Assembly: GCA_900104855.1 (NCBI GenBank)
Contig: FNSS01000001.1
Coordinates: 1,178,001-1,242,000 of the forward strand
DNA from: Rhizobiales bacterium GAS188
GTDB taxonomy: Bacteria; Pseudomonadota; Alphaproteobacteria; Rhizobiales; Beijerinckiaceae
Reading direction: 5' to 3'
DNA length: 64,000 nucleotides
Below, piece after piece: positions 1 to 64,000 of this stretch (the stretch's first letter is position 1; each line of letters begins with the position of its first letter). The notes beneath the pieces were generated by a model. The model saw only the letters and a program-made list of their open reading frames with translations. It did no database searches and was not told the origin of the DNA. A program made the translations under genes and the position numbers.

Positions 1-92
1 GCAAACCAGGCGCCTCCGCCACGCCGCGAGGCCCCCTCGAGGCGCCCTCAGCGCAATTCGAGCCGGTCATTCGACGGCCTGAAATTCGAGCC

Positions 93-121
93 TTGAAGCC
101 TGGCCGTTCGCAGACTATAGA
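93..121 (+). promoter_or_regulatory. Putative sigma70-type promoter of the tRNA-Glu gene
   Basis: A TTGAAG hexamer (93-98) is followed after 17 bases by TATAGA (116-121). This is a near-consensus housekeeping promoter that would start transcription about 8 bases before the tRNA 5' end. Spacing and position fit a stable-RNA promoter. The rest of the first 136 bases shows no gene. Confidence 0.5.
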
Positions 122-136
122 GGCTCCTCGCGCTTC

Positions 137-212
137 GCTCCCATCGTCTAGCGGTCCAGGACGTCGCCCTCTCACGGCGAAAACAGGGGTTCGAGTCCCC
201 TTGGGAGCGCCA
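137..212 (+). tRNA. tRNA-Glu (anticodon CTC), CCA encoded
   Basis: The acceptor stem GCTCCCA (137-143) pairs with TGGGAGC (202-208), followed by G and an encoded CCA (210-212). The anticodon arm has a TCGCC/GGCGA stem closing a seven-base loop CTCTCAC, whose central triplet is CTC, so the tRNA reads GAG (Glu). The T arm carries the canonical GGTTCGAGTCC core. An inverted repeat CCAGGC/GCCTGG (210-225) directly follows but lacks a T-run, so a terminator is not clear. Confidence 0.93.
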
Positions 213-341
213 GGCCTCTGCCTGGTCATAGATCCGAGCTAAGTGCTTTGCCGGGTCGCACATCTACCTTCAGCGGGATTCCCGGCCTCCGGCGATTGGC
301 TTATCGTCCTTCGCCTCGCCTGACGCGGATGGCGTCACACA

Positions 342-848
342 TTACGACGGCCGCTCCGAACGCCCTTTCACCTCATCGCTCAGGCGCTGCACGACCTCCC
401 TGGTCCTGCCGACGTCTCCTTCGCTGAGGCCGACACCCAGGGTCGATGCGATCGCCAGGAAGCGCGCGTTCAACTCGCGGTAGCGTGTGTCGCCCTTTGG
501 CGTAAGCTGCACCAGCTTCGAGCGCCGGTGTTTGGGATTGTCGATGAATTCCACGAGCCCCTCGGCCGCAAGCTCGTCCGCCAGCCGCTGCATGCGCTGG
601 CGGCTGGTCGGCCGCATCTGCGCGATCTGCGGCACGGTCAGCGGACCAAGCAGCGCGAGGCTCCGCATGAAGCCAAACGCGCCGCCGCCCCAGTTGGTGA
701 TGAACCCTGTTTTCTGACCGACGGCCCGTATCCTGAAGAAGAACTGAGCCACTTCGAGCATCAGCTCGGCGATCGCCTCGCCCTTGCTGTCGACGATTGG
801 GCGTGCCCCTTTCCTCTGTCGCACCGAGGCCATCGCCTTCCATCCCAT
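342..848 (-). CDS. MarR-family transcriptional regulator
   Basis: A 168-residue winged-helix regulator. The central part (PLTVPQIAQMRPTSRQRMQR, then LADELAAEGLVEFIDNP and KHRRSKLVQLTPKG) is the MarR helix-turn-helix plus wing: recognition helix SRQRMQR, and the wing with its conserved basic residues and a T-P-K-G turn. The open frame runs far upstream, but the part before position 848 has no MarR homology and would run over the operator palindromes at 868-913, so ATG 848 (or ATG 833) is chosen. It is divergent from the methyltransferase-like gene at 961. The two GACA/TGTC dyads between them suggest it controls both itself and that neighbour. Confidence 0.85.
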   Translation of the reverse strand: MGWKAMASVRQRKGARPIVDSKGEAIAELMLEVAQFFFRIRAVGQKTGFITNWGGGAFGFMRSLALLGPLTVPQIAQMRPTSRQRMQRLADELAAEGLVEFIDNPKHRRSKLVQLTPKGDTRYRELNARFLAIASTLGVGLSEGDVGRTREVVQRLSDEVKGRSERPS

Positions 849-867
849 TGGCTGCGCCAGTTTCCTA

Positions 868-913
868 GTTGACACCCTCATTGTCAACTCGCATAATGAC
901 ACCCTGGTTGTCG
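868..913. promoter_or_regulatory. Probable MarR operator: two related dyads
   Basis: The palindrome GTTGACA (868-874) / TGTCAAC (882-888) is followed by a second, weaker copy, TGACACCCTGGTTGTCG (897-913), with the same GACAnnC...GTC spacing. Both lie between the divergent MarR and methyltransferase-like genes, 20-65 bases before the MarR start. This is the usual place for an autoregulatory MarR operator. Binding by this regulator is inferred. Confidence 0.55.
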
Positions 914-960
914 TTTGAGGGCAATCTCGGCTGCGTCTTCCAGCATCTGCGGGAGCAGGC

Positions 961-1461
961 ATGGGCATGGACCCGGTTGGACCACAGGTGAACGACACCG
1001 CAACCGCGGGCGTCATTGCGCGACCGCCACTTCTCTTTCTCGCCGCTCTTCTGCTCGGCTTCGCCTCGGATCGCCTGTTGTCTTTCCCGTTCACCGTTCC
1101 GGGGGGCGACCCGGTCCACTGGACGGTCGCTGGCTCCTTCATCCTCATCGGTCTTGCGCTCGCAGCCGCAGGTATTCGCGACTTCTCTCGGGCGGCGACG
1201 CCAGTGCCCACGAACGAGCCCACCCGCGCGCTGGTCACGACCGGCATTCACGGCTGGAGCCGCAATCCCATCTATCTCGGCCTGTTTCTCGTCTATGGCG
1301 GCATCGGCATAGCCGCGCGCAGCCCGTGGGCCCTGATCCTCACGCTGCCTCTGGTCATTACGATCCGCTACGGCGTCGTCGTGCGCGAGGAGGCGTATCT
1401 GGAACGGCGGTTCGGCGACGCCTACCGCGATTACAAGGCCCGCGTGCGCCGCTGGCTGTAG
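961..1461 (+). CDS. Isoprenylcysteine carboxyl methyltransferase-like integral membrane protein
   Basis: A 166-residue protein with about four hydrophobic segments. The C-terminal half carries the ICMT/PEMT signature: GIHGWSRNPIYLGL, then a membrane helix, then REEAYLERRFGDAYRDYKAR ending in VRRWL. In this family the R-N-P-x-Y and E-E...F-G-x-x-Y-x-x-Y motifs form the S-adenosylmethionine pocket. Bacterial members methylate small or lipid substrates that are mostly unknown. The start at 961 has a GGGAG ribosome site six bases upstream; ATG 967 is an alternative. It is divergent from the MarR gene and probably repressed by it. Confidence 0.82.
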   Translation: MGMDPVGPQVNDTATAGVIARPPLLFLAALLLGFASDRLLSFPFTVPGGDPVHWTVAGSFILIGLALAAAGIRDFSRAATPVPTNEPTRALVTTGIHGWSRNPIYLGLFLVYGGIGIAARSPWALILTLPLVITIRYGVVVREEAYLERRFGDAYRDYKARVRRWL

Positions 1462-1510
1462 CTGGTCTCACAGCGCAGCCCTGCGCGCTCGGAGACCGAA
1501 GTGAGACCAG
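1462..1510. repeat. Inverted repeat just after the methyltransferase-like gene
   Basis: CTGGTCTCAC (1462-1471) and GTGAGACCAG (1501-1510) are perfect 10-base arms around a GC-rich 29-base centre, starting one base after the stop codon. It may act as a 3' stem for the plus-strand transcript. There is no T-run, so it is not a classic intrinsic terminator. Confidence 0.5.
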
Positions 1511-1533
1511 TCCTAATTGTGATCGGCAACGGA

Positions 1534-1558
1534 ACGGCGGGCGCTTGGCCCGCCGCTC
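1534..1558. terminator. GC-rich hairpin between convergent genes
   Basis: The sequence CGGCGGGC...GCCCGCCG forms an 8-base stem with a short loop. It lies between the plus-strand methyltransferase-like gene and the 3' end of the minus-strand porin. The flanks are A/T-rich only some distance away (ATCAAAATAGTTTT), so termination strength is uncertain. Confidence 0.4.
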
Positions 1559-1588
1559 GATCAAAATAGTTTTATGAAAGCCCGGCGC

Positions 1589-2512
1589 TTACCAGAATTT
1601 GTAATTCACGCCGACGCGGACGATGTTGACGTCGACGGACCGGCTTCTGTTGTTGAATGCCGACGCGACACCCGGAAGGACGAGGCCGGGGGCGTTTCTG
1701 TTGCTGCCGAAATTGGCGTAGAGATATTCGGCCTTCACGGTCCAATTGTTGGTGAAGGCATATTCCCCGCCGACACCAAGGGTCCAGCCGGCTTTCGTGC
1801 TCGAGCTGCGGGTGGTGGCGCCGCCAATGAAGGTATTGGTGGGCACCGTAGCGATCGTGGCGGTGCCCGGAATGATGGATCCGGGAGCCGTGGTCGCGAT
1901 GAGGCCCGCACCAAAGCCGTTGCCGTTGTTGTTGACGCCGCCATAAGCGAGGCCGCCTGTCGCAAAGAGCAGGAAGCGATCCCAGGCATAGCCGGCGCGC
2001 AGGCGCACGGTGCCGAGATATTGGTTGTTGTTGCTGCGTGTAGCAGCGCCGAGGCCGGACGCCGTGAAGACCGTGCCCGGGAATACCGTCGGCAGCGTGA
2101 ATGCGCCGAAGGGCACGCTATTGTTCTTGTTGCGGCCGATATCGGCCCAGTCGATGTCCGTCTCGACGCCCAGCACGAAGCCCTGGCCTGGGCTGAATTG
2201 GTAGTTGTAACCAGCCTGGACACCACCGATGAAGCCGCTGTTATTGCCGCCATTGCGGCTCGCCACGGCGGGGACGAAAGTTCCGACCGGGACGGCTCCG
2301 ACAAACGGGAAGAGACCGTTATTGTTGCGGTTGCCGTTCGCCCATGCACCGCCTGCGTTCACGCCCACATAGAAGCCGGTCCAGGTGAAGGGCGGCGGGA
2401 TATAGACAGGTGCTATTGGAGGACCTTTGCTCGTCGGCAGGTCAGCAGCAAAAGCTCCACCGACGCTCAGAAGCATCGTCAGCGCCGTCGTACTCAAAAC
2501 CAGCTTCAACAT
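1589..2512 (-). CDS. Outer-membrane beta-barrel protein, Omp25/Omp31-like porin family
   Basis: A 307-residue protein. A signal peptide (MLKLVLSTTALTMLLSV, cleaved near GGAFA-AD) precedes the family's typical proline-rich start and then WTGFYVGVNAGGAW, the hallmark first strand of rhizobial/Brucella Omp25/31 barrels. Alternating Gly/aromatic strands follow, with Asn-rich loops (NNN, NGNGFG). It ends in VRVGVNYKFW, with the terminal Trp needed for Bam-dependent insertion. A GAGG ribosome site lies about 8 bases before ATG 2512. The FNR/FixK-like box at 2625-2638 lies upstream. A decayed copy of the same C-terminal motif is at 14820-14918. Confidence 0.88.
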   Translation of the reverse strand: MLKLVLSTTALTMLLSVGGAFAADLPTSKGPPIAPVYIPPPFTWTGFYVGVNAGGAWANGNRNNNGLFPFVGAVPVGTFVPAVASRNGGNNSGFIGGVQAGYNYQFSPGQGFVLGVETDIDWADIGRNKNNSVPFGAFTLPTVFPGTVFTASGLGAATRSNNNQYLGTVRLRAGYAWDRFLLFATGGLAYGGVNNNGNGFGAGLIATTAPGSIIPGTATIATVPTNTFIGGATTRSSSTKAGWTLGVGGEYAFTNNWTVKAEYLYANFGSNRNAPGLVLPGVASAFNNRSRSVDVNIVRVGVNYKFW

Positions 2513-2624
2513 ATCGCGCCCTCGCTCTAGATACTAAGTCGACTGAGATGGACGAACGCACTTTGTATCGGCGCCCTTTTCGATGTCTCCGAATTCACGC
2601 TAGCCTACTATCGGCTCCTGCAGG

Positions 2625-2638
2625 TTGACCTGGATCAA
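2625..2638. promoter_or_regulatory. FNR/FixK-type box in the divergent porin/AraC promoter region
   Basis: TTGACCTGGATCAA has the TTGA-N6-TCAA dyad recognised by CRP/FNR-family regulators such as FixK and FNR. A TAGGCT hexamer on the minus strand (2602-2607) would place the box near -39 of a porin promoter, close to the usual class II position. The regulator itself is not in this window, so oxygen-linked control is inferred. Confidence 0.4.
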
Positions 2639-2677
2639 GGCAAAATTGACATTTCTCGTCATCACCAAACTTTTCAG

Positions 2678-3847
2678 GTGACTGTTGCAGATTTGATGCG
2701 ATGCTGCCGTCGCCGAGGACTCGAATTCCGGGGCCGGCATCGTGTCTTTGCACCTGGCAAAACTGCGCTTGGCAAAACGCGGGGTGGGTCTTTGACGAGA
2801 ATTCAATACGGTCGTCAACTACCTGGTGTCCTTCGGGTCGGAACAGTGCTCGCCCTCCCGGATATCCTCCATGACCTGCGGGCGGATCCCAACTCGATCA
2901 TGTCTGCGGCGGGGGTCGCGGCCGAGATTTTTGCCGATCCCGAAAACATGCTTCCCTTCGCGGCGCTCGGTCGCTTGCTGACCATCGGCGTTGCGACAAC
3001 GCGATGCGCGCATTTGGGCTTGCTGGTGGGCCAAAGGAGCGAGGCGTCGTCGCTGGGGATCGTCGGTTTGCTCGCTCAGCACTGCAGGTTTGTCGGCATC
3101 GCGCTCGAGACCATGGTGAACCACCGGAGCCTCTATCAAGCCGGGATGACCGCAAATCTGAATGTGGCCGGCGGAACGGCCGTGCTGTCCTACGCCATCA
3201 ATGAATCCGTCGAGAGCGCCGACCAGATCAGCGATGCCGTCATCGCGACGGCGTTCAATATCATGCGCGGCCTTTGCGGCGAGTCCTGGAGCCCGACCGA
3301 GGTGCTGTTGCCACGACGACGGCCCGCGGACGATACGCCGTTCGTCACATTCTTTCAGGCGCCGCTGCGTTTTGGGGCGGATACTGCGGCGCTCGCATTT
3401 CCGGATCACTGGCTCACCCAGGTCCCTCCGTATCGCAATCCCATCATCCACGAATTGTTGCAGGCGCGAATCATGGAATTGCAGCATGGGAGAGCAGAAG
3501 GCCTCGCCTTGCGACTTCGGCCCATCGTGCGGACGCTGGTCCTGACGCATCGTTGCTCGGCAGAGGCCGCGGCACATCTCTTCAATATGAGCCCAACCAC
3601 TTTCGACCGGCGCCTCGCCGAGGAAGGGCTCGAATTTCGCAAGATTGCCGGCGAGGTCCGCTACGAGCTCGCTCGCCTCATGCTCGCGGAACCTTCGGTT
3701 ACCCTCGCCGAGATCGCCGCACGCCTCGACTATTCCTGCCCGAGCGCCTTCACGCGCGCCTTCCAGCGCTGGTCGGGCGGCTCACCCGCAGACTGGCGAA
3801 ACCGCAACGCCAAACGGAGCCGGGCCGCCCCCGCTCCGGCACCGTAG
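2678..3847 (+). CDS. AraC-family transcriptional regulator (OruR-like)
   Basis: A regulator of up to 389 residues. The N-terminal two-thirds is an arabinose-binding-like ligand domain (LPDILHDLRADP, FGLLVGQ-type motif HLGLLVGQRSEASSLG). The C-terminus is a double helix-turn-helix AraC domain (AAHLFNMSPTTFDRRLAEEG, then VTLAEIAARLDYSCPSAFTR and AFQRWSGGSPADWR). The first about 38 residues have no counterpart in the paralogue at 4648-5751. TTG 2792, in frame, would give a 351-residue protein that aligns end to end and is probably the true start. The ligand is unknown. It converges on the DUF4239 gene. Confidence 0.85.
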   Translation: MTVADLMRCCRRRGLEFRGRHRVFAPGKTALGKTRGGSLTRIQYGRQLPGVLRVGTVLALPDILHDLRADPNSIMSAAGVAAEIFADPENMLPFAALGRLLTIGVATTRCAHLGLLVGQRSEASSLGIVGLLAQHCRFVGIALETMVNHRSLYQAGMTANLNVAGGTAVLSYAINESVESADQISDAVIATAFNIMRGLCGESWSPTEVLLPRRRPADDTPFVTFFQAPLRFGADTAALAFPDHWLTQVPPYRNPIIHELLQARIMELQHGRAEGLALRLRPIVRTLVLTHRCSAEAAAHLFNMSPTTFDRRLAEEGLEFRKIAGEVRYELARLMLAEPSVTLAEIAARLDYSCPSAFTRAFQRWSGGSPADWRNRNAKRSRAAPAPAP

Positions 3848-3873
3848 GTGGCAGGCGTTGTCCTTGCGCCACT

Positions 3874-4638
3874 TCACGGCTTCCCGAGTTCGTCCAAAGC
3901 AAGGTGGAGCGGAGCGCTGGAGATCCGGATCAACCCGCCATAGGGCTGATCCATTTGCACGATGAGAAAGATCGAGCCCGCAACCGACAAGGCGCTCACG
4001 AGCAAGGCAATGATCACCGTCGTGTTGCGGGGAGCGGAGAGTCCGAAGCTCATGAAAATGACCGCAAGCCAGAACACGAGCACGGCCAGGAACGGCCATT
4101 GGATGCTGCCCCGAATCTCTTGAAGCAGCAACCACCGCGCTTCTGCGATATCGCCGCTGATCTGCAATGCACTCGCCTGGAGCGAACGCTGGTTATCGTT
4201 CTGTGGAGCAAGGCCCCGCAGGGCAACCTGAATGGTCTCGACTCCACCGCCCTCGCCGAGAGCGCCTGCTTCAACTGTCCCGTCCTTTTCGTCCGGCCAG
4301 ATCTGGTGGAGCCGCGTTATGACCATCTGACGCAGCAGATCGCGAGCTTCGCGCGTTTCCGGTCCATATTGAGCCATCACACGATCAAGCAGAATGACAT
4401 GAGCCGCCATGTGCTTGAATTGGCTGTCCTTCGCGTCGAAGGAATTCTTGGCGGAGGCAATCAGCAACCCGATGACCAAGGCTGCCAGCGTGGCGATCAT
4501 GGCTGTCGCCACCTTCACGACGTCCTTGGAGTTGGCACTCAAATGATCAGTCGGCAGAAGAGCTGGCAGAAACATGCCGAACAAAGCGCCTCCAAAGACG
4601 CAGGCCAACACGATGCCGCCGATTGCCAAAGCGCTCAT
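3874..4638 (-). CDS. DUF4239 (bestrophin-like domain) membrane protein
   Basis: A 254-residue protein with four predicted membrane helices: two near the N-terminus (about residues 4-26 and 42-64, including VATAMIATLAALVIGLLIAS) and two near the C-terminus (FLAVLVFWLAVIFMSFGL and VIIALLVSALSVAGSIFLIV). The middle is a soluble, mostly helical domain. The layout and the motifs S-A-K-N-S-F-D and M-x-Q-Y-G-P-E-T are those of DUF4239, a family of unknown function distantly likened to bestrophin channels. It begins 9 bases after the AraC gene upstream on the same strand, so the two are probably co-transcribed with the barrel gene at 5751. Confidence 0.82.
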   Translation of the reverse strand: MSALAIGGIVLACVFGGALFGMFLPALLPTDHLSANSKDVVKVATAMIATLAALVIGLLIASAKNSFDAKDSQFKHMAAHVILLDRVMAQYGPETREARDLLRQMVITRLHQIWPDEKDGTVEAGALGEGGGVETIQVALRGLAPQNDNQRSLQASALQISGDIAEARWLLLQEIRGSIQWPFLAVLVFWLAVIFMSFGLSAPRNTTVIIALLVSALSVAGSIFLIVQMDQPYGGLIRISSAPLHLALDELGKP

Positions 4639-4647
4639 GTATCGAAT

Positions 4648-5751
4648 TCACTGTTGCGATTGATGCCGGCTCGCGGCGTTTCTCCAATCCATCGGGGTTG
4701 TGCCGGACCAGCGGCGGAAGGCCCGCGTGAAGGCACTCAGCTCGGAATAGTCGAGCACGGCGGCAACCTGCGACACCGTCAGCGATGTGTCGGCGAGCAG
4801 ATGCCGAGCGATCTGATAGCGAACTTCCGCGACAACGCTGCGGAATTCGATCTTTTCCTCCTCCAGGCGTCGGGCAAGCGTGCGAGCCTCAATGTTGAAT
4901 AGCTTCGCAACCGTATCCAAGGAGCATCGCCGCGACAGAACCAGCGTCCGCAGGAGACGGCGGAGCTGCACGCCGAATTCCTCGCCGACCTTGATGTCGA
5001 GCTCGCCGATACGATCCTCGATCAGCTTGCGGATCAATGGATTGGCCCCGGCTATACGATGCGCGAGCCAATCGATGGTGAAGGTCAGCGCGCCGTGCTC
5101 CGCTCCAAATCGCACGGGCGCTTCGAAGAAATTTTGGAAGGGCCTCGGATCCCGGGGCTTGGCGCGGGGCAACGAGACTTCGATCGGCCGCCAAGATCCG
5201 CCGCAAAGGCCCCGCATGATCTTGAAGTCCAACGCCACCGCGCCGTCGATGATCTGCTGGACGCCAGGCATCGAGCTTTCGAAGATCGTATAGCCGAGGG
5301 AGGCTGTACCGTCGGCTACGTTCAAGATCGGGACGCCGCGACCGTCGTGGATGTGGAGGTGGCGGACCAGATTATCGAGCGCGGTGCGCACGTCGGGCGA
5401 ATTCTCCGCAAGCAAGCCGACGAGCCCAAGCGTGGAAGCCGAACCCTTTTGACCGACCAGCAGGCCGAAATGCTCGCATCCAGTGGCGGCAACACAGGCC
5501 AGCGCCAGACGCTCGAGCGCTGCGAAAGGGATTACATTGTCAGGATCGGCAAAGATCTCGGTATCCAACCCCGCCGCGCTGAGAACAGATTGCGCATCCG
5601 CGCCCAAATCATGGAGGACTTCCGGGATCGCGCTCGCCGCACCAATCCTGATCAGGTCCAGACGGCGCCGGTTGCGCATCGCGTTCACCGTTGGCGATCT
5701 TGGCGCGAAGGCCAAAGCCATCGATCTTTGGCTGAGCCCATGGAGCGGCAT
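4648..5751 (-). CDS. AraC-family transcriptional regulator, paralogue of the 2678-3847 gene
   Basis: Up to 367 residues, with the same arabinose-binding-like domain (IPEVLHDLGADAQSVLSAAG, FGLLVGQKGSASTLGLVGLL) and C-terminal AraC domain (VAKLFNIEARTLARRLEEE, then VSQVAAVLDYSELSAFTRAF and RRWSGTTPMDWR) as the plus-strand regulator about 1 kb away. ATG 5751 overlaps the stop of the upstream barrel gene (TGATG), which suggests translational coupling. ATG 5679 (MRNRRRLDLIRIG) matches the paralogue better. It sits between an outer-membrane barrel and a DUF4239 gene in a compact minus-strand operon. The ligand is unknown. Confidence 0.86.
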   Translation of the reverse strand: MPLHGLSQRSMALAFAPRSPTVNAMRNRRRLDLIRIGAASAIPEVLHDLGADAQSVLSAAGLDTEIFADPDNVIPFAALERLALACVAATGCEHFGLLVGQKGSASTLGLVGLLAENSPDVRTALDNLVRHLHIHDGRGVPILNVADGTASLGYTIFESSMPGVQQIIDGAVALDFKIMRGLCGGSWRPIEVSLPRAKPRDPRPFQNFFEAPVRFGAEHGALTFTIDWLAHRIAGANPLIRKLIEDRIGELDIKVGEEFGVQLRRLLRTLVLSRRCSLDTVAKLFNIEARTLARRLEEEKIEFRSVVAEVRYQIARHLLADTSLTVSQVAAVLDYSELSAFTRAFRRWSGTTPMDWRNAASRHQSQQ

Positions 5752-6602
5752 CAGAAGCGGATATTAAGACCCATGACGGGCCCGTGCTGAACCACGTTGT
5801 AGAGGAAATTGCCCTTCGCATAGTCGACCTTCAGCACTCGATAGCCGGCGAAGGCCGCATAGCGGTCGTTGAAGGCATAGCCGACGCCGCCGAACAGGTC
5901 CCAGAAAAAGTCCCGGGCGCCGGCACCGCCACCAAAGCCGATCGCCGAGGCATACCAATTCTCGCTGAAGTTGAACCGCAATCTTGCACCCACCGCGAGA
6001 TCGGCCCAGGCTTCGCTTTTGCCGTAGGAGATGGACGGCAGAGCGCCGCGGTCGAGCTTCAGCACATTGTCGGCATAGAATCCCCTGACGCCCGCGAAAC
6101 CGTCGATGATGAAGCGAGGGTCGTCGATGACACGATAGCCGGCAGCTGCGAGCCCGGTGAGGGTCGTGCTGTCGAGCTTGACGCCGAGCCCGGAGCCGAC
6201 GGCTGGGAATTCATGGCTCGGCGCAATCTTGGCGAAGATGAGGTCGGTGAGGAGGAGGAAGCGCCCGCTCCTCAGCTCGGCCGCGCCCATCGCGGCGCCG
6301 TTGAAGTTTTGCAGCACTTTGTCGAAGGTGATGTCGATCTTCACGGCCGGCAAGGGCGGCAGAGTCCGCACACGACCGCTGATCCCTGAGGCCCAGCCAT
6401 ACAGCGTCGCGGTGAACACCAGCCCCTGGTCCACAACCGGAAGCGGCTCAGGGCTTTGCGGGCGCTGCGCGGGAAGATCTGCCGCGTGGGCTTGCGCCGA
6501 CAGCGCGAGGCTCGCCAGCACTACACCGCAAAGCTTCAGCCAACCAGCCGGCCGCTCCGGCTCAGACAGCTTCTGCCTTGCGTCAAATTCGGGAGCCGTC
6601 AT
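5751..6602 (-). CDS. Outer-membrane beta-barrel protein (hypothetical)
   Basis: A 283-residue protein from ATG 6602, which has GGAG a few bases upstream. A charged start is followed by a hydrophobic signal (LCGVVLASLALSAQAHA-AD) and a mature region that looks like a barrel: FTATLYGWASGISG, repeated Gly/aromatic strands (GFGGGAGARDFFWDLFGGVG, YAAFAGYRVLKVDY) and a terminal phenylalanine in MGLNIRF, the Bam recognition signal. It resembles small barrels found throughout the Hyphomicrobiales, without an assigned substrate. Its stop overlaps the start of the AraC gene, and the operon continues into DUF4239. Confidence 0.78.
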   Translation of the reverse strand: MTAPEFDARQKLSEPERPAGWLKLCGVVLASLALSAQAHAADLPAQRPQSPEPLPVVDQGLVFTATLYGWASGISGRVRTLPPLPAVKIDITFDKVLQNFNGAAMGAAELRSGRFLLLTDLIFAKIAPSHEFPAVGSGLGVKLDSTTLTGLAAAGYRVIDDPRFIIDGFAGVRGFYADNVLKLDRGALPSISYGKSEAWADLAVGARLRFNFSENWYASAIGFGGGAGARDFFWDLFGGVGYAFNDRYAAFAGYRVLKVDYAKGNFLYNVVQHGPVMGLNIRF

Positions 6603-6749
6603 TCGCCATCTCCGCGATCTTTTGGACGCAAGGGGCACGCATACGCTCACGCCCCCAAGCTCCTTTTTTCACAACAAGTCCCTCTTTGCGCCGTGCCGCA
6701 CAAAAATTGCTGCTCCTCCTGCCCCTCGCACCAAGGTTCGACGCAAATT

Positions 6750-8216
6750 TTACTGGGCGATCAGCAGGGGTTTCGCCTGAACCCTCGTCACCGGTGGCGG
6801 GTTCCATTTCCCCGTGAGCGCCTCCGACTTGGGACCGTAGAGCCGCATGGTCAGATTGAACACTCCTTTCGGCGCGGGCAGCCAGTTTGCCTCGTTATCC
6901 TTACCAGGACTCTCGTTTTGAAAGTAGAGATCGAGTGAACCGTCGAGGTTGTATTTGAATGGCATCCAGCTGCTCACGGCGAAACGGTCGAGCGGGTTCC
7001 CGACCTGAAAGCCTTCCGCGTCGTAGAGAGTGACGGACCAGAACGCGTTGACGGGCGGTATGGCCCCCTTCTCGAAGTGGAGGGTGTATTTGTTCGCACC
7101 ATCGAGCGGCTTGCCAGCTTCGTCGCCGAGATTGAGAGGGTAAATCGCGTCCTCGGGCAGATTGGCACCGAGGCCAAATTGCGTGATCAGGGCGCGCTTC
7201 AGATAATAGTTGCCGTAGACGCCCATCGTGTCGGTGTTCATGGACCAGGAGTTCACGACCCGAGCGAGTGTGGCGACCTTCCATTCCATCAGCTTCTGGG
7301 CATCTGCCGGCGCACTCATCAGGCCATTCCGCATAGCCGACTCGAGCTTGTCGATATCGAAGCTCTTGCCCGGCTCGATGCCGATTCGCTTCATTTGGGC
7401 AATGATCGGCTCATCGGTGATGTGGGGCGGGTGGAGCTTCATAAGGTCTGCGGCGTAAGCGAAGAAACGGCCGGCCGGCATCGTATCGACCTGGGTCTTC
7501 GGCGGCGTCTTCATGTCGACCAGCGGATCGATCTTCACCTCGAGCGGCTTGGGTGTCTTGCCCCATTCGGAGAGCAAAGTGACCTTATAGCCCGCCTGAA
7601 TTTTGTGAACCGCATCGTAGTCCGGCGGACCGTCGGTCTTGGTTCGACCGATGATCCACACATAGGGCGTAGGCGCGTCGATGCGCCTTGTGTCTTTCGG
7701 GAGCTTGAACTCATCGATAAACCGGTCGCGAAGGTCCGGTCTCCATCCGGGCGGCGCAACGAGGAAATTTCCTGCCTGCGTCCCCGTCGTGCGCCAGCCG
7801 GGTGAAGCGAAAACGTCCGTCCACATGTCGAGCATCGGCAGAAGATAATAGCGCCCTCCAGTGTCTGGAACGGAAACGATCACCGGCTCGTTCGTCAGAT
7901 CAAGAAACGCGCTGGAATACAGGGTGTCGAAGTTGGGTCGAACCACCGCCTTGAAGTCGGCGGGTGGAAAGGTTGGCACATTAATGAACATGTTCATTGG
8001 GCCACCCAGCGCAGCTTTGCCAGGCTCGACGTTTGTCAACTGCTTCCGCGTCAGGTCCATCGTGACGAGCGAATAAAAGTAGAGGTAAGCATCGACTCCG
8101 ATGGCATGAGCCTCCTGCTCGCTGACGGGCTGCGAGGCTGTCTGCGCGACGGAAGCAGGAACGCTCATTGCCCCGATAAGAAGGCTCAGGCTCAGAGCAG
8201 CGGCTGTTCCACGCAT
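6750..8216 (-). CDS. Secreted DUF1254/DUF1214 domain protein
   Basis: A 488-residue exported protein. ATG 8216 is preceded by GGGAG at the right distance and opens a signal peptide (MRGTAAALSLSLLIGAMSVP, cleaved after ASVAQ). The DUF1254 half includes AHAIGVDAYLYFYSLVTMD, NMFINVPTFPPADFKAVVRP and N-x-D-T-L-Y-S. The DUF1214 half includes YTLHFEKGAIPPVNAFWSVT and LYDAEGF, and ends with a W-N-P-P-P motif. The pair is common in alphaproteobacterial periplasms and its function is unknown. Upstream lies a promoter segment shared with the adenylate cyclase gene (motif A), so it is probably part of that regulon. Confidence 0.88.
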   Translation of the reverse strand: MRGTAAALSLSLLIGAMSVPASVAQTASQPVSEQEAHAIGVDAYLYFYSLVTMDLTRKQLTNVEPGKAALGGPMNMFINVPTFPPADFKAVVRPNFDTLYSSAFLDLTNEPVIVSVPDTGGRYYLLPMLDMWTDVFASPGWRTTGTQAGNFLVAPPGWRPDLRDRFIDEFKLPKDTRRIDAPTPYVWIIGRTKTDGPPDYDAVHKIQAGYKVTLLSEWGKTPKPLEVKIDPLVDMKTPPKTQVDTMPAGRFFAYAADLMKLHPPHITDEPIIAQMKRIGIEPGKSFDIDKLESAMRNGLMSAPADAQKLMEWKVATLARVVNSWSMNTDTMGVYGNYYLKRALITQFGLGANLPEDAIYPLNLGDEAGKPLDGANKYTLHFEKGAIPPVNAFWSVTLYDAEGFQVGNPLDRFAVSSWMPFKYNLDGSLDLYFQNESPGKDNEANWLPAPKGVFNLTMRLYGPKSEALTGKWNPPPVTRVQAKPLLIAQ

Positions 8217-8276
8217 AGAATGCTCCCACTCTGGACCATCGATCCCTTTGCGAGCGGGATCGCAATCGTTCAAAGT

Positions 8277-8356
8277 CTCGAGACGCTATCACACGTTACC
8301 TTGTCCGCTAGATTGTCCGCTGCTCGGGCATTGGGCAATATGTGGAAGTACGTATC
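8277..8356 (-). promoter_or_regulatory. Motif A promoter segment, copy 1 (drives the DUF1254 gene)
   Basis: About 80 bases closely match the segment at 10893-10972. Both contain AGACGCTATC, then exactly 52 bases from its first base to the first base of the core GGGCAATATGTG (here 8333-8355), whose remainder is GnAnGTACGTAT. On the minus strand the core lies about 117 bases upstream of ATG 8216. The core is an imperfect dyad of the form ATAyGTrC...GyACrTAT, as expected for a dimeric LuxR/FixJ-type regulator. GATAGCGT may be the -10 element. Confidence 0.6.
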
Positions 8357-8532
8357 GCTTCGGCACCGCGTACCGGATTGCGTGTTCTGCTTAGATAAGA
8401 CGGCTGCGACTCTTAGCTTGCGCCCTCCTAGCGTTTGTGCCGCCTGCATCTCGATTGCCAACCGTAACAAAGGGAGGCTATTCTCACTTCACCCGAGCGT
8501 CGCATGGACGCCGGAAATCAGGGAGGCAAACT

Positions 8533-8751
8533 ATGAGACCGTGGATCATTTTGCCGACATTCCTTGCGCTCGCTTTGTTCGTGGCGATTCCCGCTTCGAC
8601 GAAGACCCACGCGATGAGTATTGGCGCGGTGGTCACCAAGGCAGACGACAGCTTGATCGTCTTGAGCGCGGTCAGCGCCGCCGCGAGGAAGGCTTGCCAT
8701 CATTTCCGCAACCGGACGCAGCGCCACAAGTGCGAGCACGAACACATGTAG
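8533..8751 (+). CDS. Small secreted protein, Cys/His-rich C-terminus
   Basis: A 72-residue protein from ATG 8533, with GGGAGG six bases upstream. A hydrophobic signal (RPWIILPTFLALALFVAIPA, cleavage near STKTHA) is followed by about 45 mature residues ending in ACHHFRNRTQRHKCEHEHM. The two cysteines and four histidines could form a disulfide or bind a metal. No family is recognised. It lies 3' to 3' with the adenylate cyclase gene and has no partner on its strand. Confidence 0.6.
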   Translation: MRPWIILPTFLALALFVAIPASTKTHAMSIGAVVTKADDSLIVLSAVSAAARKACHHFRNRTQRHKCEHEHM

Positions 8752-8777
8752 GCTGGCCCGCTAGCGCACTCATGTGA

Positions 8778-8812
8778 CTGGGCGCCGCTGCCCTTTCGGG
8801 GCGGCGGCGTCC
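8778..8812. terminator. GC-rich hairpin between convergent genes
   Basis: CGCCGCTGCCC and GGGCGGCGGCG pair around a TTTC-type loop between the small secreted protein and the 3' end of the adenylate cyclase gene. No long T-run follows, so this is a possible shared terminator only. Confidence 0.35.
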
Positions 8813-8834
8813 TCGCCGATCGTCAGGTTCAGCG

Positions 8835-10811
8835 CTACGAGAGCTGCTCTACAATTCTGCCAACTCCAGCGAAGCCTTCATTTTCGCGCGCGTCGCAAAG
8901 CTCAAAGGCGTCAACTTCCTCCTCTCGCCCTTTTACATGGACGGCACCGAGCGGCCGGAAGCGAAAGCTGGATCTTGCTCCGCCGGCTACGGCGGCGCTA
9001 ACCAGGATCGTCGTTTTGAATTCCTTGTTGAGGCCTTCGAGCCGAGAGGCGACGTTCACCGCATCGCCCATCGCCGTATATTGAAAACGATCCTTGGCGC
9101 CGACGCTGCCGACAACCACGGCGCCGGTATGAATGCCGAAGCGCGTGCCAAATTCGGGAGCGCCGCGTCTTCTTTGGTTCGCATTGAAGTCATCGATCCG
9201 CGCTTTCAGCTCCAAGGCGCAGAGACAAGCGCGGTCGATATGCAAATCATCCGGTTGCGGCGCGTTCCAAAGGGCAAAGACGGCATCGCCCGAAAACTGG
9301 ATGATGACGCCGCGGCGGCGTTGAACGATCTCGCTGAAGAGGTCGAAATAATCAGAGAGCATCGACACCACGTCTTCGGCCGAGTGCCGTTCGCAGACCG
9401 TCGTGAAATCCATGATGTCGCTGAACAGCGCCGTCACGTTCTGCCGCTTCCCAGTGCGGCCGGTGAACTCGCGCGATCCGATGATGCGCCGCACGAGCTC
9501 CTTCGGCACGTAGAGGCCAAAGGTGGAAATCGTTTCACGCGCGGCGCTCACCGCCGCTCCGAGCTGCGATATCTCAGCGATTCGAGACCTGACCCGCTCG
9601 GTTGCCCCGAGCTCGAAGCGTCTCAGCCCATGGGCCTGAGCGGTGATTGCGCCGAGTGAGCGGCTCATCCGGCTCGCGACCAGGAAGGCGCACAATACGC
9701 CGATCGCGAGGACGACCGCAGAAAGCATCAGCCCCTGCTCGAGGAGCCGCTCGCTCGCGGCCGTGAGGTCGGAGACCGGTGCGATCGAAGCGATGTGCCC
9801 TCCCTCGAGCAAAGGTGTCGACGATATCGACAAGATGACGAGCAGGTAGTCGCGGCCATTGACGGGAAGCGTCCAGGTTCCGCTCCCGCCGCGTTCGATG
9901 CCGGCGATCACAGCCCTGGCGCGGTCGATGAGGCGGCCCGATTCGCTCTGAAAGGGCGGGCAGTTCTCGGTGCATTGAGCCTCGATCGCGGAAATTTGGT
10001 CTGATCTGGCGATCAGGCGGCTCGATGCATCGAAGACGAAGACCCTCGAACTGGGCGTGATCAACTGCGTGGAAAGGAACGCGTCTATGGTCCCCAGCAG
10101 GACGTCGGCCCCCATGACGATCGTGCCATAAGCGGAATGACGTCGCGCAAGGGTGATTCCAAGCTCGTCGGTCGTCGCCATGTGGTAGGGAGCGGTCGAG
10201 ACCAGCGAGGCTTGTTGCACCGCGGATAGATACCAGGGCCGTGTGCGCGGATCATAATTCGCAGGCTGCGGATCGGTGCTCGCCAGCCAGCGACCGTCGG
10301 CATCGATGAATTCCCAACGCGATGTGCGCCGCCCCTGATCATCGATCGCAATGATCCGCGTCGCAAATGCGGCGTCGTCGGGCCCCAAGAGAGCGGCTCG
10401 CCAAAGTGGATTCTTCTTGACGTTGACGACATGCACGAAGGCGCCAGTGGGGTATCCGACATAAGCGCCATCGATATATTCGGAGCTGCGCAGGAGCCGC
10501 TGCAGGAAGCGTCCAAGGGTCGCTTGGTCTTCCGTCTCGGGGCGTCGCACGACTTCGCTGCTGCTTGCGACCTCGACCGCCAGCGCCGCGCTGCCAAAGA
10601 CGATCCGATAACGATCGACAATGCGCTCGGAAAAGATCCGCATTTCCTGGCTCGCGGAAGCAAGAGCCACTCGCCGTCCTTGATAGAAATTCAACCCGAT
10701 GAGAACCGCCGAAGTCGCAATGAGCAGCATGACGACAATGACGCTCAGATGGAATCGCAGTGGCCGCGTCCAAGGGGCAAGCCCAGCATGTGTCTGGTCG
10801 CTCGTGGTCAA
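8835..10811 (-). CDS. Class III adenylate/guanylate cyclase with periplasmic Cache-type sensor and HAMP
   Basis: A 658-residue membrane enzyme making cyclic nucleotide from NTP. The N-terminal membrane helix (HLSVIVVMLLIATSAVLIGL) and a second helix (GLMLSAVVLAIGVLCAFLVA, about residues 365-385) bracket a Cache-like sensor containing YDPRTRPWYLSAVQQ and IVMGADV. A HAMP-like linker (ASRMSRSLGAITAQA) leads to the cyclase domain: metal-binding TALFSDIMDFTTVCE and GVIIQFSGDAVFALW, and the transition-state region YTAMGDAVNVASRLEGLN. Both metal aspartates and the Asn/Arg pair are intact, so it should be active. The start is TTG and weakly supported. Motif A lies about 138 bases upstream. Confidence 0.88.
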   Translation of the reverse strand: MTTSDQTHAGLAPWTRPLRFHLSVIVVMLLIATSAVLIGLNFYQGRRVALASASQEMRIFSERIVDRYRIVFGSAALAVEVASSSEVVRRPETEDQATLGRFLQRLLRSSEYIDGAYVGYPTGAFVHVVNVKKNPLWRAALLGPDDAAFATRIIAIDDQGRRTSRWEFIDADGRWLASTDPQPANYDPRTRPWYLSAVQQASLVSTAPYHMATTDELGITLARRHSAYGTIVMGADVLLGTIDAFLSTQLITPSSRVFVFDASSRLIARSDQISAIEAQCTENCPPFQSESGRLIDRARAVIAGIERGGSGTWTLPVNGRDYLLVILSISSTPLLEGGHIASIAPVSDLTAASERLLEQGLMLSAVVLAIGVLCAFLVASRMSRSLGAITAQAHGLRRFELGATERVRSRIAEISQLGAAVSAARETISTFGLYVPKELVRRIIGSREFTGRTGKRQNVTALFSDIMDFTTVCERHSAEDVVSMLSDYFDLFSEIVQRRRGVIIQFSGDAVFALWNAPQPDDLHIDRACLCALELKARIDDFNANQRRRGAPEFGTRFGIHTGAVVVGSVGAKDRFQYTAMGDAVNVASRLEGLNKEFKTTILVSAAVAGGARSSFRFRPLGAVHVKGREEEVDAFELCDARENEGFAGVGRIVEQLS

Positions 10812-10892
10812 GATACGTGCCGCGGGCGAGCGGCGAGTGCCGGATCGATGACGTCAATCATTTCGCCCATGAGCCCTGCAATTGATCAGCGT

Positions 10893-10972
10893 CGCGAGAC
10901 GCTATCGGCCCTGTCTTGCCACCCTAGAATGTTCGCTGCTCGGGCATTGGGCAATATGTGGATGTACGTATC
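10893..10972 (-). promoter_or_regulatory. Motif A promoter segment, copy 2 (drives the adenylate cyclase)
   Basis: A near-duplicate of 8277-8356, with core 10949-10971 (CAATATGTGGATGTACGTA) and AGACGCTATC at 10897-10906, at the same 52-base spacing. The core is about 138 bases upstream of the cyclase start. Conservation of both the core and the distal AGACGCTATC block, but less of the bases between them, points to an activator site plus promoter rather than a chance repeat. Confidence 0.6.
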
Positions 10973-11095
10973 TGCCGGGGCGTCCTGGCGCAGTCTGCGC
11001 GGTGCGTAGGCTCGTTTGCTGTCCTCGAGCATCAGATCGTGGGTCGCCTACCCGTGCGCGTCGGGCGCAAGGCCCCTACTCCTTCGATCGCGTCG

Positions 11096-11704
11096 CTAAG
11101 GGGCGTCCCGTTCGAAGACGAGGCGGATCAGCTCCGCGACCGAGTGCACCCCCAGCTTGTCCAGGATGTGGCTGCGATGCAGCTCAACGGTGCGATAGCT
11201 GATGTCGAGCGCTCTGGCGATCGACTTGCTGGAGAGCCCTTTCACGACCTGATCCATCACCTCGCGCTCGCGTTGCGTCAGCGTTGCCAGACGTGCCGCG
11301 AGCCCATCGCGGGTGTAGGCGCCGTGCCGGTCGACGGCATCGCGCCGCAGCGCATCGTTGATGCTGTCGAGCAATTGTTGCTCACGATAGGGCTTTTGAA
11401 CGAAATCGACGGCTCCTGCCTTGATCGTCTTGATGGCCACTTGAATGTCGGCGTGGCCGCTGATGAACACGATGGGGATGCGCGCACCGATCGCGTTCAA
11501 CTCATGTTGTAGCTCAAGACCGCTCATATGCGCCATCCGGACGTCGAGAACGAGGCAACCTGGCTGCTCCGGGTCAAAGCTGGTGCGGAACTCCTGCGCG
11601 GAACGAAAGGTGGCAACGCGCAAGCCGACCGAGCTCACCAATTCCGCGATCGAGTCCAAAACCGCCTCGTCGTCGTCGACAATGAATACAGTAGGCTCGG
11701 ACAC
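11096..11704 (-). CDS. FixJ/NarL-type response regulator
   Basis: A 202-residue two-domain regulator. The receiver has the acidic cluster FIVDDDEAV, the phospho-acceptor Asp in CLVLDVRMAHMSG, the switch serine in FISGHAD and the lysine in DFVQKPY, so it should be phosphorylated normally. The LuxR helix-turn-helix follows (LTQREREVMDQVVKGLSSKS, YRTVELHRSHILDKLGVHSV). The start is GTG 11704, four bases after the kinase stop, with GAAGGAGG at the right distance. It is co-transcribed with the ethylene-receptor-like kinase, its obvious partner, and is the best candidate to bind motif A. Confidence 0.9.
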   Translation of the reverse strand: MSEPTVFIVDDDEAVLDSIAELVSSVGLRVATFRSAQEFRTSFDPEQPGCLVLDVRMAHMSGLELQHELNAIGARIPIVFISGHADIQVAIKTIKAGAVDFVQKPYREQQLLDSINDALRRDAVDRHGAYTRDGLAARLATLTQREREVMDQVVKGLSSKSIARALDISYRTVELHRSHILDKLGVHSVAELIRLVFERDAP

Positions 11705-11708
11705 GCCG

Positions 11709-13523
11709 TCAGCCTCCTTCGTTCGCAATAGGCAGCGTGAATTGAAACACGCTTCCGCTGCTCGCATTCGAGGCGAGCGACAGGCGCCCCCCATGCGCTT
11801 CGACGATCGAACGCGAGATTGAGAGCCCGACCCCCAACCCCTGGGGCTTGGTGGAGTAAAACGAGTCGAATATGTGTTCCAAGTCGTCCGCGGCGATGCC
11901 GGGGCCCGAGTCGGCTACACTCACGAGGACCTCGTTTTCGGTAGTGCCCACGACCCCGACCTTGAGCACACCGTCGGTCATGCCGGCGGCCTCCATCGCC
12001 TCGATTGCGTTATGTGCCAGGTTCAATACGACTTGCTGGATTTGTATGGCGTCGGCGAAGACCGGCGACAGGTCCGGTTCAGCCGCGACTTCGAGCCGGA
12101 TATCCGCGATGCGTTTCTCCATTTCCACTAGCCGCAAGGTACTCGCTACCAGCTGGCCGACTTCGACCATGGTCGCCTCGGATTGGTGCATTTTGACCAT
12201 GGCCCGCAAGGAATGGATGACTTCGCCCGCACGAGATGCTTGCGCGCTGATCTTGTCCATCAACTTCTCGACCTTCGCTGTTTCCGAGGCGTTGCCCGTC
12301 GGTAGCCGTCGTCGCGCCGCGAGCGCATAGTTCTTGATGGCGACGAGGGGCTGGCTGATCTCGTGCGCGATCGCCACGGACATCTCGCCGGCGGTGCGAA
12401 CACGAACCAGATGCGCGAGGCGCTCACGGAACTGCCCTGTCTCGAACTTCGCTTCGCCGACTTGCTCCGCCGCTCGCTGGCGCACCAGCAAGCTGCCGAA
12501 TATCTCACCGATCAGTCGCAATCTCGAGAGCAGCGCCTCGGGCCAAGCACGCGCCACGCTGACGATGTCCAGTGAAACCGCCCCTATTGTTGCGTCGTCG
12601 AGTGCGAGGGGTACCATCAGAAGCGATTGAGCTCCCATTTGGCGCAAGGTCCGCTTCTGGGGTGTGAATTCGGCCAGTGTTCCGTCAACTTTGGGCAGAC
12701 TGACGATATCACCCTGCGCGATCCTTGCGACGATCCAAGGAAGTCGCTCATCAACGGCCAGAGGCCGAAGCGACACGATGCCGTTTGCAACCCATGTGTG
12801 CGTGGGCTCGAATTGCGTTCCGCCGGTGCCCAGCCTCCAAAGAGCGGCCCGCTCCGCTCCGAGAAATTCGGCGATGGTCTGCAGCGCCGTCCGGATCGCG
12901 CCATTGATATCGCGCTGCAGCGTTCCCAGCAGAGACGTGGAAATCTCTGCCAGCAATCTCTCGAAGGCGAGAGCCCGTTCGATCTCGTCCTGCGCGCGCT
13001 TACGGGCCCGGCCTTCCGCCTCAAGCTCGGCCGTACGCGCGGTGACCCGGCGCTCGAGTTCGCCGTTCGCGTCCCGAAGCGCCGCCTCGGCGCGGTGCCG
13101 CTCGCCGATCTCGTGCTCGAGCAAACCGTTCGCCCTCTCCAGCTGTTCGGTGCTCGGCAGCGCGAGTGCCAAGGGCATCGCCTGCCACATCGCGAAGGCG
13201 GTGCAAATCGAGACCAAAGCGGTGGCCAGCTTGATCGTGCCGTCGATCCAATAAGCCGGATACCACAGTGTCACCACCCCCATGATGTGAGTGGTCCCGC
13301 ACGCCAGAATGAAAACGCCGGTGAGAATGAATATTCCGCGAAATTCCAGGTCGTGGCGTCTCGACACAAAATAGATCAACACCAAGGGGATCGTATAATA
13401 CGCGATTGCTATGACGGCATCAGAGAGGACGTGCAACCAAAGCAACCCGGGTTGCCAGAGTAAACACACCCCGTGAGGAATGTAGGTCTGTTCCGAAAAA
13501 AACTGAGAAAATGATGACAGCAT
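11709..13523 (-). CDS. Ethylene-receptor-like (ETR1-type) sensor histidine kinase
   Basis: A 604-residue membrane kinase. The N-terminus has three helices matching the ethylene-binding domain of plant ETR1: LSDAVIAIAYYTIPLVLIYF, then FILACGTTHIMG, then a third helix with TIKLATALVSICTAF. Asp35, Tyr42, Pro46, Cys75 and His79 correspond to ETR1 Asp25, Tyr32, Pro36, Cys65 and His69, a constant offset of ten; Cys65 and His69 hold the copper cofactor that binds ethylene. A coiled coil (about 125-185), a GAF domain (about 195-345), the His387 H-box (AIAHEISQPLVAIKNY), an N-box (NLAHNAIEAME) and G-boxes (VADSGPGI, GLGVGLSISR) follow. ATG 13523 has GGAGAG upstream. Ligand binding is inferred. Confidence 0.88.
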   Translation of the reverse strand: MLSSFSQFFSEQTYIPHGVCLLWQPGLLWLHVLSDAVIAIAYYTIPLVLIYFVSRRHDLEFRGIFILTGVFILACGTTHIMGVVTLWYPAYWIDGTIKLATALVSICTAFAMWQAMPLALALPSTEQLERANGLLEHEIGERHRAEAALRDANGELERRVTARTAELEAEGRARKRAQDEIERALAFERLLAEISTSLLGTLQRDINGAIRTALQTIAEFLGAERAALWRLGTGGTQFEPTHTWVANGIVSLRPLAVDERLPWIVARIAQGDIVSLPKVDGTLAEFTPQKRTLRQMGAQSLLMVPLALDDATIGAVSLDIVSVARAWPEALLSRLRLIGEIFGSLLVRQRAAEQVGEAKFETGQFRERLAHLVRVRTAGEMSVAIAHEISQPLVAIKNYALAARRRLPTGNASETAKVEKLMDKISAQASRAGEVIHSLRAMVKMHQSEATMVEVGQLVASTLRLVEMEKRIADIRLEVAAEPDLSPVFADAIQIQQVVLNLAHNAIEAMEAAGMTDGVLKVGVVGTTENEVLVSVADSGPGIAADDLEHIFDSFYSTKPQGLGVGLSISRSIVEAHGGRLSLASNASSGSVFQFTLPIANEGG

Positions 13524-13860
13524 TGCATTCTCTCCAATGGTTGATGGAGCCGAGGGCCGTGGCGGCGGCCCGCAGCCTCGATCGAAAGGCGGCAATCGGA
13601 GCGGTGGTAAATGGAGCGCCTGAACAGGCCTGATCAAGGATCAGCACCGACCGCGGCAACGGCTCCGCAGTTGCCGAAATGGCAGACCATGGACGCGCGA
13701 TCATCAAAATGACCAACCGCCATAGGAAGGTCACGACACCCCCATAGCTCTCATTGGCAAGCCGACCGACGTCGCCGCGCGGTCTGGTCGCAACGTTATA
13801 CGCGTTTCGTTCTTTCCACCAGCAGGAGTGTCGCCGACGGCCTCGCGGGCACGCAAGCAC

Positions 13861-13883
13861 ATACGTACTTGCACATATTGCCC
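13861..13883 (+). promoter_or_regulatory. Motif A core, copy 3 (faces the receiver gene)
   Basis: ATACGTACTTGCACATATT followed by GCCC is the reverse complement of the motif A core. It is oriented toward the plus-strand receiver gene, 112 bases upstream of ATG 13996, close to the distance of copies 1 and 2 from their genes. The AGACGCTATC block is not conserved here. It also lies 338 bases upstream of the kinase start on the other strand, so it could serve both. The rest of 13524-13995 shows no gene. Confidence 0.55.
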
Positions 13884-13995
13884 AGCGCCCCGGCAACGCC
13901 CACTTTCAACGGCTCATCTGTCGAAACCGGCCCAGCAGCAAACAGCGGCCGAGCGTCACCTCGGAAGCAATCGTTTGTACAGCCAAACGAGAATC

Positions 13996-14364
13996 ATGGG
14001 CGAGACAGTTTACATTGTCGATCCGTTACCTGCCGAGCGCAGCCAAATCCTGGTCGCGCTGGCGAGCGAACCCGTGACCCTGGAGTGTTACGAAAGTGCG
14101 GAGCAATTTCTATGCCATCCCGGCACAATGGCGCCCGGATGCGTGATCGCCCTCGTCGATCTTGAGGGCATGGGAGTGCGGGGACTGATCAAAGAGATCC
14201 TTCGCCGTGATCTTGCGCTTGCTGTCGTGGTCATCGGACGCAGTTCCGATCTCGTGACGGCGGTTGAACTTGTACGCGCGGGGGCGTCCGATTTCCTCGA
14301 ACGCCCGTTCTCGGATCGTCGACTGCGATCAGCCGTGCGCCGGGCGATCGGTGGTGAAGCATGA
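13996..14364 (+). CDS. Stand-alone receiver domain, degenerate FixJ-type
   Basis: A 122-residue single receiver (VYIVDPLPAERSQILVALAS, ALVDLEGMGVRGL, VVVIGRSSDLVTAVEL, ASDFLERPFSDRRL). It follows the FixJ N-domain fold and keeps the phospho-acceptor Asp, but the acidic pair is reduced to Asp-Pro and the conserved switch lysine is arginine (ERPF instead of QKPF/EKPF). Normal Mg-dependent phosphorylation is therefore doubtful. It could titrate or bind the neighbouring kinase, or work without phosphate. It is divergent from the ethylene-receptor-like kinase and preceded by motif A. Confidence 0.72.
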   Translation: MGETVYIVDPLPAERSQILVALASEPVTLECYESAEQFLCHPGTMAPGCVIALVDLEGMGVRGLIKEILRRDLALAVVVIGRSSDLVTAVELVRAGASDFLERPFSDRRLRSAVRRAIGGEA

Positions 14365-14472
14365 CTCCGACATGCAATGTCGGCGAAGCCCCAATGGGGA
14401 GCCAGTGTGAGAGGGATCGCCTTCCGGCATTTGCGCGCGGGCGAGGCGGTTCTGCTCAGCGGGCGCCGGATA

Positions 14473-14524
14473 TAGGTGTTTCCACCTAGCGCTTAGGTAT
14501 TCGCTCCGATGGTGCGATCACACC
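14473..14524. promoter_or_regulatory. Cluster of short dyads upstream of a small secreted protein gene
   Basis: TAGGTG-TTTC-CACCTA (14473-14488), CCTAGCGCTTAGG (14485-14497) and GGTG-CGATCA-CACC (14511-14524) overlap or adjoin within about 50 bases, 95-145 bases before ATG 14618. The density of GGTG/CACC dyads suggests a regulator-binding region, but no promoter hexamers are clear. Confidence 0.35.
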
Positions 14525-14617
14525 TTAGTCCCTAGCGTCGAGCTGTTAGCGCGCCCTCGTGGCGTGGCCGCCTGGCTGGTTTCTCAAACCTATCCATCTG
14601 CACCGAAAGGCTTGCCC

Positions 14618-14812
14618 ATGAAGAAATCTCTGGTCACTCCTCTGGTTGCCCTTTGCCTCCTCGGAGGCCTTATTGCCTTCAGCACCACAGAAGCTTCCGC
14701 GGTCGTCTGTGCCCGTGGCGTCGTTCGCGCCGGCTGCGCCGGCCCACGCGGTGCCGCAGTCGTCCATCGCGGCGTCGTCGCGCCTCGACGGGGCGTAGTC
14801 ATTCGCCGCTGA
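14618..14812 (+). CDS. Small secreted protein with Val/Arg-Gly-rich tail
   Basis: A 64-residue protein. ATG 14618 has GAAAGG eight bases upstream and starts a signal peptide (MKKSLVTPLVALCLLGGLIA, cleavage near ASA). The mature part has two cysteines and Arg-Gly-Val repeats (VVCARGVVRAGCAGPRGAAV, HRGVVAPRRGVVIRR). Similar short exported proteins with a C-A-R-G...G-C-A-G-P motif occur in Hyphomicrobiales; no function is known. An outer-membrane protein remnant follows. Confidence 0.6.
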   Translation: MKKSLVTPLVALCLLGGLIAFSTTEASAVVCARGVVRAGCAGPRGAAVVHRGVVAPRRGVVIRR

Positions 14813-14819
14813 GCGCTGA

Positions 14820-14918
14820 AGGAACAACACCAATGCCACCTCGTTCCTGATCGCCCAGGCCCGCAACAACAACAATGGCGCCGGCGTCATCCGCGTCGGC
14901 GTGAATTACAAATTCTGG
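14820..14918 (+). pseudogene. Remnant of an Omp25/31-like outer-membrane protein C-terminus
   Basis: Thirty-three codons read RNNTNATSFLIAQARNNNNG followed by AGVIRVGVNYKFW. The last ten residues match the final strand of the intact porin at 1589-2512 (VRVGVNYKFW) almost exactly. A stop (TGA 14817) precedes the fragment, there is no start or barrel body, and the stop codon after the final Trp is lost, so translation would run on into unrelated sequence. It is a fossil of a deleted paralogue or a recombination scar. Confidence 0.6.
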
Positions 14919-15130
14919 GAAGCGACGACGACTCCAAAGCCTCGTCGCTCGCTTCGCTTACTTGCGTCGGCATTCGTGCAGACCACTCAGGAACCTGAGA
15001 TGAGGGACGTGCCGCGCGCTTCCTGGCGCAACCCAGATCAACTCGGGTGAGAAGACGACACATGATGAGGCTGCGCCGTCTCGGCGATCGGGCCAACGCG
15101 GCGTCACGAGTTTGACCAGAGGAGGAAGAC

Positions 15131-15340
15131 ATGATCAGAACGAGCTCTCGACTGATCCGGGGCGCGGTCATCCTAGGCGCCATCTTTGTGGTTGGGTTCA
15201 TGGCGGATGTTTCGCCCTCGACTTGGCAGTCCAGAGGCACGATCATCTCGCAAGCCGAAGCCGTAGTAGGTCGGCCGGGGACGCCCCGCAGTGCTGCCGG
15301 GGTCAGGCGGCGCACCACCCGGCACGTCAGACGCCGGTAA
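15131..15340 (+). CDS. Small exported or membrane-anchored protein, Arg-rich tail
   Basis: A 69-residue protein with a strong ribosome site (GAGGAGG) before ATG 15131. An N-terminal hydrophobic stretch (AVILGAIFVVGFMA) and a mature tail with VVGRPGTPRSAAGVRRRTTR resemble short Hyphomicrobiales proteins carrying a V-x-G-R-P-x-T-P-x-S-x-A-G-V motif. Its stop TAA shares a base with the ATG of the next gene (TAATG), so the pair is translationally coupled. Confidence 0.55.
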   Translation: MIRTSSRLIRGAVILGAIFVVGFMADVSPSTWQSRGTIISQAEAVVGRPGTPRSAAGVRRRTTRHVRRR

Positions 15341-15810
15341 TGATCCCTGCGCGAGCTTGCAGGCTCGGCGTGGCGAGTACATTGACCTGCATCGCACGTC
15401 TTAGCCTTCTGGCAATCCTCGCGGCATTCGTCGCGAGACCGCCTTCTGCGGTGGCGCAGGACGTCTCATTGGTAGGTTCATGGCAATCATGCGAGACGGC
15501 CAATCATTGCAGTCTGCGGATGGCGTTCCTGCCGAATGGACGAGTCATCAAGCAATATATCGTCTTGGGCGCGACCGTCACCGCCTATGGTCGTTATCGG
15601 ATGAATGGACACATGCTGGAAGTCATGTGGATGCGATTTGCCCCAAAGCGGGTTTGTCCTTCCGGAGGCGACAAATCCAGCACCGGCCAAAATTGTGTCG
15701 AAACAGCCGAACCCGACGCCCAGGGAGACGTCGCGTTCAATGGCTTCAACGCGCTCGTGTGGTCGACACCCGGACGCCCGCCATTGCGGCTCGTCCGTCG
15801 CGAACAATAA
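15340..15810 (+). CDS. Secreted hypothetical protein
   Basis: A 156-residue protein starting at ATG 15340, overlapping the previous stop. After a basic start, a hydrophobic signal (LSLLAILAAFVARPPSAVAQ) leads to a compact domain beginning VSLVGSWQSCETANHCSLRM. Features such as LVGSW, FLPNGRVIKQYIV and YGRYRMNGHMLEVMW look like a small lipocalin-like beta-sandwich. Four mature cysteines could form disulfides. No family is assigned with confidence. Confidence 0.6.
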   Translation: MIPARACRLGVASTLTCIARLSLLAILAAFVARPPSAVAQDVSLVGSWQSCETANHCSLRMAFLPNGRVIKQYIVLGATVTAYGRYRMNGHMLEVMWMRFAPKRVCPSGGDKSSTGQNCVETAEPDAQGDVAFNGFNALVWSTPGRPPLRLVRREQ

Positions 15811-15932
15811 GGCCGTAGAGCAAACGCAGCTGCCGCGCTTCGTGTATTGACGAGCTCGGATTGCGGCCAAATTCGGCTCTGGCGCGGCCCATCCGAGTTC
15901 GCGATGACCGTCGCGCAATTATGTCCTGTTCG

Positions 15933-16289
15933 TCACTTCGATATGACGACACCGCGTTTGCTTCTCATTTCGCCGAATACAGATCCGATTGCTTTGATTA
16001 TCTTTACGTCGGGATGTGCTTTGCAATAGACGATCGTTTCATGCTCGGCTTCCTTTGACCTCGCCACATTAATGTAATGCTTTTTCGCCAATCCGTTATA
16101 CCAACCGCTATACCAAGTCGTCAGCAGGTCGGCATCTTCCTGGAACGTGCCGGCGAGCTGGGCACAGCTCAAGGCTTGCACATTGATGAAGCCCTCCGCG
16201 TCCGCATAGGACTTCAATTCGACCTGGGCGCTGGCACCGGAAGCAAGACATGCCGCGGTGGCTGCAAACGCAATTATTGGCAATCGCAT
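15933..16289 (-). CDS. HdeA/HdeB-like periplasmic protein
   Basis: A 118-residue exported protein. The signal peptide (MRLPIIAFAATAACLASGAS-AQ) precedes a domain with LSCAQLAG and TWYSGWYNGLAKK and a second cysteine in TIVYCKAHPD. The Cys-Cys spacing and the W-x-x-G-W/Y motif fit HdeA, the acid-stress chaperone family, whose members hold denatured periplasmic proteins at low pH; the two cysteines form its disulfide. GGAG lies upstream of ATG 16289. A copy of motif B about 117 bases upstream links it to the sulfatase genes. Confidence 0.75.
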   Translation of the reverse strand: MRLPIIAFAATAACLASGASAQVELKSYADAEGFINVQALSCAQLAGTFQEDADLLTTWYSGWYNGLAKKHYINVARSKEAEHETIVYCKAHPDVKIIKAIGSVFGEMRSKRGVVISK

Positions 16290-16405
16290 TGCTCATTCTC
16301 CATGTTTGAATCCGGAACTCGCGCTTCGCACATGCGTTGTGTCGCCGCGGTTCAGGAAATCGACCGAGCCGGCGCCCATGCTGCCCGCAGCGATGTTTGC
16401 CAACA

Positions 16406-16423
16406 ATTGGACCTTGGTCCCAT
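16406..16423 (-). promoter_or_regulatory. Motif B palindrome, copy upstream of the HdeA-like gene
   Basis: On the minus strand the site reads ATGGGACCAAGGTCCAAT, with perfect GGACC/GGTCC arms and the same AAT extension as the sulfatase copies. It lies about 117 bases before ATG 16289, in the same orientation relative to its gene as the other three copies. Confidence 0.55.
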
Positions 16424-16493
16424 TGGTCGCGTCCGGCCGCACGAATCCGCAACGGCGTCGAAGAATCTGGTCCTTCGACCGATCCTCGCGGCC

Positions 16494-16883
16494 TCACTCG
16501 ACGTGGCCGGACACGTCGTTGACGGCTTCACCGATCGTCCGCAGGAGCTTCGCCTGGTCGAGCGGCTTGGGCAGATATGCCAACGCGCCGGCCGCCAGAC
16601 AGAGCGCCCGGGACGCCGGCTCGTCACGGCCGGTGATGATGATGGCCGGTATTCTCTGCCCGGCATCGGTCAGCGCCCTGAGTACATCCAGGCCGCTCAA
16701 GCCAGGCATATGGAGATCGAGCACCAGGCAATCCGGGCGAGTGGCCTGCAACGAATCGAGAAACGCCTGGCCGGACGGGAAAGTCGCTACGTCGAGATGC
16801 GACGCGACAATCAGGCGCTTGAGTGCCCTGCAAATCGCCTCTTCATCATCGACGACGGCAATTAAAGGCAGTTTGTTGGCCAT
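16494..16883 (-). CDS. Stand-alone response-regulator receiver
   Basis: A 129-residue single receiver. All key residues are present: acidic pair in AVVDDEEAI, phospho-acceptor in CLVLDLHMPGLSG, threonine in IIITGRDEP, lysine in LPKPLDQ. There is no output domain, so it probably relays phosphate or modulates the adjacent kinase, as CheY- or FixT-like partners do. ATG 16883 is chosen because residues before it lack homology. It lies 96 bases downstream of the LuxR-type regulator on the same strand. Confidence 0.83.
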   Translation of the reverse strand: MANKLPLIAVVDDEEAICRALKRLIVASHLDVATFPSGQAFLDSLQATRPDCLVLDLHMPGLSGLDVLRALTDAGQRIPAIIITGRDEPASRALCLAAGALAYLPKPLDQAKLLRTIGEAVNDVSGHVE

Positions 16884-16979
16884 TTGGCCGCCTGACACTT
16901 CAAAGCTGACAGGGAACGCTCCGCGGCTCACCGGCGGCATTGGCCGGCTCATGGCCAACCGAAAGTGGGCATCAGGCAA

Positions 16980-17684
16980 TCAGTTACGACGCCCATGCCT
17001 CAAATCATAGATGGACCTTAGCCCCATCCAGTCGGGTGAGTCCGGGTCAGCGCCCGAACGCATATCGGCCGGCATAAACCCCGCCTGATCCGTCATTCGC
17101 ACCAGCTCGGCAACCGACCTCACGCCCATTTTCTCCATCACCCGCGCGCGGTGCACCTTGATCGTCTTCTCGGCCGTGCCCAGCTCCCCGGCAATCTGCT
17201 TGTTGAGGCGGCCGGCGATGACGCGCCGAAGGACTTCGGTCTCGCGCGGAGTCAGCGTGGCGAGCCGGCGTCCGATGGCGTCCAACTCCCTGTGGGCTCG
17301 GCGGGCCGTGTCGTCCTTCTCGATAGCAAGGCGGATAGCGGCGAGCAGATCCTCGGCCCGGACCGGCTTGGTAAGAAAGCTCACGGCGCCGGCCCTCATG
17401 GCGCGCACGCTCATCGGGATGTCGCCCCGGCCGCTGAGGAACACGACGGGCCGTTCGCACCCTGACGCAGCCAGCTTCTGTTGCAGCTCGAGGCCGTTCA
17501 TTCCGTCCATCGCGACATCGAGGACGGCGCAGCCGGGTATTGCGGGGTCATGTTGCTCCAGGAATGCCTGCGACGAGAGAAAGCCGCGAACCTCGAAGCC
17601 GGCGCCACGCAGCAGACGCTCCAACGCCCTCAAGATCGCCGGCTCGTCGTCGACGACAAAGATGGTGTTGGCTTCACCCGTCAT
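16980..17684 (-). CDS. FixJ/NarL-type response regulator
   Basis: A 234-residue regulator: a receiver (FVVDDEPAI, CAVLDVAMDGMNG, FLSGRGDIPMS, FLTKPVRAEDL) and a LuxR-type DNA-binding domain (LTPRETEVLRRVIAGRLNKQ, EKTIKVHRARVMEKMGVRSV). ATG 17684 overlaps the kinase stop (ATGA) and has GGGAGG about eight bases upstream, showing tight coupling to the kinase gene. About 35 residues extend past the LuxR domain. Its position next to the sulfatase genes makes it the natural candidate to bind motif B. Confidence 0.9.
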   Translation of the reverse strand: MTGEANTIFVVDDEPAILRALERLLRGAGFEVRGFLSSQAFLEQHDPAIPGCAVLDVAMDGMNGLELQQKLAASGCERPVVFLSGRGDIPMSVRAMRAGAVSFLTKPVRAEDLLAAIRLAIEKDDTARRAHRELDAIGRRLATLTPRETEVLRRVIAGRLNKQIAGELGTAEKTIKVHRARVMEKMGVRSVAELVRMTDQAGFMPADMRSGADPDSPDWMGLRSIYDLRHGRRN

Positions 17685-19969
17685 TGGCGGAGCCTCCCAT
17701 CCGCCGGGAGGGTGACGAAAAATGTGGCGCCGTGCTCCACATTGTTCATGGCCCATAACCGGCCGCCATGCGCCTCGATAATCGAGCGGCAGATGGACAA
17801 TCCAAGCCCCAATCCCCGCGACTTCGTGGTGACGAAGGGTTTGAACAGCCGATCCAGCATGTCCGCCTTGATCCCTCTGCCCTTGTCGCCAACCGAGATT
17901 TTTGCAGTGACGCGCCCTTCCGGAGCCGTCATGACGGTCAGCTCGCGTTCGCCAGGCTCGTTCTCGGCCATGGCGTCGCAGGCGTTGAAGATCAGGTTCA
18001 GCAGCACTTGCTGCAATTGCACGCGATCCCCCTGCACCACCGGCAGATCGTGCGCCAGGCGGGAGGTCACGCTGATCCTGCGAGCCACCAGGTCACTGTG
18101 CACGAGCTTGAGCACTTCGGCCACGACTTCGTTGAGGTAGAGAGGATGGATCTGCGCATCGGTCTTGACGAACAATGCGCGCAGATGCCGGATGACTTCG
18201 CCGGCGCGGGCGGCCTCGGTCACGATGTCCGCGAGAATGTCGCGCAATTCGGCGATGTCGCAGTTCTTCACGGTCAACAGGAGTTGGGCGGCGTCAGCAT
18301 TGCTGAGGATGGCCGTCAGGGGCTGGTTCAGCTCATGAGCCATTGCGCCAGAAAGCTCGCCCAGGGTGGCAACGCGCGTGAGATGTGTCAATTCCTGGCG
18401 CCAATGGGTCGATTCCCGTTCCGCCGTCCTTTCCTGGGTGACATCTATCACGATTCCGGTGATCTGCGCCGGCCGCCCGGAGGCGTCGACCTTGGTGCGC
18501 CCGACTGTGCGGATCCAATGCTCGGAACCATCCGCTCGCATCAATTGATGCTCCGTCTTGTCAGGCTCTCCGACAGTCACGGCCTGTCCGGCGGATTGCA
18601 GGGAGCTGATCAGGTCCTCGCGATGCACCAAGCCGAGAAAGCTTTCCAGCGTCACCTCGGGTTGTGAATCCAGACAGACGAGCTGCCGGCAGATATCGGA
18701 CATCCAAAGCCGATTGCTCGCAATCTCCCAGTGCCAGAGGCCGAGATTTGCCGACTGCGTCGCCAGGTTCATGCGCTCTTCGCTGTCACGCGCCGCCTGT
18801 TCGGCGCGCCGCCGGCGCCGCCCTTGCAACAGCAGCGCCGGGATCAGCAGGGATTGCGCAAGAAGCAGACCCCCGGCGGTCAGGAATTGCCACCTGTAGG
18901 TTTTCCACAGCGACGGTTCCCTGAAGCGCAGCACGCTGCCCGGCGGCAGCTTCGATTCGTCAAGCCCCCAACGCTGCAATTGCCGCCAGTCGACGTAATT
19001 CGCTGGGGCCTCCGAGTGGCGGATCGGTATCGCCTCGGGCTTTTCGCCGGCCAGGATCCGAAGGCCAAGTCGCCCGGCCTCCCGTCCCATGGCCTCGAAC
19101 GTGTTCATGTAACCCCCGACGATGCCGCGCCCCAGATAGGAGTCGTAAACCGCATAGACAGGGGCGCCGGCCGCCTCCGAAAGCCTCTCGGCCACATCTC
19201 GGGGAATGAAGGACTGGCCCGCTCCATCTCGGAGAATGGAGAGATACAAGACGATCGTATCCGGGGACAGCCGACCCATCTGGTCCAACAGCTCGGCCAT
19301 TGGCAGGCCGGAAAGGTAGGTGATCCCGAGCTGGCTCCCGTAGGGAAGCAGTGCGCGGCGGGCCGTCTCCTGCCAGTCTCTATCGGGGGAGGCGGCGCCC
19401 GTCACGACAACCAGATGCCGGGCTTGCGGCTGCAGCCTCAATGCCAGTTCTACCGTCGGCACTGGATCGAGGCGGCTCGTGATCCCGGTGACACCGGGCG
19501 GCAGATTGCGAAGCCGCCCGGTATCCTCTCTGATCCCGGTGAAGATAAGCGGTGCGTCCGCAAACAGGCTGGTCCGGCGCTGTGCCAGGAAGTCCAGAGC
19601 CTTTGGACCCGTCACGATCAGCAAATCGATCGGGCGTTCGGCGTATTTCTCCCGGAGAAACGCCGCCATTCGCGTTTCCTGCTCCGGTTCGGGAAAATGT
19701 TCAGCGTCCAGGAACTCGCTGAAGATTTCGAGCCGACCAGATAGTCGTGATTGCATTTCCTGTCGAATGCCGGCGTCGACGATGCTCGTGGCCGGCAGGA
19801 CGCTCTGGTTCGAGTGGACGATCAACACCCGCCTCGCGTCGTCTGCGCGGGAGATCGTCACGCCGCAAAGCGACAAGACAAGGGCGATGCCGGCATATAT
19901 CGCAGACCGAGCGGCAGGCCCAACGCCGGTCAGGCGTTCACGCTCGCTCGCGGCGGTCCTGCCACGCAT
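17681..19969 (-). CDS. Sensor histidine kinase with ABC-substrate-binding-like periplasmic domain
   Basis: A 762-residue kinase from ATG 19969. A first helix or signal (about 20-38) precedes a periplasmic domain of some 310 residues with features of the ABC_sub_bind family (RRVLIVHSNQSVLPATSIV, IDLLIVTGPKALDFL, VYAVYDSYLGRGIVGGYMN). A second helix (about 356-378, FLTAGGLLLAQSLLIPALLL) leads to a PAS domain (NLGLWHWEIASNRLWMS) and a kinase core: MAHELNQPLTAILSNADAAQ with His about 545, NLIFNACDAMAE, GDKGRGIK and GLGLGLSICRSI. The sensor suggests detection of a small solute, perhaps a sulfated or aromatic compound given the adjacent sulfatases; that ligand is a guess. Confidence 0.87.
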   Translation of the reverse strand: MRGRTAASERERLTGVGPAARSAIYAGIALVLSLCGVTISRADDARRVLIVHSNQSVLPATSIVDAGIRQEMQSRLSGRLEIFSEFLDAEHFPEPEQETRMAAFLREKYAERPIDLLIVTGPKALDFLAQRRTSLFADAPLIFTGIREDTGRLRNLPPGVTGITSRLDPVPTVELALRLQPQARHLVVVTGAASPDRDWQETARRALLPYGSQLGITYLSGLPMAELLDQMGRLSPDTIVLYLSILRDGAGQSFIPRDVAERLSEAAGAPVYAVYDSYLGRGIVGGYMNTFEAMGREAGRLGLRILAGEKPEAIPIRHSEAPANYVDWRQLQRWGLDESKLPPGSVLRFREPSLWKTYRWQFLTAGGLLLAQSLLIPALLLQGRRRRRAEQAARDSEERMNLATQSANLGLWHWEIASNRLWMSDICRQLVCLDSQPEVTLESFLGLVHREDLISSLQSAGQAVTVGEPDKTEHQLMRADGSEHWIRTVGRTKVDASGRPAQITGIVIDVTQERTAERESTHWRQELTHLTRVATLGELSGAMAHELNQPLTAILSNADAAQLLLTVKNCDIAELRDILADIVTEAARAGEVIRHLRALFVKTDAQIHPLYLNEVVAEVLKLVHSDLVARRISVTSRLAHDLPVVQGDRVQLQQVLLNLIFNACDAMAENEPGERELTVMTAPEGRVTAKISVGDKGRGIKADMLDRLFKPFVTTKSRGLGLGLSICRSIIEAHGGRLWAMNNVEHGATFFVTLPADGRLRQ

Positions 19970-20446
19970 ATTCGGCCAACCCGGCGATAGACAGGCGTGG
20001 CGCCGCGGCGCTCGCCCCTGCTTGGCCGGACGGCATTCCGCCTCGAGGCTCGTCCCGAGGCTGCGATCAAGATGAGCGTTGCGACCGCTCGGCTGATCTC
20101 CGCCGTGTTCCAACTGCCCGCGCCTCCACCACATAAAAGCTTTGCGCGGCGCGCGTCCCGCACATTCGATTCAACTCAATCGCGATCGGGCCTCTCAGGA
20201 TCCCGCGCGCAGGTGACCGCTCATTGATATCATTCGTTATGCTTGGCAGCAGCAACTTAGTTGATATTCGACCGTAAATCTTACGACATCGCATTGGCAG
20301 CGAAATTTAACTCAGATCGGCAAGATAATTCTTAAAATTTGCTCAATCGCGAAAAAACTGAAATTACCAGGCGGATCGTGACCCACGGCCGTTAAACCCG
20401 CCGACCAGCGTCCTCCTCAGCAAGGTCGAGACGCTCGACGGGTTAC

Positions 20447-20464
20447 GTGGGACCAAGGTCCAAT
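20447..20464 (+). promoter_or_regulatory. Motif B palindrome upstream of sulfatase 1
   Basis: GTGGGACCAAGGTCCAAT, followed by AGCCGCCC as in the copy at 25401. It lies about 141 bases before the sulfatase start. The intergenic stretch 19970-20605 is locally A/T-rich (20225-20370) and holds no gene. Confidence 0.6.
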
Positions 20465-20605
20465 AGCCGCCCGATCGAGCTTCGTTCACATATGTCATCG
20501 TGGCCGCCGAGCCGCGGTTCTCCCGAGGCTGACAACGCAATGGCGGTAGGTTCGGCGCCCTGACGATGCGCCCGATCGGTCCGAGATTCAATCATGGAGG
20601 CGATG

Positions 20606-22252
20606 ATGAGACGAAAGTTTCTTGCCTATGGCCTGGGCGGCTTGATCGCTGCGGCCATGTTGTGGACATCGTTCGGCCCCGTGCAGGCTCAGCAGCCGGC
20701 GAAACCCAACATCGTCGTGATCACGGGCGACGATATCGGCTGGTTCAACGTCGGCGCCTATCATCAGGGCATGATGTATTCGACGACGCCGAACCTCGAC
20801 AAGATGGCGGCCGAGGGCATGCGCTTCACCGATTACTACGCGGAGCCGAGCTGCACTGCCGGCCGCGCCAACTTCATCACCGGCGAGTTGCCGATCCGCA
20901 CCGGTCTGACCACGGTCGGCCAGGCGGGCGCCACGGTCGGGATGCCCGACGAAGCGCCGACCATCGCGACTGCGCTGAAATCGATGGGATACACCACAGG
21001 CCAGTTCGGCAAGAACCATCTGGGCGATTTGAACCGCTACCTTCCGACCGTACATGGTTTCGACGAATATTTCGGTTATCTCTATCATCTCGACGCGATG
21101 GAAGACCCTTTCTGGCACTCCTTTCCGCCGGCGCTGAAGGACACTGTCGGACCGCGTAATCTGCTGCACAGCTTCGCCGCCACCACCGACGATCCGACGG
21201 TGCAGCCCCGTTGGGGCAAGATCGGCAAGCAGGTCATCACGGACGAAGGGCCGCTGCCGCCCCATCCGATGCCCGGCATCAAGTACAATATGGAGACGGT
21301 CGACGAGGATATCCTCGACTACTCCGTCAAGTTCATCGACAAGGCCAAGGCAGCCGGCAAGCCCTTCTTCGTGTGGGTCAATCCCACACGCGCCCATGTG
21401 ATCTCGCACCTGTCGCCGAAATATGCCGGCAAGCTGACCGGCGACAACCAGTGGTATCTCGAGGAAGGCGTGATGTCCCAGCTCGACGACGTGGTCGGCG
21501 GCCTGATGGCCAAGCTGAAGGCCGAGGGGCTCGACGACAACACCATCGTCGTCTTCACGACCGATAACGGCACCGAGAACTTTACTTGGCCGGATGGCGG
21601 CAACACGCCCTTTGCGGCCGGCAAGGGAACTATCATGGAGGGCGGTATGCGGGTGCCGATGATCGCCCGCTGGCCGGGCCACATCCCAGCCGGCAAAGTC
21701 GAGAACGGCATCATGTCGGGCCTGGACTTCTTCCCGACCCTAGTCGCCCTGGCTGGCGATCCCAATATCACGAACGAGCTGCTCAAGGGCAAGCAGCTCG
21801 GCGACACGACCTACAAGGTCCATCTCGACGGCTACGATCAGACGAATGTGCTGACCGGCAAGGGACCTTCCAATCGTCATGAGATCTTTTACTTCGCCGA
21901 AGGCACCCTGGGCGCGGTTCGCATCGACGACTGGAAGTTCAGGATGATCGACCAGCCGGACGGTTGGCTTGGCGGGACGGTCAAGGTCGACTGGCCGATA
22001 CTCTCCAATCTCCGGCTCGATCCGTTCGAGCGGATGCAGTTCCAGAAGGGCAACACGGGGTCCTTCATGTACGTTTCGGAGTTCTACATCCACGAGTTCT
22101 GGCGTTTCGTCTTCCTGCAGCAAAAGATCGCCGAATTCGCACCGAGCTTCATCGAGTTTCCACCAATGCAGCGTGGGGCGAGCTTCAATCTCGAGGCGGT
22201 CAAGGCCGAGATCGAGGAGCGCATAAAGGCGATGAAAGGCAAGATGGAATAG
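20606..22252 (+). CDS. Secreted arylsulfatase-family enzyme 1
   Basis: A 548-residue periplasmic sulfatase of the alkaline-phosphatase superfamily. The start with MRRKF is chosen because GGAGG is five bases upstream and the same GGAGGCGATGATGAGACG context precedes sulfatase 2. After a signal peptide (to about VQAQ), PNIVVITGDDIGW supplies the metal-binding aspartates and PSCTAGRANFITG is the sulfatase signature, with Cys83 as the residue normally oxidised to formylglycine. FVVFTTDNGTENF-type motifs (VVFTTDNGTE) complete the metal site. The signature has Ala where the usual C-x-P-x-R has Pro. The substrate is unknown. It is preceded by motif B. Confidence 0.88.
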   Translation: MRRKFLAYGLGGLIAAAMLWTSFGPVQAQQPAKPNIVVITGDDIGWFNVGAYHQGMMYSTTPNLDKMAAEGMRFTDYYAEPSCTAGRANFITGELPIRTGLTTVGQAGATVGMPDEAPTIATALKSMGYTTGQFGKNHLGDLNRYLPTVHGFDEYFGYLYHLDAMEDPFWHSFPPALKDTVGPRNLLHSFAATTDDPTVQPRWGKIGKQVITDEGPLPPHPMPGIKYNMETVDEDILDYSVKFIDKAKAAGKPFFVWVNPTRAHVISHLSPKYAGKLTGDNQWYLEEGVMSQLDDVVGGLMAKLKAEGLDDNTIVVFTTDNGTENFTWPDGGNTPFAAGKGTIMEGGMRVPMIARWPGHIPAGKVENGIMSGLDFFPTLVALAGDPNITNELLKGKQLGDTTYKVHLDGYDQTNVLTGKGPSNRHEIFYFAEGTLGAVRIDDWKFRMIDQPDGWLGGTVKVDWPILSNLRLDPFERMQFQKGNTGSFMYVSEFYIHEFWRFVFLQQKIAEFAPSFIEFPPMQRGASFNLEAVKAEIEERIKAMKGKME

Positions 22253-22275
22253 CAGCCGGCGCGAGGTTGCCGTTA

Positions 22276-22304
22276 CGCCCGCCCGGGTCGTACCCGGGCG
22301 GGCG
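22276..22304 (+). terminator. Strong hairpin after sulfatase 1
   Basis: Perfect 13-base arms (22276-22288 and 22292-22304, rich in CCCG/CGGG) enclose a three-base loop, 23 bases after the sulfatase stop. The following sequence is AGTTGGTAG rather than a T-run, so this is a stabilising stem or imperfect terminator. Confidence 0.55.
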
Positions 22305-22382
22305 AGTTGGTAGCACGTTCAATGGGTTATAGTATTGAATTAAGTAACCCTCTCCAACTCGGCCTATCGAGGAGCCATCACG

Positions 22383-22754
22383 ATGTTGAAAAAATTACCC
22401 ATCGGCGCAGCGATTGCGACAGTGCTGCTGCTCTCGGCCTGCCAGTCCACTCAGCAGACCGTCCAAGGCAAGGAAGACCTTCTGTCTGCCGCTGGATTTA
22501 GTATCAAACCGGCAAACTCTGCCGCGCGACTGGCAGCCATGAAGAAACTGCCGCCACACAAATTTGTCCAGCAGACATCGGGGACGAATGTGGTCTGGCT
22601 CTACGCGGATCCGACGATTTGCCAGTGTGTGTATTTTGGAGATCAGACCGCCTGGGCAAACTACCGAGCGATGGTGTTCCAGAAGCAAATTGCTAATGAG
22701 CAGCAGATGACCGCGATCATGAATCAGAACTCGTTCGATTTCGGCCCATGGTGA
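22383..22754 (+). CDS. Small lipoprotein
   Basis: A 123-residue protein with GAGGAG upstream of ATG 22383. The signal peptide ends in a lipobox (LLLSAC, Cys20), so the mature protein should be lipid-anchored. The remainder contains ARLAAMKKLPPHKFVQQ and NVVWLYADPTICQCVYFGDQ with a Cys-x-Cys pair, and a Gln/Met-rich tail. Similar short lipoproteins occur in Hyphomicrobiales without known function. It lies between sulfatases 1 and 2. Confidence 0.72.
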   Translation: MLKKLPIGAAIATVLLLSACQSTQQTVQGKEDLLSAAGFSIKPANSAARLAAMKKLPPHKFVQQTSGTNVVWLYADPTICQCVYFGDQTAWANYRAMVFQKQIANEQQMTAIMNQNSFDFGPW

Positions 22755-22817
22755 CGCGATCTGACGACCGAGGAGGATCAGCCATTTCGGTGCGGATCAT
22801 TCGGCCTCGCGGTGCGT

Positions 22818-22832
22818 GTGGGACCAAGGTCG
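22818..22832 (+). promoter_or_regulatory. Motif B site upstream of sulfatase 2
   Basis: GTGGGACCAAGGTCG keeps the GGACC-AA-GGTC core but lacks the CAAT extension found in the other copies. It is about 97 bases before the sulfatase 2 start. Confidence 0.5.
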
Positions 22833-22929
22833 CTGGGTGAGCCGGCCTTCGAGTGGGCGAACACGCCATGCTCGAAGCAAGACGACAAGTGACTGCCGAT
22901 TGGAAGGAATTTCAACAGCGGAGGCGATG

Positions 22930-24606
22930 ATGAGACGAAAAATTCTCACTTGCGGGCTCGGTGCGTTGTCCGCCACAGCCTTACTATGGGGCTCGCTTGC
23001 CCCCGCACAGGCGCAAGCGCAAAAGCGACCGAACATCGTCATGCTCATGACAGACGACACCGGCTGGCAGGATTTCGGAGCCTATACAGGAGGAGGCGCC
23101 GCCCTTGGCCATCCGACCCCGAACGTCGATCAGATTGCCAGGGAGGGTGCCCTTTTCACGAACTGGTATGGCCAGGCGAGCTGCACTGCGGGCCGCGCGT
23201 CCTTCATCACTGGACGTATCCCGATCCGGTCGGCGCTCTCGATCGTGGTCGCCCCGGGCGACGAGAACTATTTGCATAAGGAGACACCGACGATTGCCGA
23301 GTTCTTCCAGAAGAACGGCTACACGACGTATTTCTCGGGCAAATGGCATCTGGGGGACAAGCCTGCGGCCTACCCGACCGAGCATGGCTTCGACGAGATG
23401 AAGAACTTCGCTGCCTATTATGCCGGCGTCTATTCCTACAACGACACGTCAAAGTGGTTTCATCCGTGGTTCCCGTCGTACAATTCGCAATTCAACGAAA
23501 TGTACGACAGCGTCGTGAACCTCGGCGAGTGGGAAGGTGTGGCCGGTCGGCCTGCCACGAAGGCCGGCACCATCTCGTACGACTCCCTGGCGACCTTCGA
23601 TATTCGCCAGACCGACAACGCGATCGCATACATCCAGCAGCACGCGCAGGGTGACAAGCCGTTCTTCATGGACGTCAACTTCATCAAGATGCACAACCCG
23701 ACCAACGCGGCGCCGGAATTCCGGGGCAGGTCGCATCTCGGCGACTACTCCGATTCGCTCATGGAGCTCGACGCCGATATCGGCCGGATCATGGATACGC
23801 TCCGCGCGCAGGCACCCAATACGATCGTGATCGTCACGGCCGATAACGGCGCCTGGGCCGATGCCTATCCCGATGCTGGCACACAACCGTTCCGAGGCGA
23901 GAAGGGCACGCCTTTCGAAGGGGGCTGGCGCGTCCCCGGCATCATGTGGTGGCCCAATCACATTCCGGCCCGCGTCACCTATAATGAGATGATGTCGCAC
24001 ATCGACGCCTGGGCGACGCTCGCCACGATGGTCGGCCTGACGCCGCCACCTCATGATTGGGTCGGCAATGACGGCAAAGGCATCTACTTCGACAGCATCG
24101 ATAACAGCGCCTATATCTTGGGGACCGCACAGCACTCGGCGCGGACATCGTGGGTCTATATCGACGGTGAGAATTTTTGGGGAGCACGAGCTGACATCGG
24201 TGGCGATCCAAAGGAGCCTTGGCTGCGCATAGCCTGGAAATACCTCTACACGGCGAAGGACTCGTGGCTCGGCTCGGAGGCGACCTTGGGTTCGATCGGT
24301 GCGATGTACAACCTCACCATGGATCCCTATGAGAGGTACGACATGACCTTCAATGGCGCTGCAGCGACCCGTGTGCTGTCGTCGTCGCCCGGAAAATATT
24401 CCGGCCAAGACAATGGCTGGGTCCTGGCGCTCATCTACCCTGTCATAGTCGAGTTCGACAAATCGATCATGAAATATGCGAGCATCAAGAGATCTCCAGG
24501 CGGAGCTTCGACCGACTTGGTTCCGAATCTTCAAAATCCGGAGAACCCGCTACCCTTACTGAAAGACCAGATTGATGCGGTGAAGGTCCGTGCCAGCGGC
24601 GGCTAA
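22930..24606 (+). CDS. Secreted arylsulfatase-family enzyme 2
   Basis: A 558-residue sulfatase starting MRRKILTCG, with the same ribosome-site context as sulfatase 1 (GGAGG, five bases). The signal peptide ends near AQAQ. Key motifs are PNIVMLMTDDTGW (metal aspartates), ASCTAGRASFITG with Cys85 as predicted formylglycine site, SGKWHLGDKP (active-site Lys/His) and IVIVTADNGAW. It has the same unusual C-T-A-G-R signature. The active-site outline is closest to large periplasmic arylsulfatases. The substrate is unknown. Confidence 0.88.
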   Translation: MRRKILTCGLGALSATALLWGSLAPAQAQAQKRPNIVMLMTDDTGWQDFGAYTGGGAALGHPTPNVDQIAREGALFTNWYGQASCTAGRASFITGRIPIRSALSIVVAPGDENYLHKETPTIAEFFQKNGYTTYFSGKWHLGDKPAAYPTEHGFDEMKNFAAYYAGVYSYNDTSKWFHPWFPSYNSQFNEMYDSVVNLGEWEGVAGRPATKAGTISYDSLATFDIRQTDNAIAYIQQHAQGDKPFFMDVNFIKMHNPTNAAPEFRGRSHLGDYSDSLMELDADIGRIMDTLRAQAPNTIVIVTADNGAWADAYPDAGTQPFRGEKGTPFEGGWRVPGIMWWPNHIPARVTYNEMMSHIDAWATLATMVGLTPPPHDWVGNDGKGIYFDSIDNSAYILGTAQHSARTSWVYIDGENFWGARADIGGDPKEPWLRIAWKYLYTAKDSWLGSEATLGSIGAMYNLTMDPYERYDMTFNGAAATRVLSSSPGKYSGQDNGWVLALIYPVIVEFDKSIMKYASIKRSPGGASTDLVPNLQNPENPLPLLKDQIDAVKVRASGG

Positions 24607-24629
24607 ATCCTCGATCTAGACGCCACGAC

Positions 24630-24660
24630 AAGGGGCGTGCACAATCGCGCGCCCCTTTTC
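24630..24660. terminator. Bidirectional intrinsic terminator
   Basis: AAGGGGCGTGC (24630-24640) pairs with GCGCGCCCCTT (24647-24657) with one G-U pair and a six-base loop, followed by TTTTC. It lies between sulfatase 2 and the convergent gene at 24666, and the minus strand begins its 3' side with an A/T-rich flank as well, so it may serve both. Confidence 0.65.
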
Positions 24661-24665
24661 GATGG

Positions 24666-25076
24666 CTACTCCTGGCCCATGCTCGGGAAGGTGATGCCGG
24701 TAATCTTGCCGCTCTCGTCGAAGCCGATGAGCAAGCTAAGCGCGTCGCCCCGTTGGAGGAAGAGTTTCACCACGTAGAACGTCTGATCTTGAATCTTACG
24801 GCTCTGAACGATCTCGTCTCCCGTCGCAGGACCGTACGAATTGAGGTAGCGCGACATCCCGGTCACTGCCTCATCGGTCAAGTGTTCGCTAAACGCCGTC
24901 GTCATCTGCGTCCGGTCGATTTGACCCGCCTGAAGCTGCTTATACCATTCCAACGCGAAAGCTTTCACGCTGTCGCTCGACCTTGGATCGGCCGGTGACA
25001 TTTGGTCGCCGAAGGAGGGCGCGACAGACATCAGCAGCGCTCCGAGCACTGTCGCCAAGCCCAAATGGCCCTTCAT
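24666..25076 (-). CDS. Small exported protein of unknown function
   Basis: A 136-residue protein with GGGAG before ATG 25076 and a signal peptide (MKGHLGLATVLGALLMSVAP, cleavage near SFGDQ). The mature part contains VKAFALEWYKQLQAGQIDRT, TAFSEHLTDEAVTGMSRYLN and a C-terminal beta-rich TFYVVKLFLQRGDALSLLIG. The helix-then-sheet order resembles small NTF2/DUF3887-like domains, but the match is too weak to assign. It is convergent with sulfatase 2. Confidence 0.6.
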   Translation of the reverse strand: MKGHLGLATVLGALLMSVAPSFGDQMSPADPRSSDSVKAFALEWYKQLQAGQIDRTQMTTAFSEHLTDEAVTGMSRYLNSYGPATGDEIVQSRKIQDQTFYVVKLFLQRGDALSLLIGFDESGKITGITFPSMGQE

Positions 25077-25400
25077 CCGAGTTCTCCCTCTTGGTTCCGA
25101 GATAGCCTATCTGCATGGTCCCGATGGAGGCGCATCAGGAGCGGTCGCTCGCCGAGCCGCTCGGCGCGATCTGCTTCCGCCACTCGTCGTGGAGGGCCAC
25201 CCGTAATCAAAAGGCTTCGGCATTGTTATTTTGTCGAATAGCGTTGGCCCACGGTAGCTCACGACCAGATCGAATACGATTCAATACCAGGCGCAATATC
25301 AAGGCGCAATTCGCAACGACCTGTCATCCCCGACCGCGATGAGCATGATTCGGTGCTGCAAAACGATTCCGACGCCGTTCCGCGCGGCCCATCAGGTCGC

Positions 25401-25418
25401 ATTGGACCAAGGTCCAAT
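25401..25418 (+). promoter_or_regulatory. Motif B palindrome upstream of sulfatase 3
   Basis: ATTGGACCAAGGTCCAAT is a palindrome with perfect eight-base arms (ATTGGACC/GGTCCAAT), the most symmetrical of the four copies, followed by AGCCGCCC. It lies about 190 bases before ATG 25608. No gene is seen in 25077-25607. Confidence 0.6.
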
Positions 25419-25607
25419 AGCCGCCCCGCACATTTTCTCGCAACATCCGGCGGAGCTTCGAGCCAAGGCCACCTACAAGACCAGCCGGCATTCGACATAA
25501 ATCCTTTCTCTGTGTCGCCGTGTCTTCGCCTTGGATGGACAGCGCAGCTATTTTCTGAAGGACTTCACGCTCCATCTGCGGTGGGAACTCTCGTCTCGGA
25601 GGACATC

Positions 25608-27215
25608 ATGCTGAGACTGAAGCATCTTGGCGCCGTTGCGCTGGCGGCAGCTTGGCTTGGGCTCGCTTCCGCTCCACCAACTTTTGCACAGCAGCCCGCA
25701 CCGCCGGCGAAACCCAACATCCTCGTCATCATGGCCGATGACATCGGCTACTGGAACGTGAGCGCCTATAACCGCGGCATGATGGGCTATCGCACGCCCA
25801 ATATCGACCGCATCGCCAATGAAGGTGCGATCTTCACCGACTATTACGGCCAGCAATCCTGCACTGCCGGTCGCTCCGCGTTCATCACCGGCCAGAGCCC
25901 CATGCGCACCGGCCTTTTGAAGGTGGGCCTGCCGGGCGCGAAGGAGGGGCTGTCGGACAAGGACCCGACACTCGCCGAGCTGCTCAAGCCACTCGGCTAC
26001 GCGACCGGGCAATACGGCAAGAACCATCTCGGCGACCGTAACGAGTTCCTGCCGACCGTCCACGGCTTCGATGAGTTCTTCGGCAACCTCTACCACCTCA
26101 ATGCCGAAGATGAGCCGGAGCACCCCGACTATCCGAAGAACCCTGCGTTCAAGGCGCGATTTGGTCCGCGCGGCGTCTTGAAATGTGTCGCTACCGCGAC
26201 CGACACGCCCGGCGACGATCCCCGCTTCGGTCCATGGGGCAAGCAGAAATGCGAGGACACGGGCCCGCTCACCAAGAAGCGCATGGAGACGATCGACGAG
26301 GACTTCCTCAAGGCGTCGATCGATTTCATCGACCGTGCGAACCGGGACAAACAGCCGTTCTTCGTGTGGTTCAATCCGAGCCGCATGCACATCTGGACCC
26401 GCCTCAAACCCGAGTCGCAGGGAAAGACGGGGCTCGGGATCTATCCGGACGGCATGGTGGAGCATGATGGGCATGTCGGCCAGCTTCTGAAGACGCTCGA
26501 TGATCTCGGCATCGCCGACAATACGATCGTGATCTACACGACCGACAACGGCGCCGAGACCTTCACCTGGCCCGACGGCGGCACCACGCCGTTCCGCGGC
26601 GAGAAGAACACCAATTGGGAGGGCAGCTATCGCGTTCCGGCCTTGGTGCGCTGGCCCGGTCTGGTGCAGCCTCGCACCGAGATCAATGACATCTTCTCCG
26701 CGGAGGACTGGGTGCAGACCCTGATGGCGGCGGCGGGCGAACCCGATATCGCAGCCAAGCTCCTGCAAGGCTACCGTGCAGGCACCAAGAGCTTCAAGGT
26801 GCATCTCGACGGCTACGACCAGCGCGACCTGCTTGCCGGCAAGGGCACCGGCAAGCGCCGCGAGTTCTTCTACTGGACCGATGACGGCAATTTCGCCGGG
26901 CTGCGTTACGACCAATACAAGGCGGTGTTCATGGAACAGGCGGCGCACGGCTTGGAGGTCTGGATGAAGCCGTTGGTGCCGCTGCGCGCGCCGAAGTTGT
27001 TCAACCTGCGTTCTGACCCGTTCGAGCGCTCGGAGCAGGAGGCAGGCGATTACGTCAGATGGTTCATCGAGCATATCTTCGTCTTGGTCCCCGCTCAGGC
27101 GATCGTGGCGCAGCACTTGGCGACCTTCCAAGAATTCCCGCCGCGGCAGAGGCCGGGGAGCTTCTCCATCGATCAAGCCATGGAGATGTTGATGAAACAG
27201 GAGAGCGGTGATTAG
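25608..27215 (+). CDS. Secreted arylsulfatase-family enzyme 3
   Basis: A 535-residue sulfatase. ATG 25608 has GGAGG six bases upstream and opens a signal peptide (LGAVALAAAWLGLASAPPTF-AQ). PNILVIMADDIGYW carries the metal aspartates, QSCTAGRSAFITG the predicted formylglycine Cys85, GKNHLGDR the active-site Lys/His, and IVIYTTDNGAE the second metal aspartate and Asn. It is closer to sulfatase 1 than to sulfatase 2: both share a FDEYFGYLYHL/FDEFFGNLYHL block and KVHLDGYDQ. The substrate is unknown. The octaheme/TPR gene follows 113 bases later. Confidence 0.88.
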   Translation: MLRLKHLGAVALAAAWLGLASAPPTFAQQPAPPAKPNILVIMADDIGYWNVSAYNRGMMGYRTPNIDRIANEGAIFTDYYGQQSCTAGRSAFITGQSPMRTGLLKVGLPGAKEGLSDKDPTLAELLKPLGYATGQYGKNHLGDRNEFLPTVHGFDEFFGNLYHLNAEDEPEHPDYPKNPAFKARFGPRGVLKCVATATDTPGDDPRFGPWGKQKCEDTGPLTKKRMETIDEDFLKASIDFIDRANRDKQPFFVWFNPSRMHIWTRLKPESQGKTGLGIYPDGMVEHDGHVGQLLKTLDDLGIADNTIVIYTTDNGAETFTWPDGGTTPFRGEKNTNWEGSYRVPALVRWPGLVQPRTEINDIFSAEDWVQTLMAAAGEPDIAAKLLQGYRAGTKSFKVHLDGYDQRDLLAGKGTGKRREFFYWTDDGNFAGLRYDQYKAVFMEQAAHGLEVWMKPLVPLRAPKLFNLRSDPFERSEQEAGDYVRWFIEHIFVLVPAQAIVAQHLATFQEFPPRQRPGSFSIDQAMEMLMKQESGD

Positions 27216-27328
27216 CTGCGATGCGCTATCGTCGGTCCATGCATGACGCGACCGACTGATCGGGACGCCGCGGTGACGCTGATGGCGAGGCCGGACCAAC
27301 CGCACTGCGCTGCGGCAGGACGCGAGAT

Positions 27329-29800
27329 ATGACTCGCCGTGGCAAGCGTACACGCAAGCCTCGCGAACGGGACGGTAAGGTCGGGGCGACGAGGCCATCT
27401 GAGAAGGCGCCTCTCGCGCCGCCGGTCTCGACGGGGACGGCGCCGTGGCGCCGCAGCGTCATCATTGCGGCCTGCGTGGCGGTTGCGCTGGTCGCGAGTG
27501 CGCTCGCCTATGTCTGGGAGATGCGTGGGGCGCGGACGCCAACGAGCGAGGTCGCCATCAGTGCCGCCTCGCCGCAGCAGAGCGCATCGCCAAGTGCTTC
27601 CACCGCCTATGTCGGAAGCGATGCTTGCGCTCAGTGCCACGCAGTCGAGGCGAAGGCTTGGTCCGGATCGCATCATGCGCTCGCCATGCAGCACGCTAAG
27701 GCGACGACCGTGCTCGGCGATTTTTCCGATACTCAACTCTCCTACGGGGATGTGACGAGCCTCTTCTTCAAGCAGGACGCGAGGTTCATGGTTCGCACCG
27801 ACGGACCGGACGGCTCCTTGCAGAACTATGAGGTGAAATTCACTTTCGGCGTCGCGCCGTTGCAGCAATATCTCGTCGAATTGCCGGGTGACCGCCTCCA
27901 GGCGCTGGCGATTGCCTGGGATTCACGCCCGAAGGCCGAGGGTGGGCAGCGTTGGTTCCATCTCAACCCGGGCGAGGCGATCGCGCATGGCGACCCGCTG
28001 CACTGGACGGGGCTCCAGATGAACTGGAACTTCATGTGCGCCGAGTGCCACACCACGAATTTGAAGCGCAACTTCGATCCGGCGACACAGAGCTACCACA
28101 CGACCTTCTCCGAGATCGGCGTCTCCTGCGAAAGCTGCCATGGGCCGGGCTCGCAGCACCTTGTCTGGGCGCGCAAAGCCCCAGGCTGGGACCAAGTCGA
28201 TGGCGCCAGCAAAGGCCTGGCGAACCTCCTCGAGGAGCGCAAGGACGTGACCTGGCTGCCGAATGCGCAGACCGGCAATAGCGCGCGATCCAAGCCGCGC
28301 GCCACCGCGCATGAAATCGAGACCTGCGCCTTGTGTCATTCGCGCCGCGGGCCGATCTGGTCGGACGTTACTCCGGGAGCCCCGATCGGCGATAGTCATC
28401 GCGTCTCGCTCATCGATGAGGGGCTGTATTTCCCGGACGGGCAGATTCGCGACGAGGTTTACGAATACGGCTCCTTCCTGCAGAGCCGGATGAACCATGC
28501 GGGCGTCACCTGCAGCGACTGCCACGAACCGCACAGCGCAAAGCTGCGCGCCGAGGGCAACGGCGTGTGCCTGCAATGCCATTCGCCGGCGAAATACGAA
28601 GTCGCGAGCCATCATCACCACAAGGACGAGTCGATCGGGTCGCAATGTGTGTCGTGCCATATGCCGGAGCGGAGCTTCATGGTCATTGACCGGCGGCGCG
28701 ACCACAGCCTGCGCGTCCCGCGACCCGATCGCACGCTCACGCTCGGGACGCCCAACGCCTGCGGCGCCTGCCATGCCGACAAATCCGCCGCATGGGCCGC
28801 GGATCAACTGAAAACCTGGTTTCCGACGCCGGATCCCGGCTTCCAGCAATTCGCCGAGGCGCTGCACGACGGCACATTAGGTGCGCCAGGCGCAGGCGAG
28901 AAGCTGCTGGCCCTCGCGGCGGATGCCGGAGCGCCCGGCATCGCGCGGGCGAGCGCCCTCGCCCGTCTCGACCGAGTGCCGAGCCGCGAGGCCCTCGAGC
29001 GCCTGCGCGGGCTCCTGCGGGACCAGGATCCGCTCATTCGTCGCGCGGCGGTCGGCGCCTATGCCAACCTGCCGGCAAGCGCGCGCGGGGACCTGCTGCA
29101 GATGCTCGACGATGCCGTGCGCGACGTGCGCCTGCAGGCGGTTTCGCTCGCCGCCGCCATGCCGCCGCAATCCCTCGACGCGGAGACCCGCCGCAGGCTC
29201 GACCGCGGCATCGCCGAATATACGGCGTCGCTGCAAAGCAATTCCGACCGGCCCGAGGCACATTTCAACCTCGGCCTTCTATTCGTGGCGCTCGGCCGGA
29301 CCGCCGCCGCGGAATCAGAATTCAGGGCCGCATTGGCGATCGATCCGACCTTTGTGCCAGCTGCGGTGAGCATCGCCGACCTCTACCGCAGCACGGGGCT
29401 CGACGCGCAGGGCGAACCGATCCTCCGCGGCATGATCGAGCATCAGCCGAATGCCGCGCTCGCGCATCATGCGCTTGGGCTCTGGCTCGTTCGCAATCAG
29501 CGGGCAAAAGAGGCTCTCCAAGAGCTGCAGCGCGCCGCGAGCCTCGGGCCCGATGATCCGCGCCTCGCCTATGTCTACGCCGTCGCGCTGGCGAGCACGG
29601 GCGACCGCAATGGAGCGTTGGACGTGTTGCGGAAGCAGTTGGCGCGCTTTCCCTATCACCGCGACAGCCTCTACGGGATGGCAACCATCGAGCGTGACGC
29701 CGGCGACATCGACGCGGCCAAGCGCTACGCCAGCGAGCTCGTGGCGCTCGAGCCCAACGAAGCGAGCTTTGTCCAACTGCTCAGCCAGTTGAACCGCTGA
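27329..29800 (+). CDS. Octaheme cytochrome c fused to HEAT and TPR repeats
   Basis: An 823-residue membrane-anchored periplasmic protein. One N-terminal helix (SVIIAACVAVALVASALAYV) is followed by eight CxxCH heme sites: CAQCH, CAECH, CESCH, CALCH, CSDCH, CLQCH, CVSCH, CGACH. After about residue 500, HEAT-like repeats (IRRAAVGAYANLPASARGDL) and several TPR units (AHFNLGLLFVALGRTAAAES, AHHALGLWLVRNQRAKEALQ) run to the end. This architecture is known from cytochrome c554-like multiheme/TPR proteins of unclear role. It follows sulfatase 3 on the same strand and could take electrons from a reductive or oxidative step linked to it; that is inferred. It needs Ccm heme maturation. Confidence 0.87.
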   Translation: MTRRGKRTRKPRERDGKVGATRPSEKAPLAPPVSTGTAPWRRSVIIAACVAVALVASALAYVWEMRGARTPTSEVAISAASPQQSASPSASTAYVGSDACAQCHAVEAKAWSGSHHALAMQHAKATTVLGDFSDTQLSYGDVTSLFFKQDARFMVRTDGPDGSLQNYEVKFTFGVAPLQQYLVELPGDRLQALAIAWDSRPKAEGGQRWFHLNPGEAIAHGDPLHWTGLQMNWNFMCAECHTTNLKRNFDPATQSYHTTFSEIGVSCESCHGPGSQHLVWARKAPGWDQVDGASKGLANLLEERKDVTWLPNAQTGNSARSKPRATAHEIETCALCHSRRGPIWSDVTPGAPIGDSHRVSLIDEGLYFPDGQIRDEVYEYGSFLQSRMNHAGVTCSDCHEPHSAKLRAEGNGVCLQCHSPAKYEVASHHHHKDESIGSQCVSCHMPERSFMVIDRRRDHSLRVPRPDRTLTLGTPNACGACHADKSAAWAADQLKTWFPTPDPGFQQFAEALHDGTLGAPGAGEKLLALAADAGAPGIARASALARLDRVPSREALERLRGLLRDQDPLIRRAAVGAYANLPASARGDLLQMLDDAVRDVRLQAVSLAAAMPPQSLDAETRRRLDRGIAEYTASLQSNSDRPEAHFNLGLLFVALGRTAAAESEFRAALAIDPTFVPAAVSIADLYRSTGLDAQGEPILRGMIEHQPNAALAHHALGLWLVRNQRAKEALQELQRAASLGPDDPRLAYVYAVALASTGDRNGALDVLRKQLARFPYHRDSLYGMATIERDAGDIDAAKRYASELVALEPNEASFVQLLSQLNR

Positions 29801-29841
29801 CGGAAGACCGGAGGACGCGGGCGTCGCCCCTTGCCCTCAGC

Positions 29842-30420
29842 TCAACTCTTCAGGGCGCCCGAAGCTTTCGCGATGTGGGTTGCGATGAAGTCCATGAGCG
29901 CTGGCGACAAGCAATCGTAAGGCTCGAGACCGAGCTCCCTCAGCCTGCTGCGGATTGCGCTCATCTTGCTCGGATCGATCCCCGATTCGATGATCGAGGA
30001 CACGAAAGCGGCAAATTCCGGCGCCGCCCAGCCCGTCTCTTTCGACAACTCCGGATGGATGAAGTCCAGCCCGTAGAAGGGGTGCTTCTGGTTCTCGACC
30101 CGACCATACATGTGAACGCCGCAGGCCCTGCAGGCGTGGCGCTGGATCGTTGCGTTGGCGTCGACGACGGCAAGCTTGTCCGCGTTTTCGGCGATGCGGA
30201 CATTGTCGCGGGACACGACGGCGACGACTGAGAAAGCCACGCCCGCCGGTTTCCAGCACTTCGTGCAGCCGCAAGCGTGATTGTGGGCGATCTGCCCCTT
30301 GATCTCCACCTTGACGGGGGCCTGCTGACATTTGCAGACAAGGGTTCCGCCGGCAAAGTTCTCTGCCCCCGGCCGCACCCCGTCATCCACGGAAGGATGA
30401 ATGCGAATCGCTGCTGGCAT
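29842..30420 (-). CDS. gfa: S-(hydroxymethyl)glutathione synthase (glutathione-dependent formaldehyde-activating enzyme)
   Basis: A 192-residue enzyme that speeds formation of S-hydroxymethylglutathione from formaldehyde and glutathione, the first step of thiol-dependent formaldehyde oxidation. The zinc-binding cysteines are in [24 protein letters not shown] and [14 protein letters not shown], and the family's C-terminal landmarks [24 protein letters not shown] and [13 protein letters not shown] are all present. The length equals that of Paracoccus Gfa. ATG 30420 has GGGAG upstream. The usual partner dehydrogenase is not in the window. It is convergent with the cytochrome gene. Confidence 0.93.
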
Positions 30421-30696
30421 GGATTTTCTCCCTATGATATTTCGTGGTTCTCCCCGCCTCTTCAGAAAAGCCGGGTCGAAGGACGGCCACTTGGCCCGCC
30501 TCCATAGTGGCCTCGCCCGCGGCGATCCGCACCGGCGTTCCCTTCTCCGTCGAGACGGCGCGCCTCGGATGCGGCTTCCGGCCCCTCGATAGACTACCAC
30601 GCTTCCGATCGACTTGCCCTGTCCTTCATCTGCTCATCGACCATCACCCGGCCGCTTTTCTGCTATGATGTCGAGCAAGGCTCTGGGAGAGGAGCC

Positions 30697-32487
30697 GTGA
30701 TCGTGAGCGCCAAATTCGAGCGTGCCGGCACGCTTACGGAACTTAAGGACAAAGGGCGGCTCGTCCTGCGCGGGCCGCATCGACCCATCCTGGTCGTCAA
30801 TGACCGGGACCACCTCTACGCCTTCGACAATCGCTGCCCGCATATGGGGTTCCCCCTCGATCGCGGCAGCGTCGAGGACGGCATTCTGACCTGCCACTGG
30901 CACCATGCAAGATTCGATCTTGCAAGCGGCTGCACCTTCGATCTCTGGGCGGACGATGTGCCGACCTGCCCGGTCGAAGTGCGCGGCGGGGAGGTGTGGG
31001 TCAAGGCCGAGTTCGGGCCGTCAGAGCCTGCCGCCTATTGGCGGCAGAGGCTCGAAAGCGGCATGGCGCACAATCTCGGGCTCACCATCGCAAAGGCGGT
31101 GCAGGGCCAACTCGCGGCAGGCGTCGCCCCGCTCGAGATCCTGCGCCAGGCGGCCATATTCGGCGCCAAGCATCTCGACGGCTGGGGCACGGGGATGACC
31201 ATCCTGACGGCCCTCGGGAACCTGTTCGACATTTTGCCCGACGAAGAGATCGCGCTCGCGCTCTTCCATGGCATAGCCCGGGTCGCTGCCGATTGCGATG
31301 GTGCTGCCCCACACAGGCGGCGCGCGGCCCTCGCCAGTCGGCCGGATCAGCATACGCTCAAGCGGTGGCTGCGGCGTTGGGCCGCCGTCCGCCATCATGA
31401 GGCAGCCGAGCGTACCATCCTGACCGCCATATCGGCGGGCGCGCGGCCGGCGGCCTTGGCCGACTTGCTATTGGCGGCCGAGACCGACCGCGTCTTCGCC
31501 GATAGTGGCCATTCGCTCGACTTCATCAACAAAGCCTTCGAGTGCCTCGACCTCATCGGCTGGCAAAACGCCGCCGAGCTGTTGCCCCTCGTCATCGGCC
31601 AAATGGTGGCGGCGCGCGGAGCGGATGAATCGACGCAATGGCGCCAGCCGGCCGATCTCGTGGCGCTGTGCGAGCGAGCTGCCACCGGGCTCCCGGCCCT
31701 GTTCGCCGCCGGTCGCGGTCCAGTTGGTCGCGATCGAGGCCCATGGCTGAAGCACACCGAATTGGCGGGGCTTCTCCTTTCCGACGACCCGGATGCGATC
31801 ATCGCCGCGCTCGAGACCGCGATCTCCGAGGGGGCCGCTTTCGCGGATCTCGGCCGCTCGCTGAGTTATGCGGCTGCGCTGCGCGTCGCGCGCTTCGGCA
31901 CGGCGAACGAGCATGGGGATTGGGAAACCGCGCATCACGTCTTCACCTATTGCAACGCGGTGCATCAGGGGCTGAAGCGCATCGGCTCCGACCCTGAACC
32001 CGCCGCGGACTGCGTCGCGTCGGCGCGTGCGGTCTTCCACGGAGCTCTCGCCATCTATCTGACCCGCTATCTGAACGTGCCGCCCGCCCGCCTGCCCGGT
32101 GAAGCCGACGATCGAGCGCAAGATTTGCCCTCGACGGTCGAGGACATCCGCGCCGCTCTGCTCGAGGCCTTCGATCGGCAGCATCGGGTCGAGGACGCGG
32201 CCCGCCTCGTGGCGCGCCACCTCACATTGGGTCACAATCCGCAATCGATCATTGCCACCCTGGCCCATGCGCTGTTGCGTGAAGATGCGGGATTTCACGC
32301 CTATCAGATCCTTGAAGCCGGGGTGCGCCAGTTCCGCGAATGGGAGGAGCCGGAACCCAGGCGGCATATCCTGATCGCGGTTGCGCGCTACCTTGCGGCG
32401 CATGCGCCGACAGAGCGCGCCTCGCTGCAAACCGCCGATATCGCAACTCGCCTCTCACGCGGCGACCAGCTTCATGAGGATAGCTGA
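30697..32487 (+). CDS. Rieske [2Fe-2S] protein with a large uncharacterised C-terminal domain
   Basis: A 596-residue protein (GTG 30697, GGAGAGGAG upstream). Residues 1-105 form a Rieske ferredoxin domain: the cluster ligands are CPHMG and CHWHHARFDL (C-x-H and C-x-x-H), so it can carry a [2Fe-2S] cluster. The remaining about 480 residues are alpha-helical, with a His-rich patch near residues 403-425 (NEHGDWETAHH, then CNAVHQ) that could bind a metal; the exact fold is not recognised. There is no signal peptide, so it should be cytoplasmic. It may be a self-contained oxygenase-like enzyme, with the Rieske domain feeding electrons to the C-terminal site. Confidence 0.75.
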   Translation: MIVSAKFERAGTLTELKDKGRLVLRGPHRPILVVNDRDHLYAFDNRCPHMGFPLDRGSVEDGILTCHWHHARFDLASGCTFDLWADDVPTCPVEVRGGEVWVKAEFGPSEPAAYWRQRLESGMAHNLGLTIAKAVQGQLAAGVAPLEILRQAAIFGAKHLDGWGTGMTILTALGNLFDILPDEEIALALFHGIARVAADCDGAAPHRRRAALASRPDQHTLKRWLRRWAAVRHHEAAERTILTAISAGARPAALADLLLAAETDRVFADSGHSLDFINKAFECLDLIGWQNAAELLPLVIGQMVAARGADESTQWRQPADLVALCERAATGLPALFAAGRGPVGRDRGPWLKHTELAGLLLSDDPDAIIAALETAISEGAAFADLGRSLSYAAALRVARFGTANEHGDWETAHHVFTYCNAVHQGLKRIGSDPEPAADCVASARAVFHGALAIYLTRYLNVPPARLPGEADDRAQDLPSTVEDIRAALLEAFDRQHRVEDAARLVARHLTLGHNPQSIIATLAHALLREDAGFHAYQILEAGVRQFREWEEPEPRRHILIAVARYLAAHAPTERASLQTADIATRLSRGDQLHEDS

Positions 32488-32531
32488 TCTCCACCTTCGC
32501 ATGGAAACGCGCCGCCGAACGGAGGGACAAG

Positions 32532-32894
32532 ATGATCCGCGCCACCTGCCATACCGCCGACAATGCGCTCGGTCTCGAGTTCGACGCCACGCCCTGGTTC
32601 AGCGAAGCTGGCGCCCAGAGCATCATCGACCTCGCTCAACGAGGCTGGTCCAGCGCCTGGATCGCCGAAGCCCTCGAGGGTCGATCAGGATATGAAGGCT
32701 TGCACGACCTGATCCGCTATGCGGCGGAACGACTTGGACCGGAATCCCTGGAAGACCCGAGCTGGAAAACCTTCGAGTGCGTGGTCGACGGGTCAGAGGC
32801 CGTGGCCTGGCTCCGGAAAAACAGGCCCGAGGTGGCGGCAATGATCCCTGCCCGCGATCAGCGATCAGCCGAAGGGAACTCCCGCTCCCGCTAG
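32532..32894 (+). CDS. Hypothetical protein, probably co-transcribed with the Rieske fusion
   Basis: A 120-residue soluble protein with a good ribosome site (GAGGGACAAG) before ATG 32532, 44 bases after the Rieske gene. It contains FDATPWFSEAGAQSIIDLAQ, SAWIAEALEG and SEAVAWLRKNRPEVAA. No family is recognised. Proximity suggests it works with, or modifies the output of, the Rieske protein. The 393 bases to the next gene (32895-33287) show nothing clear. Confidence 0.6.
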   Translation: MIRATCHTADNALGLEFDATPWFSEAGAQSIIDLAQRGWSSAWIAEALEGRSGYEGLHDLIRYAAERLGPESLEDPSWKTFECVVDGSEAVAWLRKNRPEVAAMIPARDQRSAEGNSRSR

Positions 32895-33287
32895 CCGCGG
32901 TGGGAACGCCGCTGCGGGGCGCTTCTCGGCCACGACATTTCGATAATCGATGATAATGGGGAAAATAGGTAGGTGTCACCGTAATTCGTCTTCGTTCGAT
33001 AGCTGGCGGGTAGCCCCCGAATGCGCGGCGGCTCCTTCTCGAAATCGAAGTTGCGCCACCCCCGAAAACTCGGCTTAAGCACCTCGTGAGACTATCCTCC
33101 GAAACTGAGCCCCAGTTGCACAGCCGAGGTGGTGCCCTAGAAGCCATTTGTCACAAACCCGCAAATCCGCTCCGAATTTCGCGCGGCGCAAACGCCCATC
33201 CACCTCGCTCGACGGGGCGCTGTCGCTGTGCAACCTTGCGCCGACGTGAACCGATCGCCCGGCATAGCCGCCACAGGGAGGACAAGA

Positions 33288-33746
33288 ATGCTGAAGCTCA
33301 TCGACCCGAGCCTCAATGCGGATCTGCTGCATGCCCTCAAAAGCATGGGGCATGGCGATGAGCTCGTGCTGTGCGACACGAATTTCCCGGCCGACTCGGT
33401 CGCACGCGAAACCGTTCTCGGGCGGCTGTTGCATATGGACAATCTCACCGCCGCGCGGGCCGCCAAAGCCATTCTGTCGGTCCTCCCGCTCGACAGCTTC
33501 GTCGACAAGCCGGCGCTGCGCATGGAGATCATGGGCGAGCCGAACGAAATCCCGGCCGTCCAAGCCGAGGTGCAGAAGGAGATCGATGCCGCCGAGGGCA
33601 AGTCCTGGCCGATGGGTTCGATCGAGCGCTTCGCCTTCTACGAACGGGCGAAGACTGCCTATTGCGTGGTGCGCACCGGCGAGCGCCGCTTCTATGGCTG
33701 CTTCATCTTCAAGAAGGGCGTGATCTCGCCGGACGTCGCCTTCTGA
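33288..33746 (+). CDS. RbsD/FucU-family sugar mutarotase
   Basis: A 152-residue protein. MLKLIDPSLNADLLHALKSM followed by GHGDELVLCDTNFPA is the FucU/RbsD opening, including the catalytic His and Asp, and the end (AYCVVRTGERRFYGCFIFKK) holds the conserved Tyr/Gly segment. These enzymes interconvert sugar anomers (L-fucose in FucU, D-ribose in RbsD). The sequence suits FucU better, but the sugar cannot be fixed. GGGAGG is upstream of ATG 33288. No transporter or kinase for a sugar lies beside it. Confidence 0.85.
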   Translation: MLKLIDPSLNADLLHALKSMGHGDELVLCDTNFPADSVARETVLGRLLHMDNLTAARAAKAILSVLPLDSFVDKPALRMEIMGEPNEIPAVQAEVQKEIDAAEGKSWPMGSIERFAFYERAKTAYCVVRTGERRFYGCFIFKKGVISPDVAF

Positions 33747-34079
33747 GCCCTGGAGCGCCGGAGCACGCGCATAGCTGAGCAAAGGCGCAGCGCCGATTCG
33801 CCAAATATCTTCGGTGCCGACCTCCCCTCCCCCGAATGACGCGTCTTCGGTCGGCACGGTCGTGTCGCTCGAAACCACAAAATTGTGAACCCCGTCATTA
33901 TTGCAGGGTGCCGGCATGGCGGCTAGCGTTGCCGAAAGGCGCCGTTCTCGCCGTCTATCCGGGGGGTCTCGGTCGAGAGGTTCAAGGGTCGAGAGTTCGA
34001 TCGTCTTGAGCAGGCTCCCCGCAGCTGCGGCAAGCGCGCTTTATCGGTGCCGCAAGAGCGCCGTCAGGGGAGGATGAAT

Positions 34080-34604
34080 ATGCGATACCTTGCCTTAGTC
34101 ACAAGCATAGCCTTGATCATCGGCTGCGGCATCGCCAACGCCCAGCAAGCCCAGCCCAATCCGCTCGACGCCATCCCGGACAAGATGCCGTTCGACGTGC
34201 CTTACGGGGCGCCGATCGGTGTCGAGCGCGCCAAGGCTGTGATCGCTGCCGCCTCGGACGAAGCCAAGAGACATGGCTGGAAGCTCAATATCGCGGTCGT
34301 CGATTCCGGCGGCAACCTCGTCGCCTTCGAGCGCATGGACGGAGCGCAACTCGCCTCGGTCGCGATCTCCGAGCACAAGGCCCGCGCGGCAGTCAGCTTC
34401 CGTCGTGAGACCAAGGCGTTCGAGGCCGGCATACAGAGCGGCCTCAACTATCAGATCACGCTCGACGGCGTGATCGGCTCGCGCGGAGGCATACCGCTCG
34501 TCGAGAACGGCACGATCATCGGTGCGATCGGCTGCTCGGGCGGCACGGGCTCGCAGGACGAGGTCGGGGCAAAGGCCGGCGCCGCCATCTTTAGCAAATC
34601 CTGA
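34080..34604 (+). CDS. Secreted GlcG/HbpS-like (DUF336) protein
   Basis: A 174-residue protein with a signal peptide (MRYLALVTSIALIIGCGIAN-AQ) and a single GlcG/HbpS domain: VERAKAVIAAASDEAKRHGW, LNIAVVDSGGNLVAFERMDG, ASVAISEHKARAAVSF and IPLVENGTIIGAIGCSGGTG. Streptomyces HbpS binds heme; in other members the role is unclear. ATG 34080 is preceded by GGGGAGG six bases upstream; ATG 34074 is too close to that site. The interval 33747-34079 is gene-free. Confidence 0.83.
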   Translation: MRYLALVTSIALIIGCGIANAQQAQPNPLDAIPDKMPFDVPYGAPIGVERAKAVIAAASDEAKRHGWKLNIAVVDSGGNLVAFERMDGAQLASVAISEHKARAAVSFRRETKAFEAGIQSGLNYQITLDGVIGSRGGIPLVENGTIIGAIGCSGGTGSQDEVGAKAGAAIFSKS

Positions 34605-34648
34605 GGGCACAGGGAACGAAGCGGCGCCGCTCGCGACCCGTTGCGGTG

Positions 34649-35101
34649 TCAACGCTCGAGCAAACCCTTGATCAAGAACATCTCCGCCTCGTGGACGCAG
34701 GATATTTGCGTCCATTCGGCGTCCGACTGCGTGTCGAGGCGCCAGGTCAGCAAAGTGACGACGCATTTATCCGCGCCAAGCTTCAACACCTCGCCAGGGA
34801 TGACCCTCGACATATTGCGGAACTGCATCGCCTCGCGACTGCCGCCGACCTCGTAATCGACAAGCAGCCGGGCGCGATCGACATCCAGCCGGACGAAGGT
34901 CTCCTTGCCGCTGAAGACCGAGCGGCCGACGAAGAGGCCCGGCTCGATTTCGCGTCGTTCGAAGCTGCCCCAGGTCCATTGACCCTGTTTGAGCCCATCC
35001 GACATGATCTCGAAGGCAATCTCGGCCGGCCGGTCCACCACGATGCTGCTGCTGTGACAATGACGATCCTGCATGAAGGCGATCCTCGTGTTGTTGATCA
35101 T
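34649..35101 (-). CDS. SRPBCC-fold (START/AHSA1-like) protein
   Basis: A 150-residue protein with a helix-grip outline: SSIVVDRPAEIAFEIMSDGL, QGQWTWGSFERREIEPGLFV, FVRLDVDRARLLVDYEVGG and a long C-terminal helix that would close a hydrophobic cavity. These proteins bind lipids, aromatic compounds or polyketides. Its gene starts 17 bases after the SDR gene on the same strand, so the two are probably one operon. ATG 35074 (MQDRHCHSSS) has a better ribosome site (GAGG) and may be the true start. Confidence 0.72.
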   Translation of the reverse strand: MINNTRIAFMQDRHCHSSSIVVDRPAEIAFEIMSDGLKQGQWTWGSFERREIEPGLFVGRSVFSGKETFVRLDVDRARLLVDYEVGGSREAMQFRNMSRVIPGEVLKLGADKCVVTLLTWRLDTQSDAEWTQISCVHEAEMFLIKGLLER

Positions 35102-35118
35102 GCGTGTTCAGGCGCGAT

Positions 35119-35934
35119 TTAGGGCAATTGGGCCGCGACTTCATCGCGGTATTGGTCGCACCAGTAGAGCGGGCCGAGGCCGCGATCCGGCCCCAGTATC
35201 GAGAAGCCGCCATCGACCGGAAGATCGCATCCGCTGACCCAGGACGCCTTGTCCGAGCAGGCGAAGACGACGACGTTGGCGACCTCCTCCATCCGACCGA
35301 CGCGCCGCAGTGGCGTCACCTCGGCGCCGGCCCGATCGGCGAGGTCGCGGTTATTGTTCGTCATCGGCTCCATGGGCGGTGACCAGGTCCATCCGGGCGA
35401 GACGGTCACCACCCGGATGCCCTGCGGCCCGAGAGCGACGGCGGCAAGCCGGGTGAAGTGCATGAGGGCCGCCTTGCCGGCCGAATACGGGCCCCGAGAG
35501 CCGTTGCCGAACTTTCCGGAGACGCTGCCGATATTGACGATGACCGAGCCAGGCTTGGTGAGGAACGGAACCGCCTTCTGGGTGAGGATCGCCGGCCCGA
35601 CGACATTGACATCCAATGCGGCGAGCCAATCGCCCCGCGCCGTGGCGAGCCCGTTGTCGAGATAGGAGCAGGCGCAGTTCACGACGATGTCGAGGCGGCC
35701 GAAGAGCTCTTTCGTCTCGGCGAGGCGCGCCGCGATCTCATCGTCCTCGCGAATATCCAGATGGCGGTAGACCGCCAGTGGCCCGAGCGAGGCGGCCACG
35801 GCTTCGCCCTTTCGATCCTCGATGCCGGTGATCATGACGGTGGCGCCGGCTGCGTGGAGGCCACGCGCGATGAACTCGCCGATGCTGTGCGTCGCGCCCG
35901 TCACAAGCGCGACCTTATTGTCCAGATCACCCAT
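35119..35934 (-). CDS. Short-chain dehydrogenase/reductase
   Basis: A 271-residue classical SDR. The cofactor glycines are in VALVTGATHSIGEFIARGL, the Asp after the second helix in HLDIREDDEI, and the catalytic triad Ser, Tyr, Lys in NIGSVSGKFGNGSRGPYSAG and KAALMHF. The C-terminal substrate region has VSGCDLPVDGGFSILGPD. It reduces or oxidises an alcohol/ketone with NAD(P); the substrate is not known. ATG 35934 has GGAGA eight bases upstream. It is linked to the SRPBCC gene, which suggests a shared hydrophobic substrate. Confidence 0.88.
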   Translation of the reverse strand: MGDLDNKVALVTGATHSIGEFIARGLHAAGATVMITGIEDRKGEAVAASLGPLAVYRHLDIREDDEIAARLAETKELFGRLDIVVNCACSYLDNGLATARGDWLAALDVNVVGPAILTQKAVPFLTKPGSVIVNIGSVSGKFGNGSRGPYSAGKAALMHFTRLAAVALGPQGIRVVTVSPGWTWSPPMEPMTNNNRDLADRAGAEVTPLRRVGRMEEVANVVVFACSDKASWVSGCDLPVDGGFSILGPDRGLGPLYWCDQYRDEVAAQLP

Positions 35935-36222
35935 GAATTGAATCTCCGCTTGAAGCTCGAGGCACCCCCAACGGTGCCGGATTTCGATTGTCACCCTCGG
36001 CAGGCTTGGCGCAACCGGGGACGCGGGATGTCGATATTTCGCGATCCTCCGCCCCCGCGGCCTCGCCCTCCCCACCGGTCACGGCCTCATGCACGACAAA
36101 GACGGCACCGCGGCCATTGGAAATGACCATCCACATGATTTTGAGCCCAAGGTAACGTAATCCCGGTCAAATCCCGCTAAGCTCGCCGGAAGCGGGCGGA
36201 GCGATGCCCGGATGGGCGGGGT

Positions 36223-39200
36223 ATGGACGGTTATTTGCTGGTTGGGGCCATTGTTCTCCTTCTTGGCCCGATTGCCTTCTTCGTTGCGCTTGTCGCGCGG
36301 GCCCGAGCATCCGGGCTTGTTCGTGAGGTGGAGCGTCTGCGCGAACGGGTGACCGCGCTGTCGAATCGCGTCGGCGAGCTGGAAAAGCGGCCCGCGAGCC
36401 AAGAGGCGCCCGCGACCCAAGAGGCGCCGGCGAGCCAAGAGGCGCAAGTCACGCCGCTGGCGCCTGCAGCGACGGCGCAGCCGATGAGGACGAGCGCTTC
36501 ATCTCCGGAAGCGCAAAGGCTGGTCGAGCTTCCTCCGGAGAGCGCTGCCGACAGGGCAGCTCCAATAACCGAAGACGTCTCGAGCCTCGTTGCGGCCCGG
36601 GCCGAAAGCGCGATAGCGGCGGAGCCGCCCAGAGAGATCGCCCAAGCGGCAGCCGCCCCCTTCCAGGCGATACCCGCGCCGATCGAGGCGGTTTCGATCG
36701 AGGCAGGTTCGATCGAGGGCTGGGACGACGAAACAGTCGCTTCTCGAGCCGCGACGGTTTCTGCCCAAATCGGGCCCCCTCCCCCCGCTCCCCCTCCCTC
36801 TGCGTCCACTCCGTCTGCGATGTCTCGAGGTCGAAACATCGAGGAGAGGCTCGGCGCGCATTGGGCCGTGTGGGTTGGGGGAATCGCGCTCGCGCTCGGC
36901 GTCATCTTGCTGGTCCGCGCTTCGATCGAGCGCGGCTATTTCGGCCCGGGCGTGCGCCTTGCGCTCGGCGCGCTCATGGCGATCGGGCTCGTGGTGGCGG
37001 GCGAATTCCTGCGCCGCAGAGAGAGCAATGGCGATGCCTCGGCCCCCACTCCAGGTCCGTTCGGGGCGCCGTATATTCCAGGCGTGCTGACGGCCGCGGG
37101 CACGATCGCCGCCTTCGCCACCATCTATGCGGCTCACGCCGTCTACGGCTTCATCGGGCCGACCACGTCTTTCCTGGCGCTGGGAGTGGTCGGCCTCGTC
37201 ACCATGGCGGCCGCGGCGCTGCATGGCCCGGCCTTGGCGGGTCTCGGTCTCGTCGGCGCGCTGGCGACGCCGTTGCTCGTCGTCTCCCATTCGATCAATC
37301 CCTGGCCGGTCATCATCTACGATCTCGTCGTCATCGCTACGGCCTATATCCTCGCCCGGCTCAAGGGCTGGCTGTGGCTGGCATTGGCGGCAGCATCTGG
37401 CGGCGCGCTCTGGGGGCTGGCATTCATCGCCGGGATTGCGCAATCTGGCGGACGCCAATTCCTGCAGGCTTCGCTGGTCCATATCTCGGTCCAGACCGGC
37501 CTCGCCGCTTATGCGCTGGCAATCGATCGCCATCGCGGACGCGACGATTTGAGCGCGCGTCTCGATCCGGTCGCGCATGCCGTGCTGGGTGTGTTCGCCG
37601 GGGTCGCGATCCTGGCGCTTGCGCTCGGAGCTTCACCCTTCTTCGGGCTTGGCTGGATCGCAGGAGCTCTCCTCATCACGGCCCTGCTCGTCGGTACCGG
37701 CCTGAGATCAGCGTCCGCGGCCGGGGCTGCCGCAATGGGCAGCCTCGTGACGCTCGCGGCCCTGTGCCTCTGGCCGAGCTTTCCCGCCTTCGGGCCATCG
37801 CAGACGGTAGCCGTATTGAATGCGGGCGCCTTGCACATCATCGCGCCGCCCTCGCAGGTCGAGGCGCTGCTGCAAGGCGTGCCCCCGATCGAGCCGCTCT
37901 GGTACGCGGCCTTCGCCGTGGCAGCGTGCCTGCTGATCGCGATGGCGACGGGCCGTCGCCTGCTCGCCGGTCCGGATCTCGGCTTGCCGATCGCCGCGGT
38001 CTATGCGGGCGTCGCGTCGCTGCCCCCGCTTGCTGGTCTCGCCATCGCCTATCTGCGCTTTGCCCCTCATGAACCGTCCTTGATCCTTGCCGCGTGCGGA
38101 TTGATTCTCGGCCTGGGCTTTGCGGCCGCATCGCGCCTTTTCATGGAGGCTTACGATTCCGAGCTCAGCGCCTCCTTGAAGCTCGGGCTCGGAGCGGTCG
38201 CTTCGAGCGCGATCGCGGCCTTCGCTCTCGGCTTGGTGTTCGCGCTCGACGGCGGCATGCTGACCGTGGCGCTGGCTCTGGCGGCGCTCGGGACGGCCAT
38301 CGTCGCGGTCAGGCTCGATATCGCGCCGCTGCGCTGGTGCATCGTGGCGCTCGGCATCCTGGTCGCCGCCCGCCTCGCCTACGACCCCCGCATCGTCGGA
38401 AGCAGCCTGGGAAGAACGCCCATCTTCAATTGGCTGCTGTTCGGCTATGGGGTTCCCGCCGCCGCCTTCGCCATCGCCGGACGCCTGCTGAGGCAGCAAG
38501 GTCAGGACACATCGTCACGGGTCGCCGACGCGCTCGGCGTGCTGTTCGCGGCCCTTCTCTTCTTCTTCGAGATCAGGCACGCGATGAACGGTGGCGATCC
38601 GTTTGCCCGCGGCTCCGGCCTCATCGAGCAGGGCTTGCTCTCGGCTGTAGCCTTCGGCTTCGCGCTCGTCCTGACACGCCTCGACGCCTCACGTTCCAAT
38701 ATCGTGTTCCGCCTTGCGTCCCTGGCCGCAGGAGCGATCGGCCTCCTCGATGCGGCGGTGAGCCTCGGGCTGCGCTACAATCCGCTTCTCGAAGCTGCGC
38801 CATTGGAAGGCGGTCCGCTCGTCAACGCCTTGCTGCTCGGCTATCTGATCCCGGGCGTCATGGCCGGCCAGCTCGCGGTCTTTGCTCGCAAGGTTCGCCC
38901 GCTCTGGTATTGGGCTGGCGCTGCGTGGCTCGGCCTGCTTCTCGTCCTGGCCTTCATTATTCTCGAAGTGCGCGTCCTCTTTCATGGCCAGGTCGTCATC
39001 GCATCGCTCGGCGCCGGGATATCCGAGCTTGGCATCGATGCCGCGATCTGCCTCGCCGCCGCGATAGTGTGCGTGCAGCAATTGTCGGAAAATTCCGGCG
39101 CGCCTGGCTTCTTCCGCCTGGCAGCCTTCGCGACCGGCGCGGCGGCTGCGGCCATCGCGGTTCTGGGCCTTGGTCTTGTCGAGAACCCCCTGCTCGATTC

Positions 39201-40113
39201 GACACCCATCGCGGGAGGCCGCCTCTTCAACGCCCTGATCATCGGCTATCTGTTGCCTGCGGCAGCGGCCGGGATACTGGCCTACGGGTCCCGCAATATC
39301 GGCGAGCCCCGGCTATGCATCGGCGCGACGCTCCTGAGCGCCATGCTCGCCCTGGCGTTCCTGGTGCTGGAAGTGCGGGTTCTCTTCCACGGCCAGGTTA
39401 TTGTCGCGTCCCTCGGCGCGGGGATCGCCGAGCTTGGTTGCTACACCGGCCTCTGTATTGTCGGAGCGACCCTGTTCACCACCCAGGTTCGGGCAATAAT
39501 CGGGGAATGGGCTCCAATCCTTTCGGCCTGTCTTGCGGTCGCCGCCGCCCTCCTGGCGGTGCTCGGGCTCGCCCTGTTCGCCAATCCGCTCTTCCGCGAC
39601 GCCGAGACGGTCACGCGTCCGCTGCTCAACTCTCTCCTTGTCGGCTATGCCCTCCCCTGCGCCCTGAGCGCGGTTTTGGCGAGGCGTGCGAGGAGCGTGA
39701 ATTGGATGGCGATAGCGGTCTCGGCAAGCATCGGCGCCATCATGTTTCTGTTTGCCTATGCGAGCCTGGAAATCCGGCGCCTTTTCCAGGGACCGGCGAT
39801 GAGCTTGATCAATGGCTTCACGCAAGGGGAAGTCTACGCCTACTCGGTCGGCTGGTCGGTGCTCGGAATATTGCTGCTGGCCTATGGTATCTGGCGAGGC
39901 TCCCGCGAGGCGAGATTGGCCTCCGCCTGCTTCGTCGTCGCCGCCGCACTTAAAGTGTTCCTGATCGACCTCGCCGGGCTCGAAGGCATTCTTCGCGCGG
40001 TGTCGTTCATCGGCCTCGGTTTCGTGCTGATCGGCATCGGCCTCGTCTATCAAAAGCTCGTCTTCGCGCGTCCCAATACGACAAGTCCCGAGGCCGTCGT
40101 CCGCGCCGACTAG
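36223..40113 (+). CDS. DUF2339 giant membrane protein
   Basis: A 1296-residue protein with one N-terminal helix, a Gln/Ala-rich linker containing three 18-base repeats (SQEAPATQEAPASQEAQ), and about 30 or more further hydrophobic segments. The DUF2339 core begins with GRNIEERLGAHWAVWVGGIA and continues LGVILLVRASIERGYFGPGV. In the C-terminal half, about 130-residue units repeat at least four times (NPLLEAAPLEGGPLVNALLL / NPLLDSTPIAGGRLFNALII and FHGQVVIASLGAGISELG / FHGQVIVASLGAGIAELG). The family is widespread in Gram-negative bacteria and of unknown function; the repeats suggest a channel- or transporter-like body made by internal duplication. Confidence 0.85.
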   Translation: MDGYLLVGAIVLLLGPIAFFVALVARARASGLVREVERLRERVTALSNRVGELEKRPASQEAPATQEAPASQEAQVTPLAPAATAQPMRTSASSPEAQRLVELPPESAADRAAPITEDVSSLVAARAESAIAAEPPREIAQAAAAPFQAIPAPIEAVSIEAGSIEGWDDETVASRAATVSAQIGPPPPAPPPSASTPSAMSRGRNIEERLGAHWAVWVGGIALALGVILLVRASIERGYFGPGVRLALGALMAIGLVVAGEFLRRRESNGDASAPTPGPFGAPYIPGVLTAAGTIAAFATIYAAHAVYGFIGPTTSFLALGVVGLVTMAAAALHGPALAGLGLVGALATPLLVVSHSINPWPVIIYDLVVIATAYILARLKGWLWLALAAASGGALWGLAFIAGIAQSGGRQFLQASLVHISVQTGLAAYALAIDRHRGRDDLSARLDPVAHAVLGVFAGVAILALALGASPFFGLGWIAGALLITALLVGTGLRSASAAGAAAMGSLVTLAALCLWPSFPAFGPSQTVAVLNAGALHIIAPPSQVEALLQGVPPIEPLWYAAFAVAACLLIAMATGRRLLAGPDLGLPIAAVYAGVASLPPLAGLAIAYLRFAPHEPSLILAACGLILGLGFAAASRLFMEAYDSELSASLKLGLGAVASSAIAAFALGLVFALDGGMLTVALALAALGTAIVAVRLDIAPLRWCIVALGILVAARLAYDPRIVGSSLGRTPIFNWLLFGYGVPAAAFAIAGRLLRQQGQDTSSRVADALGVLFAALLFFFEIRHAMNGGDPFARGSGLIEQGLLSAVAFGFALVLTRLDASRSNIVFRLASLAAGAIGLLDAAVSLGLRYNPLLEAAPLEGGPLVNALLLGYLIPGVMAGQLAVFARKVRPLWYWAGAAWLGLLLVLAFIILEVRVLFHGQVVIASLGAGISELGIDAAICLAAAIVCVQQLSENSGAPGFFRLAAFATGAAAAAIAVLGLGLVENPLLDSTPIAGGRLFNALIIGYLLPAAAAGILAYGSRNIGEPRLCIGATLLSAMLALAFLVLEVRVLFHGQVIVASLGAGIAELGCYTGLCIVGATLFTTQVRAIIGEWAPILSACLAVAAALLAVLGLALFANPLFRDAETVTRPLLNSLLVGYALPCALSAVLARRARSVNWMAIAVSASIGAIMFLFAYASLEIRRLFQGPAMSLINGFTQGEVYAYSVGWSVLGILLLAYGIWRGSREARLASACFVVAAALKVFLIDLAGLEGILRAVSFIGLGFVLIGIGLVYQKLVFARPNTTSPEAVVRAD
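36391..36444 (+). repeat. Three tandem 18-base repeats in the DUF2339 linker
   Basis: CCCGCGAGCCAAGAGGCG and two near-identical copies (differing at two or three bases each) encode P-A-S/T-Q-E-A units. This is a recent slippage-type expansion in the non-conserved linker, so copy number may vary between strains. Confidence 0.8.
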
Positions 40114-40155
40114 ACCGAGGCAAGGATCGCCCTTGGTCCGAGCAATCTTGCGGGA

Positions 40156-41085
40156 TCAAAAATAGCCTTCGCGCTTTTTCTTCTCCATCGAGCTTCGGAC
40201 GTCATGGTCGATGATCCGACCCTGGCGCTCCGAATAGGCCGAATGCTGCGTCTCCGCGATGACCTCGTCGATACCGCCGGCCTCCGAACGGATCGCCCCC
40301 GTCAGCGGATAGCAGCCGAGCGTCCGGAAGCGTACGCGCTCCATCCGCACTTGCTCTCCAGGTCGCAGCTTCAGCCTGTCGTCATCCACCATGATGAGCG
40401 TGCCGTCGCGCTCGACGACCGGACGCTCCCGCGCGAAATAGAGCGGCACGACGGCGATGCCCTCGGCGCGGATATATCGCCACACATCGATCTCGGTCCA
40501 ATTCGACAAGGGGAAGATGCGCATCGACTCCCCAGGGCCGAGACGGGTGTTGAAGAGGCGCCAGAGCTCCGGGCGCTGGTTGCGCGGGTCCCAGCCATGC
40601 GCTGCCGACCGGTGCGAGAAGATGCGCTCTTTGGCGCGGCTCATTTCCTCGTCGCGACGGGCGCCGGCAAGGGCTGCGTCGAACGCCCCACTGTCGAGCG
40701 CCTGCCGCAGCGCCTCGGTCTTCATGACATGCGTGTGCAAGGCTGCCCCGGAGGCGACCGGGGAGATGCCGCGCCGCACGCCTGCTTCATTGACATGCAC
40801 GATCAGCTCGAGGCCCGTCCGGCGCGCGGCCTCGTCGCGGAAGGCGATCATCTCCTTGAACTTCCACAGCGTGTCGACATGCAGGAGCGGAAAGGGCGGC
40901 TTGCCGGGCGCGAAGGCCTTGAGCGCAATATGCAAAAGCACGCTCGAATCCTTGCCGATCGAATACAGCATGACGGGCTTGCGGAACTCGACTGCCGCTT
41001 CGCGCATGATGAAGATCGCCTCGGCTTCGAGATCCCGCAATTGGCGATCGAGTCCTGATCGCGAATTCTGTGCTTGCAGTCTCAT
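40156..41085 (-). CDS. cysD: Sulfate adenylyltransferase subunit 2 (ATP-sulfurylase small subunit)
   Basis: A 309-residue CysD/NodP. The PP-loop [17 protein letters not shown] binds [47 protein letters not shown] and [12 protein letters not shown] are diagnostic blocks. With CysN it forms APS from ATP and sulfate in the cytoplasm. It is the last gene of the minus-strand block: ATG 41085 overlaps the CysNC stop (ATGA). This order, NC before D, is the reverse of usual cysDN and nodPQ operons. Confidence 0.94.
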
Positions 41086-42953
41086 CGGCCGATGATGCCT
41101 TGCCGCCTGAGCTCGGCGATAACGCGCTCGGCGAGCTCCTCAGGCGTCGCGCCCTCGGTCCCGAGCACCAGCTCGGCGGTCGCTGGCGGCTCATAGGCCT
41201 GATCGACGCCGGTGAAATTTCTGATCTCGCCCGCGAGGGCACGCTTGTAGAGCCCCTTGGGGTCGCGCGCGATGCAGGCCTCGAGGGACGTGTCGACGAA
41301 CACCTCGATGAACTCGCCCTCCTCGACCATCTCGCGCACCAGGCGCCTCTCCGCCTGGAAAGGCGAGATGAAGGCGCACAGCACGATGAGGCCGGCATCC
41401 AGCATCAATTTGGCGACCTCGCCGACCCGGCGGATGTTTTCCACCCGATCGACATCGGTGAAGCCGAGATCCTTGTTCAGCCCGCCGCGCACATTGTCGC
41501 CGTCGAGCAGCAGAGTATGGATGCCGCCGGCGTTGAGGTGCGCCTCGACCGCGTTGGCGATGGTGGATTTGCCGGCGCCCGAAAGGCCGGTGAACCAGAT
41601 GACGGCCGGCTTGTGCCCCTTGAGCAAGGCACGCTGCGCCTTGCTGATGCTCAGCGCCTGCGGCCTGACCGTGCTCGATCGATCGAGGCTGTCCAGGATC
41701 ATGCCGGCCGCCACCGTGGCATTGGTGGCCCGATCGATCAGGATGAAGGAGCCGGTGAGGCGGTTCTCGGCATAGCGATCGAAGGCGATGGGTTGCGAAA
41801 CCGCGATGTCGCACAGGCCGATCTCGTTCGTCGCCAAGGAGCGCGCAGCCGCTTCGGCCAGGGTGTGGACGTCGATGCGGTGCTTGATCTCCGTCACGGA
41901 GGCGCTGACGGTCGAGGTCGCGATCTTGAGCAGGTAGCTGCGCCCGACGAGAAGATGCTCATCGCCTATCCAGATCAGCTGTGCCGAGAATTGCGTCGCC
42001 GCCTTGGGCGGTTGGTCCGGCGCCGCCAGCATGTCCCCACGCGCAATGGCGATCTCATCGCGGAGCGTCAGGGTGATCGCGTCCTTGGCGCCGGCCTCGT
42101 CCAGCACTTCATCGCCGCACAGGATGCTTGCAACCCGGGTCGAGCGCAGGGACGGAACCACGACCACCTCGTCGCCGCGACGTATGCGGCCCGACGCGAC
42201 GGTGCCGCAATAGCCTCGGAACCCTGCATGCGGCCGACTGACGAGCTGGACCGGCATTCGGAAGGGCAGATCCCGGGCCGGGCCATCGACCTCCACGGCT
42301 TCGAGATGGGCAAGAAGGCTCGGCCCCTCATACCAGGCCGTCCGCCCGCTCTTGGCCGAGACATTGTCGCCATGACGCGCCGAGACCGGGATGGCCAGGA
42401 CGGAGGCGAAGCCGAGGCGCGTGGCGAGTGCCTCGAATTCCGTACGAATTCGCCCGAAGACAGCTTCGTCGAACCCGACAAGATCGATCTTGTTGACCGC
42501 CAGCACCACATGCCGGATGCCGAGCAAGGAGACGATATGCGCGTGTCGATAGCTCTGGAGGCTGAGGCCCTTGCAGGCATCGACGAGGAGCAAGGCGAGG
42601 TCGGCGTTCGAGGCACCCGTCACCATGTTGCGGGTATATTGCTCGTGTCCGGGCGTGTCGGCGACCATGAAGGAGCGTCGCGCCGTCGCGAAATAGCGAT
42701 AGGCGACGTCGATGGTGACCCCTTGCTCGCGCTCGGCCTCTAGCCCGTCGACGAGCAAGGCATAGTCGATCTCGTCCTCGGGGCGATATTGTCGTGTGTC
42801 GCGCATGAGCGCGGCCAGCTGGTCGTCGAAGACGAGCTTCTGCTCGAACAGCAGCCTGCCGATCAGGGTCGACTTGCCGTCATCGACCGAGCCGCAGGTC
42901 AGGAAGCGCAGCAAGGAGGCCCGCTCGCCCGCCGCTCTTGCGAATGAATCCAT
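41082..42953 (-). CDS. cysNC: Bifunctional sulfate adenylyltransferase subunit 1 / APS kinase
   Basis: A 623-residue NodQ-like fusion. The N-terminal GTPase (Walker [16 protein letters not shown], DxxG-type [18 protein letters not shown]) is the CysN subunit that drives APS synthesis. From about residue 430 a CysC domain follows ([20 protein letters not shown]), phosphorylating APS to PAPS. ATG 42953 is chosen since the earlier in-frame residues have no homology. PAPS is the donor for sulfotransferases, two of which lie at 61-64 kb. The fusion and the neighbouring surface genes point to sulfation rather than only cysteine synthesis. Confidence 0.93.
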
Positions 42954-43017
42954 CTCAATAAAGGTCCCTACCGACGTCCCCTGAAGATGGACCCAGGCAC
43001 GGCCTCGAGCGCCGGCG

Positions 43018-43200
43018 CCCCTTGCGGGAGAGGTCGGCTTCGATGAGCGAAGCGAGGAGAAGCCGGGTGAGGGGGGCAGCGTCGGCTTCCGAAGGCCGCC
43101 CCAGCGTGGGATAGGCATGGACGGGCCTTCCGAAGGCGGTACCTGCCCCCCTCACCCGGATCACTCCCTGCGGTCGCGATCCGACCTCTCCCGCAAGGGG
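43018..43200. repeat. MITE-like palindromic element
   Basis: About 183 bases have inverted ends (CCCTTGCGGGAGAGGTCGG at 43018-43036 against 43182-43200) and an inner pair (CCGGGTGAGGGGGG at 43063-43076 against CCCCCCTCACCCGG at 43146-43159). It has the form of rhizobial short interspersed palindromes, without a gene. It separates cysNC from the AGE-family gene; 42954-43345 holds no other feature. Confidence 0.6.
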
Positions 43201-43345
43201 AGAGGTGAAGCGCCGCGGCTCGATGGTCGCGATGCGTCTTGTTCCGCATGCCAGTCGCAGCATGTCTGGACAGCCCCGGATGGATGTCGCCTGCCTGAAT
43301 CGATTATAGCGGCAATCCCTCGCGCGGCGGAAGCGGCTCTATCGG

Positions 43346-44542
43346 TCACGAGGTCGACAGGGCAGGACCAAAGACCCGATCGGCTTCCGCGACCGCCAGA
43401 AAGACGTGGTAGAGCGTGCTCGCCGGCACATAGTCGAGGAGCGGATTTCCCCTTGCGTCGACACGGTCGATCCAGCCGCCGGGATATGGGCCAGACAGGA
43501 ACAGCGAGCGCAGCGCCCTGAGGCAGCTTGTGGCTTGCTCCATGGCGAGCTCGGGGGAGCTCCGCCCGTTCTCGAAATTGCTGGCCACGGCCTTCAAGGC
43601 TTCGCATGTGCCCCAGCAGCGCCGGCTGTCGATGCGGTGCCCGCCACCTATGCCGACCGCCTCGATCGCCGCCCCGTCCCGGTCGATCCCTTCGGCAAAG
43701 GCCCGATCCGCCAGGGCAGCGGCGAGGTCGTCGACCCGCTCGCCTGAACAGGCGGCGTAGCGGTCGAGCAGCCATATCCATTCGAAATGATGCCCGGGCT
43801 GGAAGACGCCACCCCGCGCATCGAGGGGAACCCAGAAATCGTCGTGCAATTCGGGAAGGGCGCGCTCCTTCGCCAGGAACAGCCGATCGCGAAAAAGCGC
43901 AAAGAGATGATCGGCGAGCTGCCGTGCGCCGAGGTCGCTGCCGAATATATCTTCCAGCTCCAGTGCGGCCTCGAGCAGATGCATTTGCGGGTCCTGCCGT
44001 AGATGCGCGTCCGGCCGTGGCAACCCGTCCACGAAGCCCCGGCCGCTCCGATGCGCGAGCCGGCGTTTCACGTGTTCGAGCAGGGCTTCGGGAAGGCGTC
44101 GATCGACGCGGGGACCCAGAAGCTTGCGTGCCCAAGCCAGGCCGAACAGCAAGAACGCGTAGGCGTAGGTGTCTTGCCGTGGATCGGCGATCTCGCCCGT
44201 CCGCGTCACCGAGAAGACATAGGGCACGCCAGCGGTGCGGTTGCCATAGGTGCCGAGCAGCGCCGCCAGAGCCTGTTCCGCCAGTTGGCGCGCGTCGAAC
44301 CAGCCGAGCAAGGTCGCGTGCGAGAACACATAGAGCTGCCGGCATTGAACCATCAGCCGGCGCGGCGTCTCGGCCACGGGCTGTCCGGAGAAGTCGAGGC
44401 GCTCTTCGAAGAGGCCTGCCGATCGGTCAAAGCCGCGAGACGACCAGAGCGGCAGGGCCTCATCAATGAGCCAGACCTTCACCGCGGCGAGCTCCGCGGC
44501 TAGCCCGGCGCCCGTTGGGGCGGCTTCCCCCTCCAGGGTCAC
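43346..44542 (-). CDS. AGE-family sugar epimerase/isomerase (N-acylglucosamine 2-epimerase or mannose-6-phosphate isomerase type)
   Basis: A 398-residue (alpha/alpha)6-barrel enzyme. Landmarks are RRLMVQCRQLYVFSHATLLG, QDPQMHLLEAALEL, PGHHFEWIWLLDRY and TLYHVFLAVAEADRVFG, with active-site His and Arg/Glu residues of the AGE fold. Close relatives act as mannose-6-phosphate isomerases or epimerases for sugar nucleotide supply. The start is GTG 44542 with a weak ribosome site, 63 bases after HldE, and other starts are possible. Context suggests it provides hexose precursors for surface glycans. Confidence 0.78.
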   Translation of the reverse strand: MTLEGEAAPTGAGLAAELAAVKVWLIDEALPLWSSRGFDRSAGLFEERLDFSGQPVAETPRRLMVQCRQLYVFSHATLLGWFDARQLAEQALAALLGTYGNRTAGVPYVFSVTRTGEIADPRQDTYAYAFLLFGLAWARKLLGPRVDRRLPEALLEHVKRRLAHRSGRGFVDGLPRPDAHLRQDPQMHLLEAALELEDIFGSDLGARQLADHLFALFRDRLFLAKERALPELHDDFWVPLDARGGVFQPGHHFEWIWLLDRYAACSGERVDDLAAALADRAFAEGIDRDGAAIEAVGIGGGHRIDSRRCWGTCEALKAVASNFENGRSSPELAMEQATSCLRALRSLFLSGPYPGGWIDRVDARGNPLLDYVPASTLYHVFLAVAEADRVFGPALSTS

Positions 44543-44605
44543 GGCTTCAACATGTCCCGATGTCGCCGCTGCCCGCTCGAACTGCCCCGCGTGCCTGCGC
44601 GGGCT

Positions 44606-46087
44606 TCATTCCGCCGCCCGGCGCGAGGGCGGATCGCCGGCCCGAGCACTGTCGATGATGGCGGTGGTCGAGAAGCCTTCGACGATCTTCACGATCAAGA
44701 CCTTGCCGCCCCTCTCCTCGACGAAATCCGCGCCGACGATCTCATGGCGCAGATAATCTCCGCCCTTGGCGAGCAAATCGGGTGTCAGCGCCCGGATCAA
44801 CTGCGCCGGCGTCTCCTCTTCGAAGATCACGACCGCATCGACCGCCCGCAGGCCGAGGAGCACGCGGGCTCGCGCCTGGGCCGTGTTGATGGGCCGGCCC
44901 GGCCCCTTCAGAAGCCGCACCGAAGCGTCCGCGTTCAACCCGACGATCAAGCGATCGCAGTTCCGCGCGACCTGATCGAGAAGCTGGACATGTCCGCCAT
45001 GGAGAATGTCGAAACAGCCATTGGTGAAGCCGACCGACCAGCCGCTCTCGCGCCAGCGCCGGCGCTGCTCGACCGCCGCCTCGAGGCTCATCAATCGATG
45101 CCGGCCCTCGCCTGCAATGTCGCGCGCCCGCAACGCGTCTCGCAGCTCATCGGTGCTGACACAAGACGCGCCCTGCTTGCCGACCGAGATTCCGGCCGCG
45201 ATATTGGCGAGCATCGCGGCCTCCGGGGGCGCATGACCGGCCGCCATGGCGCTGGCGAATGTGGCGATGACCGTGTCGCCGGCGCCCGACACGTCAAACA
45301 CCTCGCGCGGCGAGGCGCGGAGATGGAGCGCCGGAGAGCCGCTGCGGAACAAGGTCATGCCTTCTTCCGAACGGGTGACCAGGATCGCGGCGGACGACGC
45401 CGAGGACGCTGCTTGCGAAGCGCGCTCGACCGCGGCGTCGTCATCGACGGGAAGCCCGGTCGCTTCATGAAGCTCCTTGCGATTGGGCGTCAGGTAATCC
45501 GCCCCGCGATAGAAGCCGAAGTCGCGCCGCTTCGGATCGACGAAGACAGGCTTGCCGGCGAGGCTTGCTGCCGCGATCAGGGCGCGGAAGGTCGCTTCGA
45601 CGACCACGCCCTTGGCATAATCCGACACCACGACGACATCCGTCCGGGTGATCGCATCTTTGAGCTGCTCGACGAGGGCGCGGCCGATCTCGGCCGGGAC
45701 CGGAACCACCGTTTCCGTGTCGACACGCAGCACATGGTGCCCGCCGGCGATGAACCGCGTCTTGACCGTGGTGCCGCGGCTGGGGTCGACGACCGCAAGC
45801 AATGTCACTGCGGGCGAAGAGGCGGCGAGCGCCTGGCGCAAATGCTCGGCATGGGCATCGTCGCCGATCACGCCGCATAAGGTGACCCTCGCCCCCAGCG
45901 CCGCGGCGTTCGCCGCCACATTGCTCGCGCCTCCCGGCATGTAGCGGTGCTCGGCGCGCAGGAAGACCGGAATGGGCGCCTCAGGCGAAATGCGGCCGAC
46001 GCTCCCCATCACGTATTCGTCGAGCATGACGTCGCCGAATACCAGCACACGTGCCCGCGAAAAATCGGGGATCCGCATCTCTCCCAT
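44606..46087 (-). CDS. hldE: Bifunctional heptose-7-phosphate kinase / heptose-1-phosphate adenylyltransferase
   Basis: A 493-residue HldE (RfaE). The N-terminal PfkB-like kinase has the signature FDVSGAGDTVIATFASAMAA and the N-terminal GDVMLDEYVMGSVGRISPEA; the C-terminal nucleotidyltransferase begins TNGCFDILHGGHVQLLDQVA. It makes ADP-heptose precursors for lipopolysaccharide. ATG 46087 has AGGAGG eight bases upstream and lies 18 bases after the HlyD adaptor gene, so it is likely co-transcribed with the secretion genes. GmhA/GmhB/HldD partners are not in the window. Confidence 0.93.
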   Translation of the reverse strand: MGEMRIPDFSRARVLVFGDVMLDEYVMGSVGRISPEAPIPVFLRAEHRYMPGGASNVAANAAALGARVTLCGVIGDDAHAEHLRQALAASSPAVTLLAVVDPSRGTTVKTRFIAGGHHVLRVDTETVVPVPAEIGRALVEQLKDAITRTDVVVVSDYAKGVVVEATFRALIAAASLAGKPVFVDPKRRDFGFYRGADYLTPNRKELHEATGLPVDDDAAVERASQAASSASSAAILVTRSEEGMTLFRSGSPALHLRASPREVFDVSGAGDTVIATFASAMAAGHAPPEAAMLANIAAGISVGKQGASCVSTDELRDALRARDIAGEGRHRLMSLEAAVEQRRRWRESGWSVGFTNGCFDILHGGHVQLLDQVARNCDRLIVGLNADASVRLLKGPGRPINTAQARARVLLGLRAVDAVVIFEEETPAQLIRALTPDLLAKGGDYLRHEIVGADFVEERGGKVLIVKIVEGFSTTAIIDSARAGDPPSRRAAE

Positions 46088-46105
46088 CGCTTCGACCTCC
46101 TCTCT

Positions 46106-47562
46106 TCACCGCTCCTTCATGGCTTCGGAGCCGATCTGGACGAGGGGCGAGAAGACATATTCGAGGATGCGCCGGCTGCCGGTGCGGATCTCGACCGTGA
46201 CCGCCATGCCGGCGCCGAGCGGAACCTTGGTGCCGTCGACATTGATCAGCGTCTGGTCCAGCGCGAGCGTGACGGGGAAGACGAGGTTCTGGGTGCGCTG
46301 AGCGCCATTGGGCAGGCGCGCCGCCCTCCGGGTCGGGTCCTTCTCCAGCTGATCGGCGTCGGGCTCGGGAATCGCATCGCGCGCGACGCGCGTCACCCTG
46401 GCATCGATCGTGCCGTAGCGGCTGAAGGGGAAGCTTTCGATCTTGACGATCGCCGGCTCGCCTTCCTTGACGAAGCCGATATCCTTGTTCGGCAGATAGG
46501 CCTCGATCTCGAGCGTCGTCCCTTCCGGCACGATGCTCATCAGCTCCTGCCCGGATGTGACGATCTGGCCAACCGTGGTCAAGGTCGAGGCTTGCACCGT
46601 GCCATCGATCGGGCTGGTGAGCGTCATGTGGCTGAGCCGCGCCTTGGCCTTGATCAGCTTCTCCTGGAGATCCGCCGCCTGGCGCTCGGCCTCGGCCGCC
46701 TTCTGGGCATTCTCGGCGATGAAGGTGTCGGTGGTCTTCTGAATGTCCTTGAGGACGACGCCGAGATTGGCCTCCGCCTCGGCGAGCTGGCCCTTCTGCT
46801 GCGCCAAGGTGGTCTTCTGATATTGCAGCGTCTCGGTGGCGTCGATCAGGTTCGACTTCGACCCGGCATTCATATCGACGAGCTGCGCGCGCATCGTGAC
46901 GCGTTGCTGCAAGGTCGCGATCAACTGCTCCTGCGCCACGATCGTCGTCGCGAGGCGCTCATGCTCGGCCCGCTTCTGCTGCGCCTGCGCCGAGAGGCTG
47001 GCGATCTGAGCGTCGAGCTGCGCGAGATCGGCGGTGAATACCCGCTCCTCACGCCGCCGGATCGCAGCGGGTGTCTCCGCCGGCCAGACGATATCGAGCC
47101 TGGTCGAGATCGGCATCGTCTGCGCCGCCTTGATGGCTGCCTCGCGCCGCAAAGCCTCGGCGCGGTAGGAGGCGAGGCTGGCGGCGCTCGCCGCCACATC
47201 GGCCGCCGCCTCGCTGGGGTCGAGCTCCACGAGCACGTCGCCGGCGCGGACCCGCATGCCGTTCTCGGCCCTGGTCGCCTGCACCCGGCTCGTCTCCAGC
47301 GGCTGGATCACCTTGACGTGCCCGGTCGGCTGCAGCTTGCCCTGCGCCACGGCGATGATGTCGATATGCCCGAGATAGGACCAGACGAGCGCCACCGCGA
47401 AGAAGGAGCAGATCAGCAGGAGCAGCCCCATCTTGATCGGCGAGGGCGGCGTCTCCAGGATTTCGAGGGCGGCCGGCAGGAACTCGCGATCGGACGCCCC
47501 TGGCTTCTTCGTCTGCACCCGCTTCGCCGGCACCGGCGTCGAGGCCACCTTGGCGTGCACGG

Positions 47563-47566
<4 letters not shown>
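46106..47566 (-). CDS. HlyD-family membrane-fusion protein of a type I secretion system
   Basis: A 486-residue adaptor. One N-terminal helix (MGLLLLICSFFAVALVWSYL) follows a basic start. ENGMRVRAGDVLVELDPSEA is the lipoyl-like hairpin, then a long coiled coil (about 130-320, rich in Gln/Ala/Glu), and DARVTRVARDAIPEP and MAVTVEIRTGSRRILEYVFS are the beta-barrel and end. ATG 47566 overlaps the ATPase stop (ATGA). It joins the inner-membrane ATPase to an outer-membrane TolC-type channel, which is encoded elsewhere. Confidence 0.9.
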
Positions 47567-49731
<2,165 letters not shown>

Positions 49732-49733
49732 CG

Positions 49734-49778
49734 GATGCCAAGATCCACCATGCCAAGACCCACGATGCCAAGACTCAC
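49734..49778. repeat. Three tandem 15-base repeats between the giant protein and exporter genes
   Basis: GATGCCAAGATCCAC, CATGCCAAGACCCAC and GATGCCAAGACTCAC are consecutive near-copies just upstream of the exporter start. They fall in a 162-base gap with no gene. On the minus strand each unit contains GTCTTGGCAT-like sequence; a role in spacing, RNA structure or translation control is possible. Confidence 0.65.
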
Positions 49779-49893
49779 GGAAGTCGGGCTCAACCGCGCA
49801 ACTTCAATCCGGATTGACCGTTCTTGTCTAGCGCAACTTGAACGAATGATCCGGTCGGCTCGCCCAATGGACATTGTGCAGGCCGATTACCGG

Positions 49894-52800
49894 TCAGACG
49901 ATTTTGAACCCGGCCTCGATCTGTGAGCTGAGATGGGACATGGCCTCCGGGCTTTCGGCGATGTTGACGGCGACCGAGGCGCGTGAAGCCCCCTGGTCGA
50001 GCGAGTTGATCCAGTATTGCCCGCCCATCGGGTCGGATGAGCGGCCGAGCGCCCCCTCATAGAGGGCATTCACGAATTGCGTATTGTTCGGCGTGCCGAA
50101 GTTCTGGGTGTATTCGGCCGAGTTGAGGAAATCCGACGCGATTTTCGTGAGCGAATCGCCCTGGGCGAAGTCGTTCTCCCAATAGGCGAGACCGTTGGGG
50201 TCGGGCGCCCGGCCGAGCACGCCGTAAAAGAGCCGCGCGATCTCCGCATCGGCCTGGCTCGGCACGAACACGCCGGCTTGGAAGACCGGCGCGAGGTCGT
50301 TTTGAGACTCTTGCGACAAGGCAATATCGACAGCGGTCTGCGGGCGCGAATTAGCCCCGTTCGCGAGCTGGGTGTCCCAATAGGCGAGACCGTTGGGCTC
50401 GGCGTGGCGATGCAGCCCGTTCTGGTAGAGCTGATCGACGAAGCTGCTGTCGGAACTCTGCGTGAAGGGGCCGAATTTCGACGTGTATTCGGGCGAGGCC
50501 AGGAAGTCCTGGGCGATCAAGGTGAGCGGTGCCCCGCCCTCGAGCTGGGCGGTCCAGAATTCATAGCCGAGGGCGTCCGGGGCACGGCCGAGAATGGTTT
50601 CGTAAAGCGCGTAGATATCGCCGCCCGGGCTCGTCACGTCATGCGTCACCATTCCGAACAGGTTCTGGTCCGCCGGCTGAACGATCGAGAGCATCTCGGT
50701 CTGTGCCGTGCTCAGATTGTTCGATGTGTGGCCGTCGTCGAGCACCCAGCTGACCGTGCGCATTCCAACGGCGGTGCCCGTGAAGGTGACCTGGTCGAGC
50801 ACGCTCTGGTAATGCGCCAGCGTGTCCGCGCCCGTGAGCGTCAGGGTCTCGGTCGAGCTGTTGTAGCTCGCGGCGATGCTCGTGCCGGCGGTGCTCGTCG
50901 CCAGGGTGTCGCCGCTGCCGCCCGAGACCGACACCGTGGCATGCGCCAGGGTGAGGTCGTCCGGATCGGAGACCGTGACCGCACTCGACAGTATCGCGGC
51001 GTTCGCCACCGTGACCGAAAGCGAAGCGGCAACTCCTGCGAGCGCGGGCGGGTTGTTGACCGCCGTGATGCCGACCGTGGTGGTCACCGGCGTGCTCAGG
51101 CTGTTGGAGCTGCCGCCGTCATTGAGCAGCCAGGACACCAGGCGGCTCGGGTTCGAGCCGAAATTGGTCGGGTTCAGGCTCGTCGAGTTGAACGTGACCT
51201 TGTCGAGCACGCTCTGATAGTCCGCGAGCGTGTCCGAGCCGGTGAGCGTCAGTGTCTCGGTCATGCTGTTATAGCTTGCCGTGATGTTCGGGAAGCCCGC
51301 GGTCGAGACCGCCAGCATGTCGCCGTCATTGGCGAAGGTGCCGCCGCTGACCGATACCGTGGCGCTGGCGAGCTTGAGGTCGTCCGGGTCGGAGACCGAC
51401 ACCGCGCTCGACAAGGTGACCGCGCCTGCGGCCTCGGTGAAATGCGCACTGGTCGCGACATTGCTCAAGGTCGGCGGGATATTGACCGGGTTGACGTTGA
51501 GCGTGGTGGTCGCCGCCGCGCTGAAATGGCTGGTGCTGCTGCCGTCATCGAGCACCCAGGTGACAGTCCGGGTCGGGTTGGCGCCGAAATTGGTCGGATT
51601 GATGTTTGTCGAGTTGAAGGTAACCTGGTCGAGCACGCTCTGATAGTCGGCCAGCGTGTCGGAGCCGGTCAGAATGAGCCGTTCGGCTGTGCTGTCATAG
51701 CTTGCCGTGATGCTCGGGAAACCCACGGTCGTGGCCGCCAGCACGTCGCCGTCATTGGCGAAAGTGCCGCCGCTGATCGACACCGTGGCGCTCGCGAGCT
51801 TGAGGTTGTCGGGATCGCTGACCGAGGCTGCGCCCGATAGCGTCACCGGGCCCGCCGTGAAATGCGCGCTCGTCGCGACATTGCTCAAGGTCGGCGGATT
51901 GTTGACCGCCGTGATGCTGACCGTGGTGGTCAGCGGCGTGCTCAGATTGTTGGAGGTGCCGCCGTCATTGAGCACCCAGCTGATGGTCCGCGTCGGGGTG
52001 GAGCCGAAATTGTCCGGATTCAAGCTCGTCGAGTTGAAGGTGACCCGGTCGAGCACGCTCTGATAGTCCGCCAGCGTGTCCGACCCGGTGAGGGTCAGCG
52101 TCTCGGTCGTGCTGTTGTAGCTCGCCGTGATGTTCGGGAAACCCGCCGTCGAGGCCGAAAGCACGTCGCCGTCACCCGCGAAGGTGCCGCCGCCGATCGA
52201 GACCGTGGCGCTCGTGAGCGCGACATCGTCCGCATCGGAGATCGAGACCGCATTCGACAGCGTGACCGCGCCTGCGGCTTCAGTGAACTGCGCACTCGTC
52301 GCGACATTGCTCAAGGTCGGCGGATCGTTGACGTTGGTGATGCTGATCGTCGAGGTGACCGCCGTGCTCCGGTTGAACGAGCCGCTGCCGTCATCGAGCA
52401 CCCAAGTGACGGTTCGGGTCGGGTTCGCGCCGAAATTCGTCGGGTTCTCGCCGTCGCTGAAAGTGACGCTGTCGAGCACGGTCTGGTAATTCGCCAGCGT
52501 GTCGGAGCCGCTGAGAATGAGCCGCTCATTGGCACTGTCATAGCTCACGACGATCGTGCCGTTGCCGGTCGCCGCCAGCACGTCGCCCGCGAAGCTGCCG
52601 CCGGTGATCGACACCGTGGCGCTGGTGAGCTTCTGGTTGTCGGGATCGGTGACCGAGAGCCCTCCCGACAGCGTGACCGCCGCGCCGTGCTCGGTGAAAT
52701 GCGCGCTCGTCGCGACATTGCTCAAGGTCGGCGGATCGTTGACGTTGGTGATGCTCACCGTCGAGGTGACCGCCGTGCTCAGGCTGTTCGATGAGCTGCC

Positions 52801-55800
52801 GTCATTGAGCACCCAGGTGACGGTCCGGGTCGGGTTGGCGCCGAAATTCGTCGGGTTCTCGCCAGCATTGAAGGTGACGCCGTCGAGCACACTCTGATAG
52901 TTCGCCAGCGTGTCGGAGCCGCTGAGAATGAGCCGTTCGTTCGCGCTGTCGTAGCTCACGGTGATGGTGCCGTTGCCGGTCGCCGACAGCACGTCGCCGT
53001 CATTGGTGAAGGTGCCGCCGGTGATCGACACCGTGGCGCTCGCGAGCTTCTGGTTGTCGGGATCGGTGACCGAGACCGCATTGGACAGCGTGACCGCCCC
53101 GCCTTCCTCGGTGAAGGAGGCGTTCGTCGCGACATTGCTCAAGGTCGGCGGATCGTTGACGTTGGTGATGCTGACCGTCGAGGTGACGGCCGTACTCTGG
53201 GCGAAGGAGCTGCTGCCGTCATTGAGCACCCAGGAGACGGTGCGGGTCGGGTTCGCGCCGAAATTCGTCGGGTTCTCGCCGGCGCTGAAGATGACGCTGT
53301 CGAGCACGCTCTGGTAATTCGCCAGCGTGTCCGAGCCGCTGAGGATGAGCCGCTCATTGGCGCTGTCATAGCTCGCGATGATCGTGCCGTTGCCGGTCGC
53401 CGACAGCACGTCGCCGTCACCCGCGAAGGTGCCACCGGTGATCGACACCGTGGCGCTCGCGAGCTTCTGGTTGTCGGGATCGGTGACCGAGAGCCCTCCC
53501 GACAGCGTGACTGCTGCGCCGTGCTCGGTAAAGGTGGCGCTGGTCGCGACATTGCTCAAGGTCGGCGGATCGTTGACGTTGGTGATGCTCACCGTCTCGG
53601 TCTGAGCGGTGCTGAGGACGTTCAGATGATCAGCGACGACCCAGGTGAGGGTCCGGGTCGGGTTCAAGCCGAAATTGGTCGGGTTCTCACCGGCGTTGAA
53701 GGTGACCGAATCGAGCACCTGCTGGTAATGCGCGAGCGTATCCGAGCCCGTGAGCGTCAGCGTCTCGGTCGTGCTGTTGTAGCTCGCCGTGATGCTGGTG
53801 CTGGTCGTCGTCGCGGCCAGCACATCGCCGTCGCCGGCAAACGTGCCGCCGGTGATCGACACGGTGGCCGAATTGTCCGTGTTCACGCCGTCCGGATCGC
53901 TCACGGTGATGCTCGGCGACAATGTCGTCGCTGCGCTTTCCTCGGTCCAGGCCGCGCTTGCGGCGACGTTGCTCAAGGTCGGCGGAATATCGGCCGGCGG
54001 CACCGACACCGTCTCGGTCTGCACCGTGCTGAAATTGTTCGACGAGCCGCCATCGTTGAGCACCCAGGTGACGGTGCGGGTCGGATTGAGGCCACTATTT
54101 GTGGGGTCGAGGATATTCGGATCGAATGTGACGGAATTCAGCACCGTCTGATAGTTCGCGAGCGTGTCGGAGCCGGAGAGGATGAGCCGCTCATTGGTCG
54201 TGTCGTAGCTGACCGTGATGCTGCCCGTCGCCGTCGCCGATAGCACGTCGCCATCGCCCGCGAACCTGCCGCCGGTGATCGACACGGTCGCGCTCGCGAG
54301 CTTCTGGTTGTCGGGATCGGTAACCACCAGGCCCGGCGACAACGTGGCCGTGGTCTGGGCGGTCACGGTCGTCAGCGTGACGACATTGGACAGCGTCGGC
54401 GGGTCGTTGACGTTGGTGATGCTGATCGTCGAGGTGACGGCCGTGCTCAGGCTGTTCGACGAGCTTCCGTCATTGAGCACCCAGGTGACGGTCCGGGTCG
54501 TGTTCGCGCCGAAATTGGTCGGGTTCTCACCGGCATGGAAGGTGACGCCGTCGAGAACGGTCTGGTAATTCGCCAGCGTGTCGGAGCCGGTGAGGATGAG
54601 CCGCTCATTGGTGCTGTCGTAGCTGACGCCGATACCGCCCGTCGGCGTCGCCGACAATACGTCGCCGGCGAAGCCGCCGCCGGTGACCGACACCGTGGCG
54701 CTCGCAAGCGTTTGGTCATCCGGGTCCGTGACCGACAGAGCGCCCGATAGCGTCGTGGCCGTGCCCTCTTCTGTCCAGGACGCGCTCGTCGCCACATTGC
54801 TCAAGGTCGGCGGATCGTTGACGTTGGTGATGCTGACCGTGGTAGTGCCGACATTGCTCCGGTTGAACGAGCCGCTACCGTCGTCGACCTGCCAGGTGAC
54901 GGTCCGGGTCGGGTTCGCGCCGAAATTCGTCGGGTTCTCGCCGGCGTTGAAGGCGACGCTGTCGAGCACGGTCTGATAATGCGCCACCGTGTCGGAGCCG
55001 CTGAGAATAAGCCGCTCATTGGTGCTGTCGTAGCTGACGGTGATGCTGCCCGTCGCCGTCGCCGACAGCACGTCACCGTCGCCCGTGAACTTGCCGCCGG
55101 TGATCGACACCGTCGCGCTCGCGAGGTTGGCGCTGTCCGGGTCGGTGACCGAGAGCGCCGATGACAGCAGGACCGCCCCGCCTTCCTCAGTGAAAGAGGC
55201 GTTCCCCGCGACATTGCTCAGGGTTGGCGGATCGTTGACGTTGGTGATGCTGACCGTAGTGGTCGCGGCCGTGCTCAGATTGTTGGAGCCGCTGCCATCG
55301 TTGAGCACCCAGGTGATGGTCCGGGTCGGGTTCAGGCCGAAATCGGTCGGGTTCTCGCCGGCATTGAAAGTGACGCTGTCGAGCACGGTCTGATAGTCGG
55401 CCAGCGTGTCGGAGCCGGTGAGCGTCAGCGTCTCGGTCGTGCTGTTGTAACTCGCCGTGATGCTCGGAAAACCGACGGTCGAGGCCGCCAGCACGTCACC
55501 CGCGAAGCCACCGCCGGCGATCGAGACCGTGGCGCTGGCGAGCTTGAGACTGTCCGGATCGGTGATCGAGACCGCGTTCGACAGCGTCGTCACCGGACCT
55601 TCCTCGGTCCAGGAGGCGCTCGTCGCGACATTGCTCAAGGTCGGCGGGTCGTTGACATTGGTGATGCTGATTGTGGTGGTCGAGAGCGTGCTGACATTGG
55701 TGCCGCCGTTGGCGGTGCCGCTCGGATCCATCGCCACCCAGGTGAGGGTCCGCGTTGTGTTCGAGCCGAAATTGGTCGGATTCTCGCCGGCCGTGAAGGT

Positions 55801-58095
55801 GACGCTGTCGAGCACGCTCTGGTAACGCGCCAGCGTGTCGGTGCCGGTGAGCGTCAGCGTCTCGGTCGAGCTGTCATAGCTCACCGTGATGCCGCCAGCG
55901 GCGGTCGCCGACAGCACGTCGCCATCATTCGTGAACCTACCGCCGGTGATCGAAACGGTGGCGCTCGAAAGGTTCCGGTCGTCCACGTCCACCACCGAGA
56001 GCGCCGGCGACAACGTCACCGGGCCGCCCTCCTCGGTGAAATGCGCGCTCGGCGCGACATTCAAGGTCGGCGGGTCGTTGACGCCGATCACGCTGACCGT
56101 GGTCGTCGACGGTGCGCTGGTCAAAAGCCCGTCATTGACGCTCCAGACCAGCGTGCGGCTGTTATCGGTGCCAAAACTGGTCGGGTTCTCGCCGCCATTG
56201 TAATGGACGCTGTCCAGCGCCGTCTGGTAATTGGCAAAGCTGTCGACGCCGCTCAAGACGAGCACGCCGGTCGCGCTGTTGTAGCTGCCGGTGATGTTGT
56301 TGTTATTGGTGAAGCTCAGCGTGTCGCCGGTGAAGAAAGTGCCCCCGGAGATGCTCACCGTGGCGCTGGCTACGGCGGTATTATCCGTGTCCGAGGCTGT
56401 GGCGCTGGTGATGAGCGGAACGGTCGAAGGCGATACCTGCTCCTCGGTCCAGGTGGCACCGACCACAGGGGTGACCGACAGCGATGGTGCGTTGTCGATG
56501 GCGAGACCCTGGGTCTGCTGCGTGATCCCCGACATCGCGAGGTTCGCGAACAGCGTCGGCGATTGCGCCGTCGTCCCGCCGCTCAGTGCCCCGTCATACA
56601 CCGACGGATTGGCGTCTGCGGCTTGGTTGGACGTGACGTAATACCTGTTCGTCGCGTCATCGATCTTGATATCTGAAAAGAATAGCGACCCCGTGGGCGG
56701 CTCGAGCCAGATCGCGCTGTAGGTGTGCGACGGGTTGCCGGTGAGGTCGTATTCGTAGATGCCGCCGCTACCGGTCGTATGAGTGATCGGGTCGGTGATC
56801 GGTTTGGTGGTGAAGTAAAGTTTCTCGGTGGCAGTATCGACGGCGATGCCAGCGATTTCGCCCAGGGACACCGGGAAATTATTGGCGCCGAGAGTCGAAT
56901 CGGCCGGTGAGAGCGTTATCTTCGTGGGCGTCGTGGTCGTGGTCAGGTCCGAATCGACGTAAATCGCGTTGGTGCCTACCGTGGTGACAGTGTGGGTGCC
57001 GTTGGTAGGGGTAAGAACCGAATGCGTGGTTTCGCTGAAGAAGAATGCTTGGTTGTGCGGCAGGTCGAGCGCCAGTCCGTCGAGAAAGACATTGACGCCG
57101 CCGGTGGCCAGCGTGGTCGGGGTGCCGCCGTTGTAGCTCACCTTTTCGAGGCTATGTTGCTGGGTGAAGTAGACCTGCTGGTTCGCCGTATCGAGCGCGA
57201 TGCCAGTGATCTTGCCGGTAACAGTGAGGCCTCCACCTTGCGAGTAGATGCTGGTCAGCGTCGGAGTGCCGAGCGGATTGCTGAGCTCCGGCGATAACGT
57301 CCCCTTGTAGATTATGTTGTTATTGGGGGCGCCTGATTGGTCCTCGACCAGGAAGTAGAGATTGCCGGTCGTGTCGAGCGCGACGTCCGTCAGCTGGGCA
57401 AGGGTGCTCGGATTATTGGCGCTCGTCTCGTTGAACAGCGTGACCGAGTTGCTGCCGCTGCCGCTGCCGGTATCGTCCACATGCACTAGGGAATCGTCAT
57501 TGCCGCCGCCGGTCGCGGTGATCCACACCTCGGTCTGCACCGGAGCGGTCAAAACGCCTTGGAAATTGGCGAGCGCCGCGGAGGTGAAGGCTGGGGTGGC
57601 AGCGCTTGCGGCTGACGAGCCGGGCGACGGGCTCGACGCGGCGTCGAGCGTCCAGCTGCCGCCCTGTGCGGCGCTGCCGACGAGATGGGTCGCTGCCTCG
57701 ACCGGGGCGCCGCCGGTGAAGGTCGAGAAATCATTGATGAATTGCTGGCCGGTCGGGCCTTGCGCCACGTCGCAGCCATAAAGCTGGATAGTGCCGCCCG
57801 GCGCCAGCGACGCGCCGATCTCGGCGAGCGCGTTGGAATGGACACCGAGATTGGCATCGGTGATGAAGGACGAGCCGAGCTCGAGCTCGCCCGTCTCCCC
57901 ATGCGAGACGATCGAGATCGACGCCAGATTCATCAGATTTTGGGCCGCCAGGATATTGGCGATCTGCTGCAAGCCGTCGCTCGACGGATCGATCACGAAA
58001 GCGTGTTCGCCGGGCGCCAGCCCATTGAGCAGGTCCTGGATGTCGGGAACGCGGGAATCGATGAAGACGATCTGGTTGGGATTGGTCGTCGTCAC
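49894..58095 (-). CDS. Giant secreted repeat protein (DUF4347, propeller-like region, 14 cadherin-like repeats, DUF4214)
   Basis: A 2733-residue predicted type I secretion substrate (GTG 58095, ribosome-site-like GGGGG). Residues 1-175 match DUF4347 (FVIDPSSDGLQQIANILAAQ, ISIVSHGETGELELGSSF). A beta-propeller/NHL-like region (about 190-540; GNLYFLVED, EIAGIAVDTATEKLYFT) follows. About residues 546-2475 contain 14 cadherin-like units of about 138 residues (SNVATSASWTEEG...SVTDPDNQKLASATVSITG). The C-terminus has DUF4214 units (YETILGRAPDALGYEFW, LFYGVLGRAPDPNGLAYW) and ends EAGFKIV. No classical signal peptide. It is probably a surface adhesin or biofilm matrix protein. The repeat region gives many spurious antisense frames. 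Confidence 0.88.
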   Translation of the reverse strand: MTTTNPNQIVFIDSRVPDIQDLLNGLAPGEHAFVIDPSSDGLQQIANILAAQNLMNLASISIVSHGETGELELGSSFITDANLGVHSNALAEIGASLAPGGTIQLYGCDVAQGPTGQQFINDFSTFTGGAPVEAATHLVGSAAQGGSWTLDAASSPSPGSSAASAATPAFTSAALANFQGVLTAPVQTEVWITATGGGNDDSLVHVDDTGSGSGSNSVTLFNETSANNPSTLAQLTDVALDTTGNLYFLVEDQSGAPNNNIIYKGTLSPELSNPLGTPTLTSIYSQGGGLTVTGKITGIALDTANQQVYFTQQHSLEKVSYNGGTPTTLATGGVNVFLDGLALDLPHNQAFFFSETTHSVLTPTNGTHTVTTVGTNAIYVDSDLTTTTTPTKITLSPADSTLGANNFPVSLGEIAGIAVDTATEKLYFTTKPITDPITHTTGSGGIYEYDLTGNPSHTYSAIWLEPPTGSLFFSDIKIDDATNRYYVTSNQAADANPSVYDGALSGGTTAQSPTLFANLAMSGITQQTQGLAIDNAPSLSVTPVVGATWTEEQVSPSTVPLITSATASDTDNTAVASATVSISGGTFFTGDTLSFTNNNNITGSYNSATGVLVLSGVDSFANYQTALDSVHYNGGENPTSFGTDNSRTLVWSVNDGLLTSAPSTTTVSVIGVNDPPTLNVAPSAHFTEEGGPVTLSPALSVVDVDDRNLSSATVSITGGRFTNDGDVLSATAAGGITVSYDSSTETLTLTGTDTLARYQSVLDSVTFTAGENPTNFGSNTTRTLTWVAMDPSGTANGGTNVSTLSTTTISITNVNDPPTLSNVATSASWTEEGPVTTLSNAVSITDPDSLKLASATVSIAGGGFAGDVLAASTVGFPSITASYNSTTETLTLTGSDTLADYQTVLDSVTFNAGENPTDFGLNPTRTITWVLNDGSGSNNLSTAATTTVSITNVNDPPTLSNVAGNASFTEEGGAVLLSSALSVTDPDSANLASATVSITGGKFTGDGDVLSATATGSITVSYDSTNERLILSGSDTVAHYQTVLDSVAFNAGENPTNFGANPTRTVTWQVDDGSGSFNRSNVGTTTVSITNVNDPPTLSNVATSASWTEEGTATTLSGALSVTDPDDQTLASATVSVTGGGFAGDVLSATPTGGIGVSYDSTNERLILTGSDTLANYQTVLDGVTFHAGENPTNFGANTTRTVTWVLNDGSSSNSLSTAVTSTISITNVNDPPTLSNVVTLTTVTAQTTATLSPGLVVTDPDNQKLASATVSITGGRFAGDGDVLSATATGSITVSYDTTNERLILSGSDTLANYQTVLNSVTFDPNILDPTNSGLNPTRTVTWVLNDGGSSNNFSTVQTETVSVPPADIPPTLSNVAASAAWTEESAATTLSPSITVSDPDGVNTDNSATVSITGGTFAGDGDVLAATTTSTSITASYNSTTETLTLTGSDTLAHYQQVLDSVTFNAGENPTNFGLNPTRTLTWVVADHLNVLSTAQTETVSITNVNDPPTLSNVATSATFTEHGAAVTLSGGLSVTDPDNQKLASATVSITGGTFAGDGDVLSATGNGTIIASYDSANERLILSGSDTLANYQSVLDSVIFSAGENPTNFGANPTRTVSWVLNDGSSSFAQSTAVTSTVSITNVNDPPTLSNVATNASFTEEGGAVTLSNAVSVTDPDNQKLASATVSITGGTFTNDGDVLSATGNGTITVSYDSANERLILSGSDTLANYQSVLDGVTFNAGENPTNFGANPTRTVTWVLNDGSSSNSLSTAVTSTVSITNVNDPPTLSNVATSAHFTEHGAAVTLSGGLSVTDPDNQKLTSATVSITGGSFAGDVLAATGNGTIVVSYDSANERLILSGSDTLANYQTVLDSVTFSDGENPTNFGANPTRTVTWVLDDGSGSFNRSTAVTSTISITNVNDPPTLSNVATSAQFTEAAGAVTLSNAVSISDADDVALTSATVSIGGGTFAGDGDVLSASTAGFPNITASYNSTTETLTLTGSDTLADYQSVLDRVTFNSTSLNPDNFGSTPTRTISWVLNDGGTSNNLSTPLTTTVSITAVNNPPTLSNVATSAHFTAGPVTLSGAASVSDPDNLKLASATVSISGGTFANDGDVLAATTVGFPSITASYDSTAERLILTGSDTLADYQSVLDQVTFNSTNINPTNFGANPTRTVTWVLDDGSSTSHFSAAATTTLNVNPVNIPPTLSNVATSAHFTEAAGAVTLSSAVSVSDPDDLKLASATVSVSGGTFANDGDMLAVSTAGFPNITASYNSMTETLTLTGSDTLADYQSVLDKVTFNSTSLNPTNFGSNPSRLVSWLLNDGGSSNSLSTPVTTTVGITAVNNPPALAGVAASLSVTVANAAILSSAVTVSDPDDLTLAHATVSVSGGSGDTLATSTAGTSIAASYNSSTETLTLTGADTLAHYQSVLDQVTFTGTAVGMRTVSWVLDDGHTSNNLSTAQTEMLSIVQPADQNLFGMVTHDVTSPGGDIYALYETILGRAPDALGYEFWTAQLEGGAPLTLIAQDFLASPEYTSKFGPFTQSSDSSFVDQLYQNGLHRHAEPNGLAYWDTQLANGANSRPQTAVDIALSQESQNDLAPVFQAGVFVPSQADAEIARLFYGVLGRAPDPNGLAYWENDFAQGDSLTKIASDFLNSAEYTQNFGTPNNTQFVNALYEGALGRSSDPMGGQYWINSLDQGASRASVAVNIAESPEAMSHLSSQIEAGFKIV
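50670..56460 (-). repeat. Tandem repeat array inside the giant gene (14 units of about 415 bases)
   Basis: The coding repeats are near-identical at DNA level in parts: GCGACATTGCTCAAGGTCGG recurs about every 415-420 bases (for example near 51456, 51877, 52296, 52716, 53136, 53552). This suggests gene conversion or recent expansion, so unit number may differ between strains or be collapsed in short-read assemblies. Confidence 0.8.
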
Positions 58096-58241
58096 GATAG
58101 GACCCCCTGTATCCTGGCCTTGCGGCTGGGCATCACGACACAGCTATGGAAAAGAGTCGGCGCGGCGGCCAGGCTGGAACTGAGCTTGCGATTATGGCGG
58201 CGGCTTGTTCGCCCGCGCGGCTCGCAGCTCGAGAATGAAAC

Positions 58242-58269
58242 AAAAAACGGGGCGTATTCGCATACGCCC
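58242..58269 (-). terminator. Intrinsic terminator in the leader of the giant gene
   Basis: Perfect arms GGGCGTAT (58250-58257) and ATACGCCC (58262-58269) enclose a four-base loop. On the minus strand the hairpin is followed by CCGTTTTTTG, a U-run. It lies 155-175 bases before the GTG start of the giant gene and there is no upstream minus-strand gene to end, so it may be an attenuator that must be bypassed for operon expression. Confidence 0.6.
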
Positions 58270-58512
58270 ACGCCCGTCACGCAACAGTCCGTACTCGACA
58301 TCCAGCGCTTCCCACCCAAGCCGCCGTCAAATGGAAGTACGACATTCCGAGTATTTACGAATTGCTAACTTATCATGGTTTTTGCCAAACGCAAAAGTTG
58401 CAAAGAACGCAAACACACGTTTCGAGCGGACCCCGTTCTCGGCCCGCGATCGAAGCTGCGGCGGGCGCGCCGCCTGCTCCCGCAGCTGAGACCTTTGCAA
58501 AATTGGGGGTCA

Positions 58513-58627
58513 TCCCGTGCGCACTGCAGCACGCAGTGATGCTGCGCAGGCACGGGATCCGCGGTCACCAGAAAGTGATGGGTCCCGGATCTGCGGCGCA
58601 TCATTTCATGCTGCGCCGCGTCCGGGA
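58513..58627. repeat. Pair of rhizobial-type palindromic elements
   Basis: Two hairpins lie in tandem: 58513-58557 (TCCCGTGC...GCACGGGA, inner CTGCAGCA/TGCTGCGCAG) and 58583-58627 (TCCCGGAT...TCCGGGA, inner TGCGGCGCA/TGCGCCGC). This is the usual form of intergenic REP-like elements in Hyphomicrobiales, whose functions may include mRNA protection or gyrase binding. Confidence 0.6.
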
Positions 58628-58732
58628 TGACCGGGTGTGCGTGTTTCGCAAAGGTCTCGAAGCGGGAGTACGGGAAACGCGTGGGGAGGGATCAGCGCCC
58701 CGCGATCCATGTAACAGCTTTCTATGATTCCG

Positions 58733-58789
58733 CGTCCCAAGACTTTGATCGCTGCCGAAATTTGCGGCAGCGATCAAAGTCTTGGGACG
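58733..58789. repeat. Perfect 25-base inverted repeat
   Basis: Arms 58733-58757 (starting CGTCCCAAGACTTTGATCGC) and 58765-58789 are exact reverse complements around AAATTTG. It lies in the 1076-base divergent region between the giant protein gene and the first tail-collar gene; no gene is seen in 58096-59171. Perfect arms of this length suggest selection, a recent insertion remnant, or a protein-binding site. Confidence 0.75.
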
Positions 58790-59171
58790 AGACCTGGACA
58801 GAAATGCGTATTCTTTACACCGAAGCAGCGATCCTGAGGTCGCGCGGGGCGCCGAATTATAAAGTTCGGTTTGAGCGAAATTCGACTTGGCATTACCGCG
58901 GCTCATGCTAACATTCGTCAACTATTTGCATGGCGAGGCAGCGCCGCGCTTGGTTTCGGTGAACCGGCCCGGTGATCAGGGGGGCGACGCGAATGGGCGC
59001 GGGGGCAACCAGCTACATGCACCACCGCTACATGCACCGAAACGCATCGGCGAGCGAGCGCCGCGCCGAGAGATTGCTCGTGACGCCGCTCCTTGGGCGG
59101 CGCCTCGGATCCGCGGCGCGGCGCCGGGATTTGCCTTTCCTGTTAGCGCTTTATCGGCAGAGGAGTAGGTC

Positions 59172-59693
59172 ATGAGCGCCCCATATGTCGGTGAGATCCG
59201 CATGTTCGGCGGCAATTTCAGCCCGGCCGGCTGGATGTTCTGCGATGGAGCGCAGGTGCCGATCTCCAATTTCGAGACGCTGTTCCAGCTGATCGGCACC
59301 ACCTATGGGGGCGACGGGCAGACGACCTTCAACCTCCCGGATTTGCGTGGCCGGGTTCCGGTGCATATGGGGAACTTGAGCGGAACCTCGTTCTTGATCG
59401 GCGAACTCGCCGGCGTCGAGACCGTCACGCTCAACACCAACCAGATCCCGACGCATTCGCATGCGCTGATCGCCGCCACCGGCACCTCGTTGGCCTCGCC
59501 TGTGGGCAACTTCCCCGGACCTGCGAGCAGCACTTCCGGTGGCGTCGCCTACGGTCCCGGCCCGATCAACACGACGCTCGCCCCTAGCACCATCATGCCC
59601 ACGGGCGGGAGCCAGCCCCACGACAATCGGCAGCCCTATCTCGGCATTAACTTCATCATCTCGCTGTTCGGCATCTTCCCCTCGCCGACCTGA
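59172..59693 (+). CDS. Tail-collar (MdpB-like) domain protein 1
   Basis: A 173-residue protein with GAGGAG before ATG 59172. Its N-terminus, GEIRMFGGNFSPAGWMFCDG, then LFQLIGTTYGGDGQTTFNLP and DLRGRVPVHMG, is the phage tail-collar domain, as in microcystin-dependent proteins of Microcystis. IPTHSHAL carries the conserved His pair, and the end QPYLGINFIISLFGIFP is shared with the next two genes. There is no signal peptide. Collar domains bind ions and form trimers on tails; as lone genes in bacteria their role is open, perhaps secreted carbohydrate binding. Confidence 0.87.
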   Translation: MSAPYVGEIRMFGGNFSPAGWMFCDGAQVPISNFETLFQLIGTTYGGDGQTTFNLPDLRGRVPVHMGNLSGTSFLIGELAGVETVTLNTNQIPTHSHALIAATGTSLASPVGNFPGPASSTSGGVAYGPGPINTTLAPSTIMPTGGSQPHDNRQPYLGINFIISLFGIFPSPT

Positions 59694-59747
59694 CTCGGAA
59701 CGCGACGATTCCGCGAAACCCAGGTCTCAGTCACACGGAGTATCCCG

Positions 59748-60302
59748 ATGTCGGCTCCCTTCCTTGCAGAAATCCGCATCTTCCCCTTCAACTTCCCGCC
59801 CAAAGGATGGGCATTCTGCAATGGGCAATTGCTATCGATCTCGCAGAATACCGCGCTGTTCGCGCTTTTGGGCACCACTTACGGGGGCGACGGCAAGAGC
59901 AATTTCGCCCTGCCCAACCTGGAGAGCTCAGTACCCATCCATGTCGGTGGCGCGCAGCCCGGCCCCGGGCTCAGCGTCTACGACCTCGGCGAGGCCAGCG
60001 GCTCGCCCAATATCACGCTCCTGCAGACGGAGATGCCGTCCCATAATCATTCCGTCGCTGCGGGCGCCTCATCGGCCACCACCGCCAGCCCGGCGAGTGC
60101 CGTGTACATGCAGGGCAATTACAATGACGGCAGCGGAAATACCGGCTCGGTGAACCTCTACACCACCAATGTGCCGGATTCGCAGCTCAATACAAACGCG
60201 CTGACCCTCACTGGAGGCAGCCTGCCGCACAACAACATGATGCCGTATCTGACGCTCAATTTCTGCATCGCGCTGCAAGGTATCTTCCCGGCACGGCCAT
60301 GA
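59748..60302 (+). CDS. Tail-collar (MdpB-like) domain protein 2
   Basis: A 184-residue paralogue 55 bases after the first (GGAG upstream of ATG 59748). It shares EIRIFPFNFPPKGWAFCNGQ, ALFALLGTTYGGDGKSNFAL, a PSHNH motif, and the C-terminal block PYLTLNFCIALQGIFPA. The middle, Asn/Ser/Thr-rich region differs from the other two, which suits variable ligand contact. It is probably co-transcribed with the neighbours. Confidence 0.87.
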   Translation: MSAPFLAEIRIFPFNFPPKGWAFCNGQLLSISQNTALFALLGTTYGGDGKSNFALPNLESSVPIHVGGAQPGPGLSVYDLGEASGSPNITLLQTEMPSHNHSVAAGASSATTASPASAVYMQGNYNDGSGNTGSVNLYTTNVPDSQLNTNALTLTGGSLPHNNMMPYLTLNFCIALQGIFPARP

Positions 60303-60372
60303 GCCGCGTCGTCGACGTTCGGGTCCGTCAAACAGCCGGCAGAATACGGCGCCGCCTCAGGAGTAGTGAAAC

Positions 60373-60903
60373 ATGAGCACTCCGTTCCTTTCCGAAATTA
60401 GGGTCGTCTCCTTCAACTTCCCGCCCAAGGGCTGGGCGCTGTGCAACGGGCAGCTCATGCCCATCAATCAGAATCAGGCGCTGTTCTCACTGCTGGGCAC
60501 GACCTATGGCGGTGACGGCCGGGTGAACTTCGGATTGCCGAACCTGCAAGGCCGAGTACCGATCCATATGGGCTCGGGATTTACCTTGGGAAACACCAGC
60601 GGGGAGATTTCCCACACGCTCAACCAAGGGGAGATGCCGCAACATAATCACATCATGCAGGCGCGGGCCGCATTCAATCAGGGGAACCCTGTGCCGGCTG
60701 CAAATAGGTCCCTGCGGGAGGGCCTCGCCGCTACCAATCCTGTCAGCCAGGTGCAACTTTACGGCGCCGGCGGCAATCTCGTCGCATTCTCGCCATCGGC
60801 GATCACCAACACAGGCGGCAGCCAACCTCATGCGAACCAGCAGCCCTATCTGGTCCTGAACATGATCATCGCGCTTCAGGGCATCTTTCCGTCGCAGAAC
60901 TAG
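60373..60903 (+). CDS. Tail-collar (MdpB-like) domain protein 3
   Basis: A 176-residue paralogue 71 bases after protein 2 (AGGAG upstream of ATG 60373). Conserved blocks are EIRVVSFNFPPKGWALCNGQ, GTTYGGDGRVNFGLP, NLQGRVPIHMGSG, MPQHNHI and PYLVLNMIIALQGIFPS. The three proteins are most alike at both ends and diverge in between. They are not accompanied by sheath, baseplate or capsid genes, so they are not part of a visible prophage. Confidence 0.87.
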   Translation: MSTPFLSEIRVVSFNFPPKGWALCNGQLMPINQNQALFSLLGTTYGGDGRVNFGLPNLQGRVPIHMGSGFTLGNTSGEISHTLNQGEMPQHNHIMQARAAFNQGNPVPAANRSLREGLAATNPVSQVQLYGAGGNLVAFSPSAITNTGGSQPHANQQPYLVLNMIIALQGIFPSQN

Positions 60904-60964
60904 GGACCGGAGCTGGCGTCGAGTCGCATATCGTTTGCCAGCCTGTCGTGATCTAAACTCGGTC

Positions 60965-61183
60965 ATGCCTGACTTCCCGTCGCCCCTGGAGAGCTTCCAG
61001 ACGATTGTGCTCACCGAGCCGACGCTGCAGCACGAGTTGCGGCGAGCGCCTGACAGGGTGAGCTTTATCGCGCTGGCCGTGAAGCGAGCGCGCGAGCGCG
61101 GCTGCGCGCTCGATGCAGCCGAGATCGAGGCCGCCCTCGCCGCCGCTGCCCGCGACTGGGCGTTGCGCTGGATCGTGCGTTGA
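60965..61183 (+). CDS. Nif11-like small protein
   Basis: A 72-residue protein following the third collar gene by 62 bases. PLESFQTIVLTEPTLQHELR, PDRVSFIALAVKRARERG and CALDAAEIEAALAAAARD match the helical outline of the Nif11 domain (known as leader region of some peptide natural products and in nitrogen-fixation loci). No GG cleavage site or core peptide follows, so a RiPP precursor is not shown. Its TGA overlaps the TTG start of the sulfotransferase-like gene, implying coupled synthesis in near-equal amounts. Confidence 0.55.
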   Translation: MPDFPSPLESFQTIVLTEPTLQHELRRAPDRVSFIALAVKRARERGCALDAAEIEAALAAAARDWALRWIVR

Positions 61184-62205
61184 TTGCGGCCGATGCCGAT
61201 TGGGTGCCGACCCAGCTCCGCTGGACGCCGGCGGGGGCGCTGGTCGACTGGTGCCATCTCGGCGAGCTGCGCTTCACTGCTCCGTTCTTCGAGCAGACGA
61301 TCGGCAAGGCCATGGCGCACCCCTTCAATCTCCTGTTCGGCCATTCGACGCCGCTCGCAACGCTCGAGCACGAGGAATTCGAGTTGCGGCCGGCCGGGTT
61401 GATCTTCCACATGTCGCGCTGCGGCTCGACCCTGGTCACCCAAATGTTGGCAGCGTTACGCCGGAATGTCGTGCTGTCGGAGCCGGGACCTCTCGACCAG
61501 ATCGTGCGCGCCCCCAGCCGGCAGGTTGGCGCTACAGCCGACATGCTCGTCCATTGGCTGCGCGCCATGACGGCCGCATTCGGACGGCGCCGGTACAAGG
61601 AGGAGCGCGATCTCTTCATCAAGTTCGAAGCCTGGCATGTGCTGCTGCTGCCGTTGATCCGGCGCGCCTTTCCCGACGTGCCCTGGGTGTTCCTCTATCG
61701 GCATCCAGTCGAGGTCATGGCATCGCTGGCGCGGCTGCAGTCAAAGCAGATGTTTCCCGGCAGCATCGATCCCGCGCTCATAGGGCTCGATTTGCCCCGG
61801 TCCGCCGCGATGTCGGCCGATCTCTACGGCGCCGTCCTGCTGGAGCAAATCTGCGGAGCCGCGATTGCGCACCATGGCATTATCGGCGGCGGGCTGTTGC
61901 TCGCGTATCGCGAGTTGCCGGAAGCAGCCTTGACCAGAATGCTCACTCATTTCGGCCTGCGCTACGGCACCGATGAGTTATCACGAATGCGTGAGGCGGC
62001 ACTGCGGGACGCCAAGCGGCCCGACCTGCGCTACGCCGATGAAAGCGAAGCAAAGCGCCGCGATGCGAGTGCGGAGATTCGCGATCTCGCGGCGACCCGG
62101 CTGGCGCCGCTCTACGACCGCCTCGAGGCGTTGCGGCTGGCGGAGATGCACGGCGCCGGTGCAGCTCGTTCTCCGCGCTCGCTGCGAGATGCGCATAAGT
62201 CTTGA
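61180..62205 (+). CDS. Sulfotransferase-like protein
   Basis: A 341-residue protein starting TTG 61180 (overlap with previous stop TTGA). HMSRCGSTLVTQMLAAL resembles the phosphosulfate-binding loop of sulfotransferases, and WVFLYRHPVEVMASLARL the PAPS 3'-phosphate site (Arg/Ser). About 60 N-terminal residues, including WTPAGALVDWCHLGELRF, precede the catalytic fold. PAPS binding is likely by homology, but the acceptor is unknown; candidates are the coupled Nif11-like protein, the collar proteins or a glycan. CysNC and CysD make the donor 20 kb away. Confidence 0.75.
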   Translation: MIAADADWVPTQLRWTPAGALVDWCHLGELRFTAPFFEQTIGKAMAHPFNLLFGHSTPLATLEHEEFELRPAGLIFHMSRCGSTLVTQMLAALRRNVVLSEPGPLDQIVRAPSRQVGATADMLVHWLRAMTAAFGRRRYKEERDLFIKFEAWHVLLLPLIRRAFPDVPWVFLYRHPVEVMASLARLQSKQMFPGSIDPALIGLDLPRSAAMSADLYGAVLLEQICGAAIAHHGIIGGGLLLAYRELPEAALTRMLTHFGLRYGTDELSRMREAALRDAKRPDLRYADESEAKRRDASAEIRDLAATRLAPLYDRLEALRLAEMHGAGAARSPRSLRDAHKS

Positions 62206-62216
62206 GCGTCAGCGCA

Positions 62217-62252
62217 CACCACTCCCCTTATGGGCCCACAAGGGGAGAGGTG
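62217..62252. terminator. Hairpin between convergent sulfotransferase genes
   Basis: CACC-A-CTCCCCTT (62217-62229) pairs with AAGGGGAG-A-GGTG (62240-62252) around ATGGGCCCAC. It sits between the two convergent genes and could terminate both transcripts. The CTCCCCTT/AAGGGGAG arms resemble parts of the palindromic element at 43018. Confidence 0.5.
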
Positions 62253-62261
62253 GCGCTAGCG

Positions 62262-64000
62262 CTATGTGCCCTCATTCCCCAATGCCTCGAGCAGTGGCGC
62301 GAGCATGGCGGCGTAGGGCCGTGAACGGCCGACGGCATCACCATAGATCGGCCGACGCACTTGCACGGCGCTGGCGGTACGGATCGGGCGCTGCGTCTGA
62401 TGGAAGGCGAGGCAACGCTCATCCCATTCGAGCCCGCTATGGGCGACGATCCGGCGCGCCTGCGGCTCGAAATCGGCGACGAGTTCTTCGTACTGCACCT
62501 CCAGCATGACGCCGGCGGGAAGAACTTCGCGCCAATGCGCCATCAGCGCCGCGTAAGCGCGATAGTAGCGGCCGAGCTCGCCGAGCTCGTAGGAGAAGGG
62601 TTGCTGCCCGGTGAACAGCTTGGAGAAACAGGACATGCAAGTGTCCACCGGATCGCGCCGCACATGGATGATCCGCGCCTTCGGCAGCGCCAGATGGATC
62701 AAGCCGGCGAAGAGGAAGTTTGCCGGCATCTTGTCGGTGATCCGTGCCGCCGCCGGCGCCTTCGGCGTGACCCCCGCAAGATAGCGCGCGCCGAGCCGCC
62801 GCAGCTCTTCAGTTGGCATGGACTGCAACATCTCCGGGTAAGGGATGGCGGCGCCCGCCGGCTCGCAAATGCTCGCCGCGGCCTTGGAGAAATCCATGAG
62901 CTCGCCGGCGCCGAAGACCTTGGAGTGGCTCGCGAGCACCTGCTCGACCAGAGTCGTTCCGGAGCGCGGCATGCCGACGATGAATACCGGCACGGCGGAG
63001 GGATCGCCCGTGCCTCGCAACCGCATCATCAGCTCGGACGTGAACACCGCCTTGGTGCGATCGAACTTCGCGAAAGTGGCTGCCTCGTCATGGGTGATCT
63101 GCCCACGCTTGAGCGCATTCCCGGCAAGCAGGTGGCGGAACGACCGCTCAGGCCGCCGCAGATCCGCATAGGCTTTGCCGAGCGCGAAGTGGAGCTCGAT
63201 CTGTTGGTCGGCAGACAGCGTTTCCATATCGCGCGCCATGTCCTCCATCGCGAGGAGATGGGGCTCATCCGCAACAATCCGCCTGGACTCGGCGAAACTG
63301 CGATAGAATTCAACCTTGGTTGGTTCAAGCTCGATCGCCGTCTCGAAGGCCTTCCACGCCTCCGCCATCCGCCCGAGCGTCACATATGCGTTGCCGAGAC
63401 CGTAATATGCCGGTGCCAGCGCGGGATCGACGGCGAGTGCCCGCTCGAAGCAGGCGATGGCTTCGTCGGCCCGGTTGAGCTCGACCATTGCACCACCGAG
63501 ATTGCAAGACGCCATGGCGAAGTCCGGCTTGGCGGCGAGCGCCAACCGGTAATGTGGCATTGCGTCCGCATGCCGCTCCAAGGCCGCCAGCGCGGCCCCA
63601 ATGTTGTTCGAGGTTTCGGCGAGGCCCGGCTTGATGGCGAGCGCCTTTTCGAAGCACGCGATCGCGTCTTGCGGCCGCTTGAGCGCGAGGAGCGCGCTGC
63701 CGAGATTGTTGTGCGTCTCATATGATGCGGGACTCTGCGCGAGCGCTCTTCGATAATGTGCGACCGCCTCCTCATGGCGGTTCAAGGCAATGAGCACGTT
63801 TCCCAGATTGTTGTGCGCCTCGCCATATTCCGGTCGCAGCTCGATCGCCTGGCGGTAATGCGACGCGGCCTCGGCATGCCGCTCGAGTGCGGCCAGAGCA
63901 TTGCCGAGGCTGTTATGGGCGTCAGCGGAGTCCGGCCTGACCACAAGCGCGTTCTCGAGCCGGGCGATGGCCTGCGCATGACGGTTTAGGCGCAAAAGCG
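62262..64000 (-). CDS. TPR-repeat sulfotransferase (runs off the right edge)
   Basis: At least 578 residues are visible; the frame is still open at position 64000, so the N-terminus is missing. Seven or more TPR units (AHNSLGNALAALERHAEAAS, AHNNLGNVLIALNRHEEAVA) precede a sulfotransferase domain: VFIVGMPRSGTTLVEQVLAS is the PAPS-binding loop and IIHVRRDPVDTCMSCFSKLF the 3'-phosphate motif. The architecture is that of bacterial TPR-tyrosylprotein-sulfotransferase-like proteins. The acceptor is unknown. It is convergent with the sulfotransferase-like gene at 61180. Confidence 0.88.
   Translation of the reverse strand, partial: LLRLNRHAQAIARLENALVVRPDSADAHNSLGNALAALERHAEAASHYRQAIELRPEYGEAHNNLGNVLIALNRHEEAVAHYRRALAQSPASYETHNNLGSALLALKRPQDAIACFEKALAIKPGLAETSNNIGAALAALERHADAMPHYRLALAAKPDFAMASCNLGGAMVELNRADEAIACFERALAVDPALAPAYYGLGNAYVTLGRMAEAWKAFETAIELEPTKVEFYRSFAESRRIVADEPHLLAMEDMARDMETLSADQQIELHFALGKAYADLRRPERSFRHLLAGNALKRGQITHDEAATFAKFDRTKAVFTSELMMRLRGTGDPSAVPVFIVGMPRSGTTLVEQVLASHSKVFGAGELMDFSKAAASICEPAGAAIPYPEMLQSMPTEELRRLGARYLAGVTPKAPAAARITDKMPANFLFAGLIHLALPKARIIHVRRDPVDTCMSCFSKLFTGQQPFSYELGELGRYYRAYAALMAHWREVLPAGVMLEVQYEELVADFEPQARRIVAHSGLEWDERCLAFHQTQRPIRTASAVQVRRPIYGDAVGRSRPYAAMLAPLLEALGNEGT

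Follow-up and report, generated by a model that had tools for sequence, protein, structure and literature searches.

Among the bacterial ethylene receptors described to date, AzoEtr1 of A. brasilense is a protein of 525 aa in the order ethylene-binding domain (EBD), PAS and kinase, and it binds 14C-ethylene (PMC11819568, excerpts). According to the same excerpts, aa 1-130 bind 14C-ethylene, disruption of AzoEtr1 removes most of the saturable binding by cells, D35A and C75A versions have been built, and either ethylene or AzoEtr1 disruption leads to less biofilm and root colonisation (PMC11819568). SynEtr1 and GeiEtr1/2 are the cyanobacterial cases (PMC6682694, excerpts), and many bacterial species have already been predicted to carry a functional domain (PMC11819568, excerpts). 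Bacterial ethylene receptors are thus already known, and the kinase presented here is a new example, not a new kind. A sequence-only reading of this DNA had placed the established receptors in plants and cyanobacteria, a list that leaves out Azospirillum, the host of AzoEtr1 (PMC11819568, excerpts).

The kinase gene lies in a stretch of 64,000 nucleotides, hereafter the window, with the following features:

11709..13523, minus strand: ethylene-receptor-like histidine kinase gene (ATG at 13523, stop at 11709, 604 aa)
Kinase aa 27-122: ETR1_N domain (Pfam, 128.8 bits, E = 9.9e-38, cut-off 27)
13122..13523, minus strand: predicted ethylene-binding domain, with D35, Y42, I45, P46, I72, C75, H79 and K98
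Kinase, between ETR1_N and GAF: linker
Kinase aa 207-335: GAF domain
Kinase, at H387EISQP: HisKA-like stretch (22.9 bits, just below the Pfam cut-off of 26.9)
Kinase aa 491-600: HATPase_c domain
11096..11704, minus strand: FixJ-like response regulator, receiver plus GerE/LuxR DNA-binding domain (likely GTG start at 11704)
8835..10811, minus strand: class III adenylate/guanylate cyclase (dCache-like stretch of 35.3 bits, below the cut-off of 45)
13996..14364, plus strand: divergent, degenerate receiver-only protein (122 aa from an internal ATG)

The coordinates 11709..13523 proposed earlier for the kinase are correct. We assigned the gene to the minus strand because the domain matches decide between the open frames; on the plus strand of this interval, frame 1 contains stops and a 278-aa frame (12627-13463) is also open. 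The resemblance to ETR1_N is far above chance, and the genome holds a single copy of this domain. Hydropathy analysis, with overlapping windows merged, gave three hydrophobic stretches within the domain (27-55, 58-88 and 93-122) and a further one above the threshold inside the GAF domain (300-324). The kinase motifs HEISQP (His387), NLAHNA, DSGPGI, DSFYSTK and GLGVGLS follow in this order at positions 387, 501, 538, 553 and 562. With an H-box and a HATPase domain, and paired to a regulator with receiver and LuxR-type domains, the kinase has the composition of a two-component system, HisKA itself being below the Pfam cut-off.

All seven residues that ETR1 needs to bind ethylene have their counterparts here (D35, Y42, I45, P46, I72, C75 and H79), with K98 in addition. 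Aligned to an ETR1 reference sequence, they correspond to D25, Y32, I35, P36, I62, C65, H69 and K91. The list of seven follows in part excerpts of PMC6586836 and PMC11819568, the latter of which prints the AzoEtr1 pairs D25/D35, C65/C75, H69/H79 and K91/K98. Asp35, Tyr42, Pro46, Cys75 and His79, the residues named in the sequence-only reading, were all found in place, I45, I72 and K98 being additions to its list; the constant shift of ten relative to ETR1 that it described holds in helices 1 and 2 and becomes seven at K91/K98. On an ideal helix with 100-degree periodicity, C75, H79 and I72 fall within 60 degrees of one another, and D35, Y42 and P46 within 40 degrees, each set sharing one helical face in this idealised geometry. 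In the ETR1 model, C65 and H69 form the Cu(I) site, with one copper per monomer (PMC6586836, excerpts). A search for solved structures of the domain found none at E up to 1.

The kinase and the FixJ-type regulator are tightly coupled, since only 4 nt separate the kinase stop from the likely GTG start of the regulator; an AAGGAGG sequence lies within the last kinase codons. The regulator had been anticipated, and it does combine a receiver with a GerE domain (FixJ match, 203.3 bits); its receiver residues are D40, D41, D84 and K134, numbered in the longer frame from 11794. A FixL/FixJ system proper was considered and rejected, as the matches to the FixL equivalog (198.8 bits versus 850) and to FixJ (203.3 versus 255) fell short and no PAS match was found at E 0.001. 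The degenerate receiver proposed near the kinase was also confirmed, on the plus strand and divergent from it. When it is aligned to the regulator, D41 is replaced by Pro, the acceptor D84 by Leu (with an Asp two residues further) and K134 by Arg. Promoter-like signals numbered 2 (1.4 expected) and terminator-like signals 4 (4.8 expected). Elsewhere in the window, a second set on the minus strand at 16494-20134 comprises an 817-aa PAS kinase, a FixJ-like regulator and a receiver-only protein, and cross-talk between this set and the ethylene-receptor pair is possible. Three sulfatase genes lie on one strand at 20594-27215 (plus).

We compared this arrangement with loci fetched from other genomes, which are given L-numbers (L001 being the window itself). 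Many of these loci extend just 1.5 kb past the match, and neighbour counts were thus taken from the 77 longer ones, a set in which some members resemble the family weakly and some places occur a second time. A receiver frame overlaps the kinase end in L002 and L217, the nearest kinases by domain, and in AzoEtr1 (L104); in L002 and AzoEtr1 the overlapping regulator is receiver-only. No receiver match was found beside L218, a fourth member of the tree group, on its 3,248-base contig. FixJ-like matches occurred in 7 of the 77 loci and were weak (28.8-34.9 bits), and neither the cyclase nor the GAF stretch had matches there, so no second case of an EBD-GAF-kinase combined with a DNA-binding regulator of FixJ-like type turned up among the fetched loci. 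In an Acetobacteraceae MAG (L046), a full FixJ-like gene (142 bits) stands just before a frame-split copy of the domain at 4523-4775.

Given the domain, all the required residues, the kinase and receiver motifs and the gene coupling, we consider the gene product likely to be a bacterial ethylene receptor of the same type as AzoEtr1, SynEtr1 and ETR1, in which predicted Cu(I) and ethylene binding would be relayed by the kinase to FixJ-type transcription control. On helix 2, C75 and H79 are separated by a single turn and would together coordinate one Cu(I) in each subunit, inside the membrane, and helix 1 (D35, Y42, P46) would form the pocket in which ethylene binds this copper. Binding would alter the linker/GAF connection and change the autophosphorylation of His387, probably lowering it. 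The phosphate acceptor would be Asp84 (numbered in the longer frame) of the next gene's FixJ-like product, whose LuxR-type domain would then alter transcription of its putative target genes.

A first alternative is that the domain holds Cu(I) as a sensor of copper, or of redox state or another small molecule, and that ethylene binding is incidental. The retained Cys/His copper ligands agree with this, and so does a group of related domains that stand in one frame behind a copper-type P-type ATPase and thereby tie the family to copper handling. In four of four such loci from Bacteroidales/Bacteroidetes MAGs (L040-L043), the ETR1_N domain follows HMA, E1-E2 ATPase (with CPC and DKTGT) and hydrolase domains (Pfam) in one open frame:

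L040, 5352-12260: ATPase-ETR1_N fusion frame
L041, 5343-10334: ATPase-ETR1_N fusion frame
L042, 5382-9182: ATPase-ETR1_N fusion frame
L043, 5373-10433: ATPase-ETR1_N fusion frame

Kinase domains follow the fused ETR1_N in L040, L042 and L043, and L041 has only PAS and GAF before the stop. The 344 genomes of the order to which the L041 genome belongs gave 8 ETR1_N matches, 6 of them over the cut-off (L041 plus five more). In four of the additional five (L229-L232), CPC, DKTGT and GDGIND precede the domain within one frame, as judged by a motif test only, and L228 was missed by the pattern. Copper-type ATPase/ETR1_N frames were therefore found in eight Bacteroidetes/Bacteroidales genomes in all, four by Pfam and four by motifs only; in the rest of the 209 loci, the frame that holds the domain lacks DKTGT. 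In the open-licence literature, we found no link between ethylene receptors and P-type ATPases in bacteria. In plants the P-type ATPase RAN1 supplies copper to ETR1, and by analogy the fusion may therefore be a one-protein counterpart of the RAN1-ETR1 pair. RAN1 is named in connection with copper supply to ETR1 in excerpts of PMC12586476.

Against a copper sensor in the window, the four aligned fused domains carry Asn and Asp at the places of D35 and K98, whereas the window protein keeps the full ethylene set, and AzoEtr1, which has the same residue set, both binds ethylene and shows a response to it (PMC11819568, excerpts). Taking both sides together, we regard the copper-sensor explanation as unlikely. 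The paired change of Asn for D35 and Asp for K98, with Cys and His intact, was seen in seven sequences (L032, L034, L036 and L040-L043). Those from gammaproteobacteria (L032, Methylotuvimicrobium; L036, Methylomicrobium; and L034) do not group with the Bacteroidales ones in a weakly supported tree, and the change possibly reflects a compensated contact or another ligand. Outputs of related domains vary further: in L032 (7956-10544) and in L037 of Methylovulum (7932-10556), ETR1_N is followed by PAS, GGDEF and EAL, so that c-di-GMP in these hosts is possibly under ethylene or copper control. Methylotuvimicrobium, Methylomicrobium and Methylovulum are genera of methanotrophs. Searches of open-licence papers returned none on K91 and, judging by titles, nothing to the point on an ethylene receptor with a methanotroph or on Methylotuvimicrobium.

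A second input by way of the GAF domain is plausible, as GAF replaces the PAS of L002 and L195, and the GAF stretch of the window, used as a query, matched no other fetched locus (E 1e-6). The kinase might then sense mainly through GAF, with the three-helix part as a structural membrane anchor. An anchor would not need the conservation that we observed, with C75 invariant and Y42, P46 and H79 at least 90% conserved in an alignment of 39 sequences (the window and 38 of 45 fetched loci) that spans Cyanobacteria, Proteobacteria and Bacteroidetes, and we consider this explanation more doubtful still than a copper sensor. Equally improbable is a combined ethylene/cAMP circuit with the neighbouring adenylate cyclase and the degenerate receiver as further members. 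These genes do lie near one another in the window, and in the nearest relatives (L002, L217 and L218) the contigs stop too close to the kinase to show whether the cyclase is conserved. On the other side, 284 bp separate regulator and cyclase frame, none of the 77 related loci (3.7-11 kb) has a cyclase match at E 1e-6, and L001-L104, many of them short, gave a sole, weak match (L010, 58 bits) in another multi-domain frame. The cyclase, correctly reported near the kinase (8835-10811), is thus probably a neighbour outside the circuit. Of the ethylene- or copper-responsive circuit suggested by the sequence-only reading, the predicted ethylene receptor is well supported by sequence, through the numbering shared with AzoEtr1 (PMC11819568, excerpts), and the kinase/FixJ coupling is tight, whereas membership of the cyclase is not supported.

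Of 397 genomes from the host's own family (Beijerinckiaceae), 74 carry the ETR1_N domain, spread over 20 of 43 genera. At the level of the order it was found in 64 of 397 genomes, with 55 scoring above the cut-off, and at that of the class in 28 of 385. Within the genus only one of four genomes carries it, and the domain is therefore accessory. We read all 85 family places (L001, L047-L075 and L105-L159). All eight residues are intact in 63 of them, window included; four others have Ser for P46, one has Met for I45, 15 carry two or more changes, L146 is cut by the contig end and L150 lies in a short frame. In the weakest family members both Cys and His are lost, and these proteins must respond to another signal or to none. 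In a mixed set drawn from 209 loci (L001 and identical sequences dropped, window and ETR1 reference uncounted), 138 of 185 distinct sequences keep all eight, a proportion that leans towards intact copies since most were fetched as best matches. The sequence-only reading had implied that an intact Cys/His pair is seldom seen among such sensors; both counts speak against this, and intact residues are the common state among strong members. With intact domains this widespread in the family, bacterial ethylene sensing becomes testable in many hosts.

In a tree of 187 aligned domain sequences (FastTree, 112 columns, rows with at least 35 gaps dropped), the window domain groups with that of L002 (support 0.979), then with L195 (0.915) and L189 (0.93), and falls apart from the remaining receptors found in the host's family. 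This grouping, together with the presence of the domain in just one of four genus genomes, suggests horizontal transfer and domain exchange, as read from a short alignment; GAF in the window kinase stands where L002 and L195 have PAS. A search of a plasmid collection with the full kinase gave matches in 4210 records, only one of them over 80% of its length and all with less than 60% identity. As for the lifestyle of the host, the suggestion of plant association gained no ground from its genome, in which neither ACC deaminase (four matches; controls match in 6 of 14, none over the curated cut-off) nor nifH (four weak matches; controls match in 14 of 14, three over) gave a match over the curated cut-offs. 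PmoA/AmoA gave no match in the same genome, but the controls were also silent, so that this shows no absence.

The features may be joined into one picture, to which we give an even chance: a two-gene circuit from ethylene to transcription, in which a copper-loaded ETR1-type module would have been exchanged horizontally, re-plugged from PAS to GAF kinases and made to drive a FixJ-like regulator directly, within a wider family whose copper-type ATPase fusions would be the one-protein RAN1-ETR1 counterpart. As a candidate, the window kinase enlarges the set of bacterial receptors by one in which no binding residue is missing; features of its own are the GAF in place of PAS, the DNA-binding regulator and a probable horizontal origin.

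Compared with its nearest relative, L002 (Rhodopila sp. MAG RYN_443), the kinase has an 81% identical domain, a similar linker and likewise a receiver gene at the kinase end, which in L002 overlaps it; L002 differs in its PAS instead of GAF and its receiver-only 134-aa regulator, and overall identity is 46%. Cyanobacterial domains of unnamed function are 48-62% identical to that of the window. GeiEtr1 of Geitlerinema has the same EBD-GAF-kinase order (PMC6682694, excerpts), and SynEtr1 (slr1212) of Synechocystis PCC 6803, likened here by description, also joins an ethylene-binding domain to a kinase but has a cyanobacteriochrome light sensor. Plant ETR1/ERS1 (subfamily 1) have their domains in the order EBD-GAF-histidine kinase, like the window kinase, and the seven binding residues are all shared, with 33% identity to the ETR1 reference sequence over 111 domain positions; plant output is mainly kinase-independent (PMC11819568, excerpts), whereas the bacterial phosphorelay motifs of the window protein are intact. 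AzoEtr1 (L104, Sp7) matches the window kinase in its N-terminal ETR1_N, residue numbering, cytosolic sensor domain, HisKA/HATPase and directly downstream regulator gene, with 28% identity overall and 54% over 111 domain positions, and differs in having PAS where the window kinase has GAF. Its paired regulator, AzoRR(etr1), has 135 aa and, in the excerpted description, no recognised output motif (PMC11819568), whereas the window regulator has its own LuxR-type DNA-binding domain. An ethylene regulon would for this reason be readable from DNA binding here, and ethylene-controlled genes, if the proposed circuit is true, could be mapped directly, unlike in the AzoEtr1 system.
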